Shown here: positions 1-64,000 of the stretch, piece after piece
Position numbering within the stretch: the stretch's first letter is position 1
How the letters are laid out: each line of letters begins with the position of its first letter
Origin: Tardiphaga robiniae
GTDB taxonomy: Bacteria; Pseudomonadota; Alphaproteobacteria; Rhizobiales; Xanthobacteraceae
Assembly: GCF_001618955.1 (NCBI RefSeq)
Contig: NZ_LVYV01000045.1
Span: forward strand, 62,001 to 126,000
Direction of reading: 5' to 3'
DNA length: 64,000 bases
Position numbers and translations under genes: made by a program
The notes under the pieces: generated by a model
Database searches by the model: none
Seen by the model: the letters and a program-made list of their open reading frames with translations, nothing else
Told to the model about the DNA's origin: nothing

Positions 1-1052
1 AGCAGTACCACCAAAGTCACGAGGATGACGGACAGCACCAGCGTGAATTGCACGTCATGGACCGAGGCGCGAATGGTCACGGTGCGGTCGCTCACGATGG
101 TCAGCTTGACACCGGCCGGCATAGAGCGCTGCACCTTCGGAATTTCCTCGCGGATCTGGCGAACGACCTCGATAACATTGGCGCCGGGCTGACGCTGGAT
201 CTCGATGATCACCGCTGGCGTGCCTTGATACCAACCGCCAGTACGGTCGTTTTCCAGGCCGTCGACGATCTGCGCGATGTCGCCGATGGTGACAGGGGAT
301 CCGTTGCGATAAGCGATAATGATCGGCCGATACTGATCCGCCGCCGCGATCTGGTCGTTCGCGGCGATGGTGTAAGCTTGCTGCGCTCCGTCGAGCGAGC
401 CCTTGGGGCCCGATACATTGGCACCGGCAATCGCCGTGCGCAGATCCTCCATCGAAATGCCATAGGCAGCGAGCCGAGCCAGATCGGCCTGTACACGCAC
501 CGCCGGCTTCAAGCCGCCAAGCACGGCAACCTTGCCGACACCCGAGATCTGGCTAAGCCGCTGCGCCAACAACGTATCGGACAGATCGCTCATCGATCGC
601 AGCGAGATCGTGTCCGAGGTCAGCGCCAGCGTCATCACCGGCGCGTCGGCCGGATTGACCTTCGCGTAAACCGGCGGATATGGCAGGTTCTTCGGCAGAA
701 CGCCGGCGGCCGCATTGATCGCCGCCTGAACGTCCTGGGTCGCGCCATCGATATCGCGGTTCAGATCGAACTGCAGCGAGATCTGGCTGACGCCGAACGA
801 GCTCGTTGAGGTCATCGACGACAGGGACGGAATCTGGCCGAGCTGCCGCTCCAGTGGCGCGGTGATCAGCGATGCGGTCACTTCGGGGCTCGCGCCCGGC
901 AGCTGCGTCGAGACTTGCACGGTTGGGAAATCGACCTGCGGCAGCGCCGAAACGGGCAGCGCGAAATAGCCGAGGGCGCCGCCGATCAGCAGCGCGACGC
1001 CAAGCAGCGACGTCGCGATGGGCCGGCGGATGAAGGGTTCCGAGACGCTCAT
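1..1052 (-). CDS. RND efflux inner-membrane permease (AcrB/MdtB-C family), N-terminal part
   Basis: The first about 350 residues of a resistance-nodulation-division pump; the gene runs off the left edge of the window. The start MSVSEPFIRRPIATSLL and the following single membrane helix are the classic RND N-terminus, and the porter-domain text LPQVDFPTVQVSTQLPGASP and EVTASLITAPLERQL follows. RND permeases are about 1,030-1,050 residues, so roughly a third is visible. It uses the proton gradient to export substrates through the adaptor and outer-membrane factor encoded just upstream, 62 bases away on the same strand. The sequence is nearest the MdtB/MdtC-type multidrug branch rather than a heavy-metal CzcA type, but the substrate cannot be read from it. 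Confidence 0.93.
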   Translation of the reverse strand, partial: MSVSEPFIRRPIATSLLGVALLIGGALGYFALPVSALPQVDFPTVQVSTQLPGASPEVTASLITAPLERQLGQIPSLSSMTSTSSFGVSQISLQFDLNRDIDGATQDVQAAINAAAGVLPKNLPYPPVYAKVNPADAPVMTLALTSDTISLRSMSDLSDTLLAQRLSQISGVGKVAVLGGLKPAVRVQADLARLAAYGISMEDLRTAIAGANVSGPKGSLDGAQQAYTIAANDQIAAADQYRPIIIAYRNGSPVTIGDIAQIVDGLENDRTGGWYQGTPAVIIEIQRQPGANVIEVVRQIREEIPKVQRSMPAGVKLTIVSDRTVTIRASVHDVQFTLVLSVILVTLVVL

Positions 1053-1114
1053 GACTGTGCGCTCTTTGGTATAGAAGTCATCAACTCAGGCGATCGATCG
1101 TGCGAACATCATGG

Positions 1115-2503
1115 CTACTTCGCTCCCGATGGCGCAGCGCTCGGGCTGGCTGGAGGCGGCGTTTGGCCAATCGGTGCCTGCGGATTGCCCTGGCCACCCG
1201 CACCACCCGAATTCTGGCCGCGCTTGCCACGACGTTCGCCGGCATCATTGCCCTTGCCCCCGCCACGCTTGCGTGGTGCCAAGTCGGCGGTCGGCTCCTG
1301 ATCGCTGGTGCCGACTGACACCTTCGATCCCTCTGTGAGATTGGCAAAGCCCGTGGTGACAACACGCTCGGTCGCCGACAGGCCCTTGGCGATAACGGCC
1401 GTGGTCTCGTTCTGCTGCGTCACGGTGACCGGCACCGCCTTGACGATGTCGCCCTCCTCGATCACGTAACTGAACGTGCCGGCGGGACCGCGCTGCACGG
1501 CCGAGGTCGGCACCACCATCGCATCCTTCAGCGTCTCGACTTTCAGCCGCACATTGACGAACTGACCGGGCCAGAGCTGATAATTCGGGTTCGGGAATTC
1601 CGCCTTCAGCTTCACGGTGCCCGTGGTCGTATCGACCTGATTGTCGATGCCGGTGAGCGTGCCGGTGTCGATGACGGTGACGCCGTCATTGCCGAACACG
1701 TCGACCATCAGCGTGCCCTTGGCAGCAGCGGCATTGGCGCGGACGATCTGCTGCTGCGGCAGGCTGAACAGTACGGCGATGGGCTGCAGCTGCGTGATCA
1801 CCACGAGGCCCGTGGTATCCGACGCATGGATGATGTTGCCCTGATCGACCTGACGCAGGCCGGCCCGGCCAGAGAGCGGCGCTATGATCTTGGTGTAGCT
1901 CAGCGTTGCGGCGGCATTGTCGATGGCAGCCTGATCGGCATTCACCAGCGCCTCCTGCTGGGCGACGAGCGACTTCTGGGTGTCGGCCTGCTGCTTGGAG
2001 CCAGCGTTTGAGGTTGCGAGCTGCTGGTAGCGGATCAGGTCAAGCCGCGCATTGGCCAGCGTCGCTTCGTCCTGCGCCTTCTTGGCGACGGCCTGATCGT
2101 ACAGCGCCTTGTAGAGCACCGGGTCAATCTCGCCGAGCACATCGCCGGCCTTGACGTCCTGACCTTCCTTGAAATTGACCTTGATCAGTTTGCCGTCGAC
2201 CTGTGCGCGCACGGTGACGTTGTTCAGCGCCTTCACCGAGCCGACGCCGTCGAGATAGACCGGCACGTCCTGGATCTTCGGCGTCGCTGCCAGCACCGGC
2301 ACGGTCATCATGTCCGGACGGAAGCCGCCGCGGGCGGCCGTCTGCCGCTGCTGGAAGGCGTTCCAGCCGATATAGCCGAGCCCGCCGAGGATCAGCAGCG
2401 TCACGGCAATCGACACAGTACGGCGGCGCGCCTTGCCGGCGACCTTGGCGACGCCGTCGCCCGTCGCTTTCGCGGCCTCTTTCAACTCCGGCTTAAAGAG
2501 CAT
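1115..2503 (-). CDS. RND efflux periplasmic adaptor (MdtA/HlyD family)
   Basis: Membrane-fusion protein of 462 residues that bridges the RND permease and the outer-membrane factor. After a basic N-terminus there is one membrane helix at about residues 29-48, then paired lipoyl/HlyD half-motifs (VRAQVDGKLIKVNFKEGQDV and TKIIAPLSGRAGLRQVDQGN) flanking an alpha-helical hairpin, then beta-barrel domains. The last about 55 residues are a Gly/Lys/Arg/Pro-rich low-complexity tail, likely disordered. I chose the ATG at 2503 because the frame upstream of it lies inside the 3' end of the outer-membrane factor gene; the two genes overlap by 11 bases, which suggests translational coupling. Confidence 0.93.
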   Translation of the reverse strand: MLFKPELKEAAKATGDGVAKVAGKARRRTVSIAVTLLILGGLGYIGWNAFQQRQTAARGGFRPDMMTVPVLAATPKIQDVPVYLDGVGSVKALNNVTVRAQVDGKLIKVNFKEGQDVKAGDVLGEIDPVLYKALYDQAVAKKAQDEATLANARLDLIRYQQLATSNAGSKQQADTQKSLVAQQEALVNADQAAIDNAAATLSYTKIIAPLSGRAGLRQVDQGNIIHASDTTGLVVITQLQPIAVLFSLPQQQIVRANAAAAKGTLMVDVFGNDGVTVIDTGTLTGIDNQVDTTTGTVKLKAEFPNPNYQLWPGQFVNVRLKVETLKDAMVVPTSAVQRGPAGTFSYVIEEGDIVKAVPVTVTQQNETTAVIAKGLSATERVVTTGFANLTEGSKVSVGTSDQEPTADLAPRKRGGGKGNDAGERRGKRGQNSGGAGGQGNPQAPIGQTPPPASPSAAPSGAK

Positions 2504-3938
2504 TGACCGGTCTTTCCATTTTCGGCTCCCAGCCGCCGCCCAGCGCCTGATAGAGGCTGATGATCGCCTGCAGCCGCGCCAGTTGCGCCTGAGACAGGAC
2601 ATCTTCCGCCTGGAATAGCGTCAGCTGGGTGTTTAGCACAGTTACGATGTCAGCGGTTCCGGCGCGCAATTGCTGCTCGGACAGATCGAAGGCCCGCTTC
2701 GACGCCCGGACCACCTCGCGCTGCAGCCGCAGCCGCTCGGTGGTCTGGCGGATCGCGACCAGCGCATTGTCGACGTCGGCAAAGGACTGCACGACCGTCT
2801 TGCGATAGGTCTGCAGCAATTCGTCCTGCCGCGCCTGGGTCAGCTCGAAATTACCCTGGATGCGCCCGCCATCGAAGATCGGCTGGGTCAGCCCGCCGAC
2901 GAGGCTGAAGAAGGCGGCATTGGGCTGAAACAGCGAGGCCAGCGCAGCGCTCTGATAGCCTCCCGAGCCGGTGAGCTGGATCGAGGGGAAGAACTGCGCC
3001 CGGGCGCTGCCGACGTTAGCCGTGGCCGAGGCCAATTGCGCCTCCTGCCGGCGGATATCCGGCCGCTGGGTTAACAGCTCTGACGGCAGGCCGGGCGTGA
3101 CGCGCGGCGCGGCGATAGTGTTCAGCGAACCGCCGGCCACGCGCACGCTTTCAGGGGGCCGGGACACCAGCGTCGCCAGCGCGTTGACGTTCTGCGCCAG
3201 CGTGGTCCGCAGCGGCGGCACCGCAGCGCGCTGATTGGCCAGCACGCTTTCCTGCTGCGCGACATCGAGATCCGTGCCGGTGCCGGCGGCGAAGCGTTGT
3301 TTGATGGCGTCGAGAATGCGCTGTGCGCTGGCGATATTGCGCTCGGCGGTGCGTATGCGGTCCTGCGAGGTCAGCACCTGGAAATAAGCATTGGCGACTG
3401 CGGCCATGGTGGTCAGCGCCACCACGTCGCGGTCGAAGCGATTGGCAGTCGAGGTTTCTTCCGCAGCCAGCGCGGCGTCGCGGTTCTTGCCCCAGAAATC
3501 GATCTCGTAGCTGGCCGAGAGCGAGGCCGAATAGGTCACTACCTCGCGGCCGCCATTGGTCAACCCGCTAGAGCTTGAGCCCGAGGTCCGCGAATAGGTC
3601 TCCTGCCCGCCGCCGCTCACGCTCGGCAGCAGCGCGGCGCCGGTGATTCGGGCCTGCGCATCGGCCTGCATGATTCGCGATGTTGCCGCAGCGATATCGA
3701 GGTTGACCGTCTGGGCTTCCTCCATCAGCTGCGTCAGTTCCCTGGAGCGAAAGCCGCGCCACCAGTCCAGTGTCGGCGTGGCACCGTTCGGATTGGCCAA
3801 CCGCGCCGCCTTATAGCCCTCGGGAATATCGAGGGCCGGATCAGGCAGATCCTTGGTCAAAATGCAGCCTGCTGAACTCGCAACAACGGCAAAGGCGACG
3901 ATCGAACGCCCGATCTTTTTCGCGAAGACGAGATTCAC
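2493..3938 (-). CDS. Outer-membrane efflux lipoprotein, NodT/TolC family
   Basis: First gene of the efflux operon, 481 residues from a GTG start. The signal peptide ends in the lipobox A-S-S-A-G-C with the lipidated Cys at about residue 25, as in NodT/OprM lipoproteins. Two outer-membrane efflux repeats follow (for example DARAQ-type helix text AEETSTANRFDRDVVALTTM and RIQGNFELTQARQDELLQTY), and the usual NodT ending with GGGW is present. It forms the trimeric exit duct. An in-frame ATG farther upstream (4058) would place about 40 extra residues before the signal peptide, so the GTG at 3938 is preferred; no clear ribosome-binding site is visible for either. Confidence 0.9.
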   Translation of the reverse strand: MNLVFAKKIGRSIVAFAVVASSAGCILTKDLPDPALDIPEGYKAARLANPNGATPTLDWWRGFRSRELTQLMEEAQTVNLDIAAATSRIMQADAQARITGAALLPSVSGGGQETYSRTSGSSSSGLTNGGREVVTYSASLSASYEIDFWGKNRDAALAAEETSTANRFDRDVVALTTMAAVANAYFQVLTSQDRIRTAERNIASAQRILDAIKQRFAAGTGTDLDVAQQESVLANQRAAVPPLRTTLAQNVNALATLVSRPPESVRVAGGSLNTIAAPRVTPGLPSELLTQRPDIRRQEAQLASATANVGSARAQFFPSIQLTGSGGYQSAALASLFQPNAAFFSLVGGLTQPIFDGGRIQGNFELTQARQDELLQTYRKTVVQSFADVDNALVAIRQTTERLRLQREVVRASKRAFDLSEQQLRAGTADIVTVLNTQLTLFQAEDVLSQAQLARLQAIISLYQALGGGWEPKMERPVNAL

Positions 3939-4160
3939 CGCACGAACATCCGGACAAGGCTCCGCCGCGCGCGCTTTGCGCCGGCATTCCGGGCGTTGGG
4001 GTATACAGCCTGAGACACGTTCACCGGGTGATGCTTGGTCAATGAAACGAGCCCGCATTCTAGCGGCCCAATCATCCTGCGGACAGTGTTCTTACGTGTC
4101 GCAACGTGCAAGCGGCACGGATGCAAGATGCCCGCGAATGAGCGGATTTGCACAGATTCC

Positions 4161-4181
4161 CCCGATTTTATCGGGTTTTTT
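4161..4181 (+). terminator. Intrinsic terminator-like hairpin without an obvious upstream gene
   Basis: CCCGAT-TTT-ATCGGG followed by six T. Stem of six pairs, orientation plus. No plus-strand gene precedes it; see findings. Confidence 0.5.
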
Positions 4182-4456
4182 GGCCGCTGACAGAAGCGCC
4201 CGGCAGATCAGGCTTACGAAGATTTCATGTGTTCATTTGTTGCTAACGCCCGGATTGCGTTCCCCTGTGTCATCGGCACCATTTTGAAACCCGCCGGGAC
4301 GTGATGCATGCGCGGCTCAAGCCCATGGGCCATCGCTTCAGCTGCCGCGTGACGAGCTGTTGATCTATCTCGATCGGCTTGACGATGCGGACCGGATGTC
4401 ACCGCTGTTCGGCGTCAATTGTGCCGCCTGAAGCAAGCCATGCAAGAAATACCGGC

Positions 4457-4486
4457 TTGGCGAGTAAACAAGGCCGCGCTTATACT
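4457..4486 (+). promoter_or_regulatory. Probable housekeeping promoter of cfa
   Basis: TTGGCG, 18 bases, TATACT. This matches -35 and -10 boxes well and lies about 130 bases before the cfa start codon, leaving a 5' leader of roughly 125 bases. Confidence 0.5.
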
Positions 4487-4620
4487 CCTGTAAAATCGTC
4501 CGCGCGTTGATCGGATTTCGCAACGCACAAGGGCGGTCCTGTCCGATAGAAGAGCGGCGGCCACTCCTTCCATGCGACTTGAATTCGGGCACAGAACCAC
4601 GAACTCTCCTGGATCTGCAC

Positions 4621-5850
4621 ATGTCTGATCTGATCGTTCTTACTCCGGAAAATGTCGACAAGGCGCTGCCCGATCTGCCGCGCATCGTCCGGCTGGCATT
4701 GGGCTTCGGCTCACGTCTGCGCCGCGGCACGCTCGACGTGACACTTCCCGATGGCCGGCGTGTCCGCCTCGGCGGCATGGAACCTGGTCCTGCCGCGGAG
4801 ATGACGATCACCAGCTATGCGTTCGCGTCGCGTCTTGTGAATGGCGGCGATATCGGCATCGCGGAAGCCTATCTACACCGCGAATGGGACACGCCGGATC
4901 TCACGCAATTCCTGTATCTGTTCTGCGTCAATCACGATCTCATTCAGGCGATGCTCGGCAACAATCCGCTGATGCGCTTCGTCCAGATCGTTCGCCACTG
5001 GTTCAACCGCAATACCAAGCGGCAAGCCCGCAGGAACATCTACGCGCATTATGACATCGGCAACGCGTTCTATTCGGCGTGGCTCGATCCGAGCATGACT
5101 TATTCGTCAGCGATTTTTGAGGACGGCGCGCAGGATCTCACGGCCGCACAGAACAACAAGTATCGCCGGCTTGCAGAAGCGATCGATCTGAAGCCCGGCC
5201 AGAAGGTGTTGGAGATTGGCTGCGGTTGGGGTGGCTTTGCCGAATACGCAGCGAAGAACTATGGCGCGCATGTCACCGGCCTCACCATCTCGACCGAGCA
5301 GCGTGATTTCGCGCGAAAGCGAATGCAGGATGCTAGCCTTGGCGACAAGGTCGAGATCAAGTTTCAGGACTATCGCGACGAACGCGGCCAATATGACCGC
5401 ATTGCTTCGATCGAAATGATCGAGGCTGTCGGCGAGCAATTCTGGCCGCAGTATTTCTCACAATTGCGCGACCGTCTGCTGCCGGGCGGGCTCGTGGGCA
5501 TTCAGGCCATCACGATCCAGGACAAATTCTTCCAAGCTTATCGCCGCGAGGTCGACTTCATCCAGCGCTACGTCTTTCCCGGCGGCATGCTGCCGACGCC
5601 GGAGATCCTGAAATCCCTCGGCGACAAATACGGTGTTCCTGTCATCAAGGAACGCATATTCGGACTGGATTATGCCAAGACGCTGGCGACCTGGAGAGAT
5701 AGTTTCCGCGCGGCCTGGCCGAGCCTGACGCTGCTCGGTTTCGACGACCGGTTCCGGCGGCTCTGGGAATACTACCTGGCCTATTGCGAGGCCGGTTTCC
5801 TGTCCGGGAATATCGACGTCCGTCAGGTCGTGTTCGCCAAAGCTCATTGA
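4621..5850 (+). CDS. cfa: Cyclopropane-fatty-acyl-phospholipid synthase
   Basis: A 409-residue cytoplasmic enzyme that transfers a methylene group from S-adenosylmethionine to the double bond of unsaturated acyl chains in membrane phospholipids. The N-terminal lipid-binding half is followed by the class I methyltransferase fold; the SAM-binding motif VLEIGCGWGGFAEYAA is at about residues 196-211, and YDIGNAFYSAWLDPSMTYS upstream of it is typical of CFA synthases. The frame is open upstream to 4507 but the family N-terminus begins at MSDLIVLTPEN, so the ATG at 4621 is used. A good promoter is present upstream. Cyclopropanation typically accompanies stationary phase and acid stress. Confidence 0.92.
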   Translation: MSDLIVLTPENVDKALPDLPRIVRLALGFGSRLRRGTLDVTLPDGRRVRLGGMEPGPAAEMTITSYAFASRLVNGGDIGIAEAYLHREWDTPDLTQFLYLFCVNHDLIQAMLGNNPLMRFVQIVRHWFNRNTKRQARRNIYAHYDIGNAFYSAWLDPSMTYSSAIFEDGAQDLTAAQNNKYRRLAEAIDLKPGQKVLEIGCGWGGFAEYAAKNYGAHVTGLTISTEQRDFARKRMQDASLGDKVEIKFQDYRDERGQYDRIASIEMIEAVGEQFWPQYFSQLRDRLLPGGLVGIQAITIQDKFFQAYRREVDFIQRYVFPGGMLPTPEILKSLGDKYGVPVIKERIFGLDYAKTLATWRDSFRAAWPSLTLLGFDDRFRRLWEYYLAYCEAGFLSGNIDVRQVVFAKAH

Positions 5851-5972
5851 TCGCACTCCGGAATTTCCGCACTGCGGCACCAAATGGGTGAGGCGAACGC
5901 TCCCTTGTATGGCCCTGCGGCCTCCACTAGGGTCGCGCCAGATCGACAACCCGAGCGAAGATTTTCAGCACC

Positions 5973-7013
5973 ATGACCTTCAACAAAGACGTCGTCGAAG
6001 CTATCGGCAACACGCCTCTGATCAAGCTGAAGCGGGCGTCCGAACTCACCGGCTGCACCATTCTCGGCAAGGCCGAATTCATGAATCCTGGCCAGTCGGT
6101 GAAAGACCGCGCGGGCAAATGGATGATCCTGGAAGCGGAAAAGCGCGGCGATCTCAAGCCCGGCGGTCTCATTGTTGAATCGACTGCGGGCAATACTGGT
6201 ATCGGTCTCGCCGTGGTGGCGAGCGCGCGCGGCTATCGCACGCTGATCGTGATCCCGGAGACGCAGAGCCAGGAAAAGAAAGATATGCTGCGGCTCAACG
6301 GCGCCGAACTGATCGAAGTGCCGGCGCTGCCGTTCGCCAATCCGAACAATTATCAGCATGTCGGACGACGGCTCGCAGATCAGCTGCGCAAGACCGAGCC
6401 GAACGGCGTTCTGTTTGCCGACCAGTGGAACAATCTCGACAACGCCAAAGCCCATTACGAATCGACGGGCCCCGAGATCTGGGAACAGACTGGCGGCAAG
6501 GTGGACGGCTTCATCTCGGCGGTCGGCACCGGCGGCACGCTAGCCGGCGCGACCCGCTACCTGAAGGAAAAGAACAACAACATCGTTACGGCCTGCGCCG
6601 ATCCAAATGGCTTTGCGATGTATAACTGGTTCAAGCATGGCGAAGCCAAGTCCACGCCGGGCGATTCCATCACGGAAGGCATCGGGATAGGCCGCGTAAC
6701 GCCGGTCATCGAGACCGCGAAGGTCGATACCGCCTTCCTGATCCCTGATGAGGAAGCCATCGCCGTCATCTATGACCTGCTCCAGCACGAAGGCCTCTGC
6801 CTCGGCGGCTCGTCCGGCATCAACATTGCCGGTGCAATCCGTCTGGCCAAGGAGCTCGGCCCGGGCAAGACCATTGTCACTATTCTCTGCGACTCGGGCG
6901 GCCGCTATCAGTCGAAGCTGTTCAATCCCGACTTCATGCGCAGCAAGAACCTGCCGGTGCCGGGATGGCTGGAGAAGAAGAGCGATATCTCGGTGCCGTT
7001 CGAGAAAGTCTGA
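5973..7013 (+). CDS. cysK: Cysteine synthase A (O-acetylserine sulfhydrylase)
   Basis: PLP enzyme of 346 residues making L-cysteine from O-acetylserine and sulfide. The PLP lysine is K44 in SVKDRAG, the substrate loop TAGNTG is at 71-76, and the C-terminal half carries GTGGTLAG and the phosphate-binding GGSSG-type loop (LGGSSGIN). At about 346 residues it is the longer alphaproteobacterial form. It stands alone on the plus strand, 122 bases after cfa, and ends 11 bases before the convergent end of aapP. Confidence 0.95.
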   Translation: MTFNKDVVEAIGNTPLIKLKRASELTGCTILGKAEFMNPGQSVKDRAGKWMILEAEKRGDLKPGGLIVESTAGNTGIGLAVVASARGYRTLIVIPETQSQEKKDMLRLNGAELIEVPALPFANPNNYQHVGRRLADQLRKTEPNGVLFADQWNNLDNAKAHYESTGPEIWEQTGGKVDGFISAVGTGGTLAGATRYLKEKNNNIVTACADPNGFAMYNWFKHGEAKSTPGDSITEGIGIGRVTPVIETAKVDTAFLIPDEEAIAVIYDLLQHEGLCLGGSSGINIAGAIRLAKELGPGKTIVTILCDSGGRYQSKLFNPDFMRSKNLPVPGWLEKKSDISVPFEKV

Positions 7014-7024
7014 AGCGGAACGCC

Positions 7025-7771
7025 TCAGCGGAGAATCTGGCTCAGGAACAGCTTCGTCCGCGCATGCTGCGGATTGGCGAAGAACTGGTCCGGTGTATTC
7101 GCCTCGATGATCTGTCCGGCATCCATGAACACCACCCGGCTGGCGACTTCCTTGGCAAAGCCCATCTCGTGCGTGACTACCAGCATGGTCATGCCCTCGC
7201 CGGCAAGATCGACCATGGTGTCGAGCACTTCCTTGACCATTTCCGGGTCCAGCGCCGATGTCGGCTCATCGAACAGCATCACCTTCGGCGTCATCGTTAG
7301 CGCTCGCGCGATCGCGACGCGCTGTTGCTGGCCGCCGGAGAGCTGACCGGGATAGGCATTGGCCTTGTCCGGAATGCGCACCCGCTCCAGATATTTCATC
7401 GCCGCGGCATCGGCGTCCTTCTTCGGCATATGCCTTACCCAGATCGGCGCCAACGTGCAGTTCTCAAGCACGGTCAGATGTGGAAACAGGTTGAAGCTCT
7501 GGAACACCATCCCGACATCACGTCTGATATCGTCGACGCGGCGCAGGTTCGGGCCGAGTTCGATGCCGTCGATGGTGATGCGGCCTTCCTGAAACTCCTC
7601 CAGTGCATTGATGCAGCGGATCAGCGTCGATTTGCCCGAGCCCGACGGCCCGCAGATCACAATGCGCTGACCGCGGCCGACCAGGAGATCGATATCGCGC
7701 AGCACGTGGAAATCGCCGAACCATTTGTTGAGGCCGGCAACCGAGACGATGGGATTCACGGATACGGACAT
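7025..7771 (-). CDS. aapP: General L-amino acid ABC transporter ATPase AapP
   Basis: ATP-binding subunit, 248 residues, of the polar amino acid uptake type. Walker A GPSGSGKS is at 41-48, the signature LSGGQ at 144-148, Walker B VMLFDEP at 164-170 and the H-loop VVTHEMG after it. Last gene of aapJQMP, six bases after aapM, so probably co-transcribed. In Rhizobium the Aap system takes up a broad range of L-amino acids and is important for nutrition in symbiosis. Confidence 0.95.
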
Positions 7772-7777
7772 ATCACC

Positions 7778-9298
7778 TCAACTCCGCCGATGCGCATTCA
7801 GCCGACGCTCGACGAACAACGAATAGCGCGAGATGCCGAAGCACATCACGAAATACATGATGCCGGTAAAGGCAAAACCGGTGAACAAGGTTGTCGGCGT
7901 CGACCAGTTCGGGTCGGCAAAGGATGCGCGGAGCTGACCGAGCAAATCGAATAGCGCGACGATGGACACCAGCGATGTATCCTTCAGCAACGCGATGAAG
8001 CTGTTGACGAGGCCGGGAATGACATGACGCAGCGCCTGCGGCATCACCACCTGACGCGTGGTCTTCCAGTAGGACAGGCCCAGCGCACTTGCCGCCTCCG
8101 CCTGACCGCGCGGGATCGCCTGCAGTCCGCCGCGGATCACCTCGGCATTATAGGCGCCGGCAAACAACGCGATGCCGATCAGCGCACGCACCAGCCCATC
8201 GACAGTGAAATTGCCAGGCAGAAACAGCGGCAGCATATAGGTTGCAAAGAACAATACGGTGATCAGCGGCACGCCGCGCCAGAATTCGATGAAGGCAATC
8301 GAGAACAGCCGGATCAGCGGGATGGTCGAGCGTCGGCCGAGCGCCAGCGCGATACCAACGGGCATCGACGTGACGATGCCGGTGATCGATACCACCAGCG
8401 TCACCAGCAATCCGCCCCAGAGCCGCGTATCGACGATCGGCAATCCGCCGCGATCGAGCCGCAGCAGGGCGATGACGGCGGCGATGCCAGCGAAGACGGA
8501 GATACTGTTGGCCAGCGCATGCCAGCCGCTGCGGAAATGGCCGTTCAACAAGAAGATGAGCAGCGAGACAATGATGGCGGTTGTCGTCAGTTCGAACCAG
8601 ACGGGCTTGCCGTGATTGACGCCCTCGTTTCGCAGCCAGTCGAACGATAGCGCGACGAGTTGCAGGCCGTCACCGAATGCCACGATACCGTTGCCGATCA
8701 ACCTGAGCAGATCACCAACGACAGCAATATCGGACAGAAGGCCAATGCCCCTGAGCCTGCGACCGACATCCGTGATGTGGACCGCGACGGTCGACAGAAA
8801 ATCCGCGGCCCAACTGATTCCGAAGCCATTGATGCCACCGCCATACAGCAGGAAAAACGCCACGACGGGGAAGGCAAGGAAGAACAGTCCGGCATTCACG
8901 CTCTTCGCCGGCAGACGCGGGATCAGCAGCGGCAGAAGCAATAGTGCACCGAGCAGGAATGTCAGGTTGACGCGCCAGCGTTCCGGCTCAGGATAAAAGC
9001 CGTAGATGAACTGCGTGAATTTGGCCTGCACGAATGGCCAGCAGGCGCCGACGGCGTGGCCAGTATTTTCCGGCAGGCACGCCGTGCGGTCCTGCCCCTG
9101 CCAGACGGCGTCGATCAGCAGGAATTTGACCGTGGGGGCAATGGTGAACCACAGCAGCAATAGGCTGACGACCGTCAGCAGAATATTGGTCGGTGAATTC
9201 AGCAGCCGCGTCTGCACAAAGCCTACGAAACCCGTGCTGCGCACCGGCGCGGCGCGTTCTGCAACCAGTTCTTTTGCAACGAAGCTGGTGTCGCTCAT
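7778..9298 (-). CDS. aapM: General L-amino acid ABC transporter permease AapM
   Basis: Inner-membrane permease of 506 residues. The C-terminal half is a standard HisM/GlnP permease domain with the EAA loop EAASALGLSYWKTTRQVVMP that contacts AapP. The N-terminal half has extra helices and a long stretch between about residues 120 and 290; Rhizobium AapM is about 385 residues, so this copy is longer by more than 100, as can be the case in Bradyrhizobium relatives. The start overlaps the stop of aapQ in ATGA (9295-9298), a sign of translational coupling. Confidence 0.92.
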   Translation of the reverse strand: MSDTSFVAKELVAERAAPVRSTGFVGFVQTRLLNSPTNILLTVVSLLLLWFTIAPTVKFLLIDAVWQGQDRTACLPENTGHAVGACWPFVQAKFTQFIYGFYPEPERWRVNLTFLLGALLLLPLLIPRLPAKSVNAGLFFLAFPVVAFFLLYGGGINGFGISWAADFLSTVAVHITDVGRRLRGIGLLSDIAVVGDLLRLIGNGIVAFGDGLQLVALSFDWLRNEGVNHGKPVWFELTTTAIIVSLLIFLLNGHFRSGWHALANSISVFAGIAAVIALLRLDRGGLPIVDTRLWGGLLVTLVVSITGIVTSMPVGIALALGRRSTIPLIRLFSIAFIEFWRGVPLITVLFFATYMLPLFLPGNFTVDGLVRALIGIALFAGAYNAEVIRGGLQAIPRGQAEAASALGLSYWKTTRQVVMPQALRHVIPGLVNSFIALLKDTSLVSIVALFDLLGQLRASFADPNWSTPTTLFTGFAFTGIMYFVMCFGISRYSLFVERRLNAHRRS

Positions 9299-10506
9299 GC
9301 GCCCATGCTCCGCGAGATGCGCCAGCCATAGGCGCTCATGATGGCGCTCGTGATCAGCGAGATTACGAGATAGACCGCCATGGTGATGGCGATGATCTCG
9401 ATGGCCTGCCCGGTCTGGCTCATTGTGGTGCCGGCAAACACCGAAACGAGGTCTGGGTAGCCGATGGCGACGGCCAGCGACGAGTTCTTGGTGAGGTTGA
9501 GATACTGGTTGGTTAGCGGCGGCAGGATCACACGCATCGCCTGCGGCACCACGATCAGCCGCAGCGTTGCACCCCGGCTGAGTCCCAGCGATGCGCCCGC
9601 CTCAGTCTGTCCCTTATGCACCGACTGGACTCCCGCTCGGACAATCTCGGCAATGAAGGCGGCGGTGTAGGTCGAGAGCGCCAGCGTCAGCGCGACGAAT
9701 TCCGGCAGCACACGCAGGCCGCCCGAAAAATTAAAACCTCTCAATACCGGATACTCGAATGTCACGGGCTTGCCGAGCACGAGCGCCGTCAGAAGTGGTA
9801 AGCCGACGAGCAAGCTCAGGGTGATCGGCCAGACGGCTATCACACGCCCCTTGGCGAAGAGCTGCCGTCGCGCATAAACGCGCAACACCAGCGCGGCGAT
9901 GATCGCAACGATCACAGCGACCGCGAACGCCGTGAAAGCCTCCGTCCCGATCGGCTTAGGCAATCCGAAGCCGCGATTGCTGAGAAAGAAACTGTCCAGC
10001 AGCGAGATACTCTGCCGCGGCTGCGGCAGCGTGGCGAGCACGGCGAGATACCAGAACAGGATCTGAAACAGCAGCGGCAGGTTACGGATCAATTCGACAT
10101 AGCCGCCGGCGATCCGCGCCAGCAGCCAGTTCGGCGACATCCGGCCGAGCCCGACGATGAAGCCGATGATGGTCGCAAAGAAGATGCCAATCAGTGACAC
10201 GACCAGCGTGTTCACGAGGCCGACAAAGAACACCTGCAGATAGGTGTCCGATTCCGAATACGGGATCAGCGCCTGACTGACCGCAAAGCCTGCTGTATTT
10301 GATAGGAAGCCGAAGCCGGATGCGATCTTCTGCGTGGCCAGGTTGGAGCGTGCATTCTCGACGATCTCATAGCCGATCCAGACCAGCGCCGCGACGAACA
10401 CTATCTGGAGTACAAAGCCGCTCCAGCCCGCCTGCCCGCCCAGCACACGTCGCAATTTTGCAGCGAGTTGCAGCGGCGGTTTTCTGGCTTCGGTCGATGT
10501 CGCCAC
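9295..10506 (-). CDS. aapQ: General L-amino acid ABC transporter permease AapQ
   Basis: Second permease, 403 residues, close to the 400 of Rhizobium AapQ. It carries helices through the N-terminal region and the conserved EAA loop (GQTEAGASLGLSRGATLRLI). The start codon is GTG at 10506, 14 bases after the end of aapJ, with no strong ribosome-binding site. Pairs with AapM to form the membrane channel of the uptake system. Confidence 0.92.
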   Translation of the reverse strand: MATSTEARKPPLQLAAKLRRVLGGQAGWSGFVLQIVFVAALVWIGYEIVENARSNLATQKIASGFGFLSNTAGFAVSQALIPYSESDTYLQVFFVGLVNTLVVSLIGIFFATIIGFIVGLGRMSPNWLLARIAGGYVELIRNLPLLFQILFWYLAVLATLPQPRQSISLLDSFFLSNRGFGLPKPIGTEAFTAFAVAVIVAIIAALVLRVYARRQLFAKGRVIAVWPITLSLLVGLPLLTALVLGKPVTFEYPVLRGFNFSGGLRVLPEFVALTLALSTYTAAFIAEIVRAGVQSVHKGQTEAGASLGLSRGATLRLIVVPQAMRVILPPLTNQYLNLTKNSSLAVAIGYPDLVSVFAGTTMSQTGQAIEIIAITMAVYLVISLITSAIMSAYGWRISRSMGA

Positions 10507-10520
10507 GGGCGATGATGCGC

Positions 10521-11537
10521 TCAGCGGATCGGCGGCGCGTATTGGATGCCGCCCTTATTCCAGAGCTGGTTCAGTCCGCGCGAGATCCCGAGCTTGGAGC
10601 CTGCGCCGACATTGCGGTCGAACACCTCGCCGTAATTGCCCGTCGCCTTGATGATGCGCGCGAACCAGTCCTTGGTGAGGCCCAGCGTTTCGCCGAGATT
10701 GCCGTCGGTGCCGAAGATGCGCTTCAGCTCCGGCTTGTCGGACTTCGCCTGGTCATCGACGTTCTTCTGGGTAATCCCGAGCTCTTCCGCATTGACCATC
10801 GCGAACAGCGTCCAGCGCACCACATCGAGCCACTGATCATCGCCATGACGCACCAATGGGCCAAGCGGCTCCTTGGAAATCACCTCAGGCAGCACGGCAT
10901 GATCTGCAGGCACGGTGAGCTTCAGGCGCTCGGCATAGAGCTGCGAGATATCGGCGGTGAACACGTCGCAGCGACCGGACTCATAGGCCTTGATGGTCTC
11001 GTCGGCGGTCGAGAACGCGATCACTTCATACTTCATGTTGTTACCCTTGAAATAGTCGGCAACATTCTGTTCGTTGGTCGTGCCGGTCTGCAGGCAGATC
11101 GAGGCGCTGTTGAGCTCGAGTGCCGAATTCACCTTGAGCGCCTTGCGGACCAGAAAACCCTGGCCGTCATAGTAATTGATACCGGCGAAGTTCACGCCAA
11201 GCGACGTATCGCGCGACAGGGTCCAGGTCGTATTGCGCGACAGCACATCGATCTCGCCGGACTGCAAAGCAGTAAAGCGATCCTTCGCCGAGAGCGGCAC
11301 ATATTTCACCTTGGCGGCATCGTTGAAGATCGCCGCCGCGATGCCGCGGCACAAGTCGACATCGAAGCCCACCCAGTTGCCCTTGTCATCCGGCGCCGAG
11401 AAACCCGGCAAGCCCTGGGTGACGCCGCAGGACAGCATGCCGCGATCCTTCACGGTCTTGAGCGTCTGCGCAGATGCGCCTTGCGCGGTCAGACTGGCGG
11501 CAAGAGCGAGAGAGAACATCAAGGTTGCGCGTTTCAT
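10521..11537 (-). CDS. aapJ: General L-amino acid periplasmic binding protein AapJ
   Basis: Periplasmic solute-binding protein, 338 residues, first gene of aapJQMP. A Sec signal peptide of about 23 residues ends ASA before QTLKTVKDRG; the amino-acid-binding fold follows with GLPGFSAPDDKGNWVGFDVD and DVLSRNTTWTLSRD, hallmarks of AapJ/BztA. The ATG at 11537 is preferred over an upstream in-frame start at 11579 because it begins the signal peptide and follows AGAGG-like spacing (AGAGGCCTTAC before the ATG). Confidence 0.94.
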   Translation of the reverse strand: MKRATLMFSLALAASLTAQGASAQTLKTVKDRGMLSCGVTQGLPGFSAPDDKGNWVGFDVDLCRGIAAAIFNDAAKVKYVPLSAKDRFTALQSGEIDVLSRNTTWTLSRDTSLGVNFAGINYYDGQGFLVRKALKVNSALELNSASICLQTGTTNEQNVADYFKGNNMKYEVIAFSTADETIKAYESGRCDVFTADISQLYAERLKLTVPADHAVLPEVISKEPLGPLVRHGDDQWLDVVRWTLFAMVNAEELGITQKNVDDQAKSDKPELKRIFGTDGNLGETLGLTKDWFARIIKATGNYGEVFDRNVGAGSKLGISRGLNQLWNKGGIQYAPPIR

Positions 11538-11874
11538 GTAAGGCCTCTTTGGGGACGTCAGGACGCTCGGTCGACGCAAAGAATTGAATGACGAGCCTAC
11601 GGATCAGTTCCATAGCCGTGAATGGCCCGACCGGAAAGGCGAACTACAGCAGAGACGATCTAAAAAGACCGTACGAATCAGCAGGAAATCGCAGATTTCG
11701 CGGCAGGCCCCTCAACGTGCCGCAGGGGATCGACGAGGTCCGCAACAGAGAACGATCAGCCAGCCGGGTCAAGGGGTTGACGGCCATCTTCAGTGTCCTC
11801 TTAGTGACGGAACCAGCCATTCGGCAACCGAGATGCCAATGGCCTTGCAACACCTGCAGACCGGCGGCCCCATT
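11538..11874. other. Divergent intergenic region aapJ-metC
   Basis: About 340 bases expected to carry both promoters. I looked for a SAM-II riboswitch ahead of the metC-like gene, as occurs in Alphaproteobacteria, and did not find its conserved core. No confident boxes called. Confidence 0.4.
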
Positions 11875-13071
11875 ATGACAGCTTCGAACGACAATCACGG
11901 CACCACCTCGCTCGACACGGACACCGTGATCGTCACCGCCGGCCGCGACACCAAATCGCAGAGGGGCTTCGTCAATCCGCCGGTCGTGCGCGGCTCCACG
12001 GTGCTGTATCCGACCGCCAACGATCTCCATGCGCATCGCGGCGAGTTTCAATATGGCCGCCACGGCACACCGACCACCAAGGCATTGCAGGAAGCGCTGA
12101 TGGCGCTGGAGGGCCCGAAATGTGCCGGCGTGGGACTCGTGCCATCGGGCCTCGCCGCGATCTCGACCGCCCTGCTCTCGGTGCTCAAGGCCGGCGATCA
12201 TCTCCTTGTCAGCGACAGCGCCTATCGGCCGACACGCAATTTCTGCAACGGCATGCTGGCACGCTACGGCATCGAGACTACCTATTTCGATCCGCTGATC
12301 GGCGCCGGCATCGAAGCGCTGTTCAAGTCGAATACCCGCGCCGTCCTGGTCGAAGCGCCGGGCTCACAATCCTTCGAAATGCCGGATGTGCCTCTCATTG
12401 CCAGCATCGCGCATGCACGCGGCGCGCTGGTGCTCGACGACAACACCTGGGCCACGCCGCTGTATCATCGCTCGCTCGAACAGGGCGTCGATATCAGCAT
12501 CCAGGCGGCAACTAAATATATCGGCGGCCACTCGGACATCATGTTCGGCACCATCTCCGCCAATGACGCAGCCTGGCCGCTGATTAGCGAAGGCATCAGG
12601 CTGCTCGGGACATGCGCCGGCCCGGACGACGTCTTCCTCGCGCTGCGCGGGCTACGCACGATGTCGGTGCGGCTCGCGCATCATCAGCGCTCGGCGCTGG
12701 AGATGGCCCGGTGGCTGGAGACCCGCCCCGAAGTGCTGAAGGTGCTGCATCCCGCTTTGCCCAGCCATCCCGGTCACGCCATCTGGAAACGCGACTTTAC
12801 AGGCGCATCCGGCCTGTTCAGCATCATCCTGAAGCCGTCGCCGCAGAAGGCCGTCGATGCTCTGCTCGACACCGTCAAGCTGTTCGGCATGGGCTATTCC
12901 TGGGGCGGCTTCGAGAGCCTCGTCATCCCGTTCGACTGCTCGGACTATCGGAGCGCGACGACATGGGCACCCGGCGGCCCCGCGCTGCGGTTTCATATCG
13001 GGCTGGAAAGTGTCGATGATCTGAAGGCCGATCTGGAGCGAGGCCTGGCGGCATTCAACGCGGCGCTTTGA
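11875..13071 (+). CDS. metC: Cystathionine beta-lyase or related PLP trans-sulfuration enzyme
   Basis: PLP enzyme of 398 residues in the Cys/Met metabolism family. The Schiff-base lysine is K214 in QAATKYIGGHSD, and FQYGRHGTPT (substrate/PLP tyrosine region) and LVEAPGSQSFEMPD are typical of the MetC branch (EAPGS rather than the E(S/T)P of gamma-synthases), which splits cystathionine into homocysteine, pyruvate and ammonia. The frame is open upstream to 11584 but family similarity starts near MTASNDN. Could also act on other C-S compounds; the lyase assignment is by family. Confidence 0.85.
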   Translation: MTASNDNHGTTSLDTDTVIVTAGRDTKSQRGFVNPPVVRGSTVLYPTANDLHAHRGEFQYGRHGTPTTKALQEALMALEGPKCAGVGLVPSGLAAISTALLSVLKAGDHLLVSDSAYRPTRNFCNGMLARYGIETTYFDPLIGAGIEALFKSNTRAVLVEAPGSQSFEMPDVPLIASIAHARGALVLDDNTWATPLYHRSLEQGVDISIQAATKYIGGHSDIMFGTISANDAAWPLISEGIRLLGTCAGPDDVFLALRGLRTMSVRLAHHQRSALEMARWLETRPEVLKVLHPALPSHPGHAIWKRDFTGASGLFSIILKPSPQKAVDALLDTVKLFGMGYSWGGFESLVIPFDCSDYRSATTWAPGGPALRFHIGLESVDDLKADLERGLAAFNAAL

Positions 13072-13090
13072 TCGGTGAGGACGCCAGACG

Positions 13091-13115
13091 AAGACGCTCA
13101 GCTATCGAGCGTCTT
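13091..13115. terminator. Convergent hairpin between metC and the LAB_N gene
   Basis: AAGACGCTC (13091-13099) and GAGCGTCTT (13107-13115) form a nine-pair stem at the junction of two convergent genes, overlapping the LAB_N stop. The T-run is short (TTTGAT). Confidence 0.45.
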
Positions 13116-13436
13116 TGATCCGCTGCCGCGGTTCTTGATGATCAGCATGATGTTGCGGACATAGATTACGGTGGCAAAAGCCTGGCCGAGGATGATCACC
13201 GGCTCGCGCTTGGCGATGCCGTAGATCAGCGTCATGAACCCGCCAGCCATGGAGAAAAACCAGAACGCCATCGGCACAACGCTCTGTCCGGCGCGTTCGC
13301 TGGAAATCCATTGCACGAGAAAACGCGCGGTAAACAGCAGCTGCGCGATCAGGCCAAAGGCGAGCCAGAAATCGAACTTCGCGACGAAGACGTCGTAGAT
13401 ATAATCGCCAAGCGCCTGACCATATTGAATCAGCAT
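13098..13436 (-). CDS. LAB_N (lipid A biosynthesis N-terminal) membrane protein
   Basis: Small inner-membrane protein of 112 residues with about three helices. WFFSMAGGFMTLIYGIAKRE and FLVQWISSERAG match the LAB_N domain, named after the N-terminal extension of some LpxB proteins; alone it is often found beside a GT2 enzyme. It starts immediately after the GT2 stop codon (no spacer), so it is almost certainly co-translated with it. Probably helps handle a polyprenyl-phosphate-linked sugar; exact role is inference. Confidence 0.85.
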   Translation of the reverse strand: MLIQYGQALGDYIYDVFVAKFDFWLAFGLIAQLLFTARFLVQWISSERAGQSVVPMAFWFFSMAGGFMTLIYGIAKREPVIILGQAFATVIYVRNIMLIIKNRGSGSKTLDS

Positions 13437-14192
13437 TTATTTGAACTCGGTTGCGACCGGCGTCGTACGCTTGCGGCGGATCAACCACCAGACGCCGGCG
13501 AGATCCATGATGCCGATCCAGAGCCGATCGAAAAATCCATAATTGGACACACCGGAATGGCGCGGCCGATCGGTGACATCGACATAGGCGATGTCGAAGC
13601 CCTCACGGCGCACCAGCGCCGGAAGGAAGCGATGCAAACCATCGAAATAAGGCATCGACAAGAATACATCGCGGCGGAACGCCTTCAGACCGCAGCCGGT
13701 ATCGCGGGTACCGTCCTTGAGGATCGCGTTGCGGACAGCATTGGCAATCTTCGATTGCGCTTTCTTGAAGCCGGTATCCTTGCGGCCAACGCGCTGCCCG
13801 GCGGCGAGACCAACGCGGCCGCCGCCATCCTGAATGGCCGAAATCAGGTTGGGCAGGAACGCCGGATTGTTCTGACCATCGCCATCCAGCGTGGCCACGA
13901 TGGCACCGCGGGCGTTGCGCACGCCGGTACGCACGGCGGCCGACTGGCCCGACGATGCGGCGTGGTCGATGCGGCGCAGATTGCTGCGCGTCTGCATCAG
14001 CTCGGCCAGCCGAGCCGGCGTGGCGTCGGTCGAGCCGTCATTGACGTAGATAATCTCGTAGGGCCAGCGGCCGTCGAGCGCAGCGGTGATCTCGGCGATC
14101 AAAGGCGCGACATTGTCCTGCTCGTTGCGCACGGGCACGACAATGGAGACGTCGACGGGGGCAGCTTCGGGAGCGGACAAATCGGAGCTCAT
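13437..14192 (-). CDS. Family 2 glycosyltransferase, polyprenyl-phosphate sugar synthase type
   Basis: GT2 enzyme of 251 residues, like dolichyl-phosphate mannose synthase, ArnC and RgtE. Nucleotide-sugar motifs: SIVVPVRNE (16-24), NDGSTD (51-56), DGDGQ (103-107), and GLKAFRRD later. One C-terminal amphipathic or membrane segment near WIGIMDLAGVWWLIRRK. Expected to load a sugar onto a polyprenyl phosphate on the cytoplasmic face for use by the ArnT-like GT39 in the same run. The sugar is unknown; in Rhizobium the comparable enzyme RgtE uses galacturonic acid, in enterics ArnC uses formyl-Ara4N. Confidence 0.88.
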   Translation of the reverse strand: MSSDLSAPEAAPVDVSIVVPVRNEQDNVAPLIAEITAALDGRWPYEIIYVNDGSTDATPARLAELMQTRSNLRRIDHAASSGQSAAVRTGVRNARGAIVATLDGDGQNNPAFLPNLISAIQDGGGRVGLAAGQRVGRKDTGFKKAQSKIANAVRNAILKDGTRDTGCGLKAFRRDVFLSMPYFDGLHRFLPALVRREGFDIAYVDVTDRPRHSGVSNYGFFDRLWIGIMDLAGVWWLIRRKRTTPVATEFK

Positions 14193-14248
14193 GGTTGGAG
14201 GGCAGTCCTGCGGGAACTTGTCGCAGCCGGCCCGGCGAAGACCGCTTA

Positions 14249-15091
14249 TTATGGGGCCGCGGTCCCGCGGGCAACCCTTTTGAGATGGCCTGCGGACGGC
14301 CCTGGCAGCGGGTCGATCGTGCCGTCCTGGTGAATGGTGAACGCCAGATGTCGGGCCGCAAACCAGTATCGCACCGTCATGGCGCCAATCCAGCCGACCA
14401 GCCCGCCGCCGACCACGTCACTGGCGTGATGCGCCAGCAGGACGAGACGGCTGGCGCAGATCGCGACCGCATAGACGATCATCACCGTGCGCAGCCGCGG
14501 CCAGAGCGCGGCGACCGCGAAAGCCAATGCGAAACTGGTAGTCGCATGCCCCGACGGGAAACTGGCATAGGCCGGCGTCCAGGCGAAATGCGAAAAGTGG
14601 AAAGGATCCGCCGCGCCACTGACGAAAGGCCGGCCACGGCCGAGCATGCCTTTGATGATTTCAGCCACGAAGACCGACAGCGCGACCGACAGGAAGATGT
14701 ACTGAATGCGCGTGCCGAAGCTGACAAGTACGGCGCGCGACATGCCGTGCCGCAGCGGCGCCAGCAGGGCCAGAACGATCATAAACGCGAACAACGCCAG
14801 CAGGACATATTCGTCCTTGCCGAAGTCAGTGAAGATACGCAGCGGCCACAGGCCAGCCGTGCCCCGCGCCGGCATCAGTCCGATCTCGGTCGCATCGACG
14901 ATGAACATCAGCGCGATGATGATCACGGCTGTCACGGCGCCAAGCACCAGCGAACGGCGCGCCCAATAACGCGCAGCTTCGGCACGCCGCGAATGCGACG
15001 GTGCGCGAACAAGCTGTGCGAACGACTGCCAGACCAGCGCAACGAGTTGCGACAGATAGGTCTGTGGCTGCGATTTGTCCGGGGCTATCAT
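14249..15091 (-). CDS. PAP2-family membrane phosphatase
   Basis: A 280-residue multi-helix protein with the full acid-phosphatase signature: KGMLGRGRPF (147-156), PSGH (179-182) and SRLVLLAHHASD (214-225), placing the catalytic histidines at the periplasmic face. Candidates for the substrate are undecaprenyl pyrophosphate, phosphatidic acid or lipid A phosphate. Its start overlaps the stop of the GT39 gene by one base (TAATG), and GT2 and LAB_N genes follow, so a role in recycling the carrier lipid or trimming lipid A is the best inference. Confidence 0.87.
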   Translation of the reverse strand: MIAPDKSQPQTYLSQLVALVWQSFAQLVRAPSHSRRAEAARYWARRSLVLGAVTAVIIIALMFIVDATEIGLMPARGTAGLWPLRIFTDFGKDEYVLLALFAFMIVLALLAPLRHGMSRAVLVSFGTRIQYIFLSVALSVFVAEIIKGMLGRGRPFVSGAADPFHFSHFAWTPAYASFPSGHATTSFALAFAVAALWPRLRTVMIVYAVAICASRLVLLAHHASDVVGGGLVGWIGAMTVRYWFAARHLAFTIHQDGTIDPLPGPSAGHLKRVARGTAAP

Positions 15092-16833
15092 TACTCGGTC
15101 CCTTCGGAGCGATAGATCGCCACCGAAATCGCTTTGCCCTGCGAGAAGTTATAGCCGTCGATGCGGGTTGCCATGTTGTAGCGCAGGCCGATGGCCTCGG
15201 CGCGCATCGCGAACTGGCGCTCCGAACGCAGTTCGACAAGCGCGAAGCGACAGCTGCCCTGCCCGAGGAAATCCGCCGCGCCGGCGCCATCAGTGAGTTG
15301 TGTGGATGTGCCGGTCATGAACACCAGGCTCGGCTCGTGATATCCCGCTGCCGCAGCCTTGGGACCGACGCAGACCACGTTACGCAGTGCACGTGCGATC
15401 TGCACGCTTGGAAACAGCGGTCGGAGCGACGGCAGCAGCACGCCGTAAAAGGCGGCGCTCATGAACAGCGAGGCCACAACCGCATTCAGCAACGAGCGTT
15501 CTGCGCGGGCGTTATCATACAGCCACCAGGCAAACAGGCCGAAGACCAGTGCTGCGGCGGCAAATGGCCAGGCCAGAAACACCGGATGGCGGACGATCGC
15601 GACGGCACCGATCTCGGCGACCACAGCGGTCAGCGCCGGGATCGCGAACCACCAGGCCGCACCGCGCGCCAGCCAATTGCGTGCCAGCACCTGGCGCTCA
15701 AGCGCACCGATGACGAGGATGGCGATCGCCGGATAGAGCGGCAGCACGTAATGCGGCAGCTTGGTCATCACGACTTCGAACACGATCCAGGATGGGATCA
15801 GCCAGGCCAGCAAATATTGTGCGCCGGGTTCGCGTCGCGCGCGCCAGATCGCCGGCGTGGCCATACCGGCCAGCGGTGCTCCGGGCCAGAAGGTGATCCA
15901 GAACAGCAGGAAATACATGCCCGGAGGCGCGCCGTGGGATTCCTGTGCAGCCAGTTTGCTCAACATGTCGCCGCCGAGCGAATTGGAGAAGAACGCTTGC
16001 CCCGACTTCAGGAAGATTGCGACAAACCACGGCAGCACCAGCAACAGCATCCAGACGACGCCAACCAGCGGCCGTAATCGCCACAGCCACGCGACCGAGC
16101 GATCCATGATTGCCAGTGCAATGATCGTTAGCCCGACGAACATCAGGATCAGCGGTCCCTTGACGAGAATGCTGATCGCCATCGCCGTCCAGAACACCGC
16201 CGGCTCCTGCCAGCGGGCCTTGTCGGCCTCCTCGCCGCGCTGCCACGCCAGGTAAATTCGCGCCATCGCGCCCATCACGGCAATGACGGTCAGCAGCAGC
16301 ATGGCGTCGGTCTTGGCGAGCCGTGCCTCGACGTTGAGCAAGACCGAACTGCACATGATCAGCGCAGCCAACACGGCGCCGCGCCGCGCCAGGAAGGCCA
16401 GCCCGGTCCAGTAGGTCAGCAACACTGCACCAATGGCACCGATCAGCGATGGCACCCGGTAGAGCCAGATGCGGACTTCGGCGTTCTGCAAGCCCAGCGC
16501 GTCGGCGGTCTCGACCACGGCCGCCTGCATCCAGTAGATGCCGACCGGCTTCTTGTAGCGGACCTCGTCCTGGAACCGGATGTCGACGAAATCGCCGGTC
16601 TCGACCATCTGCTTGGTCGCCTGCGCGAAGCGCGCTTCGTCCCGGTCGATCGGCGGGATAGTGAAGAAGCCGGGCAGGAAGAACAGGAACCCGCAAATGG
16701 TCAGGAACGCGACTGCGCGGGCATGGCCGGAGCTGACGAAATCAAGCACGCGCACCAGCCTGCTGCCTGGATCGACACGGGTTTTCGGCTCGCGCGGGGC
16801 GCCAAATCGGGGTCTTGGATAGGTCTCGGCCAT
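15091..16833 (-). CDS. ArnT-like family 39 glycosyltransferase
   Basis: Integral membrane enzyme of 580 residues with about a dozen helices followed by a soluble C-terminal domain. The first periplasmic loop has the catalytic acidic motif DRDE at 63-66 (IPPIDRDEARFAQATKQM), and YKKPVGIYWMQA follows, both typical of ArnT/PMT proteins that move a sugar from a polyprenyl phosphate to lipid A or another envelope acceptor. It lies 50 bases after pbpC and overlaps the PAP2 gene, with the matching GT2 donor synthase two genes on. Confidence 0.9.
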   Translation of the reverse strand: MAETYPRPRFGAPREPKTRVDPGSRLVRVLDFVSSGHARAVAFLTICGFLFFLPGFFTIPPIDRDEARFAQATKQMVETGDFVDIRFQDEVRYKKPVGIYWMQAAVVETADALGLQNAEVRIWLYRVPSLIGAIGAVLLTYWTGLAFLARRGAVLAALIMCSSVLLNVEARLAKTDAMLLLTVIAVMGAMARIYLAWQRGEEADKARWQEPAVFWTAMAISILVKGPLILMFVGLTIIALAIMDRSVAWLWRLRPLVGVVWMLLLVLPWFVAIFLKSGQAFFSNSLGGDMLSKLAAQESHGAPPGMYFLLFWITFWPGAPLAGMATPAIWRARREPGAQYLLAWLIPSWIVFEVVMTKLPHYVLPLYPAIAILVIGALERQVLARNWLARGAAWWFAIPALTAVVAEIGAVAIVRHPVFLAWPFAAAALVFGLFAWWLYDNARAERSLLNAVVASLFMSAAFYGVLLPSLRPLFPSVQIARALRNVVCVGPKAAAAGYHEPSLVFMTGTSTQLTDGAGAADFLGQGSCRFALVELRSERQFAMRAEAIGLRYNMATRIDGYNFSQGKAISVAIYRSEGTE

Positions 16834-16883
16834 GCCTGTCGCATACGCTGAAACCGCCGACCGGACAACCAGTTAGCCCGCGC

Positions 16884-19109
16884 TTATTGGATTCTGACCA
16901 CAACTGTGTCTGCGGTGCCCATGGCGTCCATGACCGTCAGCCGGACGAAACCCGGACCAGGCGGATCGACCAGCCGCTGGCGCCGGCTGTCGAGTTCCCC
17001 GGCGGCCATGCCGTTGACCAGAACGGTCATGGGCAGCACCCCGCCGGCCACCTTGACCGGCACTGCCGAAAGCTGCCCCTCGCCGCCACTGGCATCGATC
17101 CGGGAACCGTTCAGCGGGAACTGGATGTGCAGGGCCTGATCGCTGCCTGTCCGGATCAACTCGCCGACCGGGCGGAACCGACGCAGCGGCAGCGGCAATT
17201 TTGCATTACTGGCCATCAGCACGCCCTTGGGCGCCTTCGGCAACGGAGCCGGCAGCTTGCCGGTCCGGGCAAAGGCATCGAACAGGATCGGAGCCGCGGC
17301 CGTGCGACCGACCAGGCCGGGCACCGGCGCGCCATCGGGCCGGCCGACCCAGACGCCGATGGTCATCCGTCCGTCGAAACCGACCGACCAAGCGTCGCGA
17401 TAGCCGTAGCTGGTGCCGGTCTTGAAGGCGATCCGGTTATGCGCGGCATTCTCCGGCGGCGGCGTGCCGATCAGGACATTGCCAACCTGCCAGGCTGCGA
17501 CCGGGTCCATCAGCCGCAACGACTCGCGATCGTCGCCGCCATTGGCCTGCATGATCTCCCGCAGCGGCTTCGAACTGCCGAGCCGCGCCACGCCCGTATA
17601 GAGCTGGACGAGGTCCTGCAGCGTAATGCCGACGCCGCCGAGACCCATGGCGAGACCGGGTGCCTCACCCGGCGGCAGCACCAGATTGCCGCCCGCCTGT
17701 TTGAGCCGTGACGACAACCGCGACGCGCCAACACGATCCAACAGCGCAATAGCCGGCACATTCAGTGAGAGCTGCAGCGCCTTGCGCACCGGCACGGTGC
17801 CCTGAAAGCTCATGTCGAAATTTTCGGGCGCGTAACTGCCGAAGCGCACCGGCCGATCCTCGATCAGGCTTTCCGGATGCACGAAGCCATCTTCAAAGGC
17901 GAGGCCGTAGATAAACGGCTTCAGCGTCGAACCGGGCGAGCGCACCGCGCGGGTCATGTCGACCTGCCCGGCGCGGCGATCGTCGAAATAATCGGGCGAT
18001 CCGACATGGGCGAGCACGTCGCCGCTCTCGTTATCGACAGCGATGAGGCCGATGGAGATATTGTTGCCCAGCGTCGCCGCGCGATCACGCGCGAGGCCTT
18101 CAAGCGCACGCTGGATACCCGCATCGAGCGCGAGCCTGATAATCGAGCGATCCTTGTGCAGTGATGTCGCCTGATCCGCCGAATGCGGCGCCAGGATCGG
18201 CATCGGCTTGCGCAGCTTTGGCACGCTGACGGATTTCGCCTGCATGGCATCGGCAGCCGACACCCTGCCCTCGCCGACCATACGTTCGAGCACGCGGTCG
18301 CGCGCCACGCGGGCATTGCCGGGATGGCGATCAAGCCGGCGGTGTTCCGGCGATTGCGGCAGCGCTACGAGCAATGCAGATTCCGCCAGCGACAGCCGTT
18401 TGGGCTCCTTGCCGAAATAGGCGATCGACGCGGCGCGAAGACCTTCGAGATTGCCGCCGAACGGCGCCAGCGCCAGATAGAGATCGAGGATCTGATCCTT
18501 GCTCATCTGCCGCTCGATCTGCAGCGCTCGGACGGCTTGTCTGATCTTCGCCGATATCGAGCGTTGCTGCCGCGGTTCGATCAGCCGTGCGAGTTGCATG
18601 GTGATGGTCGAGCCGCCCGACACGATCTCGCCCCGCGTCACGAGTTGAAGCGCGGCGCGGGCGAGCGCCAGCGGATCGACGCCATGATGGCTGTAGAAGC
18701 GCTTGTCTTCATAGCCCAGCAGTATGTTGAGATAGCCCGAGTCGACGGATGTCTTCGCGTCGACCGGCAACCGCCAGCGTCCATCGGTCATGGCATAGGC
18801 GCGCAGGAGTTTGCCGTTGCGGTCGATGACGGTGGTTGAGATCTTGCGGGCCTGTTCGAGCGGAAGCGGACCAAGGGAGGCCATCCATGCGGCGATGGTT
18901 GCACCACTCAGGACCACAAAAGCGGACACAGTAACGGCGACCTTCCGCAAGCAGGACCACCCCCTCCCATTCACGCTCCGCCCTCTCCCTACGTCATGGC
19001 TGGGTTGGACCCGGCCATCCACCTTTGCATCACCCGCGGCGTTCAAGATGGATCCCCGGGGCAAGCCCGGGGATGACGGAGTGTGTGGTGTGGAGGCCAC
19101 CTCGCTCAT
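16884..19109 (-). CDS. pbpC: Penicillin-binding protein 1C (bifunctional peptidoglycan synthase)
   Basis: Class A PBP of 741 residues. After a membrane helix at about 57-78 comes the GT51 transglycosylase (catalytic E134 in YEDKRFYSHHGVDP, and GGSTITMQLAR 165-175), then the transpeptidase with S394-xx-K397, SLN 448-450 and KTG 563-565, and a C-terminal BiPBP_C domain. It overlaps the upstream alpha-2-macroglobulin gene by four bases (ATGA), the standard pbpC-yfhM pairing. Oddity: residues about 12-39 are encoded by a palindromic repeat (18996-19074), so the N-terminus is recent and the ancestral start may lie downstream. Confidence 0.93.
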   Translation of the reverse strand: MSEVASTPHTPSSPGLPRGSILNAAGDAKVDGRVQPSHDVGRGRSVNGRGWSCLRKVAVTVSAFVVLSGATIAAWMASLGPLPLEQARKISTTVIDRNGKLLRAYAMTDGRWRLPVDAKTSVDSGYLNILLGYEDKRFYSHHGVDPLALARAALQLVTRGEIVSGGSTITMQLARLIEPRQQRSISAKIRQAVRALQIERQMSKDQILDLYLALAPFGGNLEGLRAASIAYFGKEPKRLSLAESALLVALPQSPEHRRLDRHPGNARVARDRVLERMVGEGRVSAADAMQAKSVSVPKLRKPMPILAPHSADQATSLHKDRSIIRLALDAGIQRALEGLARDRAATLGNNISIGLIAVDNESGDVLAHVGSPDYFDDRRAGQVDMTRAVRSPGSTLKPFIYGLAFEDGFVHPESLIEDRPVRFGSYAPENFDMSFQGTVPVRKALQLSLNVPAIALLDRVGASRLSSRLKQAGGNLVLPPGEAPGLAMGLGGVGITLQDLVQLYTGVARLGSSKPLREIMQANGGDDRESLRLMDPVAAWQVGNVLIGTPPPENAAHNRIAFKTGTSYGYRDAWSVGFDGRMTIGVWVGRPDGAPVPGLVGRTAAAPILFDAFARTGKLPAPLPKAPKGVLMASNAKLPLPLRRFRPVGELIRTGSDQALHIQFPLNGSRIDASGGEGQLSAVPVKVAGGVLPMTVLVNGMAAGELDSRRQRLVDPPGPGFVRLTVMDAMGTADTVVVRIQ
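18996..19074. repeat. Composite palindromic (REP-like) element inside the 5' end of pbpC
   Basis: Two palindromes about 35 bases apart: ATGGCTGGGT (18996-19005) with ACCCGGCCAT (19009-19018), one G-T mismatch; and ATCCCCGGG (19052-19060) with CCCGGGGAT (19066-19074), perfect. Elements of this wording are common between genes in Bradyrhizobiaceae. Here it is read in frame as part of pbpC. Confidence 0.75.
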
Positions 19110-22100
19110 TTCGCTTTCGCGACCTCGATCGAGCCCGTACCCGTCCGTCCGTAGCGCGACGGATTATACATGTCCTCCACATAGGCCTGCGGCAGCACGT
19201 ATTTCCCGGGCGACACCGCGCGAACAATATAGGCGACCGTGAACACCGCCTTGTCGTCGCTCTTCCGGTCGATCGCCGCCGTGAAGCGGTCATCGCGGAA
19301 TTCGGTGTTCTCGGGTTCTTCGCCATCCTCGATCCAGTCCAGCGTGCCGCTGTCACCCGACGACACCAAATGCGGATTGTCGATCTCGAAACCAGCCGGG
19401 AGATAGTCGGCCACCATGATGTGCCCGTATTCCGGCTTGGCCTCGGTGATCTTCAGCACCACGGCAAAGCGATCGTTCTGCTTAGCCTTGGTGACGTCTG
19501 CGGGCTTGCCGTCGAGCGTGAAGTAATTGCGCTCGATCTTGAAGCCGTTGGATGCCGCCGGCTCCGGCGTGATCGGCGAACCGGACACCGAGACGACCGC
19601 CTGCACCGGCGTATCGCCAGTGTTGGTGATCTTGATCGGCTGCCCGGACATCTCCGCTGCCTTGTAGCTCCGATAGAGCGCGGTCTTCACCGGCGAACCG
19701 TTGACGTCCAGCGCCAGCGTATTCGCTTCCCTGGCCAGCGCACGCGACGCCAGCACCAGCCACGCATTCTCCTGCGTGGAGGTGAACGGCGTCAGGCCGC
19801 GCGCGGCCTCGACGCGCTGGACGGCCTGCGTCAGCGTTGCCCGCGGCGCATTGCCTTCACTGGCAAGCGAGACCAGTGCCGCAGCATCGCGCAACGCCGA
19901 GCCGTAATCGACGCGGCCGAACTCGATGATCGGCTTTGGCGCGAGGCTCTCAACTGCTGCCGCATAGACACGCTCGGCACGGGCCCGGTCACCGACCAGC
20001 ACCAGTGCCGCCGCCAGCTGCGACTTGGCAATCGGCGTTGCCAGGTTCTTCAGCTTGGTATCGGCGAGATAGCGCAGATCGCCGATCGGCGCGGTACCGT
20101 TCTTGGCCAGCACATAGAGGCCGTAAGCGAGATCGCGGCCGCCGTCTTTTTCCGGCTCGTCAGCATTGACGACCGAATTGCGTACGCGGTCCAGCGCTGC
20201 ACGGAACAGCACGTCCGGCACCACGAACCCCTTCTCGCGCGCGCGGGTCAGGAAGTCCGTGACATAAGCGTCCAGCCAGGCGTCGTCGCCGCCCGCCGAC
20301 CACAGGCCGAACGAACCGTTCGAGCCCTGACGCGCCAGTAGTCTGTCGATGGAGTCCTTGATGCGCTGATCGACACCGGTATCCATCGCCAGATGCGCGC
20401 CGGCCGCGAGATCGTTCACATAGAGGAGCGGCATCGCGCGGCTGGTGATCTGCTCGGAGCAGCCATAGGGATAGCGATCCAGTGCCTTCAGGATCGTTGC
20501 GGCATCCAGTGCGGTCGACAGGCTGACCGACAGCGAGACGCCGCCGGTGCCCGCCACGAGATCGGAGAACATGTCCGATGTCAGCGTCAGGCTCTCGCCC
20601 TTCGCCAGCGTGCGGATCGAGCGCCGCGCCAGAACCTGGGTGGCGGCCTTGACGTCGAGCACATAGTGCCGCGCCAGCGTCAGGCCATTCGGTCCCTTGA
20701 TATCGACATCGAACTGCGCCGTGCCGGCACCGGATGCATCGATGGCCAGCGCCATCGAGGTCCGTTGCTTGGCGGCGAGCTTGATCGTCGTAGCCGGATT
20801 TCCGGTCACCTTGACGGGCCCCGAAGTCTTCACTGCGATGGTGTAGTCACCGGCCATGCCTTCGACATTGTCGAGGTCGAAGCTCATGGTGCCCTTGTCG
20901 CCGGACAACAGGAACCGCGGCAGCGTCGCCGTCAGCACCACGGGATCGCGCACCGTGACGTCCACCGTGGCGCGGCCGAGCTTGGTCGCGGTCCAGGCCA
21001 CGGCCATCACGCGGGCGGTGCCGGCGAATTCGGGGATCTCGAATTCGATCTGCGCCGTGCCGTCGGCGGCCACGGTGACGATGCCGGAATACAGCGCCAT
21101 CGGCTTCTGCGTGGGCGGCGAGCCCTCGATCTGCGCGCCGGCGCTATCGCCGCCAGTGCGTAGCTGACCGCGGGTGCCCTGCATGCCGTCGATCAACTGC
21201 CCATAGATGTCGCGAATTTCCGACGTCATGCGGCGCTGGCCGAGATAATAGTCATCGGGCGCCGGTGGCTTGTAATTGGTCAGGTTGAGAATACCGACAT
21301 CGACCGCGGCAACGACGATCTTGGCGTCCTCACCGGGATTGAGCCCGCCGAGTTTCACCGGCAGCTTCAGCGTCGTGCTGGGCCGGATCAGCGCCGGCGG
21401 CGACAGTGCCACGTCGAGCGTGCGCGCCTTCTTGTCGATGCCGAACCACTTCAAACCGATGGCACGGCCCGGCATCCGCTTGGCGGCGGCATCGAGAGGC
21501 CGGCGCAGCGTCGCCACGATATATGCGCCCGTGCCCCAGTCCTTGCCGACCGGGATCTTGATCTGCGACTGCCCTTCCTTGACGGCGGTGTTCTGAGTCG
21601 TCAGCAGGCGGTCGCCGAGCACATTGATGGTCAAGCGGCCGGCGGTGCGGGCATTGACCGACACGGTCATGGTGTCGCCCGACAGATATTCCGGCTTGTC
21701 GATGGAGGTCTCCAGCAGGTCCGGCGTGTCGGCACTGCCGTCGGAATACCAGCCGACATCGAACTGCACCGAGGTGATCGGACCATCGGCTTCATTCGAT
21801 TTCACGTCGAGACGATAACGGCCGGGCTGCGGCTGCAGCGAGATGCGCGCGGGCGCATTGGCGGCGATGGTGAGATCGCCATCGGCCACGCGTTTGGTCG
21901 ACTTGACCGGCTCGTAATCCCAGGACGAATTCTGCCGGTACCACTGGTAGCGGGATTCCATCTTGAGCAATTCGTAACGAAGCCCGCTGCGCGCCAGCGA
22001 GGTTCCCTCCGGCGACACGACCACCACGTCGAAGGCGGCGTTATCGCCCTCGGCAACGTTCTTGTCCTTGAACAGTGGCTTGACGCCGATCATCGGCGCA

Positions 22101-24325
22101 GTAGGCGCAACCGGCAGCACGAACTTGCGCTCGACGGCGCGACCGCCGGCTTCGGTCATACGGATGAAGATCTGCGCTTCCTGCGGCCGGGTCGAGGACG
22201 GCGGCTTGGCAAGGCTGACCGGGAACGTGGCGACGCCATTAGCGTCAGCTTCGGGCAGCCCCTCGATCGGCGTGCGTTCGTTGCTGGCGCTTTCCTCGTC
22301 GGCCACGCCGAACTGGTAGCCGGCGAATCCTGGGCGGTTCGCGGCAGGGCTGACAAGCAGATCGCCTTCGAGCTGCAGGCCCGACGCGGGCGCGCCATAG
22401 AGGAAGCGACCATCCACCTTAAGTTCTACAGGAGCATTAGCTTTAATCAGCTTGTCTTTGGAAGATATGTCGAATTCAATCCGATCCGGGACGTAATCCT
22501 CGACCATGAAGGTGGTCTCGCCGATCGACGGCGCCTTCGGATCAGTAAAGGCGCGGACACGCCAGGTGCCGGTTGGGACCGCAGAGTTCAGCGGCAGCGT
22601 CAGGCTGCGACCGCCTGCGCCCTGGTCCTGCAGGACAGCGCGGCGGAACTCGACGCCATCCGGACGCTCGACGACGAGGGTCATTGGGCCCGAGGTGACG
22701 GCATTGCCCTGTCCGTCACGCAACAGCGCGGTGAGATAGACCGTCTCGCCGGAACGATAGACGCCGCGCTCGGCATAGACGAAGGCATCGGCACCGGCAG
22801 GAACCGCACGGCCCGAGACGCCACGATCCGAAAGGTCGAAGGCATTCGATTTCAGACTGAGGAATGCATAGTCGTTCTTGTCACTGGTGACCGTCAGCAA
22901 TGCAGGCGACAGACCGCCCTCGCCCTTGGCGAGCCCCGCCTCGAACAGCACATGGCCGGAGTCGTCGGTCTTCCTGGTCGCGAGAATCTCGTTGTTGCGC
23001 GCCACGAGGCGGACGTTGGCCTTGGCCAGCGGATCGGTCGAAGCGAGCGAATTGACGAAGACGTGGATGCCGTCATTGCCCGAGAAGGCGGTCAGGCCGA
23101 GGTCCGAGACAATGAACCACTGGGTCGCCAGCGAGCCATCGTCGTCACCGCTGCCGGACCCCGGCCCCTTGGCCGCGGCGGTCATCACATAGACGCCTGG
23201 CTGCAGCTCGCCGATGGCCTGATCGACAGGGAATGCAGTGGTGACGTCGGCATTCAGCGTCGACGCCGTGGCCAGCTCGCCGGTCCAGACCTTCATGCCG
23301 CGCTCGTCGCCGAGGCTTTCGAGCTGGTATTTGCTCAGCGCCGTCTGGAAGTCGCTGCCGATGACGGTATTGATCAGGTTGCGGTCGCCGATCCGGAACA
23401 CATTGACGGTGACCGCCTGGGTATTGACCGAGACCACGGGGATGCCCTGCTGGCCTGTGCGCGGCAGCACATAGGCGCGGCCGGTGAAGCGCACGAACGG
23501 CTTGCGGTCGCGCACATAGATGTTGAACTCGGCCGATTTCGGCAGACTCTCCTTCACCGTCGACGGCAGGCCGGCGCGCAGGTTGATATTGTAGCGCTCG
23601 CCATGCTTGAGGCCTTCGACGCAGAGCTGCTTGTCCTCGGAGGTCAGTGCCGGCTTGTCGCTGCCGGCCAGCGCCAGGAACGGCGCGAAATCCACTCGCT
23701 TGGCGAGTTCTTCGGAAAACTGGAAACAGGCTCGCGGCGAGGCGGAATCCGAGTCCACTGTGTAATCGAGCAAACGGAAGCCGTGATCGTCGCGGAGCTT
23801 CTCGTATTGACCGCGCACGTCGGCGACCTCGCGCATCTCGAGCGACAGGCGCAGCGCGTCCAGCGCCGGGCGCCACAGCTTGCGTTCTTCCATGGCCCGG
23901 CCAAGCACGGCCAGCGCCTCGGCCTCCTCGCCGGCATTGCCAGCGCGCTGATAGGCGATATAGGCGGCTGTCGCGGCGCGCTCGCGCAGGAACGTCGTTT
24001 CCGAGGAGGTTGCCGGGCGGATCTGGAAGATCGTCTTGGCAAGCCGCAGCCAGTTGGCGCTGTCATCGGGCGCAATCGCCACGATCTGGCCCAGCGTCTG
24101 CAGACCGGCGCGGAAATCGGAGCGTTTGAAGGCCGCGTCCGCGTCGGTGCGCAGCGTTGCCGCGCTCTTGGCGACAGGCCCCGCCTCGCTCTTGATCTGC
24201 GCCTCGAGCTTGATCGCTGAATCCGCCAGCTCATCCCGTCGGAAAGCCTTGTCGGCCGCGTGAGCCGAGACGAGGCCGAACGCCAGCGTGGCGCAGACAG
24301 TGACGGCGCGAACCAGACCAATCAT
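19106..24325 (-). CDS. Bacterial alpha-2-macroglobulin with thioester motif (YfhM type)
   Basis: Large periplasmic protein of 1,739 residues; E. coli YfhM is about 1,650. A Sec signal peptide ends at AHA before ADKAFRRDEL, with no lipobox, unlike the lipoprotein of E. coli. MG1-type beta domains precede the bait region and the thioester motif GCSEQ, with the reactive Cys at about residue 1289, then the alpha-toroid (WLDAYVTDFLTRAREKGF). Such proteins trap attacking proteases and are thought to guard peptidoglycan repair by PBP1C, encoded next. Start at the ATG 24325, preceded by GGGGAG; a TTG two codons earlier is less likely. Confidence 0.94.
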   Translation of the reverse strand: MIGLVRAVTVCATLAFGLVSAHAADKAFRRDELADSAIKLEAQIKSEAGPVAKSAATLRTDADAAFKRSDFRAGLQTLGQIVAIAPDDSANWLRLAKTIFQIRPATSSETTFLRERAATAAYIAYQRAGNAGEEAEALAVLGRAMEERKLWRPALDALRLSLEMREVADVRGQYEKLRDDHGFRLLDYTVDSDSASPRACFQFSEELAKRVDFAPFLALAGSDKPALTSEDKQLCVEGLKHGERYNINLRAGLPSTVKESLPKSAEFNIYVRDRKPFVRFTGRAYVLPRTGQQGIPVVSVNTQAVTVNVFRIGDRNLINTVIGSDFQTALSKYQLESLGDERGMKVWTGELATASTLNADVTTAFPVDQAIGELQPGVYVMTAAAKGPGSGSGDDDGSLATQWFIVSDLGLTAFSGNDGIHVFVNSLASTDPLAKANVRLVARNNEILATRKTDDSGHVLFEAGLAKGEGGLSPALLTVTSDKNDYAFLSLKSNAFDLSDRGVSGRAVPAGADAFVYAERGVYRSGETVYLTALLRDGQGNAVTSGPMTLVVERPDGVEFRRAVLQDQGAGGRSLTLPLNSAVPTGTWRVRAFTDPKAPSIGETTFMVEDYVPDRIEFDISSKDKLIKANAPVELKVDGRFLYGAPASGLQLEGDLLVSPAANRPGFAGYQFGVADEESASNERTPIEGLPEADANGVATFPVSLAKPPSSTRPQEAQIFIRMTEAGGRAVERKFVLPVAPTAPMIGVKPLFKDKNVAEGDNAAFDVVVVSPEGTSLARSGLRYELLKMESRYQWYRQNSSWDYEPVKSTKRVADGDLTIAANAPARISLQPQPGRYRLDVKSNEADGPITSVQFDVGWYSDGSADTPDLLETSIDKPEYLSGDTMTVSVNARTAGRLTINVLGDRLLTTQNTAVKEGQSQIKIPVGKDWGTGAYIVATLRRPLDAAAKRMPGRAIGLKWFGIDKKARTLDVALSPPALIRPSTTLKLPVKLGGLNPGEDAKIVVAAVDVGILNLTNYKPPAPDDYYLGQRRMTSEIRDIYGQLIDGMQGTRGQLRTGGDSAGAQIEGSPPTQKPMALYSGIVTVAADGTAQIEFEIPEFAGTARVMAVAWTATKLGRATVDVTVRDPVVLTATLPRFLLSGDKGTMSFDLDNVEGMAGDYTIAVKTSGPVKVTGNPATTIKLAAKQRTSMALAIDASGAGTAQFDVDIKGPNGLTLARHYVLDVKAATQVLARRSIRTLAKGESLTLTSDMFSDLVAGTGGVSLSVSLSTALDAATILKALDRYPYGCSEQITSRAMPLLYVNDLAAGAHLAMDTGVDQRIKDSIDRLLARQGSNGSFGLWSAGGDDAWLDAYVTDFLTRAREKGFVVPDVLFRAALDRVRNSVVNADEPEKDGGRDLAYGLYVLAKNGTAPIGDLRYLADTKLKNLATPIAKSQLAAALVLVGDRARAERVYAAAVESLAPKPIIEFGRVDYGSALRDAAALVSLASEGNAPRATLTQAVQRVEAARGLTPFTSTQENAWLVLASRALAREANTLALDVNGSPVKTALYRSYKAAEMSGQPIKITNTGDTPVQAVVSVSGSPITPEPAASNGFKIERNYFTLDGKPADVTKAKQNDRFAVVLKITEAKPEYGHIMVADYLPAGFEIDNPHLVSSGDSGTLDWIEDGEEPENTEFRDDRFTAAIDRKSDDKAVFTVAYIVRAVSPGKYVLPQAYVEDMYNPSRYGRTGTGSIEVAKAK

Positions 24326-24832
24326 GGACAACTCCCCTGCACGGACGAATGCCGCGCGGATTCAAATGTGCGTAAGAACGGTGACGGACTCATGGCCAGC
24401 TTGTTCGCGAGTCTCTCGACCGGCGCAACGCGAGACACGACAATTGCTGGCAACATCATGTGACGAACCCGGGTAACTCAAATCGCAGCCCCACGCGCAA
24501 GCCGCGGGCATCATGGCGGCGGGCCCCGCCGAAAGCAAAGCCACCTCACCGCCGATTGGTCGCGCCTGTGTGGGAATCGGTTCGAGCACGCGCTGACGAT
24601 TTTGATGACAGATTTTCGGCCATCTGCGGGCGTGCAACCGGCCCCGTCCCACTCGTCATCGCCCCGCGCGTTTTAATCAAACGCGACACGTTAAGACTAA
24701 AAACAGCCTGCTGGGGACGACCGGAGATCACGGGTACCCAAGTCCTCCTGCTGCGGTCAGATGGGTGCGCCTTGCGGCACGGATGATCACGGCGATCACC
24801 CGACCGCTCGGCCCTTCTGGGCGCATCGCATC
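24326..24832. other. Divergent intergenic region
   Basis: About 500 bases between the alpha-2-macroglobulin gene and a small plus-strand gene. Open frames exist but show no family features or ribosome-binding sites. No promoter called. Confidence 0.4.
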
Positions 24833-25186
24833 ATGATCGAACTTCTTTTGGCGACAAGTTCACTGGCGGGCCTTGCCGTCGGACTCGTCGGCCCCGTCTG
24901 GGTCATTGTCGTGACGACCGTGCTGGTCGCTGTCCTGTCCGCCACCATCACGTGGAGCCAGGGATTTTCGGCGCTGGGCGGCGTTGCGGTCACGACGGGA
25001 TGTCTGATCGCGTGCCAGATCTCCTATATGGCCGGCCGTTTCGTGACCAGGCAATACGGCTTCCCGGAGCAGCTATTTGAGGATGACGTCGACGGCGAGC
25101 CAGGCGAGACCGGCCAGCGCGGCATCTCCAGTGACAATGGCAAGGACGGCAAACCACCATCGCGGCCCCCGCCGTCGGAGCCTTAA
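24833..25186 (+). CDS. Small membrane protein of unknown function
   Basis: 117 residues. Two or three hydrophobic helices occupy residues 1-70 (LLLATSSLAGLAVGLVGPVW, VVTTVLVAVLSATITW, GVAVTTGCLIACQISYMAG), followed by a charged, Pro/Gly-rich cytoplasmic tail ending PPSRPPPSEP. The pattern resembles short membrane proteins common next to other genes in Bradyrhizobium, but I do not recognise a family. Start chosen at the ATG 24833, where the hydrophobic part begins. Confidence 0.6.
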   Translation: MIELLLATSSLAGLAVGLVGPVWVIVVTTVLVAVLSATITWSQGFSALGGVAVTTGCLIACQISYMAGRFVTRQYGFPEQLFEDDVDGEPGETGQRGISSDNGKDGKPPSRPPPSEP

Positions 25187-25447
25187 GGGCCGCCAGTCTG
25201 CCGACGCCGAATCTGCGAGACGATCCCTGAACGGGACAGGAATCGGAGCGACGTCAAAGGCACAGACGGACGTTCGGTTTTGGGACGAAAAGCGGATCAA
25301 GTCGGCACACTTTCTGGCTGAAATCGCGGGTTCACCGCTCAATCAGCAAGAGAAAGGCCAGACTGGGGGCGCTGGCACGCAGCAGCACGGACAGCATGCA
25401 AAGCGAATGCGATACGGCGCCAAATATTTGATTTTGTGAGAAAATAC

Positions 25448-25524
25448 TGGCGATCCCAGCAGGATTCGAACCTGCAACCCACGGAGTAGAAATCCGTTAC
25501 TCTATCCAGTTGAGCTATGGGACC
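25448..25524 (-). tRNA. tRNA-Arg (anticodon TCT)
   Basis: Full cloverleaf of 77 bases including an encoded CCA. Acceptor GGTCCCA pairs with TGGGATC; the anticodon arm is ACGGA-TTTCTAC-TCCGT, giving TCT (reads AGA); the T-loop is GTTCGAATC. A second, partial copy of its 3' half lies inverted at 26826-26867. Confidence 0.96.
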
Positions 25525-26105
25525 GGCGCGTCGTCATACCATCGTCGGTATGGCTTGGACAGACCGGGCAAAATGGCGGGATTCGCGGGATGCTTTCAAG
25601 GCCTCTGATCGGCGTCCGCGTCTGGCTTGATCTGCGGTGACTCGTTTTCTCTAAGTCAAATTACAGCTGTCCCGTTTGGTCCCGACGAGTGCGCGCAAGA
25701 CGGACGCAACACGATATTCCAGAACCATTCTCTCGAAACGACGATAGTCGAGACCGCCTCAGGCATGCTGCGTAAGCAATGAGTTTGGATCGCACGTGGC
25801 ATCGCGACGAACCTGCGGCCGTCGGCAACACGGTGCGACAGTACAAGTTGCTCGATGCTTTCTTCTGCAAGCACCGCGAAGACATCGGGATGATCTTGGC
25901 GCACCTCGCGTTTGAGACGACGGCAAATGTCCGATACCTCTCAAGCATTCACCAAGTCGCTTGTGTAGTCCTGCGTCGATCACAACCATCACCGTCGGCT
26001 GCACGTTAGTAAATGGCGTCCTAGTGCAGCGCTTCGCCGGGAATGCTGAAGCGAGACCCACTTACCGGGATTAGCCAAGAACGCGTGGCGACGCTGACGA
26101 TGTCG
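25525..26105. other. Gene-poor stretch next to tRNA-Arg, possible decayed coding sequence
   Basis: About 580 bases with less GC bias than neighbouring genes. On the minus strand, 25660-26000, stretches such as REVRQDHPDVFAVLAEESIE and VIDAGLHKRLGECL read like protein but sit in different frames with stops between, which suggests a frame-shifted remnant. No family recognised. Confidence 0.3.
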
Positions 26106-26450
26106 TTAAACGCGACGGAAAGCGATAGCGCGCGAAACTGATCGAGGACGAGTTCTTATCGCGCCGCCATCATTGCCACTGTGTACTATCCATTCGCCGT
26201 TGGAAGCTTGCCCCGTTATGATCCCGACATGATGTGGCCAGACCACAACTACTCCAATGCCCGGGCCTCCGGCGCTCGAACCAACGCGCGCCCATTCGCG
26301 AGCACGAGCAAGACGTCGATCGGATTGGTGAAGGTATTTGCTGAGATATGTCCCACACCACGCGTGCGCTCGGTGATGACTTCCCTTGCGGGCTTCAGCC
26401 TGTGATGCAAAGCAGATAATCGCACAAGCAAGCAATGCGCTTTTCGACAT
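26106..26450 (-). CDS. Secreted CHAP/NlpC-like small protein
   Basis: 114 residues. Signal peptide of about 20 residues ends QAEA, then a short CHAP-like core: WCG with Cys at 32 and PHHVGIITG with His at about 73-74, the Cys-His pair used by cell-wall amidases and endopeptidases. Proteins of this form (signal, His-rich patch, WCG, HHVG, SGNDG near the end) are frequent in Bradyrhizobium and have no proven function. GGAG lies seven bases before the ATG at 26450. A GGAAC-N16-AGTT sequence on the minus strand starts at 26524. Confidence 0.7.
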   Translation of the reverse strand: MSKSALLACAIICFASQAEARKGSHHRAHAWCGTYLSKYLHQSDRRLARAREWARVGSSAGGPGIGVVVVWPHHVGIITGQASNGEWIVHSGNDGGAIRTRPRSVSRAIAFRRV

Positions 26451-26895
26451 AGCGTTACTCCGTATGAATGAAATGACCAACTTTCAAAAGCGGTCTTCAA
26501 ACTTACGGTGTGTCCTTCAGTTCCTTGTTTTCCTTTCTGAACGATCTAAATCGCGCGAGAACAAGGACGAGCGGTAACTGGACACATTGTAGTATCGAAG
26601 AGGATTGCGCATCCAACGTTGAAGCGGTGCTACGCTAAGGCAACGCCGCCGCAAGAGCAGCGAAGGTCATGTTGTTTCTCCGGGGGGACGACGTTATGTC
26701 GGGTTGTGCGCTTATTAGAACTCGCGCCGATCTTCGAAAGACATCGACCAACTGCTCGCCGCGCAGTACGTCGATAGTACACGGTCACCGCATCTCCACG
26801 ATTTCGCTGGTCATATAGCGGGCTACTACTCCGTGGATTGCAGCTTCGAATCCTGCTGGGATCGCCATCATGTCCAATGAAATGGCGTCGTGGCA
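26451..26895. other. Gene-poor stretch holding a tRNA-Arg 3' fragment
   Basis: About 445 bases without a supported gene. The only recognised item is the partial tRNA copy at 26826-26867, 29 bases before the end of the cytochrome gene. Confidence 0.5.
26826..26867 (+). repeat. Partial, inverted copy of the tRNA-Arg 3' half
   Basis: 42 bases matching the tRNA-Arg(TCT) from the anticodon loop through CCA with two mismatches (GTGGATTGCAGCTTCG against GTGGGTTGCAGGTTCG). It is on the plus strand whereas the intact tRNA is on the minus strand. Resembles an attachment-site remnant left by a tRNA-targeting integrase. Confidence 0.75.
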
Positions 26896-27510
26896 TCACC
26901 CCGGACACGCCGCGCCTGTCTTCGCCCACGCTTCCACGAGAGCGCCCGCCTCGGCCTGCGTGCCAGGCGCAGGCGCACGTCCGTAACCCGGCGCCCAGGC
27001 CCAGCCAACCAGAGTGTCCTTGCTGATGTGGTCGATCAGATCCTCGACCTTGCGGCCGCCATTACGCGCGGGGTCTTTGATCTGCACGCAGATCTCGGCA
27101 ACAGTCTTGCCTTCCCATGCCATCTCGCGCGGCGCGAGGTGCCATTCGTGATGACCGGGGATGCGGCCCGGCTCGAAATTGGCATCCTTGTGACAGGAGT
27201 TGCAGCGCATCGCCGCGGTGCCGTGACCATCGGCTCCGCGAGCGACCGGCGGTTGATGCAGGCGCTGCGCATCGCCCTGCCGCGGCATGTCGCCGGCGGG
27301 ATGGCAGTTCACGCAGCGCGGATGCGTCAGCACCTTGCCGAGTTCGGTGAAGATCGCCGCGGAGCGCGCATTGGTATCGGCGATGCCATTGAAACTCTCC
27401 GGACTAGCCAACCCTTTTGACGCGCCCTGCCCGGCCGCATAGGCCGTGAGCATGCTCATCCCCAGCGTCGCGACGACAACCAGAGTCTTGACGCGTGTCT
27501 CGGCTCTCAT
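26896..27510 (-). CDS. Diheme c-type cytochrome of a molybdo-hydroxylase operon
   Basis: 204 residues with a Sec signal peptide and two heme-binding motifs, CVNCH (66-70) and CNSCH (103-107). Resembles the small proteins annotated as an isoquinoline 1-oxidoreductase subunit. It is the last gene of the operon and overlaps the 2Fe-2S gene by four bases (ATGA), so it probably accepts electrons from the 2Fe-2S clusters in the periplasm and passes them to the respiratory chain. Confidence 0.88.
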
Positions 27511-28037
27511 CCGCGCGGCTCCTGCATGAGATAGCGCTTCGCGTCGCTGAGGATCACGTCGAGCACGGCCTCATGATATTTGAAGTAGCCGGTGCAGCGA
27601 CACAGATGCCCGTCGAGCGCCTCGGCGATCCTCTCTTCAAGGCCCGCGCGCGGCACAGGTGTCTTGGCCAGCTGCTCGAGCAGCACCTGCCCTTCATTGA
27701 GAAAACCGGCGGTACAGTAACCGCACTGGAACGCGAAATGCCTGATGAAGGCCTTCTGCAACGGCGACAGCTCGCCGTTCTTTGCGTGGCCCTCGACCGT
27801 GCGAATGGTCTTGCCGTGGAAGCTTGCCGCCGAGGTCACACAGGTCGGATTGGTGTGGCAGGTGCCGTCGGGCTCGTCGACGATCACGACACAGCTCAGG
27901 CACTGCGCGGCGCCGCAGCCGAACTTGGTGCCGGTCATGCCCAGATATTCACGCAGGAAGTCGTTCATGGAGAGATCGTCGCGCACCTCGGTGGGCGCAT
28001 GGACCTGTCCGTTAATGGTGATGCCCAGTGTCGTCAC
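27507..28037 (-). CDS. 2Fe-2S subunit of a periplasmic xanthine dehydrogenase-family enzyme
   Basis: 176 residues from a GTG start that overlaps the stop of the Mo subunit (GTGA, 28034-28037). The N-terminal plant-type ferredoxin domain has C41, C46 and C49 (CGAAQCLSC) with the fourth ligand at C60 or C66; the helical second domain has CGYC (105-108) and CRC (146-148). It matches the small subunit of isoquinoline 1-oxidoreductase-like enzymes, which pass electrons from molybdopterin to a cytochrome. There is no FAD subunit in the operon. It has no signal of its own and would be carried across the membrane with the Tat-signalled Mo subunit. Confidence 0.92.
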   Translation of the reverse strand: MTTLGITINGQVHAPTEVRDDLSMNDFLREYLGMTGTKFGCGAAQCLSCVVIVDEPDGTCHTNPTCVTSAASFHGKTIRTVEGHAKNGELSPLQKAFIRHFAFQCGYCTAGFLNEGQVLLEQLAKTPVPRAGLEERIAEALDGHLCRCTGYFKYHEAVLDVILSDAKRYLMQEPRG

Positions 28038-30808
28038 GCGAGCGCTCCCTTGAGCATGGCCTGTGTCACCGGCAACGCCGCGAAGCGGTGTCCGATGGCG
28101 TCCTGGATGGCGTTGAGCAATGCCGGCACGATGGGGATCATCACCACCTCGGCCATGCCCTTCGGTAATTCGTCCGGCGTCAGCGGCGGCATCAGCTCGA
28201 TCTCGACATCGCGCAGCGACAGGTCGGATCCGCGCGCCACCAGATACTGACCGAGATTCCATTGCCCGTTGCCGGGGCCGCCCTCGAACGGCGGCAGCGT
28301 TTCCAGCAGCGCGTAGCCGACGCCCATGGCGAAGCCGCCTTGGGCCTGGCCGAGGACAACCTCCGGCACCAGCGCCTGCCCGCATTCGAATGCGGTATAG
28401 GCTTTGGCGATGCGCAGCACGCCGGTCGCTTTCTCGATCTCGACACGCACCGTTGCGCCGCATGCCGCTGTATAGGCCGTGCCCATCCGGTTGTTATCGG
28501 TTGGCGGGAACAACACGCTGGCGCGGTTGATGCGCGTGAATTTGCCGGCGCCACGACGCAGCGCGAGCCCGTCGATCTCGGCGCGATACTGCTCGCCATT
28601 AATGGGGAAACGTGCGCGTGCCCACGCCCAGCGCGAGAACCCGTGCGCCACGGCGCCGGTGACCAGATTGCGTGCATGGGCCGCGGCGGCAAGTTTGTCC
28701 AGCGGCAGCGACGGCAGGCCCGCCATCGTGAGCTGTCCGTCCTTCCACTGCGCCTTGGCAAAGTCCTTGGCGCGTGGATCGCGCGGGCCGATATTCCATA
28801 GCGCCAGCGCCGCCGGCCACAGACCGAAGCGGAAGATCACCCGCGCGGCTTCCGCCGCGGCATGGGTACCGACATGGGCGCCGATGGAGGCTGACGTGGC
28901 CGAACTGATCGACGGCACCCAGCGCGGATCCTTCTCGGCCTTGTCCTGGGTCTTCTGGTCCATGGTGTAGCAATCGCCGGAGGTCACCAGCTCCATCGCA
29001 TCGAACACGCCGACCTGCGACACCGCCACCTCGTCAGCAATGCTGCCGAGATGCAATGCGACGCGATTGGCCAGCGCCGTGCCAATGCCGTTGCCCATCT
29101 CGACATGGTCGCAGAAGATCGCGATCCTGCCGTCGGGGCTGAGTTCAACGCGACCGTTCGAACTATCGCCGCCGGTGCCGTAGTCCTTGGTCACACAGGC
29201 GACGCCGGTGCCGACCAATATGCCACTGGCCGCGCGCGCCTTCTCTGCAGCTCGTTGCTGCCAGATCGGGTGCTGCTCGAGCTTGTCGAGAACCTCTAAG
29301 CTCCGCACCGAGACGATATAGGGATTGCCGGTCATGGTGCGGCCATCCTGCTTCAGGGCATTGCGTCGCCGGAAGTCGATGGGATCTAGCTTGAGCGCAA
29401 GCGCCGCCTCGTCGATCAGAACTTCCAGCGCAGTCATGGTCTGCAGCGAGCCGTAGCCGCGCATCGAGCCCGCGGTCACGCCGCGGGTATGCTCTGCCAC
29501 AGTCGTCACATCGACCTTCGGCACGTCATAGATACCAATCGCGGCCGTTGCGGCGCAGGTGGCGACATTGGCCGAGAAATTGGCGAGACCACCGCCATCG
29601 AGCACGTGATCGGCGGCGAAGGCCGTGATCTTGCCAGAGGCGCGATCGACAGACATGCGCGAGCGCATCTTGATGGCGTGGCGTTTGATGCCAGCCTGAA
29701 ATTGCTGATACCGATCGTGCGCCAGCCGCACCGGACGGTCCGGGAAGAATATCGCCGCCAGCGTCACATAGAAAATGAATGGCGTATGGTCGCGGCCGCC
29801 GAAACCGCCCCCCACATAGGCGAATTGCGCGTTGATCGCACTCGGCTTGAACGGCGCCTTGGTTTCGCCAAGCAGAAACGCGATTGATTCCGCCGCTTCA
29901 TAGGGCGACTGCACGCCCAGCACCAGTTCGAGCGCCTTGTCTTTTGCGTTGTACCAGCCCAGCCCGCATTCCGGCTCCATAAACATCGGATCGACAGACT
30001 GCGTATCGAAGGTGCGGTCCAGTACCAGAGCCGAAGACTCGCTGGCGGCGATCTCGGCGCGGATTTTGTCGCCGTGCACGGCAGCCTTCTCGTAACCGGC
30101 CTCGTTCTTGTGCGCGGTCGAGGACCATACCGGCAGCGCGGACGCCTGGGTACGGCCGGGCGTGACCCAGCCGGCAAGGACCGGCGAGTAGACATCGGGC
30201 GCATCGGGCGTGGCGCCGGCAACGCGGGTGAAACGATACGCCGCATAATTCGGCATTACGATCGGGCCGGTCTCCTCGCCAAACTGCACGAAGGTGCCGT
30301 CGCGCAAGGCGATCCGCGCGCGGTCATAGGTGTCGAACTGCTCAAAGATCAGCAGCGCAACGGGCTGGCCCATATAGAGCGGCGTCTTGCCGACGGGACA
30401 GAACAGATCGCCTTCATAATAGGCGGGAACGCGGATGTTGATCCTGGCGAGATCCGCCGCGGTGACGATCACCGTAGGCTTCAGCGCTCCGCTCAGCCGC
30501 GCGAGGTCCATGCCAAGATAGACATGGGTGGCATCGGGCGCGCGCACCAAAATCGCATGCGAGGTCTTGGCCGGCCAGCCCGGCAGATCATTCGCCCGGA
30601 AATCCGACGCATAGAGTTTCGAGCCGGTGACCTTGGCGACGCCATCGACACGGCCGGCGCCGCCGATAGCGGGGTTCAACTTGCCCCGCCCCGGCAGTGT
30701 CTCGCGTGCCGGGAACGCCACCGGCTCCGCCGCAGCTAGATGCGACAGGCTGAGCGAAATACCGCCCGCCGATACCCATTTCATGAACTCGCGACGCGAA
30801 GTCCGCAT
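28034..30808 (-). CDS. Molybdopterin-binding subunit, xanthine dehydrogenase/isoquinoline 1-oxidoreductase family
   Basis: Catalytic subunit of 924 residues. The Tat signal SRREFMKWVSAGG at the N-terminus predicts folded export. Aldehyde-oxidase a/b hammerhead and Mo-cofactor domains follow (YVGGGFGGRDHTPF, GSMRGYGSLQTMTALEVLID, CDHVEMGNGIGTALANRVAL), and FECGQALVPEVVLGQAQGGF near the end is the usual C-terminal Mo-binding text. Predicted to hydroxylate an N-heterocycle or oxidise an aldehyde in the periplasm; the substrate is unknown. It sits 40 bases after the gene for a periplasmic protein of unknown function. Confidence 0.93.
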   Translation of the reverse strand: MRTSRREFMKWVSAGGISLSLSHLAAAEPVAFPARETLPGRGKLNPAIGGAGRVDGVAKVTGSKLYASDFRANDLPGWPAKTSHAILVRAPDATHVYLGMDLARLSGALKPTVIVTAADLARINIRVPAYYEGDLFCPVGKTPLYMGQPVALLIFEQFDTYDRARIALRDGTFVQFGEETGPIVMPNYAAYRFTRVAGATPDAPDVYSPVLAGWVTPGRTQASALPVWSSTAHKNEAGYEKAAVHGDKIRAEIAASESSALVLDRTFDTQSVDPMFMEPECGLGWYNAKDKALELVLGVQSPYEAAESIAFLLGETKAPFKPSAINAQFAYVGGGFGGRDHTPFIFYVTLAAIFFPDRPVRLAHDRYQQFQAGIKRHAIKMRSRMSVDRASGKITAFAADHVLDGGGLANFSANVATCAATAAIGIYDVPKVDVTTVAEHTRGVTAGSMRGYGSLQTMTALEVLIDEAALALKLDPIDFRRRNALKQDGRTMTGNPYIVSVRSLEVLDKLEQHPIWQQRAAEKARAASGILVGTGVACVTKDYGTGGDSSNGRVELSPDGRIAIFCDHVEMGNGIGTALANRVALHLGSIADEVAVSQVGVFDAMELVTSGDCYTMDQKTQDKAEKDPRWVPSISSATSASIGAHVGTHAAAEAARVIFRFGLWPAALALWNIGPRDPRAKDFAKAQWKDGQLTMAGLPSLPLDKLAAAAHARNLVTGAVAHGFSRWAWARARFPINGEQYRAEIDGLALRRGAGKFTRINRASVLFPPTDNNRMGTAYTAACGATVRVEIEKATGVLRIAKAYTAFECGQALVPEVVLGQAQGGFAMGVGYALLETLPPFEGGPGNGQWNLGQYLVARGSDLSLRDVEIELMPPLTPDELPKGMAEVVMIPIVPALLNAIQDAIGHRFAALPVTQAMLKGALA

Positions 30809-30848
30809 GCTTCCACCCCTGATCGACAGCCGTCCGCCGCTGCGCCGA

Positions 30849-31937
30849 TTACTTGAGATCGGCGATGGTGGCCGGCCCCGGTCCAGTGGTGATCAGTGTC
30901 GGCCACTGGTTCGAGCCGAACGGCACCACCGGCGGCAGGAACGGCGTCATGCCGCGCTTGGCGCTCTCGGCGACGATGGCAGCGCGGGCGTCGCCCCCCA
31001 TCAATTCGTAATCCATCAGATGATAGTTGCCGAAGAACAGCGAGCCCACCGAGCGATCGGCGATGATGCGGGTCAGCGACTCCAGCATATCGGCTTGCGT
31101 GGTGGTGAACGACACGGTCTCGATCAGCAGCAGGCGATCGTTGATGGCCTCCGGCGGGAAGAACTGCGCCAGCACGCTGAACAGCACGTTGTTCTGCCGT
31201 GCCACATAAATCGTGTTGCTCGCGGCATAGGCCTTGTCCCAATCGGGACCCAGCATCTTCTTCCAGTCGCCCAGTACGGTCATCCAGTGATTGACCTGGG
31301 TCTGCGCGGCCCAAGTCACGTTCTTCGCAAGGAACGGCGCCTGCTTCTTGCCAAATGTCTCCAGCGTATCGAAGGGGATAACGCCCTTGGCGATGCACTC
31401 GTCCATGAAAGCCAGGTTGTTCTGCAGGATGGTGCGGTTGTTGTCGCGCCAGTCGGCCTGCATGGGCGTGAGATCGAGGCCATCCAGCGCCGACTGCATG
31501 CGGCTGCGATAGGCTTTCATCGAACCGAGCCAGGATTTGTTGTCGGGATTGTTCACATAGGGGCCGACAACTTCGGCCAGTGCCATGGTGCTGTGGCCGA
31601 CCGACTTGAGCAGCTGATAGACTATCGGCACCGAGGGCGCGTCGAGCGGCGGTTTGCCGGGCTGGTACAGCGTGAATTTGCCGCCGGCGCCGGAAAACAG
31701 GCCGAGGATCACGGGATGTTTGGCGAGGATATTGGCGCGGAAGACTTTGGCTGCGTCGCCGTAGAGCTCGAACATGCCGGTGTTGAGCGCGAGCATGTCC
31801 TTGGTGGCGGTCTCGGCAGGCGTTGTCGCGGTCAATCCCGAAATCGGCGCCATGTAGGACGGCAAGGTCTGGGCATGGACGGCGCCGACGCCCCCCAACA
31901 GGACAGCTGCAAGAGCGACAGCGTGGCGATACGTCAT
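30849..31937 (-). CDS. Periplasmic protein of unknown function, first gene of the molybdo-hydroxylase operon
   Basis: 362 residues; a signal peptide of about 22 residues ends VHA before QTLPSYMAPI. Mature protein is largely helical and well-behaved, with text such as DTLETFGKKQAPFLAKNVTW and FFPPEAINDRLLLIETV. I do not recognise a family. The ATG at 31937 follows a strong GGAGGA. Its place ahead of three enzyme subunits suggests a binding, delivery or assembly role, which is inference only. Confidence 0.85.
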   Translation of the reverse strand: MTYRHAVALAAVLLGGVGAVHAQTLPSYMAPISGLTATTPAETATKDMLALNTGMFELYGDAAKVFRANILAKHPVILGLFSGAGGKFTLYQPGKPPLDAPSVPIVYQLLKSVGHSTMALAEVVGPYVNNPDNKSWLGSMKAYRSRMQSALDGLDLTPMQADWRDNNRTILQNNLAFMDECIAKGVIPFDTLETFGKKQAPFLAKNVTWAAQTQVNHWMTVLGDWKKMLGPDWDKAYAASNTIYVARQNNVLFSVLAQFFPPEAINDRLLLIETVSFTTTQADMLESLTRIIADRSVGSLFFGNYHLMDYELMGGDARAAIVAESAKRGMTPFLPPVVPFGSNQWPTLITTGPGPATIADLK

Positions 31938-32319
31938 ATCCGGACTCCTCCGAGTCATGTTGGCGACTGCTACTGTCACGACTAACGCAGCACATCTTAA
32001 AAATCTGCCTTTCCATTCAGCAGAAATGGTCGCGACATAGTTGATGAAAGCAAACACGCCGTGACGGGCGGAATGCTCTCGAATGCGACTGAACTGGATA
32101 AGAAAAATGCTACGAATCACGCAAAGCGCTGGTGGCTCAAAGTTACACGCAATTTCGTGACACAGGAATTGGTTCGCGATCCGGAATACGCAGTGCGTAG
32201 CCACTTTCGTTCGCCTGTAGTGGAGGCTGGACGCTCGAAAGAGGCGGGGTTACTTTCACGACACGTAGGTAAGCACCACCAATACGGCTGTATGGCACCG
32301 GGCGTCGGAGGGGGAGCGC
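31938..32319. other. Divergent intergenic region
   Basis: About 380 bases between the molybdo-hydroxylase operon and the DUF1801 gene. No gene, repeat or confident promoter seen. Confidence 0.4.
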
Positions 32320-32748
32320 ATGGCCAAAAAGACGTCCATCAAATCGACGAGGATTGACGAGGCAGGTTCTCCCTCTCAGCTCATCGACGCGAAGATCACG
32401 GAGCTGGGTGACTGGCGCGGCGAGATGCTCGCTCGCGTCCGAGGGATCATCAAGCAGGCTGTCCCCGACGTGGTCGAGGAATGGAAGTGGCGCGGCGTTC
32501 CGGTCTGGGAACACGCGGGCATCATTTGCACCGGCGAAACCTACAAGGCGGTCGTGAAGATGACCTTTGCGAAGGGCGCATCGCTCGATGACCCGTCAGG
32601 CCTGTTCAACTCCAGCCTCGACGGCAACACCCGGCGGGCCATCGATATTCACGAAGGCGATAAGGTCGATGAAAAGGCGCTGAAGGCGCTCATCCGCGCT
32701 GCGCTGGCGCTGAACACCTCGACAAAGAAGAAGCCAAAGAAAGCGTGA
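32320..32748 (+). CDS. DUF1801 domain protein (YdhG-like)
   Basis: 142 residues, cytoplasmic. PDVVEEWKWRGVPVWEHAG and ETYKAVVKMTFAKGA match the DUF1801/YdhG fold, which is of unknown function. Lys-rich ends (MAKKTSIKS and TKKKPKKA). The ribosome-binding site GGAGGGGGAG precedes the ATG. Confidence 0.85.
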   Translation: MAKKTSIKSTRIDEAGSPSQLIDAKITELGDWRGEMLARVRGIIKQAVPDVVEEWKWRGVPVWEHAGIICTGETYKAVVKMTFAKGASLDDPSGLFNSSLDGNTRRAIDIHEGDKVDEKALKALIRAALALNTSTKKKPKKA

Positions 32749-32754
32749 GCGTCG

Positions 32755-32898
32755 TTATTTAGCAACCGGCCACGACAGATCGTAGGACATCACATAGATG
32801 ACGATCGCTGCCAGGCACAGAACCACGCCAATCCAGAACAGCGGTGAATGATGGATGGGGCGGCGTCGTCTCTCTGTTGGTGCTTCATTCCGTCCCCC
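32755..32898 (-). CDS. Small single-helix membrane protein, start uncertain or frame-shifted
   Basis: The minus strand reads RRRRPIHHSPLFWIGVVLCL, then AAIVIYVMSYDLSW and a stop: a basic N-terminus followed by one membrane helix, like small membrane proteins of related bacteria. No usable start codon lies in this frame near the expected N-terminus; an ATG after GGGGGACGGA (about 32887) is in a different frame. Either the gene uses a distant start or it has lost its start by a frameshift. Coordinates of the 5' end are approximate. Confidence 0.4.
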   Translation of the reverse strand, partial: GGRNEAPTERRRRPIHHSPLFWIGVVLCLAAIVIYVMSYDLSWPVAK

Positions 32899-33007
32899 AT
32901 TTTTCGGCGCAAGCGCCCTGACCGTCCGAATTGTCGCGCGACGTTCTGACACACAGATCGGACTCGCTGAAGCACGCATGGTCGCACCATTCGCAGGAAA
33001 GGTACGC

Positions 33008-33898
33008 ATGCACGGCGCGAGTCGACGTAACGATGATGGCTTGTCCGCGCTACTCCAGCCTGCGCGGTCGACCGCTGTCGTCGATATCGGCGCCAACCCC
33101 ATCGATGGTGACCCGCCCTATAAGCCGATGCTGCAAAGCGGACTTTGCCGCGTTACCGGTTTCGATCCGCATCCGCAGGCATTGGCGCAACTGCAGGCAT
33201 GCAAGGGCGCGTTTGAGACCTATCTTCCTTATGCCGTCGGCGATGGCGGCAGCCATACGCTGAACATCTGCCGTGGCATTGGCTTTGCCAGCCTGCTGCA
33301 GCCTGAGCCGAAAACACTCACGCACTTTCCGAATTTTACCGAGCTCGGACGTGTCGTCGACAGGCTCCCGCTCGATACACGGCGGCTCGACGATATCGCC
33401 GAGATCGAGCACATCGATCTCTTGAAGATCGACATTCAGGGCGGCGAACTGTCGGTGTTCAGGAACGGTCGCAGCAAACTGGCAAAGGCCGTCGCCATTC
33501 AGACCGAAGTCTCCTTCGTGCCGCTCTATGAGAAGCAGCCGGTGTTCGGCGACATCGATCTCGAACTGCGCAGCCTCGGCTTCATTCCGCACATGTTCGT
33601 GGCCATCAACAAGAAGATGATCGCGCCCATGATGGGGCCGAATCCTGCTGCTGCCTTCAATCAACTCGTCGAGGCCGACGTCGTCTATGTCCGGGATTTC
33701 ATCCAGGCCGAGGCGATGGATAGCGAGCAGCTCAAGCACCTCGCACTGATCGCGCATCATTGCTACGCCTCGTTCGATCTGGCGCTGAATTGCGTGCATC
33801 ATCTGGCCAGCCGCGGTGCCGTCGCGCCCGATGCCAAGAACCGCTATGTCGCCCTGCTCCAGGCCAATCGCCCCAAAGTAGCTGGCGGCAGACTTTAA
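33008..33898 (+). CDS. FkbM-family SAM-dependent methyltransferase
   Basis: 296 residues. VVDIGANPIDGDPPY near residues 24-38 is the SAM-binding motif I of FkbM enzymes, VTGFDPHPQALAQL the acidic loop, and LLKIDIQGGELSVFRNG the conserved FkbM core. Such enzymes usually O-methylate sugars of polysaccharides or glycolipids. Start chosen at the ATG 33008, six bases after AGGAAAGG; ATG 32978 is possible. No polysaccharide gene adjoins, so the substrate is unknown. Confidence 0.88.
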   Translation: MHGASRRNDDGLSALLQPARSTAVVDIGANPIDGDPPYKPMLQSGLCRVTGFDPHPQALAQLQACKGAFETYLPYAVGDGGSHTLNICRGIGFASLLQPEPKTLTHFPNFTELGRVVDRLPLDTRRLDDIAEIEHIDLLKIDIQGGELSVFRNGRSKLAKAVAIQTEVSFVPLYEKQPVFGDIDLELRSLGFIPHMFVAINKKMIAPMMGPNPAAAFNQLVEADVVYVRDFIQAEAMDSEQLKHLALIAHHCYASFDLALNCVHHLASRGAVAPDAKNRYVALLQANRPKVAGGRL

Positions 33899-33988
33899 AC
33901 TTCTCCGGTTCCGACGTAACATGTCGTCCGGCGCAGAGACCGCGCCGATGCGTGCATCATCTTTCCAGCCAGAACCACGGGTCAGACC

Positions 33989-34960
33989 ATGCTTTCACGG
34001 CGTCGCCTTTTGCTGACTGCAGGACTGGCAATCGCCTGCCCCGCTGTGCTGCGTGCCGAGCCGCTGAAGATGCGCCTCGCCCATAGCCTGCCGACCACCC
34101 ATCCCGTCCACCCGGCCATGCAGCACTTTGCAGATCTGGCGCGCGAGCGTTCGCAGGGCGAACTCGACATCGCGCTGTTTGCGGACGGGCAGCTCGGTCA
34201 GGAAGTCGACCTGCTGTCGCAGGTACAGGCCGGCAAACTGGATTTCCTGAAAGTCAGCGCCAGCGTGCTCGAACGCTTCCATCCCGCTTACAAGGTTCTC
34301 AACCTGCCCTTCACATTCCGCGATCGCGCCCATTGGCTGAAAGTGACGAGCAACGAGATCGGCAGCGACGTTCTGGGCTCGACCACATCGAAGGGCCTCA
34401 CCGGCCTGACCTTCTACGATGCCGGCGCGCGCAGCTTCTATGGCCGAAAACCGATTCTGCATCCCGACGATCTCAAGGGCATGAAGATCCGCATCCAGCC
34501 GTCTGAGACGATGGTCAAGCTGATGCAGCTGTTCGGCGCCGAAGGCATCGAGCTGTCATGGAGCAATGTCTATGTCGCGCTGAAGTCGGGACTCGTTGAT
34601 GGCGCGGAGAACAGCGTGGTGGCGCTGATCGTCGGCAAACATGCCGAAGTCGCAACGCACTACTCGTTCGACGAACACACCATGATCCCGGATGTACTGC
34701 TGGTTGGCGCTGGCCGGCTCAACAGCATGACGCCGAAACAGCGGGAGATCATCCGCGAAGCCGCCGCCCTGTCCTATCATCACATGAACAAGCTGTGGAC
34801 CGCATTCGAGGCGCAGACGCGGCTGCAGGTCGAAGCGATGGGCGTGACATTCGTCAAGCCGGACAAGGCACCCTTCATCGCGAAGGCAGCGCCCCTTGCC
34901 GACATCTATGCCGGCGAGGAAGCGTCACGGACGTTGCTGCGCAGGATCGCGCAGGCATAG
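33989..34960 (+). CDS. TRAP transporter solute-binding protein (DctP family), orphan
   Basis: 323 residues, periplasmic. A twin-arginine-like N-terminus (MLSRRRLLLTAGLAIA) leads into the DctP fold: RLAHSLPTTHPVHPAMQHFA, GQLGQEVDLLSQVQAG, and the carboxylate-binding Arg region KGMKIRIQPSETM. TRAP binding proteins capture organic acids and hand them to DctQM membrane subunits, but no dctQ or dctM gene is nearby. A second orphan lies at 37879. Confidence 0.9.
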   Translation: MLSRRRLLLTAGLAIACPAVLRAEPLKMRLAHSLPTTHPVHPAMQHFADLARERSQGELDIALFADGQLGQEVDLLSQVQAGKLDFLKVSASVLERFHPAYKVLNLPFTFRDRAHWLKVTSNEIGSDVLGSTTSKGLTGLTFYDAGARSFYGRKPILHPDDLKGMKIRIQPSETMVKLMQLFGAEGIELSWSNVYVALKSGLVDGAENSVVALIVGKHAEVATHYSFDEHTMIPDVLLVGAGRLNSMTPKQREIIREAAALSYHHMNKLWTAFEAQTRLQVEAMGVTFVKPDKAPFIAKAAPLADIYAGEEASRTLLRRIAQA

Positions 34961-34976
34961 GTTCATCTGATTGGGC

Positions 34977-35477
34977 TTATTTGACGTCAAGCAATTCGAC
35001 GTCGAAGACCAACGTCGCATTCGGCGGGATCACGCCGCCGGCACCACGCGCGCCATAGCCGAGATCTGGCGGAATAATCAGCGTGCGCTTGCCGCCGACC
35101 TTCATGGTGGCGACGCCTTCATCCCAACCCTTGATGACACGCGACATGCCGATCGGGAATTCGAACGGCTCGTTGCGATCGACCGACGAGTCGAATTTCT
35201 TGCCCTTGACGCCGTTCTCATAGAGCCAGCCCGTGTAGTGCATCACGCAGGTCTGTCCCTTGGCTGGCGTCGCGCCGGTGCCAACGGTGGTGTCTTCGAT
35301 CTGGAGGCCTGAAGCTGTGGTCATGGTTTTTCCTGCGGCTGGTGCCATTTTCTGCGGCGCTTGTTTTTGAGGCGCTTGCGCCATGGCGGAAGAAAGGGAG
35401 ACGTCGGACACGGCCACGATCATGGCCGCACTGAGCGCGACGGCCGTGGCTCTGACGGCACGCTGGGATATTCGCAT
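34977..35477 (-). CDS. FKBP-type peptidyl-prolyl cis-trans isomerase, exported
   Basis: 166 residues. Signal peptide [18 protein letters not shown] through SSAMAQ, then a Gln/Pro/Lys-rich linker and one FKBP domain: [40 protein letters not shown] and [19 protein letters not shown] carry the active-site aromatic and Gly residues. Folds proline bonds in periplasmic proteins. Two adjacent ATGs exist at 35480 and 35477; the second is better spaced from AGGAG. Confidence 0.93.
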
Positions 35478-35567
35478 CATGTCTCCTGGATGGTTGGGTC
35501 TGCGAGCGGCGCAGTCATGCCCCGTCATCGCACCGCAACGCAAGTCCCGGAGACGCGCGAATCCGTC

Positions 35568-35747
35568 TCAGTCGGGCTTGGGGCTGCGCCGGGCCAACTG
35601 GCCTTTGTAATTCTCAAGCAACCGGGTGGCGAATTCGGTCGCCTCGTCGCTGGCCTGGATCGACGGACCGTCGGACATCGGCTCTGAGAGCGAGACCGGG
35701 TGCCTGAAGGTGAAAGAGCGGATGACACGATCGATGGCTGCTTGCAT
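35568..35747 (-). CDS. Small protein of unknown function (59 aa)
   Basis: Reads MQAAIDRVIRSFTFRHP to GQLARRSPKPD; soluble, helical, with no motif recognised. GGGAG lies before the ATG, and codon use is like the neighbours. A dyad element (35767-35797) stands 20 bases upstream and may regulate it. Confidence 0.6.
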   Translation of the reverse strand: MQAAIDRVIRSFTFRHPVSLSEPMSDGPSIQASDEATEFATRLLENYKGQLARRSPKPD

Positions 35748-35766
35748 GGAGAACTCCCGATGGCGA

Positions 35767-35797
35767 CAGGAACTCCGCTTTCTGCGGAAAGTTCCTG
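35767..35797. promoter_or_regulatory. Dyad-symmetric element with GGAAC-N16-AGTT on both strands
   Basis: CAGGAACTCCGC, loop TTTCT, GCGGAAAGTTCCTG. Two extra bases bulge in one arm. Each strand contains GGAAC, 16 bases, then AGTT, close to but not matching an EcfG promoter. Could be an operator, promoter or hairpin ahead of the 59-residue gene. Confidence 0.4.
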
Positions 35798-35883
35798 ATC
35801 AGTCAGCCGGAGGGCACCGCAGGTTCAAGGCCGCAACACGGCCGCAGCAAAGCCGCAACAAGGTCGTTCGGCTATTAATATTG

Positions 35884-36045
35884 CTAACCGCTTGCTTCTG
35901 CAGCGAATTGCAGCCCCTTGAAGGTCAGCCGCTTGGGATCCCGGACGCCCGACAGATATTGCCCGCGAATGAAGTGGGTCACCATGTCGCGATCGCAGCC
36001 GGTCAGAACGACCACCGCGTCGACGGCTGTCTTAAGGGCATCCAT
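35884..36045 (-). CDS. Small protein of unknown function (53 aa)
   Basis: Reads MDALKTAVDAVVVLTGCDRD to KGLQFAAEASG. GAGGA lies five bases before the ATG. Soluble, mixed helix; a sequence pattern seen in short Bradyrhizobium proteins, function unknown. Same strand as the 59-residue gene, 136 bases before it. Confidence 0.6.
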   Translation of the reverse strand: MDALKTAVDAVVVLTGCDRDMVTHFIRGQYLSGVRDPKRLTFKGLQFAAEASG

Positions 36046-36354
36046 GTCAGTCCTCGCGCCGCACAGGCGGCCTACTCCGCGCGCTCCAAATCGGCGGATG
36101 ACTAAAACATGCCTGATTCCCGGAATTTACGGATATACGCAGATCACCTCAGCGCGGGTCCTGCGTCAGCCTCACACAGGCTTCATTTCCGGCAAATCAT
36201 GCGTAAGATCGCCGTAAATCGCAGATAGTTGATGCGTTGCTGCGCTGTCGGCTGTAAACCGCAGCAGAGTTTCGGCCATCGCCCGAGCATTTGCCCGGCT
36301 GCCGAACCCGACAATGACCCACCCCAAACGAAAGAAAGCGACAAGGCCTCGTTC
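36046..36354. other. Divergent intergenic region
   Basis: About 310 bases between the 53-residue gene and the DUF6481 gene. No structure or promoter called with confidence. Confidence 0.35.
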
Positions 36355-36699
36355 ATGAGCGGATTCAAGGAACCCAGCTTCGCAGATCGTCAGAAAGCTG
36401 CGATCGAAGCCAAGAAGAATATTCTGAACAAATTCAAGGCACAGCCGGGTCCAGACGATCCAGCCGTGAAGGCGCGCGCCGCCGAACGCGAAGCCGCTGC
36501 CGTCGCACGCGCGGAAGCCAAGGCCATCCGCGACGCCGAGAAGGCCGTCCAGAAGGCCCGGGAAGCGGAGGAAGCCGTTGCTGCGGCTGCCCAGCACGCT
36601 CGCGAACAGGAAGAGGCCGTCTTGGCCAAGGCCGCGCTGGAGGCCCAGCAGAAGGCCGCTCGCGACGCCCGCTATGCGGCGCGCAAGAAGCGCAAGTAA
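36355..36699 (+). CDS. DUF6481 family Ala/Lys-rich protein
   Basis: 114 residues, nearly all predicted coiled helix, built of Ala, Glu, Lys and Arg (for example REAEEAVAAAAQHAREQEEA). MSGFKEPSFADRQKAA at the N-terminus is the family signature. Highly charged and cytoplasmic, function unknown. The frame is open upstream, but the family N-terminus begins at the ATG 36355. Confidence 0.8.
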   Translation: MSGFKEPSFADRQKAAIEAKKNILNKFKAQPGPDDPAVKARAAEREAAAVARAEAKAIRDAEKAVQKAREAEEAVAAAAQHAREQEEAVLAKAALEAQQKAARDARYAARKKRK

Positions 36700-36723
36700 C
36701 GACCTAACAAGTAAATACTTGGT

Positions 36724-36751
36724 CAGCGTGCCATCGCCCGATGGCACGCTG
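36724..36751. terminator. Perfect hairpin between convergent genes
   Basis: CAGCGTGCCATCG, CC, CGATGGCACGCTG: a 13-pair stem 25 bases after the DUF6481 stop and 21 bases beyond the convergent cupin stop. No T-run follows on either strand, so its action as a terminator is uncertain. Confidence 0.5.
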
Positions 36752-36771
36752 CGCGATCTTACAATCCCAGA

Positions 36772-37260
36772 TCAGTTCGTTTTGCCGAATTGCGGCTCGT
36801 CGGGTTTGACAAAGTTGTTGCCGCTGGGGCCATAGCCGGTGATCTGGATCACCGCGCCCTCTTCCCGCGTACCGTCCCAATGCACAGCGCCAGCGGGATG
36901 CACCATGTAGCCGCCGGTCTTCATCGGGATCGCCTTTTCGGGCACGAAGGCTTCGCCCGTGCCGGTGTACCAGGTGCCCGACAGCACCACGACGTGACGA
37001 TCTTCCGGATGCTTGTGCGGCTTGCTCATGATGCCGGGCGGCCACTTGATCCGCAGCACATAGATGCCCTGCTTTGAGGGATCTCCGTAAAGTGTCGCGA
37101 CTTCGACGCCAACACCGAACGGGTTCTTCCAGACTTCCTCGCCCTGATTGATGCGCACGAAGCCCATCTCGTCGGTGGCGCTCCACGTCGTTGCGCTCGG
37201 AAACAGCGTTGCCGCAAGTACACAAGTCGCCGCAACGACGATGCGTCGTTCCTTCTTCAT
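36772..37260 (-). CDS. Exported cupin-domain protein
   Basis: 162 residues: a signal peptide (KKERRIVVAATCVLAATLF to TWSA), then a single cupin barrel with the metal-binding histidines of motif 1 (SKPHKHPEDRHVVVLSGTWY) and motif 2 (VHPAGAVHWDG). Periplasmic, probably metal-binding; substrate unknown. Two adjacent ATGs (37263, 37260); the second sits five bases from GGGGAGG and is used. Confidence 0.85.
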   Translation of the reverse strand: MKKERRIVVAATCVLAATLFPSATTWSATDEMGFVRINQGEEVWKNPFGVGVEVATLYGDPSKQGIYVLRIKWPPGIMSKPHKHPEDRHVVVLSGTWYTGTGEAFVPEKAIPMKTGGYMVHPAGAVHWDGTREEGAVIQITGYGPSGNNFVKPDEPQFGKTN

Positions 37261-37385
37261 CATGACCTCCCCGGGCATTTTTTATCCGCGGAGGTTATGC
37301 CGAGTTTTCAAGTCCGACAACGAGCAGCGCAACATGACAAGCCCGTCACCCGGACGGGCCCGTCACAACGACGCAAGTGAAGGCG

Positions 37386-37628
37386 TTACTTCTTCATCGT
37401 TCCATCGTCCTTCTTCATCATGCCGTCTTTTTTCATGCCATCGTCCTTCTTCATGCCGTCGTGAGACATGGCATCCTTCTTCATTCCATCGCCCTTCGAC
37501 ATGGTGTCCTTCTTCATGCCGTCATCCTTGCTCATCTTGTCCTGAGCGAACGCGGCAGGTGCCAGCGCGAGGCTGAGCGAGACGAGCGCGGCGGACACGC
37601 CGAGCGCAAACCTGGTGGAGACGGTCAT
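37386..37628 (-). CDS. Pentapeptide MXKDX repeat protein
   Basis: 80 residues. A signal peptide ends AFA before QDKMSKDDG; the mature part is built of about nine Met-x-Lys-Asp-x units (MSKDD, GMKKD, TMSKGD, GMKKD and so on). Belongs to a family of short secreted Met/Lys/Asp-rich proteins of unknown function; the many Met and Asp suggest metal binding, which is inference. Confidence 0.88.
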   Translation of the reverse strand: MTVSTRFALGVSAALVSLSLALAPAAFAQDKMSKDDGMKKDTMSKGDGMKKDAMSHDGMKKDDGMKKDGMMKKDDGTMKK

Positions 37629-37878
37629 GATGTTTTTCCTCTGATCCATTTCTGAAGCGCGACGTCTGTCGCTATGAACCAGACGTACGGAGGCCGTGGT
37701 TTGTTACGTCGCATCAAAAAAGTCTTGATGATGCATCCGATAGCCATTGCGTGCGACGCAACATCACTTGCCCGCCGGTTCGGAATGTATAAACGAAGGG
37801 GCGCGCGGTGACGGAGCAACAGGACGCGGGCGCATTTTGTCCCGCCCGGCACCAGACGAACACTTTCAGGAGTTACGT

Positions 37879-38901
37879 ATGCTGACTCGCCGCCACATCC
37901 TTGGATCGGCCCTCGCCGTGCCTGCGATCCTCCGTTGCGGTATCGGTACGGCGCAGGCAGCGACGACACTGAAGATCTCGCACCAGTTTCCCGGCGGCAC
38001 CATCGACAACGGCGACTTCCGCGACCGTCTGGTCCGCACTTTCGCAGCCGTCATTGCCAAGCAGAGTGGCGGCGACCTTGTTGCCGAGGTTTATCCGGAT
38101 TCGTCGTTGATCAAGGCGGATGCGCAATTTTCCGCCATGCGCAAAGGGACGCTCGATCTCAGCCTTTATCCCTTGCCCTATGCCGGCAACGAATTGCCGG
38201 AGGCGAATATCGGCCTGATGCCGGGTCTGGTCTCGACCTACGATCAGGGCCTGCGCTGGAAGAACCTGCCGATTGGCAAGGCACTGAGCGACATTCTCGC
38301 CGACAAGGGCATCATGCTCCTTACCTGGGTCTGGCAGGCCGGCGGTGTGGCTAGCCGCTCACGCCCGCTGGTTGTGCCTGAGGACGCCAAGGGGCTCACG
38401 GTGCGCGGCGGTTCGCGCGAGATGAACATGATGCTGCAGACTGCGGGCGCAAATGTTCTCTCAATGCCGTCCAACGAAATTTACGCGGCGATGAAGAGCG
38501 GCGCCTGCGATGCCGGCATCACCTCGTCGACCAGCCTCATCTCATTCAAGCTGAGCGAAGTCGCCAAGCATCTGACCTCCGGCGCCGGCGCGTCCTACTG
38601 GTTCATGCTGGAGCCGCTGATGATGTCCAGGGCGGTGTTCGACAAGTTGCCGAAAGCGCACCAGGATATTCTGGTGTCGGTCGGCGCCGAGATGGAAGCC
38701 TTCGGCAAGGCGGGCGCGCAGCAGGACGATGTCGAAGTGTCCAGGGTCTATGAGAAGGCCGGCGCCAAGGTCAGCGCGCTCGACGCTGCGACCGTCGGCA
38801 AGTGGCGCGATATCGCGCGCGATACGGCGTGGAAGGATTACGTCGCCAAGACGCCGCTCACCGCGAACCTCCTTAAGCTCGCAATGGACGTCCCGGCCTG
38901 A
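37879..38901 (+). CDS. TRAP transporter solute-binding protein, second orphan
   Basis: 340 residues with a Tat-like N-terminus (MLTRRHILGSALAVPAILRC). The DctP fold is seen in LKISHQFPGGTIDNGDFRD, KSGACDAGITSSTSLISFK and the TVRGGSREMNMM binding region. AGGAG lies six bases before the ATG. No dctQM genes nearby. It is diverged from the one at 33989, so it is not a recent duplicate. Confidence 0.88.
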   Translation: MLTRRHILGSALAVPAILRCGIGTAQAATTLKISHQFPGGTIDNGDFRDRLVRTFAAVIAKQSGGDLVAEVYPDSSLIKADAQFSAMRKGTLDLSLYPLPYAGNELPEANIGLMPGLVSTYDQGLRWKNLPIGKALSDILADKGIMLLTWVWQAGGVASRSRPLVVPEDAKGLTVRGGSREMNMMLQTAGANVLSMPSNEIYAAMKSGACDAGITSSTSLISFKLSEVAKHLTSGAGASYWFMLEPLMMSRAVFDKLPKAHQDILVSVGAEMEAFGKAGAQQDDVEVSRVYEKAGAKVSALDAATVGKWRDIARDTAWKDYVAKTPLTANLLKLAMDVPA

Positions 38902-38928
38902 CGTATCCTGTCGTCCGCCGGGCGGCAC

Positions 38929-39825
38929 TCAGCGCGTCTTCGCGTTGAGTGCCGAAGCGACACGGCTGACCGGCGGACGGCCGATCAGAGCGCTGATGGT
39001 GTTGGTCGCAGCGATCAGCTTGTTCATATCGACGCCCGTGGCAATCCCCATGCCTTCCAGCATGTAGACCACATCTTCGGTGCCGACGTTGCCGGTCGCA
39101 CCAGGCGCATAGGGGCAGCCGCCGAGACCGCCGGCAGCGCTGTCGACAACGCGACAGCCTTCTTCCATCCCGGCGTAGAGATTGGCCAGCGCCTGACCAT
39201 AAGTGTCGTGGAAGTGCATTGCGAGCTTCGGCATGGGAACCGAGCCAGCAACGGCGCGCAGCATCTGCCGCGCCTTCGACGGCGTCCCGACACCAATCGT
39301 GTCGCCGAGCGAGACTTCGTAGCAGCCGAGATCAAACAGCGTCTTTGAGACATCGACGACCGCCTGCGGCGCGACGTCACCATCATAGGGACAACCGAGA
39401 ACGCAGGACACGTAACCGCGCACGCGGATGCCGTCGGCCCTGGCGCGCTCGATCACCGGCTTGAAGCGCTCGATGGATTCGGCGACCGAGCAATTGATGT
39501 TGGCACGCGAAAAGCCTTCCGAGGCCGAAGCGAACACCGCGATGACTTTCGCGCCGACCGCCTTCGCGCCCTCATAGCCCTTTTCGTTGGGCACCAGCAC
39601 ATGGAATTCGCCGGGCAAATCGCGCACGCCGAGAAATACCTGATCCGAGCCCATCATCTTCGGGATCGCCTTGGGCGACACGAACGAGCCGACCTCAACC
39701 GTGTGCAAACCGGCCCCGACCAGCGCCTTCACGAAGGCGATGCGGTCCTCGACCGACACCGGCGTTTTTTCATTCTGCAAACCGTCGCGCGGGCCGACCT
39801 CGACGATACGAACCTGATCACTCAT
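38929..39825 (-). CDS. mvaB: Hydroxymethylglutaryl-CoA lyase
   Basis: 298 residues. Splits HMG-CoA to acetoacetate and acetyl-CoA, the last step of leucine breakdown. VGPRDGLQNEK (10-20) is the DRE-TIM-barrel motif with the catalytic Arg and metal-binding Asp, HFHDTYGQALANL gives the metal-binding histidines, and GGLGGCPYAPGATGN holds the catalytic Cys loop. It follows the carboxylase genes on the same strand, 32 bases after liuD. Confidence 0.94.
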   Translation of the reverse strand: MSDQVRIVEVGPRDGLQNEKTPVSVEDRIAFVKALVGAGLHTVEVGSFVSPKAIPKMMGSDQVFLGVRDLPGEFHVLVPNEKGYEGAKAVGAKVIAVFASASEGFSRANINCSVAESIERFKPVIERARADGIRVRGYVSCVLGCPYDGDVAPQAVVDVSKTLFDLGCYEVSLGDTIGVGTPSKARQMLRAVAGSVPMPKLAMHFHDTYGQALANLYAGMEEGCRVVDSAAGGLGGCPYAPGATGNVGTEDVVYMLEGMGIATGVDMNKLIAATNTISALIGRPPVSRVASALNAKTR

Positions 39826-39857
39826 GCTTGTTTCAATCTCACACGTCTTTCAGAAGA

Positions 39858-41873
39858 TCAGGCGCTCGGCTCGACTTCCGCGAGCTCGACGCCTTCTCCA
39901 ACGATATCGCCAACCTTGCACTTGATGCGCTTGAGCACGCCGGCGAACGGCGCGCGCAGGGTCTGCTCCATCTTCATGACTTCCAAGGTCAGGATGGCAG
40001 CACCCTTCTCAAGGATTGCGCCCTCCTCGGCCAGCAACGCCACCACGGTGCCGGGCAATGGCGCAACGATCTTGTCCTCGCCGACCTGCTCTTCATCGTC
40101 GCCGCCGAACGGATCGACCCAGTGCATGTCGAACCGGCCGTGACGCGTGCGCAGATAGAGTTCGTGGCCCTCGATCACCGAGACGATGTGCGAGCGTGCT
40201 CCGTCCAGTGTCAGATCGAAATGCCCGTCATCGGCCGCAGCCGCCTCAAACCCCAATTCGCGAGCGCCGATCGAAATCGTTGCAGGACCGCTGCCGTAAT
40301 TCAACGTTACATGCTGCTCGTCCGAACCATGCTTGAACTTGAACACCCGCTGGCGACGTCCGACCGGCATCCAGCCCGCTGTCTGCCAAGGTGACTTCTC
40401 GGCAGCTCGGGTGGCCTGCCTTTCGCTCGCGACGATGGCAGCCACAGCCGCGCAGAGTTCAAGATCGCCCGGCGTCGCCGAGTCCGGCGTCAACACTTTT
40501 AATTCACGCTCGATGAAACCAGTATCGATGGTGTTGGCACGCACATCCGGATGCGTCACAAGCGCCGACAGGAACGGTGTGTTGGTGACGATACCGCGAA
40601 TATCGGTTTCTTCCAGCCCGCGATTGAGCCGGTTGATCGCCGCGTCGCGCGTTGGTGCCCAGGCAATCACCTTCGCGAGCATCGCATCGTAATTCGGCGA
40701 CACCGCATCGCCCTCGCGATAGCCAGCATCGATGCGCAAGCCGTTCGTCTCAGCGGGCGTCCGCCAGGTGCGAATCTTGCCAACCGACGGCATGAAATTC
40801 TTGTGCGGATTCTCGGCGTAAACCCGCGCCTCGATGGCGTGGCCGTTGAGCTTGATCTCGCCTTGCGTCAGCGGCAGCTTTTCGCCAAACGCCACGCGGA
40901 GCTGCCACTCGACCAGATCAACGCCGGTGATCAGTTCGGTGACGGGATGCTCGACCTGCAGGCGCGTGTTCATCTCGATGAAGAAAACGTCCTTGCCGTC
41001 GGAGACAAATTCGATGGTGCCGGCGCCGACATAATTCACTGCACCAGCCGCCTTGCGGGCCGCCGCGCAAACCGCCTCACGCTGCGCGCCGTTCAACGTC
41101 GGCGAAGGTGCCTCTTCGATCACCTTCTGATGCCGTCGCTGCAACGTGCATTCGCGCTCGAACAGCGAGACCAGATTGCCGTGGCTGTCGCCGACGATCT
41201 GCACTTCGATGTGGCGGGGATTGTCGACATACTTCTCGATCAGCATACGATCGTCGCCGAATGCTGCTTTCGCTTCGCGCTTGGCACTGACGATGGCCGG
41301 AGCCAGTTCAGCCGCCGAGCGCACCACGCGCATGCCACGCCCGCCGCCGCCCGCTGAGGCCTTCACCAGAACCGGGAAGCCGATTTTGTCAGCGGCTTTG
41401 GCCAGTGTCGCCTCGTCCTGCGCTTCACCATGGAAGCCCGGCACCAGTGGCACACCAGCCTTCTCCATCAGTGCCTTGGAGCCCGACTTTGAGCCCATCG
41501 CGGTGATCATTTCCGCAGTGGGTCCGACGAAGATCAGGCCGGCATCGGCGCAAGCCTGCGCGAACTCGGCGCTCTCGGAGAGAAAGCCGTAGCCGGGATG
41601 GATCGCCTCGGCGCCGGTCTTCTTTGCAGCTTCGAGAATGCGCTCGATATTGAGATAGCTGTCGCGCGCACGCGCCGGGCCGATCAACACGGCCTCGTCG
41701 GCTTCCGCGACATGCAGCGCATTGGCGTCTGCCTCGGAATAGACCGCGACGGTGCGCAGGCCCATGGCGCGCGCCGTGCGGATGACGCGGCAGGCTATCT
41801 CGCCACGATTGGCGATCAGGAGCGTGCGAAAGCGGCGATATAAAGCTTTTGAAATTTCGGCTTTGGCCATCAT
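39858..41873 (-). CDS. liuD: Methylcrotonyl-CoA carboxylase, biotin-carrying alpha subunit
   Basis: 671 residues: biotin carboxylase domain with the ATP-grasp loop (KASAGGGGRGMRVV) and EMNTRLQVEHPVTE, then a linker and the C-terminal biotinyl domain with the biotin lysine at about K634 (EVMKMEQTLRAP). Together with the beta subunit and mvaB in the same operon, the substrate is most likely 3-methylcrotonyl-CoA. The ATG overlaps the stop of the beta gene by one base (TGATG); a GTG and an ATG one codon to either side are alternatives. Confidence 0.92.
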   Translation of the reverse strand: MMAKAEISKALYRRFRTLLIANRGEIACRVIRTARAMGLRTVAVYSEADANALHVAEADEAVLIGPARARDSYLNIERILEAAKKTGAEAIHPGYGFLSESAEFAQACADAGLIFVGPTAEMITAMGSKSGSKALMEKAGVPLVPGFHGEAQDEATLAKAADKIGFPVLVKASAGGGGRGMRVVRSAAELAPAIVSAKREAKAAFGDDRMLIEKYVDNPRHIEVQIVGDSHGNLVSLFERECTLQRRHQKVIEEAPSPTLNGAQREAVCAAARKAAGAVNYVGAGTIEFVSDGKDVFFIEMNTRLQVEHPVTELITGVDLVEWQLRVAFGEKLPLTQGEIKLNGHAIEARVYAENPHKNFMPSVGKIRTWRTPAETNGLRIDAGYREGDAVSPNYDAMLAKVIAWAPTRDAAINRLNRGLEETDIRGIVTNTPFLSALVTHPDVRANTIDTGFIERELKVLTPDSATPGDLELCAAVAAIVASERQATRAAEKSPWQTAGWMPVGRRQRVFKFKHGSDEQHVTLNYGSGPATISIGARELGFEAAAADDGHFDLTLDGARSHIVSVIEGHELYLRTRHGRFDMHWVDPFGGDDEEQVGEDKIVAPLPGTVVALLAEEGAILEKGAAILTLEVMKMEQTLRAPFAGVLKRIKCKVGDIVGEGVELAEVEPSA

Positions 41874-43477
41874 CACATCCTGAACAGGCCGAAGCGCGTC
41901 GGCTCGATCGGCGCATTGGCCGACGCTGACAAACCAAGTCCGAGCACCAGGCGCGTATCTGCGGGATCAATCACGCCGTCATCCCAGAGGCGCGCCGTTG
42001 CGTAATACGGGCTGCCCTGGGTCTCGAACTGGTCGCGCGTCGGCTTGCGAAACGCTTCTTCCTCTTCGGTCGACCAGGTGCCGCCCTTGGCTTCGATATT
42101 GTCGCGGCGCAGCTGGCTCAGCACCATCGCCGCTTGCTCGCCGCCCATCACCGAGATGCGGGCATTGGGCCACATCCACAGGAAGCGCGGGCTGTAGGCC
42201 CGGCCGCACATACCGTAATTGCCGGCGCCATAGGAGCCGCCGACCACCACGGTGAATTTCGGCACGTTCGCCGTCGCAACCGCTGTCACCAGCTTGGCGC
42301 CATCGCGCGCAATGCCACCAGCTTCGTATTTCTTGCCGACCATGAAGCCGGTGATGTTCTGCAGGAACACCAGTGGGATGTTACGCTGGCAGCAGAGCTC
42401 GATGAAATGCGCGCCCTTCAGCGAGCTCTCGCTGAACAGGATTCCGTTGTTGGCGATGATGCCGACCGGGAAACCCCAGATATGCGCAAAGCCGCAAATC
42501 AGCGTCGTCCCGTAGAGCTTCTTGAACTCGTCGAATTCGGAGCCGTCGACGATACGCGCGATGATGTCGTGCATGTCGAACGGCTTGCGCGCATCGGCTG
42601 GAATGACACCGTAGAGTTCTTCAGATGCATACAGGGGATCACGCGGCGCCTGCATGTTCAGTGTGGCCCGCTGTGGTGGTTTCAGCGTCGCGACGATTTT
42701 TCGCGCGATGCCGATGGCGTGGCCATCGTTCTGTGCGTAGTGATCGGTCACGCCCGACTGCCGCGAATGGACGTCGGCGCCGCCGAGTTCTTCCGCGGTG
42801 ACCACCTCGCCGGTTGCTGCTTTCACCAGGGGCGGACCGCCGAGGAAGATCGTGCCCTGATTGCGCACGATGATGCTCTCGTCGGACATCGCCGGCATAT
42901 AGGCGCCGCCGGCGGTGCAGGAGCCCATCACCACGGCGATCTGCGGAATGCCCTGCGCCGACATCTGCGCCTGATTGTAGAAGATGCGGCCGAAATGGCG
43001 CTCATCCGGAAAGATGTCGTCCTGCTGCGGCAGAAACGCGCCGCCGGAGTCCACCATATAGATGCAAGGCAGATTGTTCTGCCGCGCGATGTCCTGCGCC
43101 CGTAGATGCTTCTTCACCGTCATCGGATAGTAGGTGCCGCCCTTGATGGTCGCATCATTGGCGACGATCATGCACTCCCTGCCCGACACCCGGCCGACGC
43201 CAGTTACGACGCTCGCGGAATGGACATCGCCGCCATAGAGGCCGTTGGCGGCCAGCGGCGAGAGTTCGAGGAAGGCCGTGCCGGGATCGATCAGCAGATC
43301 GACACGCTCGCGGGCCAGCATCTTGCCGCGCGCGGTATGCTTGGCGCGGGACACTTTGCCGCCGCCGCCAGCGACCGCACCGAGCTTGTCCTTGAGCTCG
43401 GCGACCTGCGCCTTCATCACATCGACATTGCGTTTGAATTCGGCCGAGGTGGGATCGATCGTGGAGCGAAGCGACAT
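41873..43477 (-). CDS. liuB: Methylcrotonyl-CoA carboxylase, carboxyltransferase beta subunit
   Basis: 534 residues with the two-domain crotonase-like carboxyltransferase fold. [38 protein letters not shown] and [20 protein letters not shown] are typical of MCC beta (LiuB/AccD-type). Forms the holoenzyme with LiuD, next in the operon. Upstream in-frame starts would overlap unlikely sequence, so the ATG before SLRSTIDP is used. isovaleryl-CoA dehydrogenase (liuA) and methylglutaconyl-CoA hydratase (liuC) are not in the window. Confidence 0.93.
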
Positions 43478-43643
43478 CGGCTTCCGTTTCCTGCAGGGTC
43501 TGTTTCTTGTTTGCACGGCGGCCCGGCAACGGGCCTGCCATGATGGTGTCACCCCGTCGTGGCGGGACGCAACCCTAACTTTCGGTGCTGGTCAGGGTGG
43601 GATTTAGAGCGTTAAGGGGGCTAATTTGCCCGCAAACCGATCG

Positions 43644-43949
43644 TCAGTGCGACCATGGCTCCGAGCGGCGGAACGCAAAATTGTCGGCATAGGCGATGGT
43701 CCGGGGCGCACGCATCTTGGGCTCGATCACCTGATAGGCGATGCCTTCGCGCTCGCAATAGGCGACCGCCTCTTCCTTACTGTCAAAGTGGATGGACAGC
43801 TGCTGCTTCATGTCACCGGACGACGTCCAGCCCATCAGGGGCTCGATCACCCGTGCCTGCTCCGGCTCATAATCGAGCTGCCAGTCCTTGGTCTTGGCGA
43901 GGCCTGCCTGCATGGCATTCTTGGGGGCTTTGAAGATACGTGCGGTCAT
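43644..43949 (-). CDS. Complex I NDUFS4-like (ETC complex I subunit region) protein
   Basis: 101 residues. MTARIFKAPKNAMQAGLAKT and MGWTSSGDMKQQLSIHFDSK match the NDUFS4/18-kDa accessory subunit family. In Alphaproteobacteria this is an accessory protein of NADH dehydrogenase, usually encoded away from the nuo operon, as here. No nuo gene is in the window. Confidence 0.9.
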   Translation of the reverse strand: MTARIFKAPKNAMQAGLAKTKDWQLDYEPEQARVIEPLMGWTSSGDMKQQLSIHFDSKEEAVAYCEREGIAYQVIEPKMRAPRTIAYADNFAFRRSEPWSH

Positions 43950-44212
43950 GGAATGCGATAGCCTTTTAAGGATGGGCCTTCGTCTCGGGATTAGCGTCTC
44001 GGGATCGGCCTTGGTCAGCTGCGACACTGCGACAAATTGGTGAAAACGGCGGGGCTGGTATATCCAATTGTCACGAATTTGATCCGTGATTCCGTCGTTT
44101 GGCGGCTTCCTTATTGTGTATATTCGTTCCACGGCGTCGTGACAATCGGGGCACGAAGCGGTCTATCTGATCTCGCAATCCGGCATCATGAACGGCTCCT
44201 GAAGCGGCACCC

Positions 44213-45397
44213 ATGGACATTCACGCCATCCTTCCCCCCAAAGGCCGCGACCTGCGGTTGGACCTGTTTCGCGGCATCGCTAACTGGGCGATCTACCTCG
44301 ATCACATCCCCGACAATGTGGTGAACTGGGTCACGACCCGGAACTATGGCTTCTCCGACGCCGCCGATCTGTTCGTCTTCATCTCCGGCTACACGGCATC
44401 CTTCGTCTACGCCAAGATGATGCTGGAGCGTGGCTTCATCGTCGGCGCCACGCGCCTCACCAAGCGGGTCTGGCAGCTCTATGTCGCGCACGTCATCCTG
44501 TTCGTGATCTACATCGCCGCCATCGGCTATGTGGCTCAGCGCTATAACGACCCCGACATCATCAACGAGTTCAATGTCGCAGGACTCGTCGACAATCCAA
44601 TCCAGACCCTGACGCAAGGTCTGCTGCTCAAGTTCAAGCCGCTCAACCTCGACGTGCTGCCGCTCTATATTGTGCTGATGGGCCTGTTCCCGCCGGTGCT
44701 GTGGATGATGCTGCGCAAGCCCGACCTGACGATGCTGGCCTCGCTGGCGCTGTATTTCGCGGCCCGCCAGTTCGGCTGGAATCTGCCCGCCTATCCCTAC
44801 GGCGTCTGGTACTTCAACCCGTTCACCTGGCAGCTGCTGTTCGTGTTCGGCGCCTGGTTCGCACTCGGCGGCGCGCTCGAGTCACGCTCGGTGATCCGCT
44901 CCAAGGTGCTGCTGTATTTCGGCATCGCCTATCTCTTGTTCTCGCTTGTCATGACCATGGCCGGTCGCTTCCCGGACACCGGCCACATGATCATGCCGGA
45001 CTGGTTGTTCGACGCGTTCAATCCGAACGACAAGACCAACCTCGCGCCCTATCGCGTGCTGCATTTCGTGATCATCGCCTTCTTCGTCACCCGCTTCGTG
45101 CCGAAGGAATGGAAAGGTCTGGAGTGGCCGGTGTTCCAGCCGCTCATCAAATGTGGCCAGCAGTCGCTCGCCGTATTCTGCGTCGGCGTGTTCCTGTCCT
45201 TCGTCGGCCACTTCCAGCTGATGATGTCGTCGGGCTCGCTGCTGGCGCAAATCTTCGTCAGCGCCGCCGGCATCGGCATCATGACCTGCGTGGCCTATTA
45301 CATCTCGTGGTCGAAGAAGCAGGACAAGCCGTTGCCTAAGCCGGCTGCTCCCGCAGCGTCAGAACAGCAGGCACCGCCGTCGAAAGCCGCAGAATAG
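44213..45397 (+). CDS. opgC: OpgC-family membrane acyltransferase
   Basis: 394 residues with about ten helices. DLRLDLFRGIANWAIYLDHI at the N-terminus and FVFISGYTASFVYAKMM are the OpgC_C signature; the protein succinylates osmoregulated periplasmic glucans in E. coli. The C-terminal tail is Lys/Pro/Ala-rich. No opgGH gene is adjacent. Stand-alone gene, followed by tRNA-Pro. Confidence 0.88.
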   Translation: MDIHAILPPKGRDLRLDLFRGIANWAIYLDHIPDNVVNWVTTRNYGFSDAADLFVFISGYTASFVYAKMMLERGFIVGATRLTKRVWQLYVAHVILFVIYIAAIGYVAQRYNDPDIINEFNVAGLVDNPIQTLTQGLLLKFKPLNLDVLPLYIVLMGLFPPVLWMMLRKPDLTMLASLALYFAARQFGWNLPAYPYGVWYFNPFTWQLLFVFGAWFALGGALESRSVIRSKVLLYFGIAYLLFSLVMTMAGRFPDTGHMIMPDWLFDAFNPNDKTNLAPYRVLHFVIIAFFVTRFVPKEWKGLEWPVFQPLIKCGQQSLAVFCVGVFLSFVGHFQLMMSSGSLLAQIFVSAAGIGIMTCVAYYISWSKKQDKPLPKPAAPAASEQQAPPSKAAE

Positions 45398-45488
45398 ACC
45401 CGTTGTCGAACATGTTGCGGGACAGGCGAGAAATCGCCGGCAGATGCCTTGCTGCCCCCCGCCTAAGCGTGTATCGACACCGCATCGT

Positions 45489-45565
45489 CGGGGTATAGCG
45501 CAGCCTGGTAGCGCGGCGGTTTTGGGTACCGCAGGTCCTAGGTTCGAATCCTAGTGCCCCGACCA
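45489..45565 (+). tRNA. tRNA-Pro (anticodon TGG)
   Basis: 77 bases with encoded CCA. Acceptor CGGGGTA pairs with TGCCCCG, the anticodon loop is TTTGGGT (TGG, reads CCA), the T-loop is GTTCGAATC. Confidence 0.96.
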
Positions 45566-45586
45566 TCCCCCATTACATTCAATGAC

Positions 45587-46066
45587 TTACCGCTTCTTGA
45601 ACAGCGGATGGATCACCTGGTCACCCGGCGCAATTCCATATTTTTTGGCGGTGCCGGCGACCACTTCGAGAACAGCCCGTGCCGGGCCTCCCGATGAAAT
45701 GATCTTGAGGGATTGCGGCTCGGTATTCTCCGCGATCCGGAGCACCCGGCCGTCGCCGGTAATGAAGACCATGTCGAGCGAAACGAAGGTGTTCTTCATC
45801 CACATGGAGACCTGCTGCTCCGGCGTGAAGTCGAACAACATGCCGCGGCCGTCCGCGAGCTCCTTGCGGTACATCAGACCGGTCGCCCGCTCCTCGTCGG
45901 TCTTGGCGATTTCGACGGAGAACATCCGCACACCTGACTTGGTGACGATTTCGAGCGGCTGGAATTCGGCGGCTGCAGCTGGCTTGTGAGGGCCGACAAG
46001 GGCCAGAGCGGCGATCGCCGCCAGCATCGAGAGGCGGCAGCGGGCGGCGAAGCGAAACAGACTCAT
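45587..46066 (-). CDS. DUF192 domain exported protein
   Basis: 159 residues. Signal peptide (SLFRFAARCRLSMLAAIAAL to PAAAA), then the DUF192 fold with TDEERATGLMYRKEL, MLFDFTPEQQVSMWMKNTF and the ending HPLFKK. The family is small, secreted and of unknown function. The ATG at 46066 is preferred to a TTG 18 bases upstream. It starts as the reading direction leaves tRNA-Pro behind on the other strand. Confidence 0.9.
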   Translation of the reverse strand: MSLFRFAARCRLSMLAAIAALALVGPHKPAAAAEFQPLEIVTKSGVRMFSVEIAKTDEERATGLMYRKELADGRGMLFDFTPEQQVSMWMKNTFVSLDMVFITGDGRVLRIAENTEPQSLKIISSGGPARAVLEVVAGTAKKYGIAPGDQVIHPLFKKR

Positions 46067-46229
46067 GAAGGGCAATCCACGCAAAGAGCCCGGTCAGGAC
46101 GCCGGGCGGCGCGACCCTAGCCTGATGACGCGTGCCAGCGCCAGACGGTCGTGATGCACAGCCGCGTGATAGCCCTCGACGGCAAGGCTGGCAGGAAACC
46201 CGCAAGAAACTTGGAAAACCGTGGACGGC

Positions 46230-46937
46230 TTAGTGCGACGAAAGACCCGGCGTACCGCCTTCGGGCTGGATCTCGGCAGCCATCATGCCCTTGGAGCCGG
46301 GCCCGAAGCGCACCAGCACATACTGACCGGGACGCAGCTCGGTCATGCCGAAACGGCGCAGGGTTTCCATGTGGACGAAGATGTCCGGCGTGCCTTCACC
46401 GCAGCTGAGGAAGCCGAAGCCACGCAACCGGTTGAACCACTTCACCTGCGCCCGCTCGAGGCCACTGGTGGGCGTCACGCTGACATGGGTGCGCGGTGGC
46501 AGCATCTGCGCCGGATGGATTGCAGTGGACTCGTCCATCGAGACAACGCGGAAAGCCTGATAACCCTTGGACCGCTGGGTGCATTCCACAACCACACGGG
46601 CACCTTCATAGGCCGTCTGGTAGCCGTCGCGGCGAAGCACGGTCACATGCAGGAGCACGTCGGCTGCGCCATTGTCAGGAATGATGAAGCCATAACCCTT
46701 GGAAGCATCGAACCACTTGATGACACCGCTGATCTCGACGAGATCGACTGCGTTGCCTTCGCCGACGCCCGCAAAGGGGTCGAGTGCGTCGCGGCTTGCG
46801 TTGCCTGAAAGCTCATTCCCTGGTCGCGGACCACCCGCTCCGAGAATCAGTCCCCCCAACCGCTTGGACTCAAATGCGTCCGACCCCATGGCCCCGGATC
46901 CCACTATCATTTGCGCTGTCAGCCCTGTCAGCGCCAT
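46230..46937 (-). CDS. Double cold-shock-domain protein
   Basis: 235 residues with two CspA-type domains: one begins [15 protein letters not shown] with KGYGFI (RNP1) and VLLHVTVL (RNP2), the other [19 protein letters not shown] with [10 protein letters not shown] Gly-rich N-terminal leader of about 55 residues precedes them. Binds single-stranded nucleic acid; in Rhizobiales such two-domain proteins are common. Its 5' region shows no obvious thermosensor. Confidence 0.9.
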
Positions 46938-47082
46938 CTCACATGCCCCATCGAAGCTAATTCACGATGGCGCGGTGCGAATCTTTCGATTCGAAGATAA
47001 CACTGTCGCCTGATCAGCAAAGACAAAAAACGAACACAGTGACAGCTATGAACAGCTTGCGCTCAAACGAATCAGATGCGCA

Positions 47083-47844
47083 TCAATTTCCGACGAATGG
47101 TCCGAGCGTTTCGCCGATATCATGGCGGATGACAAGGTCGGCGTGATCGTCCTGCTCGGTCGCCTCATTGTTGATGATGACAAGGCGTGCACCGGCATGT
47201 TTCGCCATCATCGGGAATCCCGCTGCGGGCCACACGACGAGCGACGATCCAATCGCAATGAACAGATCGCAGTGCTGCGATAGCTCGGCTGCGCGACGCA
47301 TCTCATGTTCAGGCATCGCCTGACCGAATGAGATCGTCGCAGTCTTCACAGGCTCGCCGCATGCCGTGCAGTCTGGCGCCTGTCTTTCGGAATCGAATCT
47401 GCTCTTCACCCAATCGAGCTCATAGCGCCTCGCGCAACCAATGCAGCGCGCATAGGTCGTATTGCCGTGCAGCTCGATCACAGCGTCAGCCTTGAAGCCG
47501 GACGCTTGATGCAGGTTGTCGATGTTTTGGGTGATCACAGCGGGAATCTTGCCGGCCTTGTAGAGCGAGGCGAGCGCACGATGCCCCCGACCAGGCTTGG
47601 CCGCGGCGAATGTCTCTTCCATCGCAAAGCGCCGGCGCCAGGCTTCATCCCGCGCATCCTGACTGGCGACAAACTCGTCGAACGGAATTGGCTGGTTACG
47701 GCTCCACAAACCACCAGGCGAACGGAAATCGGGAATGCCCGTTTCGGTCGAGATCCCCGCGCCGGTGAACGGCACGATGGTTCTGGCTTCGGCGATCATC
47801 TCGCCAAGACGATCCACGCCAGTGCGAAGGTCGGTTGCAATCAT
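47083..47844 (-). CDS. cobB: NAD-dependent protein deacylase, SIR2 family
   Basis: 253 residues. GAGISTETGIPDFRSP (28-43) binds NAD, the catalytic His is H126 in IELHGN, and four zinc Cys lie at 134, 137, 159 and 162 (CIGC and CTAC). ISFGQAMPEHEM and IGSSLVVWPAAG complete the fold. Removes acyl groups from lysines; in CobB proteins this includes acetyl-CoA synthetase. Start at the ATG 47844; a TTG 33 bases upstream adds no family sequence. Confidence 0.94.
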   Translation of the reverse strand: MIATDLRTGVDRLGEMIAEARTIVPFTGAGISTETGIPDFRSPGGLWSRNQPIPFDEFVASQDARDEAWRRRFAMEETFAAAKPGRGHRALASLYKAGKIPAVITQNIDNLHQASGFKADAVIELHGNTTYARCIGCARRYELDWVKSRFDSERQAPDCTACGEPVKTATISFGQAMPEHEMRRAAELSQHCDLFIAIGSSLVVWPAAGFPMMAKHAGARLVIINNEATEQDDHADLVIRHDIGETLGPFVGN

Positions 47845-47948
47845 TGGAAGGTCCGAGAGGAAGTGATCCGACGACAATGCCGCAGACCGGGATCCGGTGC
47901 CATGCCGGGATCAACGCATGTTTTGCTTCGTCGCCACGTTTCCTGGAT

Positions 47949-48263
47949 CTATTTCGCTTTGGCGCGTCCGTTCCTGGCGGGCTTGTCGATCAAAAAGTCT
48001 TCCCGCTTGCGGCCGGCGGCGATCTCCTTCGCGAGCCAGCCCGCAACACCGCCGCGCCCGGTCCAGGTCTCTCCCGTTTTGGGATGGCGATACTTCGCCG
48101 GAACCTTGATGCCTTTGACGCGGCTGGTTTTGCCGTCGACGCTTCTGATCTGTGCGAGTTGCGCCTGCAATTCGGCACGATGGGCTTGCAGTTGCTTGTC
48201 GATATCCTCCCGCAATGCGAGGAGTTCGGGAACCGAAAGAGATTTGATATCAAGGGTTGGCAT
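47949..48263 (-). CDS. H-NS family nucleoid-associated regulator (HvrA type), full length
   Basis: 104 residues. N-terminal coiled oligomerisation helix (DIKSLSVPELLALRED) and a C-terminal DNA-binding core PKTGETWTGRGGVAGW, with the TWTGRGG loop at 66-72 in place of the enteric TWSGRGR. Usual size of alphaproteobacterial H-NS proteins, which repress horizontally acquired or AT-rich genes. A shorter paralogue lies 179 bases upstream on the same strand. Confidence 0.9.
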   Translation of the reverse strand: MPTLDIKSLSVPELLALREDIDKQLQAHRAELQAQLAQIRSVDGKTSRVKGIKVPAKYRHPKTGETWTGRGGVAGWLAKEIAAGRKREDFLIDKPARNGRAKAK

Positions 48264-48348
48264 AAATAAGCTCCGATCAAATACGTCCGCACTCCTTCCC
48301 CAAGGCGCGCAAAATATGTGCCAGCGTGCGTCAATTAAATAAAATGTG

Positions 48349-48366
48349 GGCGGTGTCAAAACACCG
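48349..48366 (-). terminator. Hairpin after the truncated H-NS-like gene
   Basis: On the minus strand GCGGTGT-TTTG-ACACCGC, followed by CCACATTTTATTT. Seven-pair stem with a T-rich but interrupted tail. Would separate the truncated paralogue from the full-length gene. Confidence 0.45.
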
Positions 48367-48441
48367 CATCTAAATGAAGTATCGGGGCGAAGCTGAAATG
48401 CGCTCCGCCCTCAAATAGTCAAATACCGATCTGCGAAATCT

Positions 48442-48681
48442 TTATGCAGCCCGCGAAACGTCGGTGGAGAGCTCACTCTTCGACAGATCGTCCTTCTTCG
48501 GCTTTGCCACAGGCGTTGCCTGAGACTTCTTCACGGACTTGCCGTACTGCGCGAGCTTATCGAGCTCGGCTTCGAGCTCAGCCTGACGTGCAGCAACTTT
48601 CTCCGCCAGCTTGTCGGATGCATGATCGCGCAGTGCCGCAAGTTCCTCGATACTCAGTGAGTCCAGATCGATCTTGGCCAT
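48442..48681 (-). CDS. Truncated H-NS-like protein lacking the DNA-binding domain
   Basis: 79 residues. The N-terminus MAKIDLDSLSIEELAALRD parallels MPTLDIKSLSVPELLALRE of the full-length protein next door, with a coiled region after it. The C-terminus is a Lys/Ser-rich tail ending STDVSRAA; the TWxGRG DNA-binding core is absent, and no frame downstream restores it. Ribosome-binding site GGAG. Such truncated forms in enterics (H-NST) dimerise with H-NS and block it; that role here is inference. Confidence 0.75.
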   Translation of the reverse strand: MAKIDLDSLSIEELAALRDHASDKLAEKVAARQAELEAELDKLAQYGKSVKKSQATPVAKPKKDDLSKSELSTDVSRAA

Positions 48682-48824
48682 GGAAATCTCCGTTTGTTCC
48701 GAACTAGCGGTAACATCCATGCGCCGCAAGCGCGGCAGCGAGATCATCCACCGAAGAGATGCAATTCAATTGACGTCGAGCTCGCGCTTCGCAGACAATG
48801 CATGCGGGATTGAGGAAACGCGTC

Positions 48825-49298
48825 ATGGCATCCTGGAAAGAAGAGCGTGACCGGCTGGTCGCGCAGACGCTCGCATTCGTACAAGAGGTGGCCGCGGCGC
48901 ATCCGGTCGCGGTCCAGCGGCTGAACATCTGGCAACCGCCGAGCCACGCACCGTCGCAAGCGCCTGGTTCAACGGAAACCGTCACCTCGCCTGCCATCAT
49001 GGAAGCAAATCGCTTGATGGCTCCTGCTTTGATTGTACATGCGGCGAACGCGGCAATTGAAACCTCGGAGCGCAGTTCGCAGGACGTCCCTGTTGCAGTT
49101 CCAACCAACGTGCCATCTCCTGCCCGGAGAGATCCACTCTATTCGGGCCCATCTGAGCGGGCCGAGATCCTCAAGCGCGTTGCTTCGTTCAAGGCTCGCC
49201 AGGCCCAGATGATCCACGAGCGCGACGTCTACTACGAAGCCATGCAGACGCGTATCCGAACAACGCTGCGGAACGATTCCGGGCGCGACCGGTTGTAA
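48825..49298 (+). CDS. Protein of unknown function with an RVAxF...YYE motif
   Basis: 157 residues. N-terminal helix (MASWKEERDRLVAQTLAFVQ), a Pro/Ala/Ser-rich middle, and a C-terminal segment ERAEILKRVASFKARQA followed by ERDVYYEAMQTRIR. That segment aligns without gaps with the whole of the 61-residue protein at 51030. GAGGAAA precedes the ATG. Function unknown. Confidence 0.7.
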   Translation: MASWKEERDRLVAQTLAFVQEVAAAHPVAVQRLNIWQPPSHAPSQAPGSTETVTSPAIMEANRLMAPALIVHAANAAIETSERSSQDVPVAVPTNVPSPARRDPLYSGPSERAEILKRVASFKARQAQMIHERDVYYEAMQTRIRTTLRNDSGRDRL

Positions 49299-49422
49299 AG
49301 CCGGAGCAGTTTCCCCGATGCTCTGTTTTCAGAAAGCCCCGTCCTCCCCCGGCGGGGCTTTCGCCGTGCGGGCTTCGACTTGAAAGGCGATCTGTTTGAG
49401 GGAGACGACCTGTCGGTCCGGG

Positions 49423-49620
49423 CTATTTGCCGAGGTGTCGCCGCACGGCGGCAACCGACGAGCCGACCTTTTCGATCGCAGCGTTCAATTCGGTCGGCGA
49501 GACACTCAACCGATAGGCCCAATAGTCGCGTTGGGAAGCATCACTGGAATCGATCACCGGCGCCGGCCGGACGCCGCGTTCGGACGCCAGGACGGCGGCG
49601 ACTGGGACGAGACTGATCAT
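49423..49620 (-). CDS. DUF3606 domain protein
   Basis: 65 residues. YWAYRLSVSPTELNAAIEKV and GSSVAAVRRHLGK are the DUF3606 signature (a short helical domain in Proteobacteria, function unknown). A second member is at 52925. No strong ribosome-binding site is visible and an upstream start is possible. Confidence 0.75.
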   Translation of the reverse strand: MISLVPVAAVLASERGVRPAPVIDSSDASQRDYWAYRLSVSPTELNAAIEKVGSSVAAVRRHLGK

Positions 49621-49736
49621 GCTGGCAGGGTAACACGTCGCCCGTACAGCCCAAGCGAGTGCACACTCCAACGTTAACAGGCGATTGATGCAATCTCGGA
49701 AAGCCGTCCAGCCAAAGCAAGCCTTGCCGCGAGCGA

Positions 49737-49985
49737 CTACTGAACCACCGAGCCCAGCGAGGCCTGGATCTCATTGAGCGGGATGCACAGCTTCTTGCGG
49801 CGCAGGCCGCGAATGGCGCCGGTGACCTTCAAGATCTTGCCGGCGGCACATGACCCGTCCTGGACCAGCGCGCTTTCGTAAGGCGCCAGGATGAGCGGTT
49901 CAGCTGTCCGAATGGACTGAGCGGCACATGGTGTGGCCAACGCCACCAGAGAAATTCCGAAAGTCCCCAAAACCCAAAAACGCAT
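49737..49985 (-). CDS. DUF6719 small exported protein
   Basis: 82 residues: a signal peptide (MRFWVLGTFGISLVALATPC to AAQ) then a compact domain with two cysteines (DGSCAAGKILKVTGAIRGLR and KKLCIP). Matches a short secreted family found in Bradyrhizobium, function unknown. Start at the ATG 49985, where the signal begins. Confidence 0.8.
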   Translation of the reverse strand: MRFWVLGTFGISLVALATPCAAQSIRTAEPLILAPYESALVQDGSCAAGKILKVTGAIRGLRRKKLCIPLNEIQASLGSVVQ

Positions 49986-50146
49986 GGTCGTCCCCAACGC
50001 AGCAAATACGCACCGGTCCAAGGGTAATCGTTCACGCCCTTCAATTTTTGCAGCCGGCTCTCCCGGAGCCGTTACCGCAATTATTGCCCCGGACCACCAC
50101 GAAACACAAAGCAATTTTCGCGCCGATTTCCGGTTTCAGCATAGGA

Positions 50147-50353
50147 TCAGAGCGTGACCTGCTCGTGACCGCACTCCTTGCAGGTGAAAGACACCCGCGC
50201 GACGCCCTTTGGCGCCGAGACCTTGTTCGCCTCGCCGCACTTGCCGCAGGTCGTCATAATCCGTGTGTCGCCCTGCTTCACCACCAGCGCCTTGCGCTCC
50301 ATAGTCTCGCGGATCAGACGCTCGGCCTCTTCGCGCATTGCCTGCTTGCTCAT
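50147..50353 (-). CDS. Small zinc-ribbon-like protein
   Basis: 68 residues. Two CxxC pairs, CGKCGE and CKECGHEQ, set 22 residues apart, suggest a zinc ribbon; N-terminal helix MSKQAMREEAERLIRETMER. AGGAG lies before the ATG. Could bind nucleic acid or a partner protein; family not recognised. Confidence 0.75.
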   Translation of the reverse strand: MSKQAMREEAERLIRETMERKALVVKQGDTRIMTTCGKCGEANKVSAPKGVARVSFTCKECGHEQVTL

Positions 50354-50636
50354 GCAGCTCTCCTGACAGACGCCGAAGCAAAAGGCCCCGATCGAGCGGC
50401 CTTATAGCTGATGACAATGACACTCTCCATCGCGATCAAAATCGGGAGCCCCGGATCGCACCATTCCCCTGCAGAATTTCCGTGCATTCCAATCTGCCGC
50501 AGCGAGATCCCGATAGACAGAACGGCTGACCTGAACTAGAACAAATAGAGAACATCATTCGCCAATGTTTTATCGGGACGTCACAGGAATCGCCGGGTTG
50601 GCGGGGCATACGCGGCTGGAAAACAGGGAGACTGAC

Positions 50637-50804
50637 ATGGATTTGCAGGCACGTATCGAGCTTTGGAAGAGCATCGACCCGGATCCGGAATTCTGCCGCA
50701 AGGCCGAACGGGAAATGCTGTTGTTGAGTTGTCAGGACGAAGACTGGGTCTACGCACGGATGCGGGATTTCGAACAGGCCCTCGCTCTGGAGACCACGAA
50801 CTAG
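50637..50804 (+). CDS. Small soluble protein of unknown function (55 aa)
   Basis: MDLQARIELWKSIDPDPEFC to FEQALALETTN. AGGGAG lies before the ATG; rich in acidic residues. A terminator follows at 50851. Family not recognised. Confidence 0.6.
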   Translation: MDLQARIELWKSIDPDPEFCRKAEREMLLLSCQDEDWVYARMRDFEQALALETTN

Positions 50805-50805
50805 C

Positions 50806-50830
50806 GGAACCTTTCGACATCTTCGCCGTT
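50806..50830 (+). promoter_or_regulatory. EcfG-type promoter, exact match
   Basis: GGAAC (50806-50810), 16 bases, CGTT (50827-50830). It overlaps the end of the 55-residue gene. The next recognised gene starts 200 bases later, and a terminator follows at 50851; see findings. Confidence 0.55.
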
Positions 50831-50850
50831 ACGTCACCGTCGGGAAATCC

Positions 50851-50888
50851 AACCTCGCCTCATAGCCCTGACGCGAGGTTTTGTTTTG
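50851..50888 (+). terminator. Intrinsic terminator
   Basis: AACCTCGC (50851-50858), 14-base loop, GCGAGGTT (50873-50880), TTGTTTTG. Ends the 55-residue gene and would also catch a transcript from 50806. Confidence 0.7.
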
Positions 50889-51029
50889 CCGGCGATTCGG
50901 CAGAGATGGCCGGTTGAGTTGCGTGAGCGTTGCGCGCTGCGACTTATCCACTGGTCGCCTTGCAAAGATCGGATTGATGCCGCATTCGGCATCGATGCTC
51001 TCCTTGGGGAGCGAAACGAAGAGAAGAGA

Positions 51030-51215
51030 ATGAACGAAGAAAGAATTTCAGCGGCACGCGCCGACATGGAACGGCGGGTGGCAGAATTTCGCGAGAAGCA
51101 GGCAAAGTTTCAGCGCGAACGTGAAGACTATTATGAGACCACGATCGAAAAGGTACGTGCCACCGACTGGAACGAGTTCGTGACACCACGTCAGGAGCGC
51201 CGCGTGCGGCACTAG
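51030..51215 (+). CDS. Small charged helical protein (61 aa), paralogous to the C-terminus of the 48825 gene
   Basis: MNEERISAARADMERRVAEF then REKQAKFQREREDYYE, a highly charged predicted helix. The RVAxF, QA, ER and YYE positions match the C-terminus of the protein at 48825 without gaps. GAAGAGAAGAGA before the ATG serves as a weak ribosome-binding site. Function unknown. Confidence 0.65.
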   Translation: MNEERISAARADMERRVAEFREKQAKFQREREDYYETTIEKVRATDWNEFVTPRQERRVRH

Positions 51216-51245
51216 CTGCGATCTGCGCGCGCAGCGGCGACCAAT

Positions 51246-51275
51246 AAAAAGCCCGCCATTTCTGGCGGGCTTTTT
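51246..51275. terminator. Bidirectional intrinsic terminator
   Basis: AAAAAGCCCGCCA, TTTC, TGGCGGGCTTTTT; runs of five A and five T on the two sides let it work both ways, between the 61-residue gene and the Gly/Tyr-rich gene. Confidence 0.8.
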
Positions 51276-51303
51276 ATTGAATGCGAGTCACTGTGTGCAA
51301 CGC

Positions 51304-51332
51304 AAAAGGCCCGAAGCAATGCTCCGGGCCTT
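51304..51332 (-). terminator. Terminator of the Gly/Tyr-rich gene
   Basis: On the minus strand AAGGCCCGGAGC, ATT, GCTTCGGGCCTTTTG; 12-base arms with one wobble and four T. About 15 bases after the stop. Confidence 0.65.
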
Positions 51333-51347
51333 GATATTGTTCAGCGC

Positions 51348-51671
51348 CTACCAATAGCCATAGCTGCGATAGTAGCGCGGGCCACCATAGGCATAGGGGC
51401 CTGGACCATAGTAGCCGCCATAGTAGGCCGGCCGATAATAGCGCGGTCGGTAATAGCCGTAGTCGGGACCGTAGCCATAATAGCGTGGTCCATAGCCGTA
51501 CGGTCCGTACGCGCCATAGGCCCCCGCGGCCAGCGCACCTGCGGCAATACCAAAGCCGATTGCGGGACCCGGTCCCCAACCTCTACCCCATCCGCGCGCT
51601 TCAGCAGGCGCCGTAATGGCGGTCGTGCCGATGGCTGCGACAGTGGCCAGGATCAATGCTGCCTTTTTCAT
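51348..51671 (-). CDS. Exported Gly/Tyr-rich repeat protein
   Basis: 107 residues. Signal peptide (MKKAALILATVAAIGTTAIT to PAEA), a Gly/Ala hydrophobic part (GFGIAAGALAAGAYGAYG), and about 60 residues of Tyr-Gly-Pro-Arg repeats (YRPRYYRPAYYGGYYGPG). Low-complexity Tyr/Gly proteins of this kind are common in Bradyrhizobiaceae and may be envelope or stress-related; no function known. Confidence 0.8.
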   Translation of the reverse strand: MKKAALILATVAAIGTTAITAPAEARGWGRGWGPGPAIGFGIAAGALAAGAYGAYGPYGYGPRYYGYGPDYGYYRPRYYRPAYYGGYYGPGPYAYGGPRYYRSYGYW

Positions 51672-51775
51672 GTGATATCCTTTCTGTTCACCACTGGCCA
51701 AATAACGCCAAGCTTTTTTGTTGGTTTCAGGGCCTGTAAGATTTCACCGCTCGGGTTCCAGACCGGAAGTGCGTC

Positions 51776-51994
51776 ATGATGCCCATTCGCTATCGCCGTG
51801 CGCAGCTCGCACGCCAGCTTCAGGCCTTTCACGCGGCGCACCCCGAATTCATCAGAGAGCGCCTTCGCGCTTTCGATGAACACAACGGACGCGACAAGAT
51901 GATTCCCGTGACGCATCGCAAAATGAAGCCGTCACCCTACACGCGTCGCTTCGCTGCGCTCCCCCGCGACAAGGCGCCGATTAGCTCGGGGTGA
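51776..51994 (+). CDS. Possible small basic protein (72 aa)
   Basis: MMPIRYRRAQLARQLQAFHA to PRDKAPISSG. GGAAG before the ATG and an even frame make it plausible, but no family is recognised. An open frame on the other strand overlaps it and looks less likely. Confidence 0.35.
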   Translation: MMPIRYRRAQLARQLQAFHAAHPEFIRERLRAFDEHNGRDKMIPVTHRKMKPSPYTRRFAALPRDKAPISSG

Positions 51995-52130
51995 AGCCTT
52001 AACGCGCCCACATCGCCTTCACGCTTCATTTACCATGAGCGGCCGGTTATCGGAACGGCTCGCAAAGCCGACGCTTTCCTCTCCATGATGTACGCGGTGT
52101 CGCACAGCCACGCGTGCGAGTGGTGGAGTA

Positions 52131-52382
52131 ATGGCGATGATTGAACAGATCGCGAAGATCGACAAAGCGCTCGATGAATTACTCGTGGGCCTGGGTCAAA
52201 TGGTGCTGCGATTGTCGAGTCCGCATGTGACGCGTACGCGCGAGGAACGCGAGGCTCTTGTCCGCTCCGTCAATCAGTTCTCCACCTGCGCAGCCCGCTC
52301 CAGCGATCCGCGGGTCCTCAAGCTTGCTGACGACTTGCAGAATACGTTGAAGCCGCGCCTGCGTCTCGTGGCCAGTCGCTGA
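52131..52382 (+). CDS. Small helical protein of unknown function (83 aa)
   Basis: MAMIEQIAKIDKALDELLVG then REALVRSVNQFSTCAARS: two amphipathic helices, soluble. GGAG is three bases from the ATG. A related start at MIEQ (52137) would be better spaced. Function unknown. Confidence 0.6.
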   Translation: MAMIEQIAKIDKALDELLVGLGQMVLRLSSPHVTRTREEREALVRSVNQFSTCAARSSDPRVLKLADDLQNTLKPRLRLVASR

Positions 52383-52423
52383 CGACGCTGGGCGTCCCAA
52401 AACATTTGCGCGGCAACGACGCA

Positions 52424-52448
52424 GGAACGTTTCTCCCTTTTACCTGTT
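52424..52448 (+). promoter_or_regulatory. EcfG-type promoter of the PRC-barrel gene
   Basis: GGAAC (52424-52428), 16 bases, TGTT (52445-52448), 30 bases before the ATG at 52479. Confidence 0.5.
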
Positions 52449-52478
52449 GGCCAGACATAACCAAAAGGGAGGCTCTAC

Positions 52479-52844
52479 ATGCCCATCGAAGCAAGTGAAC
52501 AAGGTAACCTGATTGGCAGCGACAAGGTCGAAGGTACCGCAGTGTTCGGCGCCGACGACCAGAAAATCGGTTCAATCGAGCGCGTGATGATCGACAAGAA
52601 GAGCGGCAGGGTGTCTTACGCCGTACTTAGCTTCGGCGGCTTTCTCGGCATCGGCGATGATCACTATCCCCTGCCCTGGCAGTCGCTGAAATATGACACC
52701 GCACTTGGCGGCTATCGCACCGGCGTCACGCAACAGCAGCTCGAGAATGCGCCGAAATACAGCAACGACAATAGCTGGAACTGGGCTGATACATCGCGGG
52801 CCCGCGCGGTGAATGACTATTACGGCGTTCCCATGGGCATCTGA
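52479..52844 (+). CDS. PRC-barrel domain protein
   Basis: 121 residues. VFGADDQKIGSIERVMIDKK, VSYAVLSFGGFLGIGDDHYP and LPWQSLKYDTALGGY give the PRC-barrel fold seen in photosynthetic reaction-centre H subunits and in many small stress proteins of Rhizobiales. Ribosome-binding site AGGGAGG, terminator just after, and an EcfG-type promoter ahead: a one-gene unit. Confidence 0.9.
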   Translation: MPIEASEQGNLIGSDKVEGTAVFGADDQKIGSIERVMIDKKSGRVSYAVLSFGGFLGIGDDHYPLPWQSLKYDTALGGYRTGVTQQQLENAPKYSNDNSWNWADTSRARAVNDYYGVPMGI

Positions 52845-52866
52845 CGCCCGGGATATACCACACAGC

Positions 52867-52897
52867 AGAACGGCACCCGATCGGGTGCCGTTCTTGT
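52867..52897 (+). terminator. Terminator of the PRC-barrel gene
   Basis: AGAACGGCACCCGA followed directly by TCGGGTGCCGTTCT and T-rich sequence; a perfect palindrome of 28 bases. Confidence 0.75.
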
Positions 52898-52924
52898 TAG
52901 CCCACTTTGACAGATGCGTTGCTT

Positions 52925-53098
52925 CTAATGCGCCAGTTCCTTACGCACTGCCGCAGCCGCATTGCCAACTTTCTCCACCGCCGCCTGCAGCTGCTCACGG
53001 GAAACGCCGAGCTGATGGGTCCAGTATTTCACCTCATGCGCCTCGTGCATGTTGATCTTGCTGCGATCCGGCTGACCCTTGTTCTTCCGGTCGTCCAT
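52925..53098 (-). CDS. DUF3606 domain protein, second copy
   Basis: 57 residues. NMHEAHEVKYWTHQLGVSRE and LQAAVEKVGNAAAAVRKELA carry the DUF3606 helices; shorter N-terminus than the copy at 49423. ATG at 53098 with GAGG nine bases upstream. EcfG-type promoter on the same strand at 53172-53196. Confidence 0.8.
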   Translation of the reverse strand: MDDRKNKGQPDRSKINMHEAHEVKYWTHQLGVSREQLQAAVEKVGNAAAAVRKELAH

Positions 53099-53171
53099 CG
53101 TCGTCGGCCTCTTCAATCAACTGGTTGATGGCGAGCTGCTCGCCGGCGTCTATGCCGTCTGGTGAGTGCAA

Positions 53172-53196
53172 AACATGCACGACTGTGACTTGTTCC
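53172..53196 (-). promoter_or_regulatory. EcfG-type promoter of the second DUF3606 gene
   Basis: Minus strand GGAAC (53196-53192), 16 bases, TGTT (53175-53172), 74 bases before the ATG at 53098. Confidence 0.5.
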
Positions 53197-53314
53197 GGGC
53201 GCCGCTCACCTGCCCCACAAGCAATCATTCAAATGCCGGAGATTCCGCCAACCCGGCTTTAACTGCACTTCCAGAGCACGGAGAACCTAGTCGCGCCCGC
53301 GGCATTATGGGGAG

Positions 53315-53485
53315 ATGACGTCCACAGCTCTTGTCGTTCAAGCCGTCGAACTGAGGCCGAACCCGCCGCCTTACGGCCGGCTGTCATTGCGCACGGGGGC
53401 ATGGGACCAGTTGCAGGCGAAACGGGCCTATGACGACCATCACGAGCCGCCGGAGGCGCCGGTCGAGCTCGACAAGAAGGTCTGA
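53315..53485 (+). CDS. Small protein of unknown function (56 aa)
   Basis: MTSTALVVQAVELRPNPPPY to VELDKKV; soluble with Pro and acidic residues near the end. GGGGAG is only a base or two from the ATG, so the true start may differ. Family not recognised. Confidence 0.45.
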   Translation: MTSTALVVQAVELRPNPPPYGRLSLRTGAWDQLQAKRAYDDHHEPPEAPVELDKKV

Positions 53486-53516
53486 GGTAGCCACCTGTCT
53501 GGCGGCGATCCGCGCT

Positions 53517-53738
53517 CTATTGCGAAACGCCTCCACCGAAGCCGATGCTCCCGCCGATCCTGACGCAGGTCAACGTCCCCTCAACCTGCACGAAGCCGGC
53601 GCCGTATTGCGCACAGGGATCTGGTTTTCGCGGTGCTGGCTTCATGCTCTGCTTCGTTGCCGCCGGCTTCTTCGACGCCGCAGCGAAGGCCTGCAGCGGG
53701 ATGACAGCGATCAGCAGTCCAACAACGACAATTCTCAT
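53517..53738 (-). CDS. Small exported protein with a porin-like Cys motif
   Basis: 73 residues. Signal peptide (MRIVVVGLLIAVIPLQAFAA), then PDPCAQYGAGFVQVEGTLTC with VRIGGSI, which resembles the N-terminal disulfide loop of rhizobial porins (CxxYGxGF..PGTxTC.KIGG). It ends soon after, so it is not a porin but a short relative or remnant. GGGGAAGG precedes the ATG. Confidence 0.65.
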   Translation of the reverse strand: MRIVVVGLLIAVIPLQAFAAASKKPAATKQSMKPAPRKPDPCAQYGAGFVQVEGTLTCVRIGGSIGFGGGVSQ

Positions 53739-53774
53739 GACCTTCCCCCGCCGCTCTTACGCGACCGTATAGCT

Positions 53775-53799
53775 GGAACGAACGCCGCAGTGCGGTGTT
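53775..53799 (+). promoter_or_regulatory. EcfG-type promoter, eight bases before a start codon
   Basis: GGAAC (53775-53779), 16 bases, TGTT (53796-53799). The ATG at 53808 follows so closely that the transcript would be nearly leaderless. Confidence 0.5.
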
Positions 53800-53807
53800 T
53801 CCATGGC

Positions 53808-54020
53808 ATGGGATCGAGAGAAGAAGATAATGGCGTATTCCTGCTCATCGCGGTTGCGTTTGTCTGCGGAATGATCGCCTTCGTACCGTGGCTCCTCGAG
53901 CCGACACCCGCTGTTGCAAGCAAAAGCGGCCAGCGTGTCGCCTATGAGCGACCTGCGTCGCAAGAGCCCGTACGCGTGATCGTGCCCTTCACCCCGAACA
54001 CCACGCCAAGCCAGCGTTGA
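53808..54020 (+). CDS. Small single-helix membrane protein (70 aa)
   Basis: MGSREEDNGVFLLIAVAFVC starts a membrane helix that runs to VPWLLE; the rest is periplasmic or cytoplasmic with basic residues. No ribosome-binding site; the start lies just beyond the EcfG-type promoter. Confidence 0.55.
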   Translation: MGSREEDNGVFLLIAVAFVCGMIAFVPWLLEPTPAVASKSGQRVAYERPASQEPVRVIVPFTPNTTPSQR

Positions 54021-54032
54021 TGCTTTGCTTTT

Positions 54033-54218
54033 CTAGTTGGCAGCCACAGGCTGGCCGGCGGTGCGAGTGAGCTTGTCAGCTTTCAGCAGGACATGGTCCG
54101 TTGCCGGCTGCGGCCGCGCAAAGAAGCTCACAGCGACAAAGGCTGCGCAGAACAAAAATCCTACCAGCATCACTCGTCGATGCGTCGGCTTGTCGGCATT
54201 GTGAAACGAAGCGGACAT
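54033..54218 (-). CDS. Small single-helix membrane protein (61 aa)
   Basis: MSASFHNADKPTHRRVMLVG leads into the helix VGFLFCAAFVAVSFFA, with a soluble tail LKADKLTRTAGQPVAAN. AGGGAG before the ATG at 54218. Function unknown. Confidence 0.65.
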   Translation of the reverse strand: MSASFHNADKPTHRRVMLVGFLFCAAFVAVSFFARPQPATDHVLLKADKLTRTAGQPVAAN

Positions 54219-54426
54219 GGTCACTCCCTCGATGGGAAATGAATAGCTCACTCTTATTTCAGCGCAATCATACTCTGGTTTTAACCTAACCGATGAAGGT
54301 TACTTAGCTGAGCGGATTTTAACGAAGCCGTTGTGGACTGTTAATTTTCGGCGCTCCCGCGATCAAACTAAACTACAGAACCGCATCGTGAAACGACCCT
54401 ACCCGGTTCGCTACTTCCTCGGCGTG

Positions 54427-54663
54427 TTACTTCTTGTCGAGGTTGTCCTGCGAGATCGGCGGAGCGCACGTCTTCTTCGCATACTTCTCAGCGAGTTCGA
54501 ATATTTCGCGACGGCGCTCCGGCTCGTTAATGGTGAGGTAAGTCACAACCATCTTTAAGGCCTCCTCGTCCGAAGCCCTTCCAAACCGCCACACGAGTAA
54601 CACTCCCAAGTTGTACAGAAAGGTTTCGGAACCTTTTCCCTGTACGTTGAATTGAATGCTCAT
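54427..54663 (-). CDS. Small soluble protein of unknown function (78 aa)
   Basis: MSIQFNVQGKGSETFLYNLG to CAPPISQDNLDKK; helical, with RRREIFELAEKYAKKT. No ribosome-binding site precedes the ATG, but GGAAC-N16-CGTA ends only 15 bases upstream. Divergent from the PAS gene. Confidence 0.6.
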   Translation of the reverse strand: MSIQFNVQGKGSETFLYNLGVLLVWRFGRASDEEALKMVVTYLTINEPERRREIFELAEKYAKKTCAPPISQDNLDKK

Positions 54664-54678
54664 CAATATACGTAATAT

Positions 54679-54703
54679 TACGATCAGTTGGCCAATAAGT
54701 TCC
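54679..54703 (-). promoter_or_regulatory. Near-match EcfG-type promoter
   Basis: Minus strand GGAAC (54703-54699), 16 bases, CGTA (54682-54679); one base from CGTT. Confidence 0.35.
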
Positions 54704-54713
54704 GGGAGCGGTG

Positions 54714-55238
54714 ATGATTGTCGGGCGGCCCATCTCGGAGATCTGCAGGGAGCTCGCCATTTCGGCGCAGGCGAGCCATCAGACAGTCCTCGCACAGATC
54801 CTGCGGATGGCTTCGCTCGAAGCCGCCCAGAGCGGCGTGCGTTATCATGACGGCGACTCCAGCATCCAGGATCGATTGGTCGGCACCTGGGACTGGGACA
54901 TCGCCAATGACCGCGTCTATGCAGACAGCAAATTCGCCCGCCTGTTCGGCGTCAATGCGGATTTGGCCTCGCGGGGCACGCCGTTGCAAGACTGGCTGGA
55001 TGCCATTCATCCGGACGACATCGATGACGTCACCGCCGCTATCAATCGCTCACTGACGACCGGTCAGGTGTTCTCCCGCGAATATCGCGTCGTCTCTCAC
55101 GGCGACACGCATTGGGTCTATGCGCGCGGCAAGTGCACGCTCGATTCGTCGGGCAAGGCGGTTCGGTTTCCCGGCGCCATCGTAGACATTACGCGGGAGA
55201 AGATCGATGACCATCATTTCAGCATCGTCCCGACCTAG
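54714..55238 (+). CDS. Single PAS-domain sensor protein
   Basis: 174 residues. A short N-terminal helical segment (RPISEICRELAISAQASHQT), then one PAS_3 domain: TWDWDIANDRVYADSKFARL, LDAIHPDDIDDVTAAINRSL and VSHGDTHWVYARGKCTLDSS. No kinase, cyclase or DNA-binding output domain; it probably works as a sensing partner. GGGAG before the ATG at 54714; GTG 54711 is an alternative. Confidence 0.85.
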   Translation: MIVGRPISEICRELAISAQASHQTVLAQILRMASLEAAQSGVRYHDGDSSIQDRLVGTWDWDIANDRVYADSKFARLFGVNADLASRGTPLQDWLDAIHPDDIDDVTAAINRSLTTGQVFSREYRVVSHGDTHWVYARGKCTLDSSGKAVRFPGAIVDITREKIDDHHFSIVPT

Positions 55239-55317
55239 TCCCGTACGGTTCGAGATTACCCTTTACGGCAGCGTTGCCGATAAAATGCTGCGGTCACGGC
55301 TTAATACATCGTCACCG

Positions 55318-55342
55318 GGAACGTAGCCTTGCGCTGCCGGTT
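55318..55342 (+). promoter_or_regulatory. EcfG-like promoter, eight bases before a start codon
   Basis: GGAAC (55318-55322), 16 bases, GGTT (55339-55342); the ATG of the next gene is at 55351. Confidence 0.35.
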
Positions 55343-55350
55343 ATGCCCGC

Positions 55351-55569
55351 ATGGCAAGGAAATTTTTTAGCGTCGTCGTCGTTCGCTCCGTCGAGGAATC
55401 CGTGGAGATCGTCGTGGAGGCCAAGAGCGCCGATGACGCCCATGTGGCGGCCATTCGGCATTTGCAAAAAAGCGGTGACGAATATGCGTGGGAGAAGCCG
55501 CGCAAGGATTTGACCGTCTGGCACAAGCGGGAAATCGATACGCCCGCCATCGTGGATGTCAGCGCCTGA
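55351..55569 (+). CDS. Small soluble protein of unknown function (72 aa)
   Basis: MARKFFSVVVVRSVEESVEI and VEAKSADDAHVAAIRHLQKS form a beta-alpha pattern like a ferredoxin-type half-fold. No ribosome-binding site; a promoter-like sequence ends eight bases before the ATG. Confidence 0.6.
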   Translation: MARKFFSVVVVRSVEESVEIVVEAKSADDAHVAAIRHLQKSGDEYAWEKPRKDLTVWHKREIDTPAIVDVSA

Positions 55570-55707
55570 GGGCAACGCTCTTCACAATTCAGATGGTGCG
55601 CCCTCTTTCTCAAGACGACATCTGCCATTTGTCTTGTTTAGCTGCTATGGCAAACGCTGCTGCCCTAGAGGTTGCACGCTTGTGTCGATCCCATGGAGAC
55701 AATCCCA

Positions 55708-56157
55708 ATGCGCTACCTTCACACCATGCTGCGCGTCAGCAATCTGGATGCAGCCCTGAAATTCTATGCCAATGCGCTCGGGCTCAAGGAAGTCCGCCGG
55801 GTCGACAACGACAAGGCGAAATTCACTCTGGTGTTCTTGTGCGCCGCCGAAGACGAGGCGCTGCTCGCCAACACCAAGGGACGCGGCGCGCCGCTGGTCG
55901 AACTCACTTACAACTGGGACGAAGAGAAATATGGCGAGGATCGCTATTTCGGCCATCTCGCTTATGAGGTCGACGACATCTACGCGACCTGCGACCGGTT
56001 GATGAAGCTCGGCATCACCATCAATCGTCCGCCGCGCGATGGCCAGATGGCCTTCGTGCGTTCGCCCGATCTACATTCCATCGAGCTGCTGCAGAAGGGC
56101 GACGCGCTGCCGCCGCAAGAGCCGTGGTCGTCCATGCCCAACACCGGACATTGGTAA
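55708..56157 (+). CDS. gloA: Lactoylglutathione lyase (glyoxalase I)
   Basis: 149 residues, VOC fold, converting the hemithioacetal of methylglyoxal and glutathione to lactoylglutathione. Metal-binding residues: H5, E65 (LVELTYNW), H83 ([10 protein letters not shown]) and E126 (SIELLQ). [16 protein letters not shown] is family text. GGAGA is seven bases before the ATG at 55708; an ATG at 55693 is possible. Confidence 0.92.
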
Positions 56158-56189
56158 CTCACAAAACGTATCGCTGCAGGTGCAGCGGT

Positions 56190-56214
56190 GGAACGCCATG
56201 AGCAGTGCCGCGTT
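56190..56214 (+). promoter_or_regulatory. EcfG-type promoter of the 26-residue gene, exact match
   Basis: GGAAC (56190-56194), 16 bases, CGTT (56211-56214), 36 bases before the ATG at 56250. Confidence 0.6.
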
Positions 56215-56249
56215 GTCAATGCGAAACTGATTTCATGGAGGCTGAGACG

Positions 56250-56330
56250 ATGGGACGTGGAATTCTACTCTGGCTGCTGGGTGTGCCGATTCCGGTGATC
56301 ATTCTGTTGTGGCTCTTCTTCGGTCGCTGA
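56250..56330 (+). CDS. Hydrophobic microprotein (26 aa)
   Basis: MGRGILLWLLGVPIPV then IILLWLFFGR: one membrane helix with a Pro kink and basic ends. GGAGG is seven bases before the ATG, an exact EcfG-type promoter is upstream, and a strong terminator follows 23 bases later, so the unit is a complete single-gene transcript. Peptides with this wording recur in Bradyrhizobium and relatives; no function known. Confidence 0.75.
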   Translation: MGRGILLWLLGVPIPVIILLWLFFGR

Positions 56331-56352
56331 CGCCTCCCAAGCTGAACCAATC

Positions 56353-56386
56353 AACAGGCCTCGCTCACGCGAGGCCTGTTTTGTTT
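56353..56386 (+). terminator. Intrinsic terminator after the microprotein gene
   Basis: AACAGGCCTCGC, TCAC, GCGAGGCCTGTT, TTGTTT; a perfect 12-pair stem and T-rich tail. Confidence 0.8.
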
Positions 56387-56487
56387 GCGGGCTCGCTCCT
56401 TTGTGAGAGGTCGGCGCGAGACCGGCCTTGCGATGGCGGCGCGTTGCTGGCTAAACCTGCGGCGCTTATTCGCCAGCGAGGTTCATC

Positions 56488-57135
56488 GTGCCACAGACTC
56501 CCACTCCGTCCCTGCAGATCTGGGGCCGCGCCAATTCGGTCAATGTGCAAAAGGTTCTGTGGTGCTGCCATGAGCTCGAGGTCGCCTATGATCGCATCGA
56601 TGCCGGCATGCAATTTGGCCGCAACGGCGAGGCCGACTATCTGGCGATGAATCCCAACGGCCGCGTGCCCACATTGGTGCAAGGCGATTTCGTTTTGTGG
56701 GAATCCAATTCCATCATGCGCTATATCGCCCTGGCCTATGGCGCTGCATCGACGCTCTATCCATCCGCCCCCAAGGTGCGCGCCGGGATGGAGCGCTGGC
56801 TCGATTGGACGCTGACGACATTGCAACCGGCCGAGCGCCCGTTGTTCTGGGGACTGGTGCGGACGCCCGTCGCCGACCGCGACATGGCCGCGCTGCAGAA
56901 AGCCGCGGACGCCAATGCAGCGCTGTGGGAAATGGTCGACCGGCAGCTCTCCCGTCAGACCTGGATAGAAGGTGACGATTTCAGCCTCGCCGATATCGCC
57001 ACCGGTTGCTACGCGCGGCGCTGGTTCGGCGTCGAGGGTGTCATCCGCCCTGCACTTCCGCATCTGCAACGCTGGTATCAGGCAATTTCGGCACGGCCGG
57101 GCTTCCAGACCTATGTCGCGCCGCCGCTCTCCTGA
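56488..57135 (+). CDS. Glutathione S-transferase family protein
   Basis: 215 residues from a GTG start with GAGG seven bases upstream. Thioredoxin-like N-domain (SLQIWGRANSVNVQKVLWCC, NPNGRVPTL with the cis-Pro, WESNSIMRYI) and helical C-domain (EGDDFSLADIATGCYARRWF). The N-terminal RANSVNVQK is typical of a bacterial class close to theta. Likely detoxification, in keeping with gloA nearby. Confidence 0.9.
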   Translation: MPQTPTPSLQIWGRANSVNVQKVLWCCHELEVAYDRIDAGMQFGRNGEADYLAMNPNGRVPTLVQGDFVLWESNSIMRYIALAYGAASTLYPSAPKVRAGMERWLDWTLTTLQPAERPLFWGLVRTPVADRDMAALQKAADANAALWEMVDRQLSRQTWIEGDDFSLADIATGCYARRWFGVEGVIRPALPHLQRWYQAISARPGFQTYVAPPLS

Positions 57136-57156
57136 GCGCAGGCGTTCGCTTGAACG

Positions 57157-57309
57157 TTAGTTCAACGAACGTTCGAGCAGCAGGATGCCCATGATCACCA
57201 CCAGCGTGATCGCGGCCACGACCAGGCGCATGGTCCAGTTCATGCCGCGGCCGATCCACCACAGCAGCGCGCAGCCCATCAATACGGGAATGACGATATC
57301 GGGGCGCAC
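57157..57309 (-). CDS. Small membrane protein with two helices (50 aa)
   Basis: GTG start reads VRPDIVIPVLMGCALLWWIG, then a short basic/aromatic turn and VVAAITLVVIMGILLL before ERSLN. Two hydrophobic helices. No strong ribosome-binding site, so support is moderate. Confidence 0.5.
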   Translation of the reverse strand: MRPDIVIPVLMGCALLWWIGRGMNWTMRLVVAAITLVVIMGILLLERSLN

Positions 57310-57321
57310 GATCGTGGGGCC

Positions 57322-57576
57322 CTACGCGATGAAGCGAACGCCCAGCGTCTTGCCGCGGCGCCAGACCACTTCACACATACGCCCGGTGCGTGCGTCGCGC
57401 GAGAAGGCCAGCTTCATCTTGTTGGGGACCGACGTGGGATCGTCGACGACGACTTTCGCGCCGGAAGTCGAGAGATCCAGCACATTGCATTGCCGGGCCG
57501 CGAATCCACCGTCCAGCGTGATCCATGCGGCCTGGTGTACGGACCGGCGTGTGTCGCGTTTTTTCGTCACTGCCAT
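57322..57576 (-). CDS. PilZ-domain protein
   Basis: 84 residues. RDTRR near residues 7-11 fits the RxxxR part and DLSTSGAKV the D/NxSxxG part of the cyclic-di-GMP site, followed by the PilZ beta-barrel (KLAFSRDARTGRMCEVVWRR). Likely a single-domain c-di-GMP effector. GGAG before the ATG. Confidence 0.85.
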   Translation of the reverse strand: MAVTKKRDTRRSVHQAAWITLDGGFAARQCNVLDLSTSGAKVVVDDPTSVPNKMKLAFSRDARTGRMCEVVWRRGKTLGVRFIA

Positions 57577-57903
57577 CGCATTACTCCACGCCCCCGGGAG
57601 AGAGCCTTAAGCCTGCATGCTTTAAGAACCGTTGAGAGGTGCAAGAGTTCGAAATGTCCTGTGCACAAGGTCCGTGCGCCGCGCATGGGGATCATCCACC
57701 TGATCCCTCACCGCCCACTTGCCGACCCGAACAAACGTCACTATACGTTCGGCCGCTGGCACCAAACTGATTTGCTTTCGGTCGGTGCCGCCCGCGATAG
57801 ATCAGCCCTAAAGCTTTGATGTTGCGGCGATTTTAGAAATAGCCGTGCAGAACCGCGGTATCCTTGGCCTGATTTCGGGCCGCTGGATCGGCCGGGGTTT
57901 TTT
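57577..57903. other. Intergenic region before tRNA-Glu
   Basis: About 330 bases without a supported gene. No confident tRNA promoter was identified. Confidence 0.4.
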
Positions 57904-57978
57904 GCTCCCTTCGTCTATCGGTTAGGACGCCACCCTTTCACGGTGGAGAGAGCGGTTCGATTCCGCTAGGGAGCGCCA
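57904..57978 (+). tRNA. tRNA-Glu (anticodon TTC)
   Basis: 75 bases with encoded CCA. Acceptor GCTCCCT pairs with AGGGAGC; the anticodon arm CCACC-CTTTCAC-GGTGG gives TTC (reads GAA). Confidence 0.96.
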
Positions 57979-58124
57979 TTCGCGCACTGCCCTGGGTCAG
58001 GCCACGTTATTGCCACCCGAGCCTTATTTTCGTTGAACTTGGCCGCGAACCTCCCGAAATTCACGCGTTCTGGATGGTTTTGTCGCGGATTGGAACGATC
58101 ACACGCCATAGGACTTCGAGCTTC

Positions 58125-58676
58125 ATGGTCGAAATCATGCCGAGCGCTTCCCAGCACAGTTACGCGTCCGAACCCAGTCACACCTGGCGCATTAGCCAGC
58201 AGCCGATCATGGTTGCGGCTGCGGCCCTGTTTCTGGTCGTGATCGGCATCGGCGGCATCTTCACGTGGCGCAGCTATAGCGGCGCAACGCCGGAGCCGGA
58301 GCGGCTCACCGCATCACGCCTGCAACAGGCCCGTGTGGCGCAAGCGTCCGAACAGCTGATCGAAAAGACGAAGGGCATCGAGGCCACGCAGCAGCAGTCG
58401 ATTGATCAGCTCCAGGTCGTGCAGGATCAGTTGCAGACCATGCAGCGTCTGATGACAGCGCAGCAGAACGAAGCGCGCAAGCTCAACGAACAGGTCGGCG
58501 CTCTCACCTCGACGCTCGACACTCTCCGGCAGTCCTTTGCCAGCACCTCGGCGACTGACGACAAGCCTGCCGCGCGTGAGCAACCGCGCCGCTCACGATC
58601 CCGCACAGCCGCCAGCAAGGGCCGCACGAAGATGAAGATTGTTGTGCAGCGCAAGCGCCCGGGCGCGCGCGGCTAA
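58125..58676 (+). CDS. Membrane-anchored coiled-coil protein
   Basis: 183 residues. One helix (VAAAALFLVVIGIGGIFTWR) at about residues 29-48 with a cytoplasmic N-terminus, then a Gln/Glu-rich coiled coil (QQQSIDQLQVVQDQLQTMQR) and a basic Arg/Lys/Ser tail. Function unknown; the layout is like a scaffold or envelope-tethering protein. Start at the ATG 58125. Confidence 0.7.
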   Translation: MVEIMPSASQHSYASEPSHTWRISQQPIMVAAAALFLVVIGIGGIFTWRSYSGATPEPERLTASRLQQARVAQASEQLIEKTKGIEATQQQSIDQLQVVQDQLQTMQRLMTAQQNEARKLNEQVGALTSTLDTLRQSFASTSATDDKPAAREQPRRSRSRTAASKGRTKMKIVVQRKRPGARG

Positions 58677-58811
58677 GGCCTCTCGGTCGATTGATCCCGT
58701 GCACATGCGAAGCGCTTGTGCTGTTGATATCACCGCGCCTAGTCTGTCTGGCCGAACGCAATCTGCACTGCTCAAGGTGCGAGATCATGCGATCCCGGCA
58801 GGGAGCGAGAC

Positions 58812-59048
58812 ATGAAGCATGACGGCGGCGATCACCTTCACGCGCACGACAGCGCGATGACCGAGAAATACGGCAGCACCACACTGGCAACACTCCGCAA
58901 GATCTACGGCAAGTTCTTCGCAGCCGGGCACCCCGACACGCTCACCCTCAGTGAAGTGCTGCCGAAGCTCAACGACACGTCGCTCAGTCAGCTCCGCCGC
59001 GATCACGACACCGGACATCTCAAGAAGAAGATCTCGAAGGCGGCGTGA
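58812..59048 (+). CDS. Small soluble protein of unknown function (78 aa)
   Basis: MKHDGGDHLHAHDSAMTEKY then STTLATLRKIYGKFFAAGHP; helical with a His-rich N-terminus and a Lys-rich end (HLKKKISKAA). AGGGAG before the ATG. Family not recognised. Confidence 0.65.
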   Translation: MKHDGGDHLHAHDSAMTEKYGSTTLATLRKIYGKFFAAGHPDTLTLSEVLPKLNDTSLSQLRRDHDTGHLKKKISKAA

Positions 59049-59069
59049 TGCGACGCGTTGGCGCTGTGG

Positions 59070-59663
59070 CTAGAACGCCTTGCGCAGCAACATCACGGTC
59101 AGAACGATCACGACGACTGGCGCTCCAAATGCCACCGGCAGCAGCCACGGACTGTCGGCGTCGATGAGTGTGCCGGGAATGACGCCGATCAAGGCATGAT
59201 CGACGATCCAGACCATTGCGGACACGATACTGGCGGTTTCGAACTTCAGACGCGGCATGCCGGCGATGCCCGCGACGCTGGTGACCAGCGCGCGCGCCGG
59301 CCCGATATGATAACCGACCATGATCGCTGCGATGCCGTAGCGCTCGAATAGCCCACGCACCCGCGCCACCAGTTGCTGACGCGATTGGAGCATCCGCATC
59401 TCCAGCAGCCTCGGCCCGTACCGTTTGCCGAGCTCATAGGACATGCTCATGCCGAGCACCGCGCCGCCGATGGCCCAGAGGACGAAAGTCCAGGACACCA
59501 CGCCGGCGCCGATCAGCACCCCCGTCGCCGTCACGATGGCCGCAGCCGGAACGACGAAACTGGAGCCGACCAGACATCCGAAGAAGGCGATGACGAAACC
59601 GAGCGGTCCAGCCAAATCGGCTTGCGCCGCGATCAGCGCCGAGATTTTCTGAATAATGTCCAT
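59070..59663 (-). CDS. DedA/SNARE-associated family membrane protein
   Basis: 197 residues with about five helices. VSWTFVLWAIGGAVLGMSMS, RYGIAAIMVGYHIGPARALV and TSVAGIAGMPRLKF are DedA signatures. Family members flip undecaprenyl phosphate or phospholipids and support membrane potential. Stand-alone minus-strand gene. Confidence 0.88.
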   Translation of the reverse strand: MDIIQKISALIAAQADLAGPLGFVIAFFGCLVGSSFVVPAAAIVTATGVLIGAGVVSWTFVLWAIGGAVLGMSMSYELGKRYGPRLLEMRMLQSRQQLVARVRGLFERYGIAAIMVGYHIGPARALVTSVAGIAGMPRLKFETASIVSAMVWIVDHALIGVIPGTLIDADSPWLLPVAFGAPVVVIVLTVMLLRKAF

Positions 59664-59855
59664 CAGGGTGGGATTCCGACCGGCACGCTGTGTTCAGGCT
59701 GTGTTTCGTCCATCACCAGCAATGAAACAAAACCGCGGTCGAAGAAACCGTTTCCTCGCCTCCGCGCAAACCGCCTGAAGCGAACGCCCTCTATCCCATC
59801 GCTCCAACGACGCGCCGATCGGCGCACGGATGGACACAAGATCGAGGGACACACG

Positions 59856-60146
59856 ATGACATTCACCACCGCGAAGCTCGCCGCCGCCACCGTTCTTGCA
59901 TTCGGCATGCTGACCACCGTCTGCCACGCCTACAGCGCCGAACAGGAACAGCTTTGCACGGGCGATGCGATGCGACTGTGCAGTTCGGAAATCCCGGATG
60001 TCGATCGCGTCACGGCTTGCATGATCCGCAACAAGTCTCAGCTAAGCGATGGCTGCAAGTCGGTCTTTGCGCCTGCCTCGGCCTATCAGCCGGCATCGCT
60101 ACGGACCACGAAGCCGGTCAATCTGGTGCCGGCCCGGATTCGCTGA
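59856..60146 (+). CDS. Small exported Cys-rich repeat protein
   Basis: 96 residues. Signal peptide (MTFTTAKLAAATVLAFGMLT to CHA), then LCTGDAMRLCSSEIPDVDRV and TACMIRNKSQLSDGCKSVF, a cysteine-rich (GLG1-like) repeat with CxxDxxxLC and CM(x)RNKxxLSxGC spacing. Likely disulfide-bonded in the periplasm; function unknown. Confidence 0.75.
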   Translation: MTFTTAKLAAATVLAFGMLTTVCHAYSAEQEQLCTGDAMRLCSSEIPDVDRVTACMIRNKSQLSDGCKSVFAPASAYQPASLRTTKPVNLVPARIR

Positions 60147-60149
60147 CGC

Positions 60150-60416
60150 CTAGCGCCGACGCGCGACCGCGACGCCGAGCAGAAAAGCAACCAGCAGCGA
60201 CCCCAGCGGCGCTTCCCGCGCAACATTGGCCAGGATGCTCAACGGCATCCCTGGCTTCTTGCCTGACTCGATGGCACCGCCGATACGGTGCGCGGTCTCG
60301 GTCACCGCCTCTTTCACATCCGTGATCGTTTCGGTGATTGTCGACCTGGCCTCAGGCACGGGTTCGACGCCTTCGTAGATGTAGGGCGGTGTCTTTGCGT
60401 CGTCGGCCATGGTCAT
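60150..60416 (-). CDS. Small membrane-anchored protein of unknown function (88 aa)
   Basis: MTMADDAKTPPYIYEGVEPV then a helical region (TETITDVKEAVTETAHRIGG) and a C-terminal membrane helix (LGSLLVAFLLGVAVARRR), a DUF883-like arrangement. Two start choices (60416, 60410). Confidence 0.65.
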   Translation of the reverse strand: MTMADDAKTPPYIYEGVEPVPEARSTITETITDVKEAVTETAHRIGGAIESGKKPGMPLSILANVAREAPLGSLLVAFLLGVAVARRR

Positions 60417-60566
60417 TTCCCGTGCGGCATGAGCTGTGTCAGCCCAATCGACCGAACACTGATTGGTTCCGGCCCTGGCCCTGGCCCGCCAGCTTCTCTT
60501 TTGTCGCAGGCGGCTCCCCCAAGAGTCACTCTTTCCGGTCTGCTCGCCCGTCTATAATTAAGTTCC

Positions 60567-61583
60567 ATGAACCTGCTCGAATCGCTCCCCACCGTGATCG
60601 GTATCGCTGCCGTCGCACCTGCTCTGCTGGTGCTGTGGCTGGTGATTGCTGCCGATGAACGGCCGGGACCGCCCGGGCTGGTCTGGGCGTCATTCCTGCT
60701 GGGGGCCGCCAGCATCTCCCTGCTCGGCTATGCCCGCGCGCTGTTCGCGGCAATTCCGGGTCTTACGGACAATCCGACCCTGGCCATGGTGCTCCACGCC
60801 GTGTTTGGCGTCGCCGCGCCGGAGGAGATCGTGAAGATCTTCGTCATCATCGCGGTGTCCACCCAACGCGCCCGCACGGCCGATCCAATGGACACTGTGG
60901 TTTATGGCGCCGCGGCAGGACTGGGCTTCGCGGCTTACGAGAATCTCGTCTATCTGCTGCAATATCCCGACATGTGGCGCACGCTGGCGGTACTGCGCAG
61001 CGTCCTGACCGTGCCGTTTCACGGCGCGCTCGGCATCATCGCCGGCGCCTATATCGCCATCACCCGCTCCGGCCGCGCGCTCGGCGCCCATCGCCGCGAT
61101 GGGTGGGCCTTCATTCGCACGCCCATGCTGATCGTTCTGGCGCCGGTGACGCTGCATGCCTGTTTCGATCTTCCTTTGCTGACGCTGCAGCGGCATCCGG
61201 AAATCGTCGGCATGATGCGCCGCGTGCTGGAAGCCGCCGGCGTAGTGGTCGGATTCGGCACTATTGCGCTGGCGGCGCGGCTGGTCCGGCGGATTGGCGC
61301 GCATCATGCACCGCATACGGAGGTGTCACGCGAGCGGCTCAGCCAGTTGCGCGGCATGTGGGCACTGCTGGTTGCCGGCGGCGGCGCGGGCTTTGCCGGC
61401 AGTGCCTTTTTACTGACTTCGATTCATCACTGGTTTACGAACCCGGCGCGCAACGTCACCATGGTGCTGATCCCGCTCGGTCTGGCATCGATCGCCATCG
61501 GGGCCGTGCTGCTGGTGCTGACGACGACGGCCTATATCCTCGGCCGCAACCGCATGCGCACGGCCGCGCCAGCGCAGTCGTAA
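60567..61583 (+). CDS. PrsW-family intramembrane metalloprotease
   Basis: 338 residues, about eight helices. Membrane-embedded acidic and His motifs: EE at 86-87 (AAPEEIVK), E125 in AAYENLVY, H152 in FHGALGIIAG, and H197/D201 in HACFDLPLL. PrsW of Bacillus cleaves anti-sigma RsiW; here the substrate is unknown. TATAAT lies nine bases before the ATG (60553-60558), suggesting a very short leader. Confidence 0.88.
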   Translation: MNLLESLPTVIGIAAVAPALLVLWLVIAADERPGPPGLVWASFLLGAASISLLGYARALFAAIPGLTDNPTLAMVLHAVFGVAAPEEIVKIFVIIAVSTQRARTADPMDTVVYGAAAGLGFAAYENLVYLLQYPDMWRTLAVLRSVLTVPFHGALGIIAGAYIAITRSGRALGAHRRDGWAFIRTPMLIVLAPVTLHACFDLPLLTLQRHPEIVGMMRRVLEAAGVVVGFGTIALAARLVRRIGAHHAPHTEVSRERLSQLRGMWALLVAGGGAGFAGSAFLLTSIHHWFTNPARNVTMVLIPLGLASIAIGAVLLVLTTTAYILGRNRMRTAAPAQS

Positions 61584-61706
61584 CGTTCAAGAGCGCGCGC
61601 GACATTCGAGCTATTCCCGATCAACAAACTTGCCCGCATATGCGTGTGAGCGGATATATTCGAGGAACGGCCGGCATGCTGCCGGCCAGATCAGGACATC
61701 GCCGCC

Positions 61707-62282
61707 ATGACCATGCCGCCCAACCTCGCCGAGCTGCAATCGAAGATGAGCGACGCCGTGCGCGCGCACTGGAAGGCATTTCTGATCGAAGGCATCGTGC
61801 TCGTCATCCTCGGCTTTGCCGCGATGATCGTGCCGCAGGTGGCCAGCATCGCCGTCACCGTCATGCTGGGCTGGATGTTCTTCATCTCGGGCGTCGCCGC
61901 GCTACTGATGACCTTCTGGGCGCGTCAGACGCCGGGCTTCATCTGGTCGCTGATTTCAGCAATCCTTGGCATCGGCGCAGGCATCATTCTGCTCACGCGC
62001 CCGGCCGAAAGCACGCTGACACTGACATTCGTGGTTGGCGTCTATTTCCTCGCCGAGGGCGTCGCGACCATCATGTACGCGCTCCAGCATCGCAAGGAAC
62101 TGTCCGAGCGCTGGAGCTGGATGGCCTTCTCCGGCCTGATGGATATCGTGATCGCCTTCATCATCATCTCGGGCCTGCCCGGCACTGCAGCATGGGCCAT
62201 CGGCCTGATGGTCGGCATCAATCTCGTGATCGGCGGCGCGTCGCTGATCGGCCTCGCGATGGCCGCGCGCAACAAGGCCTGA
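61707..62282 (+). CDS. HdeD-family acid-resistance membrane protein
   Basis: 191 residues. Six short helices with paired repeats (EGIVLVILGFAAMIVPQVAS, LGIGAGIILLTRPAESTLTL, GLMVGINLVIGGASLIGLA), the DUF308/HdeD pattern. In E. coli hdeD contributes to acid resistance at high cell density. AGGA precedes the ATG. Confidence 0.88.
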   Translation: MTMPPNLAELQSKMSDAVRAHWKAFLIEGIVLVILGFAAMIVPQVASIAVTVMLGWMFFISGVAALLMTFWARQTPGFIWSLISAILGIGAGIILLTRPAESTLTLTFVVGVYFLAEGVATIMYALQHRKELSERWSWMAFSGLMDIVIAFIIISGLPGTAAWAIGLMVGINLVIGGASLIGLAMAARNKA

Positions 62283-62305
62283 TCCGGCCGATAATCTGCA
62301 GGGGC

Positions 62306-62584
62306 TCAGCAGCCCTTGCAGATATTCTTGATCATGCGATCAAGTTCGCGATCCTGCGCGTCGATGCGGGACGGATCGTTCTTGCCGGTCTCCGGCGGCA
62401 GATCACCCGGGCGCGGCTGGCGATGGCCGACGGGAGCCTCGGGCAGAGCGCCGCCGCTGTTAGTCTGTGTGGTCGGCTGCGAGCGCAGGCCCTTGGGTGG
62501 CAGGTTGCGGGACGAATCCTGCGCCAGAGCCAGCGAATGGCCGAGAACGAACAGGCCTGCCGTCATCACGAACAATGTTTTCAT
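62306..62584 (-). CDS. Small exported protein of unknown function (92 aa)
   Basis: Signal peptide (MKTLFVMTAGLFVLGHSLAL, AQ), then a Pro/Gln/Asn-rich unstructured part and a C-terminal helix ending DRMIKNICKGC with two cysteines. GGAGA before the ATG. It lies 40 bases after epmB on the same strand. Confidence 0.7.
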   Translation of the reverse strand: MKTLFVMTAGLFVLGHSLALAQDSSRNLPPKGLRSQPTTQTNSGGALPEAPVGHRQPRPGDLPPETGKNDPSRIDAQDRELDRMIKNICKGC

Positions 62585-62624
62585 TTTTTGTCTCCGACAC
62601 CAGGTGGCGCGTGTAAGCCGATCG

Positions 62625-63725
62625 CTACGGCTTCGGTGGATAGATATGAACGTCGCCGCAGTAATCCACCACACGATAGACCGATTCCGCAGAAGCTTCA
62701 CCGTCAGGCTTGAGGCTGATTGAAGAATTCTCGGACAAATATTCGGGACCGATCGGCGCCTTGCCATAACCGCCGGGAATGTCGAGCACATAATCCGGCT
62801 GGCACAATCCGGAAACATTGCCTCGAATGGCGCGCATCAAGGCCTGTCCCTCCGCGATGCTGGTACGCAAATGTGCGGTGCCGGGCGCAAGGTCGCCGTG
62901 ATGCAGATAATACGGCTTGATGCGGCACTCGACGAAACCGCGCATCAGCGCCGTCAGCGTCGCCGCATCGTCATTGACGCCGCGCAGCAGCACGGACTGG
63001 CTGACCATGGGAATGCCGGCATCCACCATCAGCGCGCACGACGCACGTGCAGCATCCGTCAGCTCGCGCGGATGATTGGCATGCAGGGCCACCCATGTGC
63101 TCGCGCCCGTGACTTTCAATGCAGCCACCATCTCCGCGCTGACGCGGCCGGGATCAGCCACTGGGACCCGCGTGTGCAATCGAATGATCTTCACATGCGC
63201 AACGGCAGCGAGATCCGTCATGATCTCGCTCAATCGTCGCGGCGACAGCATCAGCGGATCGCCGCCGGTGAGGATCACCTCCCAGATCTCGTCATGGCTG
63301 CGGATGTAATCCAGCGCCGCTGCATAAGCCTCGCGCGACAGCGTGGTCTCCTTGCCGGGGCCTACCATCTCGCGGCGGAAGCAGAACCGGCAATACACCG
63401 CACAGACATGCACCAGCTTCAACAGCACGCGGTCGGGATAGCGATGCACGATGCCGTCGATTGGCGCGTGGGCGTGATCACCGATCGGATCGGCGTTCTC
63501 TTCGGGCTGCGCGTTCAGTTCATCCACACTTGGAATGTATTGACGCGCGATCGGATCGTCGGGATCGCTGCTGTCGATCAGTGCAGCAACGGCTGGCGTC
63601 ACCGCGACGGCATAGCGTGCGGCGACTTTCTCCAGATCGGCCAGTGTCGACGCCGGCGCGAGGCCGTTTTCAATGAGCTCAGCGGGTTGCCGCAGGGTCG
63701 TCGCAACTTTCACGTGACGGTTCAT
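62625..63725 (-). CDS. epmB: EF-P lysine beta-lysylation protein EpmB (lysine 2,3-aminomutase-like)
   Basis: 366 residues, radical SAM with the iron-sulfur Cys at 108, 112 and 115 (CAVYCRFC), ILTGGDPLMLS and the PLP-binding region of KamA enzymes. Converts (S)-alpha-lysine to (R)-beta-lysine for attachment to elongation factor P. The ATG at 63725 overlaps the stop of epmA (ATGA), strongly supporting the EF-P role over a lysine-degradation role. Confidence 0.9.
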   Translation of the reverse strand: MNRHVKVATTLRQPAELIENGLAPASTLADLEKVAARYAVAVTPAVAALIDSSDPDDPIARQYIPSVDELNAQPEENADPIGDHAHAPIDGIVHRYPDRVLLKLVHVCAVYCRFCFRREMVGPGKETTLSREAYAAALDYIRSHDEIWEVILTGGDPLMLSPRRLSEIMTDLAAVAHVKIIRLHTRVPVADPGRVSAEMVAALKVTGASTWVALHANHPRELTDAARASCALMVDAGIPMVSQSVLLRGVNDDAATLTALMRGFVECRIKPYYLHHGDLAPGTAHLRTSIAEGQALMRAIRGNVSGLCQPDYVLDIPGGYGKAPIGPEYLSENSSISLKPDGEASAESVYRVVDYCGDVHIYPPKP

Positions 63726-64000
63726 GACGCACCTGCTGGCGGCGTCCACACCACCTGATCGATCCGCGTCGCGCCGGACGCCAGCAACACCAGCCGGTCG
63801 AAGCCGAGGGCCACGCCGGACGCTGCCGGCATCGCCGCAACGGCTTCCAGAAACTCCTCGTCGAGCGGATAGCGCTCGCCATAGCGACTCTCTTTCTCGT
63901 CCATCGCTTCTGTGAAGCGTCGGCGCTGCTCGTCGACGTCGGTCAACTCGCCAAAGCCGTTGGCAAGTTCGACGCCGCAGGCATAGATCTCGAAGCGTTC
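63722..64000 (-). CDS. epmA: EF-P lysyltransferase EpmA (GenX/PoxA), C-terminal part
   Basis: The last 92 residues of a class II aminoacyl-tRNA-synthetase-like protein; the gene enters from the right edge. ERFEIYACGVELANGFGELT and GVALGFDRLVLL (motif 3) are typical of EpmA/LysRS. It attaches beta-lysine from EpmB to EF-P. Confidence 0.9.
   Translation of the reverse strand, partial: ERFEIYACGVELANGFGELTDVDEQRRRFTEAMDEKESRYGERYPLDEEFLEAVAAMPAASGVALGFDRLVLLASGATRIDQVVWTPPAGAS

Follow-up and report, generated by a model that had tools for sequence, protein, structure and literature searches.

A tRNA-Arg(TCT) gene apparently inverted in place beside the decayed scar of an integrated island in Tardiphaga robiniae

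The window, a stretch of 64,000 nucleotides from Tardiphaga robiniae (genome G000), carries an intact tRNA-Arg(TCT) gene that points to a bacterial alpha-2-macroglobulin (A2M) gene and, beyond a short segment, a fragment of the 3′ part of the same tRNA in the opposite orientation (Table 1). The two copies form an inverted repeat (25448-25499 and 26816-26867) of 52 nt, 88% complementary, with a spacing of 1316 nt. The best-matching part of the fragment, 26826-26867, agrees with tRNA positions 36-77 at 40 of 42 bases (95%; E 2.0e-12 in a search of the 6.36-Mb genome of 56 contigs), and in tRNA and fragment alike the match goes no further than CCA. An earlier reading of the letters alone (the sequence-only reading) had reported an inverted partial copy of 42 nt with two mismatches that stops at CCA, and all of this is borne out. 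It also advised a search for a direct-oriented copy, and none was found in the 6.36-Mb genome at E ≤ 0.001; the four matches to tRNA-Arg(TCT) at this threshold are the gene itself, the fragment, and the tRNA-Arg CCT and ACG genes.

Table 1. Features at the tRNA-Arg(TCT) locus of the window
Feature	Coordinates	Strand	Basis or remark
A2M gene, fixed neighbour and orientation reference	19106..24331	-	Pfam
141-aa ORF between A2M and tRNA, without family match	24761..25186	+	
Putative flipped block, made up of the tRNA with 76 bp of flank upstream and 86 bp on its 3′ side	25362..25600	.	reverse alignment to G016
tRNA-Arg(TCT), intact, pointing to the A2M gene	25448..25524	-	ARAGORN and orientation survey
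Distal part of element end, unflipped	25666..25741	+	alignment to G016
Island-interior remnant, colinear with G016	25878..26664	+	95.4% to L034 11326-12113
124-aa gene with weak TIGR02594 similarity; ORF of the same length in G016	26106..26480	-	
tRNA-Arg(TCT) 3′ fragment, tRNA positions 26-77; far-end scar of island	26816..26867	+	inverted-repeat and BLAST evidence
Flanking gene with two CXXCH motifs (by eye)	26896..27510	-	adjoins the scar in G000, G004, G016 and G001

The segment between the tRNA and the fragment is gene-poor, as had been described, and within it only the 124-aa gene looks maintained. Identity to the relative G004, taken per 100 bases, is 94-98% over 26106-26480 and 76-85%, with gaps, over 25700-26100; against a second relative, G016, 25878-26664 stands at 95% throughout. 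The gene product scores 41.4 bits against TIGR02594, whose cut-off is 70.55, and is thus not assigned to that family. The frame-shifted remnant suspected at 25525-26105 is not supported: three ORFs there are without a Pfam match, one of them also without an NCBIfam match, and tblastx against the fetched loci returned only G016, G004 and scattered weak matches in L120 (E 8.6e-4). A search for an integrase near the locus, likewise suggested, found none in the segment, and none of the 11 PF00589 matches of G000 lies on the window's contig, C45. Candidate integrase pieces in window 24301-27000 reached at best E 0.036 over 10 residues and were not credible.

Outside the segment, the 141-aa ORF at 24761-25186 is matched at the nucleotide level in 6 of the 18 Tardiphaga genomes, and the flanking gene at 26896-27510 has no match in Pfam or NCBIfam. 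Window 26896-32750, in which a CXXCH protein and 2Fe-2S/xanthine-dehydrogenase-like ORFs were recognized by eye, occurs among the fetched stretches only in those of G004, G016, G009 and G001, and is possibly an older island. Sequence matching the window from 32754 on sits about 0.4 kb from the tRNA in G011. A second scar sought at the far edge of this 26.9-32.7 kb module (31901-33300) was rejected, the best score on either strand being 8, whereas shuffles averaged 8.9 and reached at most 15.

Orientation relative to A2M was surveyed in the best 80 of 364 confirmed loci in named genomes with an A2M neighbour, and in 17 further entries, namely the window and 16 stretches from Tardiphaga and Rhodopseudomonas. 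Nine of the resulting 97 entries are the same locus under two ids, which leaves 88 distinct loci; G003, the eighteenth genus genome, stands outside the count because its contig begins near the tRNA. Every one of the 97 entries has one full copy of tRNA-Arg(TCT). In this survey, with its best 80 of 364, the tRNA is directed away from A2M at 81 of the 88 distinct loci, and we therefore take the flipped state to be derived. It is directed to A2M at seven: those of G000 (the window), G004, G005, G007, G011, G014 and G017. The flipped tRNA is thus found at 7 of 17 Tardiphaga loci versus none of the 71 others surveyed. Since the assemblies of G005, G011 and G017 are single contigs, an assembly artefact is not a likely cause.

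Comparison with G016 points to what was turned. Its gene order matches that of the window (A2M gene, 141-aa ORF, tRNA, island remnant, fragment and flanking gene), and its tRNA and fragment are direct repeats, with the fragment 1.56 kb past the CCA end. Such a direct tRNA and 3′ fragment layout is the textbook arrangement of an island. The window is colinear with G016 over 24301-25361 (94%) and 25878-27600 (90%); only 25375-25585 aligns reversed, or 25375-25600 with looser scoring, the latter to G016 10734-10506 at 84% and with colinear flanks on either side. The left junction at 25361/25362 is sharp, both sequences reading ...AGAAAGGCCAG to 25361 and then diverging, and the right edge lies somewhere in 25600-25665, with 25601-25877 poorly alignable to G016. 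Because only a block of about 240 bp is reversed while the outer flanks and the fragment are colinear, it is by this comparison the tRNA that appears to have been flipped, and the scar that appears to have stayed in place. The sequence-only reading, which had called for just this comparison of synteny, proposed that one end had been inverted after integration; one end does appear to have been turned after integration, but the fragment end and segment are colinear with G016 and it is the intact tRNA that was turned.

G004 has the inverted arrangement of the window, G001 has an 18-nt piece of the fragment in the same place, and G009 has the same flanks, although no fragment was detected there. 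The fragments of G000, G004 and G016 all have TAGCGGGCT in place of the TAACGGATT of the tRNA, which argues that the scar goes back to one old event. The T loop of tRNA-Arg(TCT) has an extra base (eight instead of seven) in G016 (L034:10582-10659) and G005 (L041:9951-10028), at different positions in the two, and ARAGORN calls both tRNAs nonetheless; the T loop of the G016 fragment likewise has eight bases. The extra base may stem from an error in sequencing or may be genuine, altering the attachment core.

At E ≤ 0.05 a fragment was found at 14 distinct loci of the survey (best 80 of 364 included), lying direct on the 3′ side of the tRNA at 11, direct on the 5′ side at one (L084) and inverted at two (the window and G004). 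With E < 1e-4, seven direct and two inverted fragments are retained. The fragments begin somewhere in tRNA positions 23-61 and run to positions 73-77. Among the loci surveyed only G004 shares the inverted form of the window, and at 11 others, including those of G016 and G001, the 3′ fragment is direct. The earlier interpretation of the fragment as a 3′ tRNA scar of the tyrosine-recombinase island type is supported. At L084 (Bradyrhizobium sp. LY.8), a weak fragment oriented 8342-8372 (31 nt, E 0.007) occupies the usual place of the tRNA, and the intact tRNA is at 10424-10500, 2.1 kb farther from A2M, as if replaced downstream. In the draft genome G002, the A2M contig (L062) stops exactly at the tRNA CCA, and a second contig (L048) opens with this same leader and tRNA; a repeat or mixed arrangements may lie behind the break.

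Remains of integrases lie near the tRNA in relatives. G001 has a broken tyrosine-integrase C-terminus, with an internal TAG, about 80 bp from the CCA end; its 57-aa piece matches PF00589 at E 8.6e-4, below the cut-off, whereas no match was obtained for the 35-aa piece. Pieces resembling this relic occur 77-123 nt from the tRNA end in L079, L096, L123 and L132 (E 1.2e-4 or better), and in L092 the tRNA and fragment enclose an integrase C-terminal ORF of 161 aa that is unbroken (PF00589, E 9.6e-15). Moreover, G016 positions 34-137 past CCA reappear past tRNA-Arg(TCG) in G009 (105 nt, 86%), and one element family appears to use both tRNA-Arg genes, TCT and TCG. The G009 element end is located at L140:1422-1560 on contig C76. 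BLAST finds shorter parts of the G016 element end past tRNA-Arg(TCT) in L067, L082, L084 and G007, and the 17-nt core of that end is present in G011 too, equally far from the tRNA and with two mismatches; as the 17-nt motif with up to four mismatches also matches unrelated places, BLAST and the two-mismatch match of G011 were relied on. We read the repeated sequence past CCA as the probable end of one element family. Given the direct fragments, the integrase relics near the CCA end and the element end at tRNA-Arg(TCG), the locus can be regarded as an island hotspot.

In the window, the element end is cut in two. The tRNA-proximal part is turned with the block and the distal part, from 25666 on, is not: 25666-25702 is 81% identical to G016 10760-10796 and 78% to G016 11251-11287, and 25680-25741 is 76% identical to G016 11255-11315. 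The flip should therefore be later than an insertion. G016 itself has two direct copies of the element-end core (L034:10745-10800 and 11236-11291; 56 nt, 89%), which suggest tandem or successive insertions. With these ends 491 bp apart in G016, two elements may have met, an event that is possible and that the explanation does not need.

We consider it highly probable that the locus as a whole is explained by an island scar followed by inversion of the tRNA block in place. A tyrosine-recombinase island would have integrated at the 3′ end of tRNA-Arg(TCT), with a direct 3′ fragment, as is usual, at the island's far end (26816-26867); through decay it would have shrunk to about 1 kb, with a single small gene left. 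At a later time the tRNA would have been inverted within a block of about 240 bp, together with its upstream flank and the tRNA-proximal part of the element end, after which the tRNA would read to the A2M gene and the unmoved scar would appear inverted. The scar was presumably made by an integrase. For the inversion, we infer an illegitimate event in repair or replication instead of a switch, since the block ends are without an inverted repeat: random pairs equal what is there in 92% (G016), 14% (G000) and 28% (G004) of draws. A candidate end repeat, GAGAAAGGCCAG / CAGGCTTTCCC, looked promising by eye and was no better than random pairs. A crossover of the fragment with the 3′ half of the tRNA was rejected as well, as it would turn the whole segment, but 25878-26867 is colinear with G016. 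With the upstream flank having moved along with the gene, the flip was probably tolerated and the tRNA is putatively still expressed. That flips were seen in Tardiphaga only could plausibly be due to breaks caused by islands coming and going there repeatedly.

How many times has the tRNA been turned? Sequence comparison indicates at least three structurally different rearrangements of tRNA-Arg(TCT) in Tardiphaga, whose members are soil bacteria. The small block alone is turned in G000 and G004. In G014 and G017 the tRNA is reversed while the island stretch that lies 3′ of the tRNA in G002 retains its direction; a 270-bp piece from the A2M side of G002 is reversed there too, which one simple inversion does not account for. 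In G011 and G007 a 157-167 nt piece (78-79%) found 3′ of the tRNA in G002 sits reversed on the A2M side, and a larger stretch seems to have been turned. The right-hand junction of G005 is that of G011 and G007, so that these three may represent one event.

A 24-row tree from 8 kb of sequence at A2M and past it unites neither G000 with G004 nor all flipped genomes, and the AU test rejects the grouping of the five basal flipped genomes (p 0.002) and that of G000 with G004 (p 1e-28). Orientation changes on this tree number at least five, which is not a firm count because it comes from one region of recombining bacteria, with deviant base composition in G005 and G017 and a weak root. One flip for all flipped genomes was discarded, as structure does not support it and the AU test rejects it where the five basal genomes are concerned. 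For G000 and G004, one origin followed by transfer is favoured, because the 95 nt upstream of the tRNA fall into two classes that pair them (94.7% identity in G000/G004; 91.5-92.6% among G016, G009 and G001; 80-85% between classes), and the flanks of G000 are nearer to those of G016 (95.0% left, 95.6% right) than to those of G004 (91.4%, 91.6%). As the tree separates G000 from G004, a single flip for both needs transfer between lineages, and the flipped allele would have been moved by recombination. Two kinds of upstream sequence (window 25525-25570 and relatives) are scattered on the tree in Tardiphaga, as if swapped.

A more elaborate possibility is that tRNA-Arg(TCT) of Tardiphaga is a recurrently inverting module, in which islands or their integrases turn the target, successive islands insert on alternate sides and flipped alleles spread between species by recombination; we regard this as unlikely. 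An active DNA switch, with a recombinase (the islands' integrase or another) repeatedly inverting the tRNA block and both orientations coexisting in populations, is improbable to a degree that leaves it little weight. Such a switch could account for three or more different rearrangements in one genus and none in 71 loci outside, for five orientation changes on the 8-kb tree and for the break of the draft genome G002 at the tRNA end, and it has a precedent in the pTN3 integrase, which inverts DNA in Thermococcus (PMC5495485). However, the block ends have no inverted repeat above random pairs, as a switch would need, the breakpoints differ between lineages and the window's contig has no PF00589 match; according to the available part of the pTN3 report, moreover, that enzyme acts on shared segments of about 100 bp, and the present locus has none.

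It is very improbable that the tRNA kept its original orientation and that the island was inverted at its fragment end, or that two elements came together head-on. Although the tandem element ends of G016 could be taken to favour such a history, colinearity with G016, whose fragment is direct, takes in the fragment, the island remnant at 25878-26664 and the flanking gene; what differs is the tRNA block, and the tRNA has the opposite orientation at 81 of 88 distinct loci. That the fragment is a remnant of a separate second tRNA gene and no integration scar is scarcely credible despite its substitutions relative to the tRNA, as it covers positions 26-77 only, ends at CCA like the direct fragments of relatives and bounds a variable segment, and none of 97 entries has two full copies. 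We therefore retain an island scar with a turned tRNA block, and conclude that the window locus is a real, decayed and rearranged island scar.

Scars of tRNA islands are well known already, also in Bradyrhizobium. The islands of that genus, which belongs to the same bacterial family (e.g., USDA6), have duplicated tRNA portions at ten loci, several of them tandem (PMC3927601); the available portion of this report mentions neither tRNA-Arg(TCT) nor inversion of a tRNA. Among the literature matches listed, none describes a bacterial island whose tRNA target has been turned. The pTN3 element of Thermococcus nautili resembles our locus in that inversions are tied to integrases and tRNA genes. As far as the accessible text describes, crossover occurs there within shared segments down to 104 bp (PMC5495485), whereas the breakpoints of the window flip lie outside the tRNA and share no common repeat. 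Flipped and unflipped genomes of one genus with a fixed neighbour gene offer a natural series for studying what causes repeated rearrangement of an island target.

The closest likeness is to the islands of Islander (PMC4383910), a database in which, by the part of its description available, 3′ fragments are far commoner than the other kind: an intact tRNA, a displaced 3′ fragment reaching the gene end and, in relatives, integrase relics. As Islander asks, the intact tRNA and a fragment reaching the gene end are on the same replicon in the window. The pair has the expected orientation in G016, but in both the window and G004 it is inverted and has the fragment 5′ of the tRNA; an integrase is found neither in the window segment nor on contig C45, a relic being present in the G001 island at the same tRNA; and the 1316 nt between the arms fall short of the 2-200 kb length range. 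Each of the filters described (integrase, length, configuration and orientation) would thus reject the window locus. Islander discards opposite-orientation pairs of tRNA and fragment and uses them to gauge false positives (PMC4383910, in the part available). As the present locus is one such pair and yet a real scar with a turned target gene, scars of this kind can be missed.
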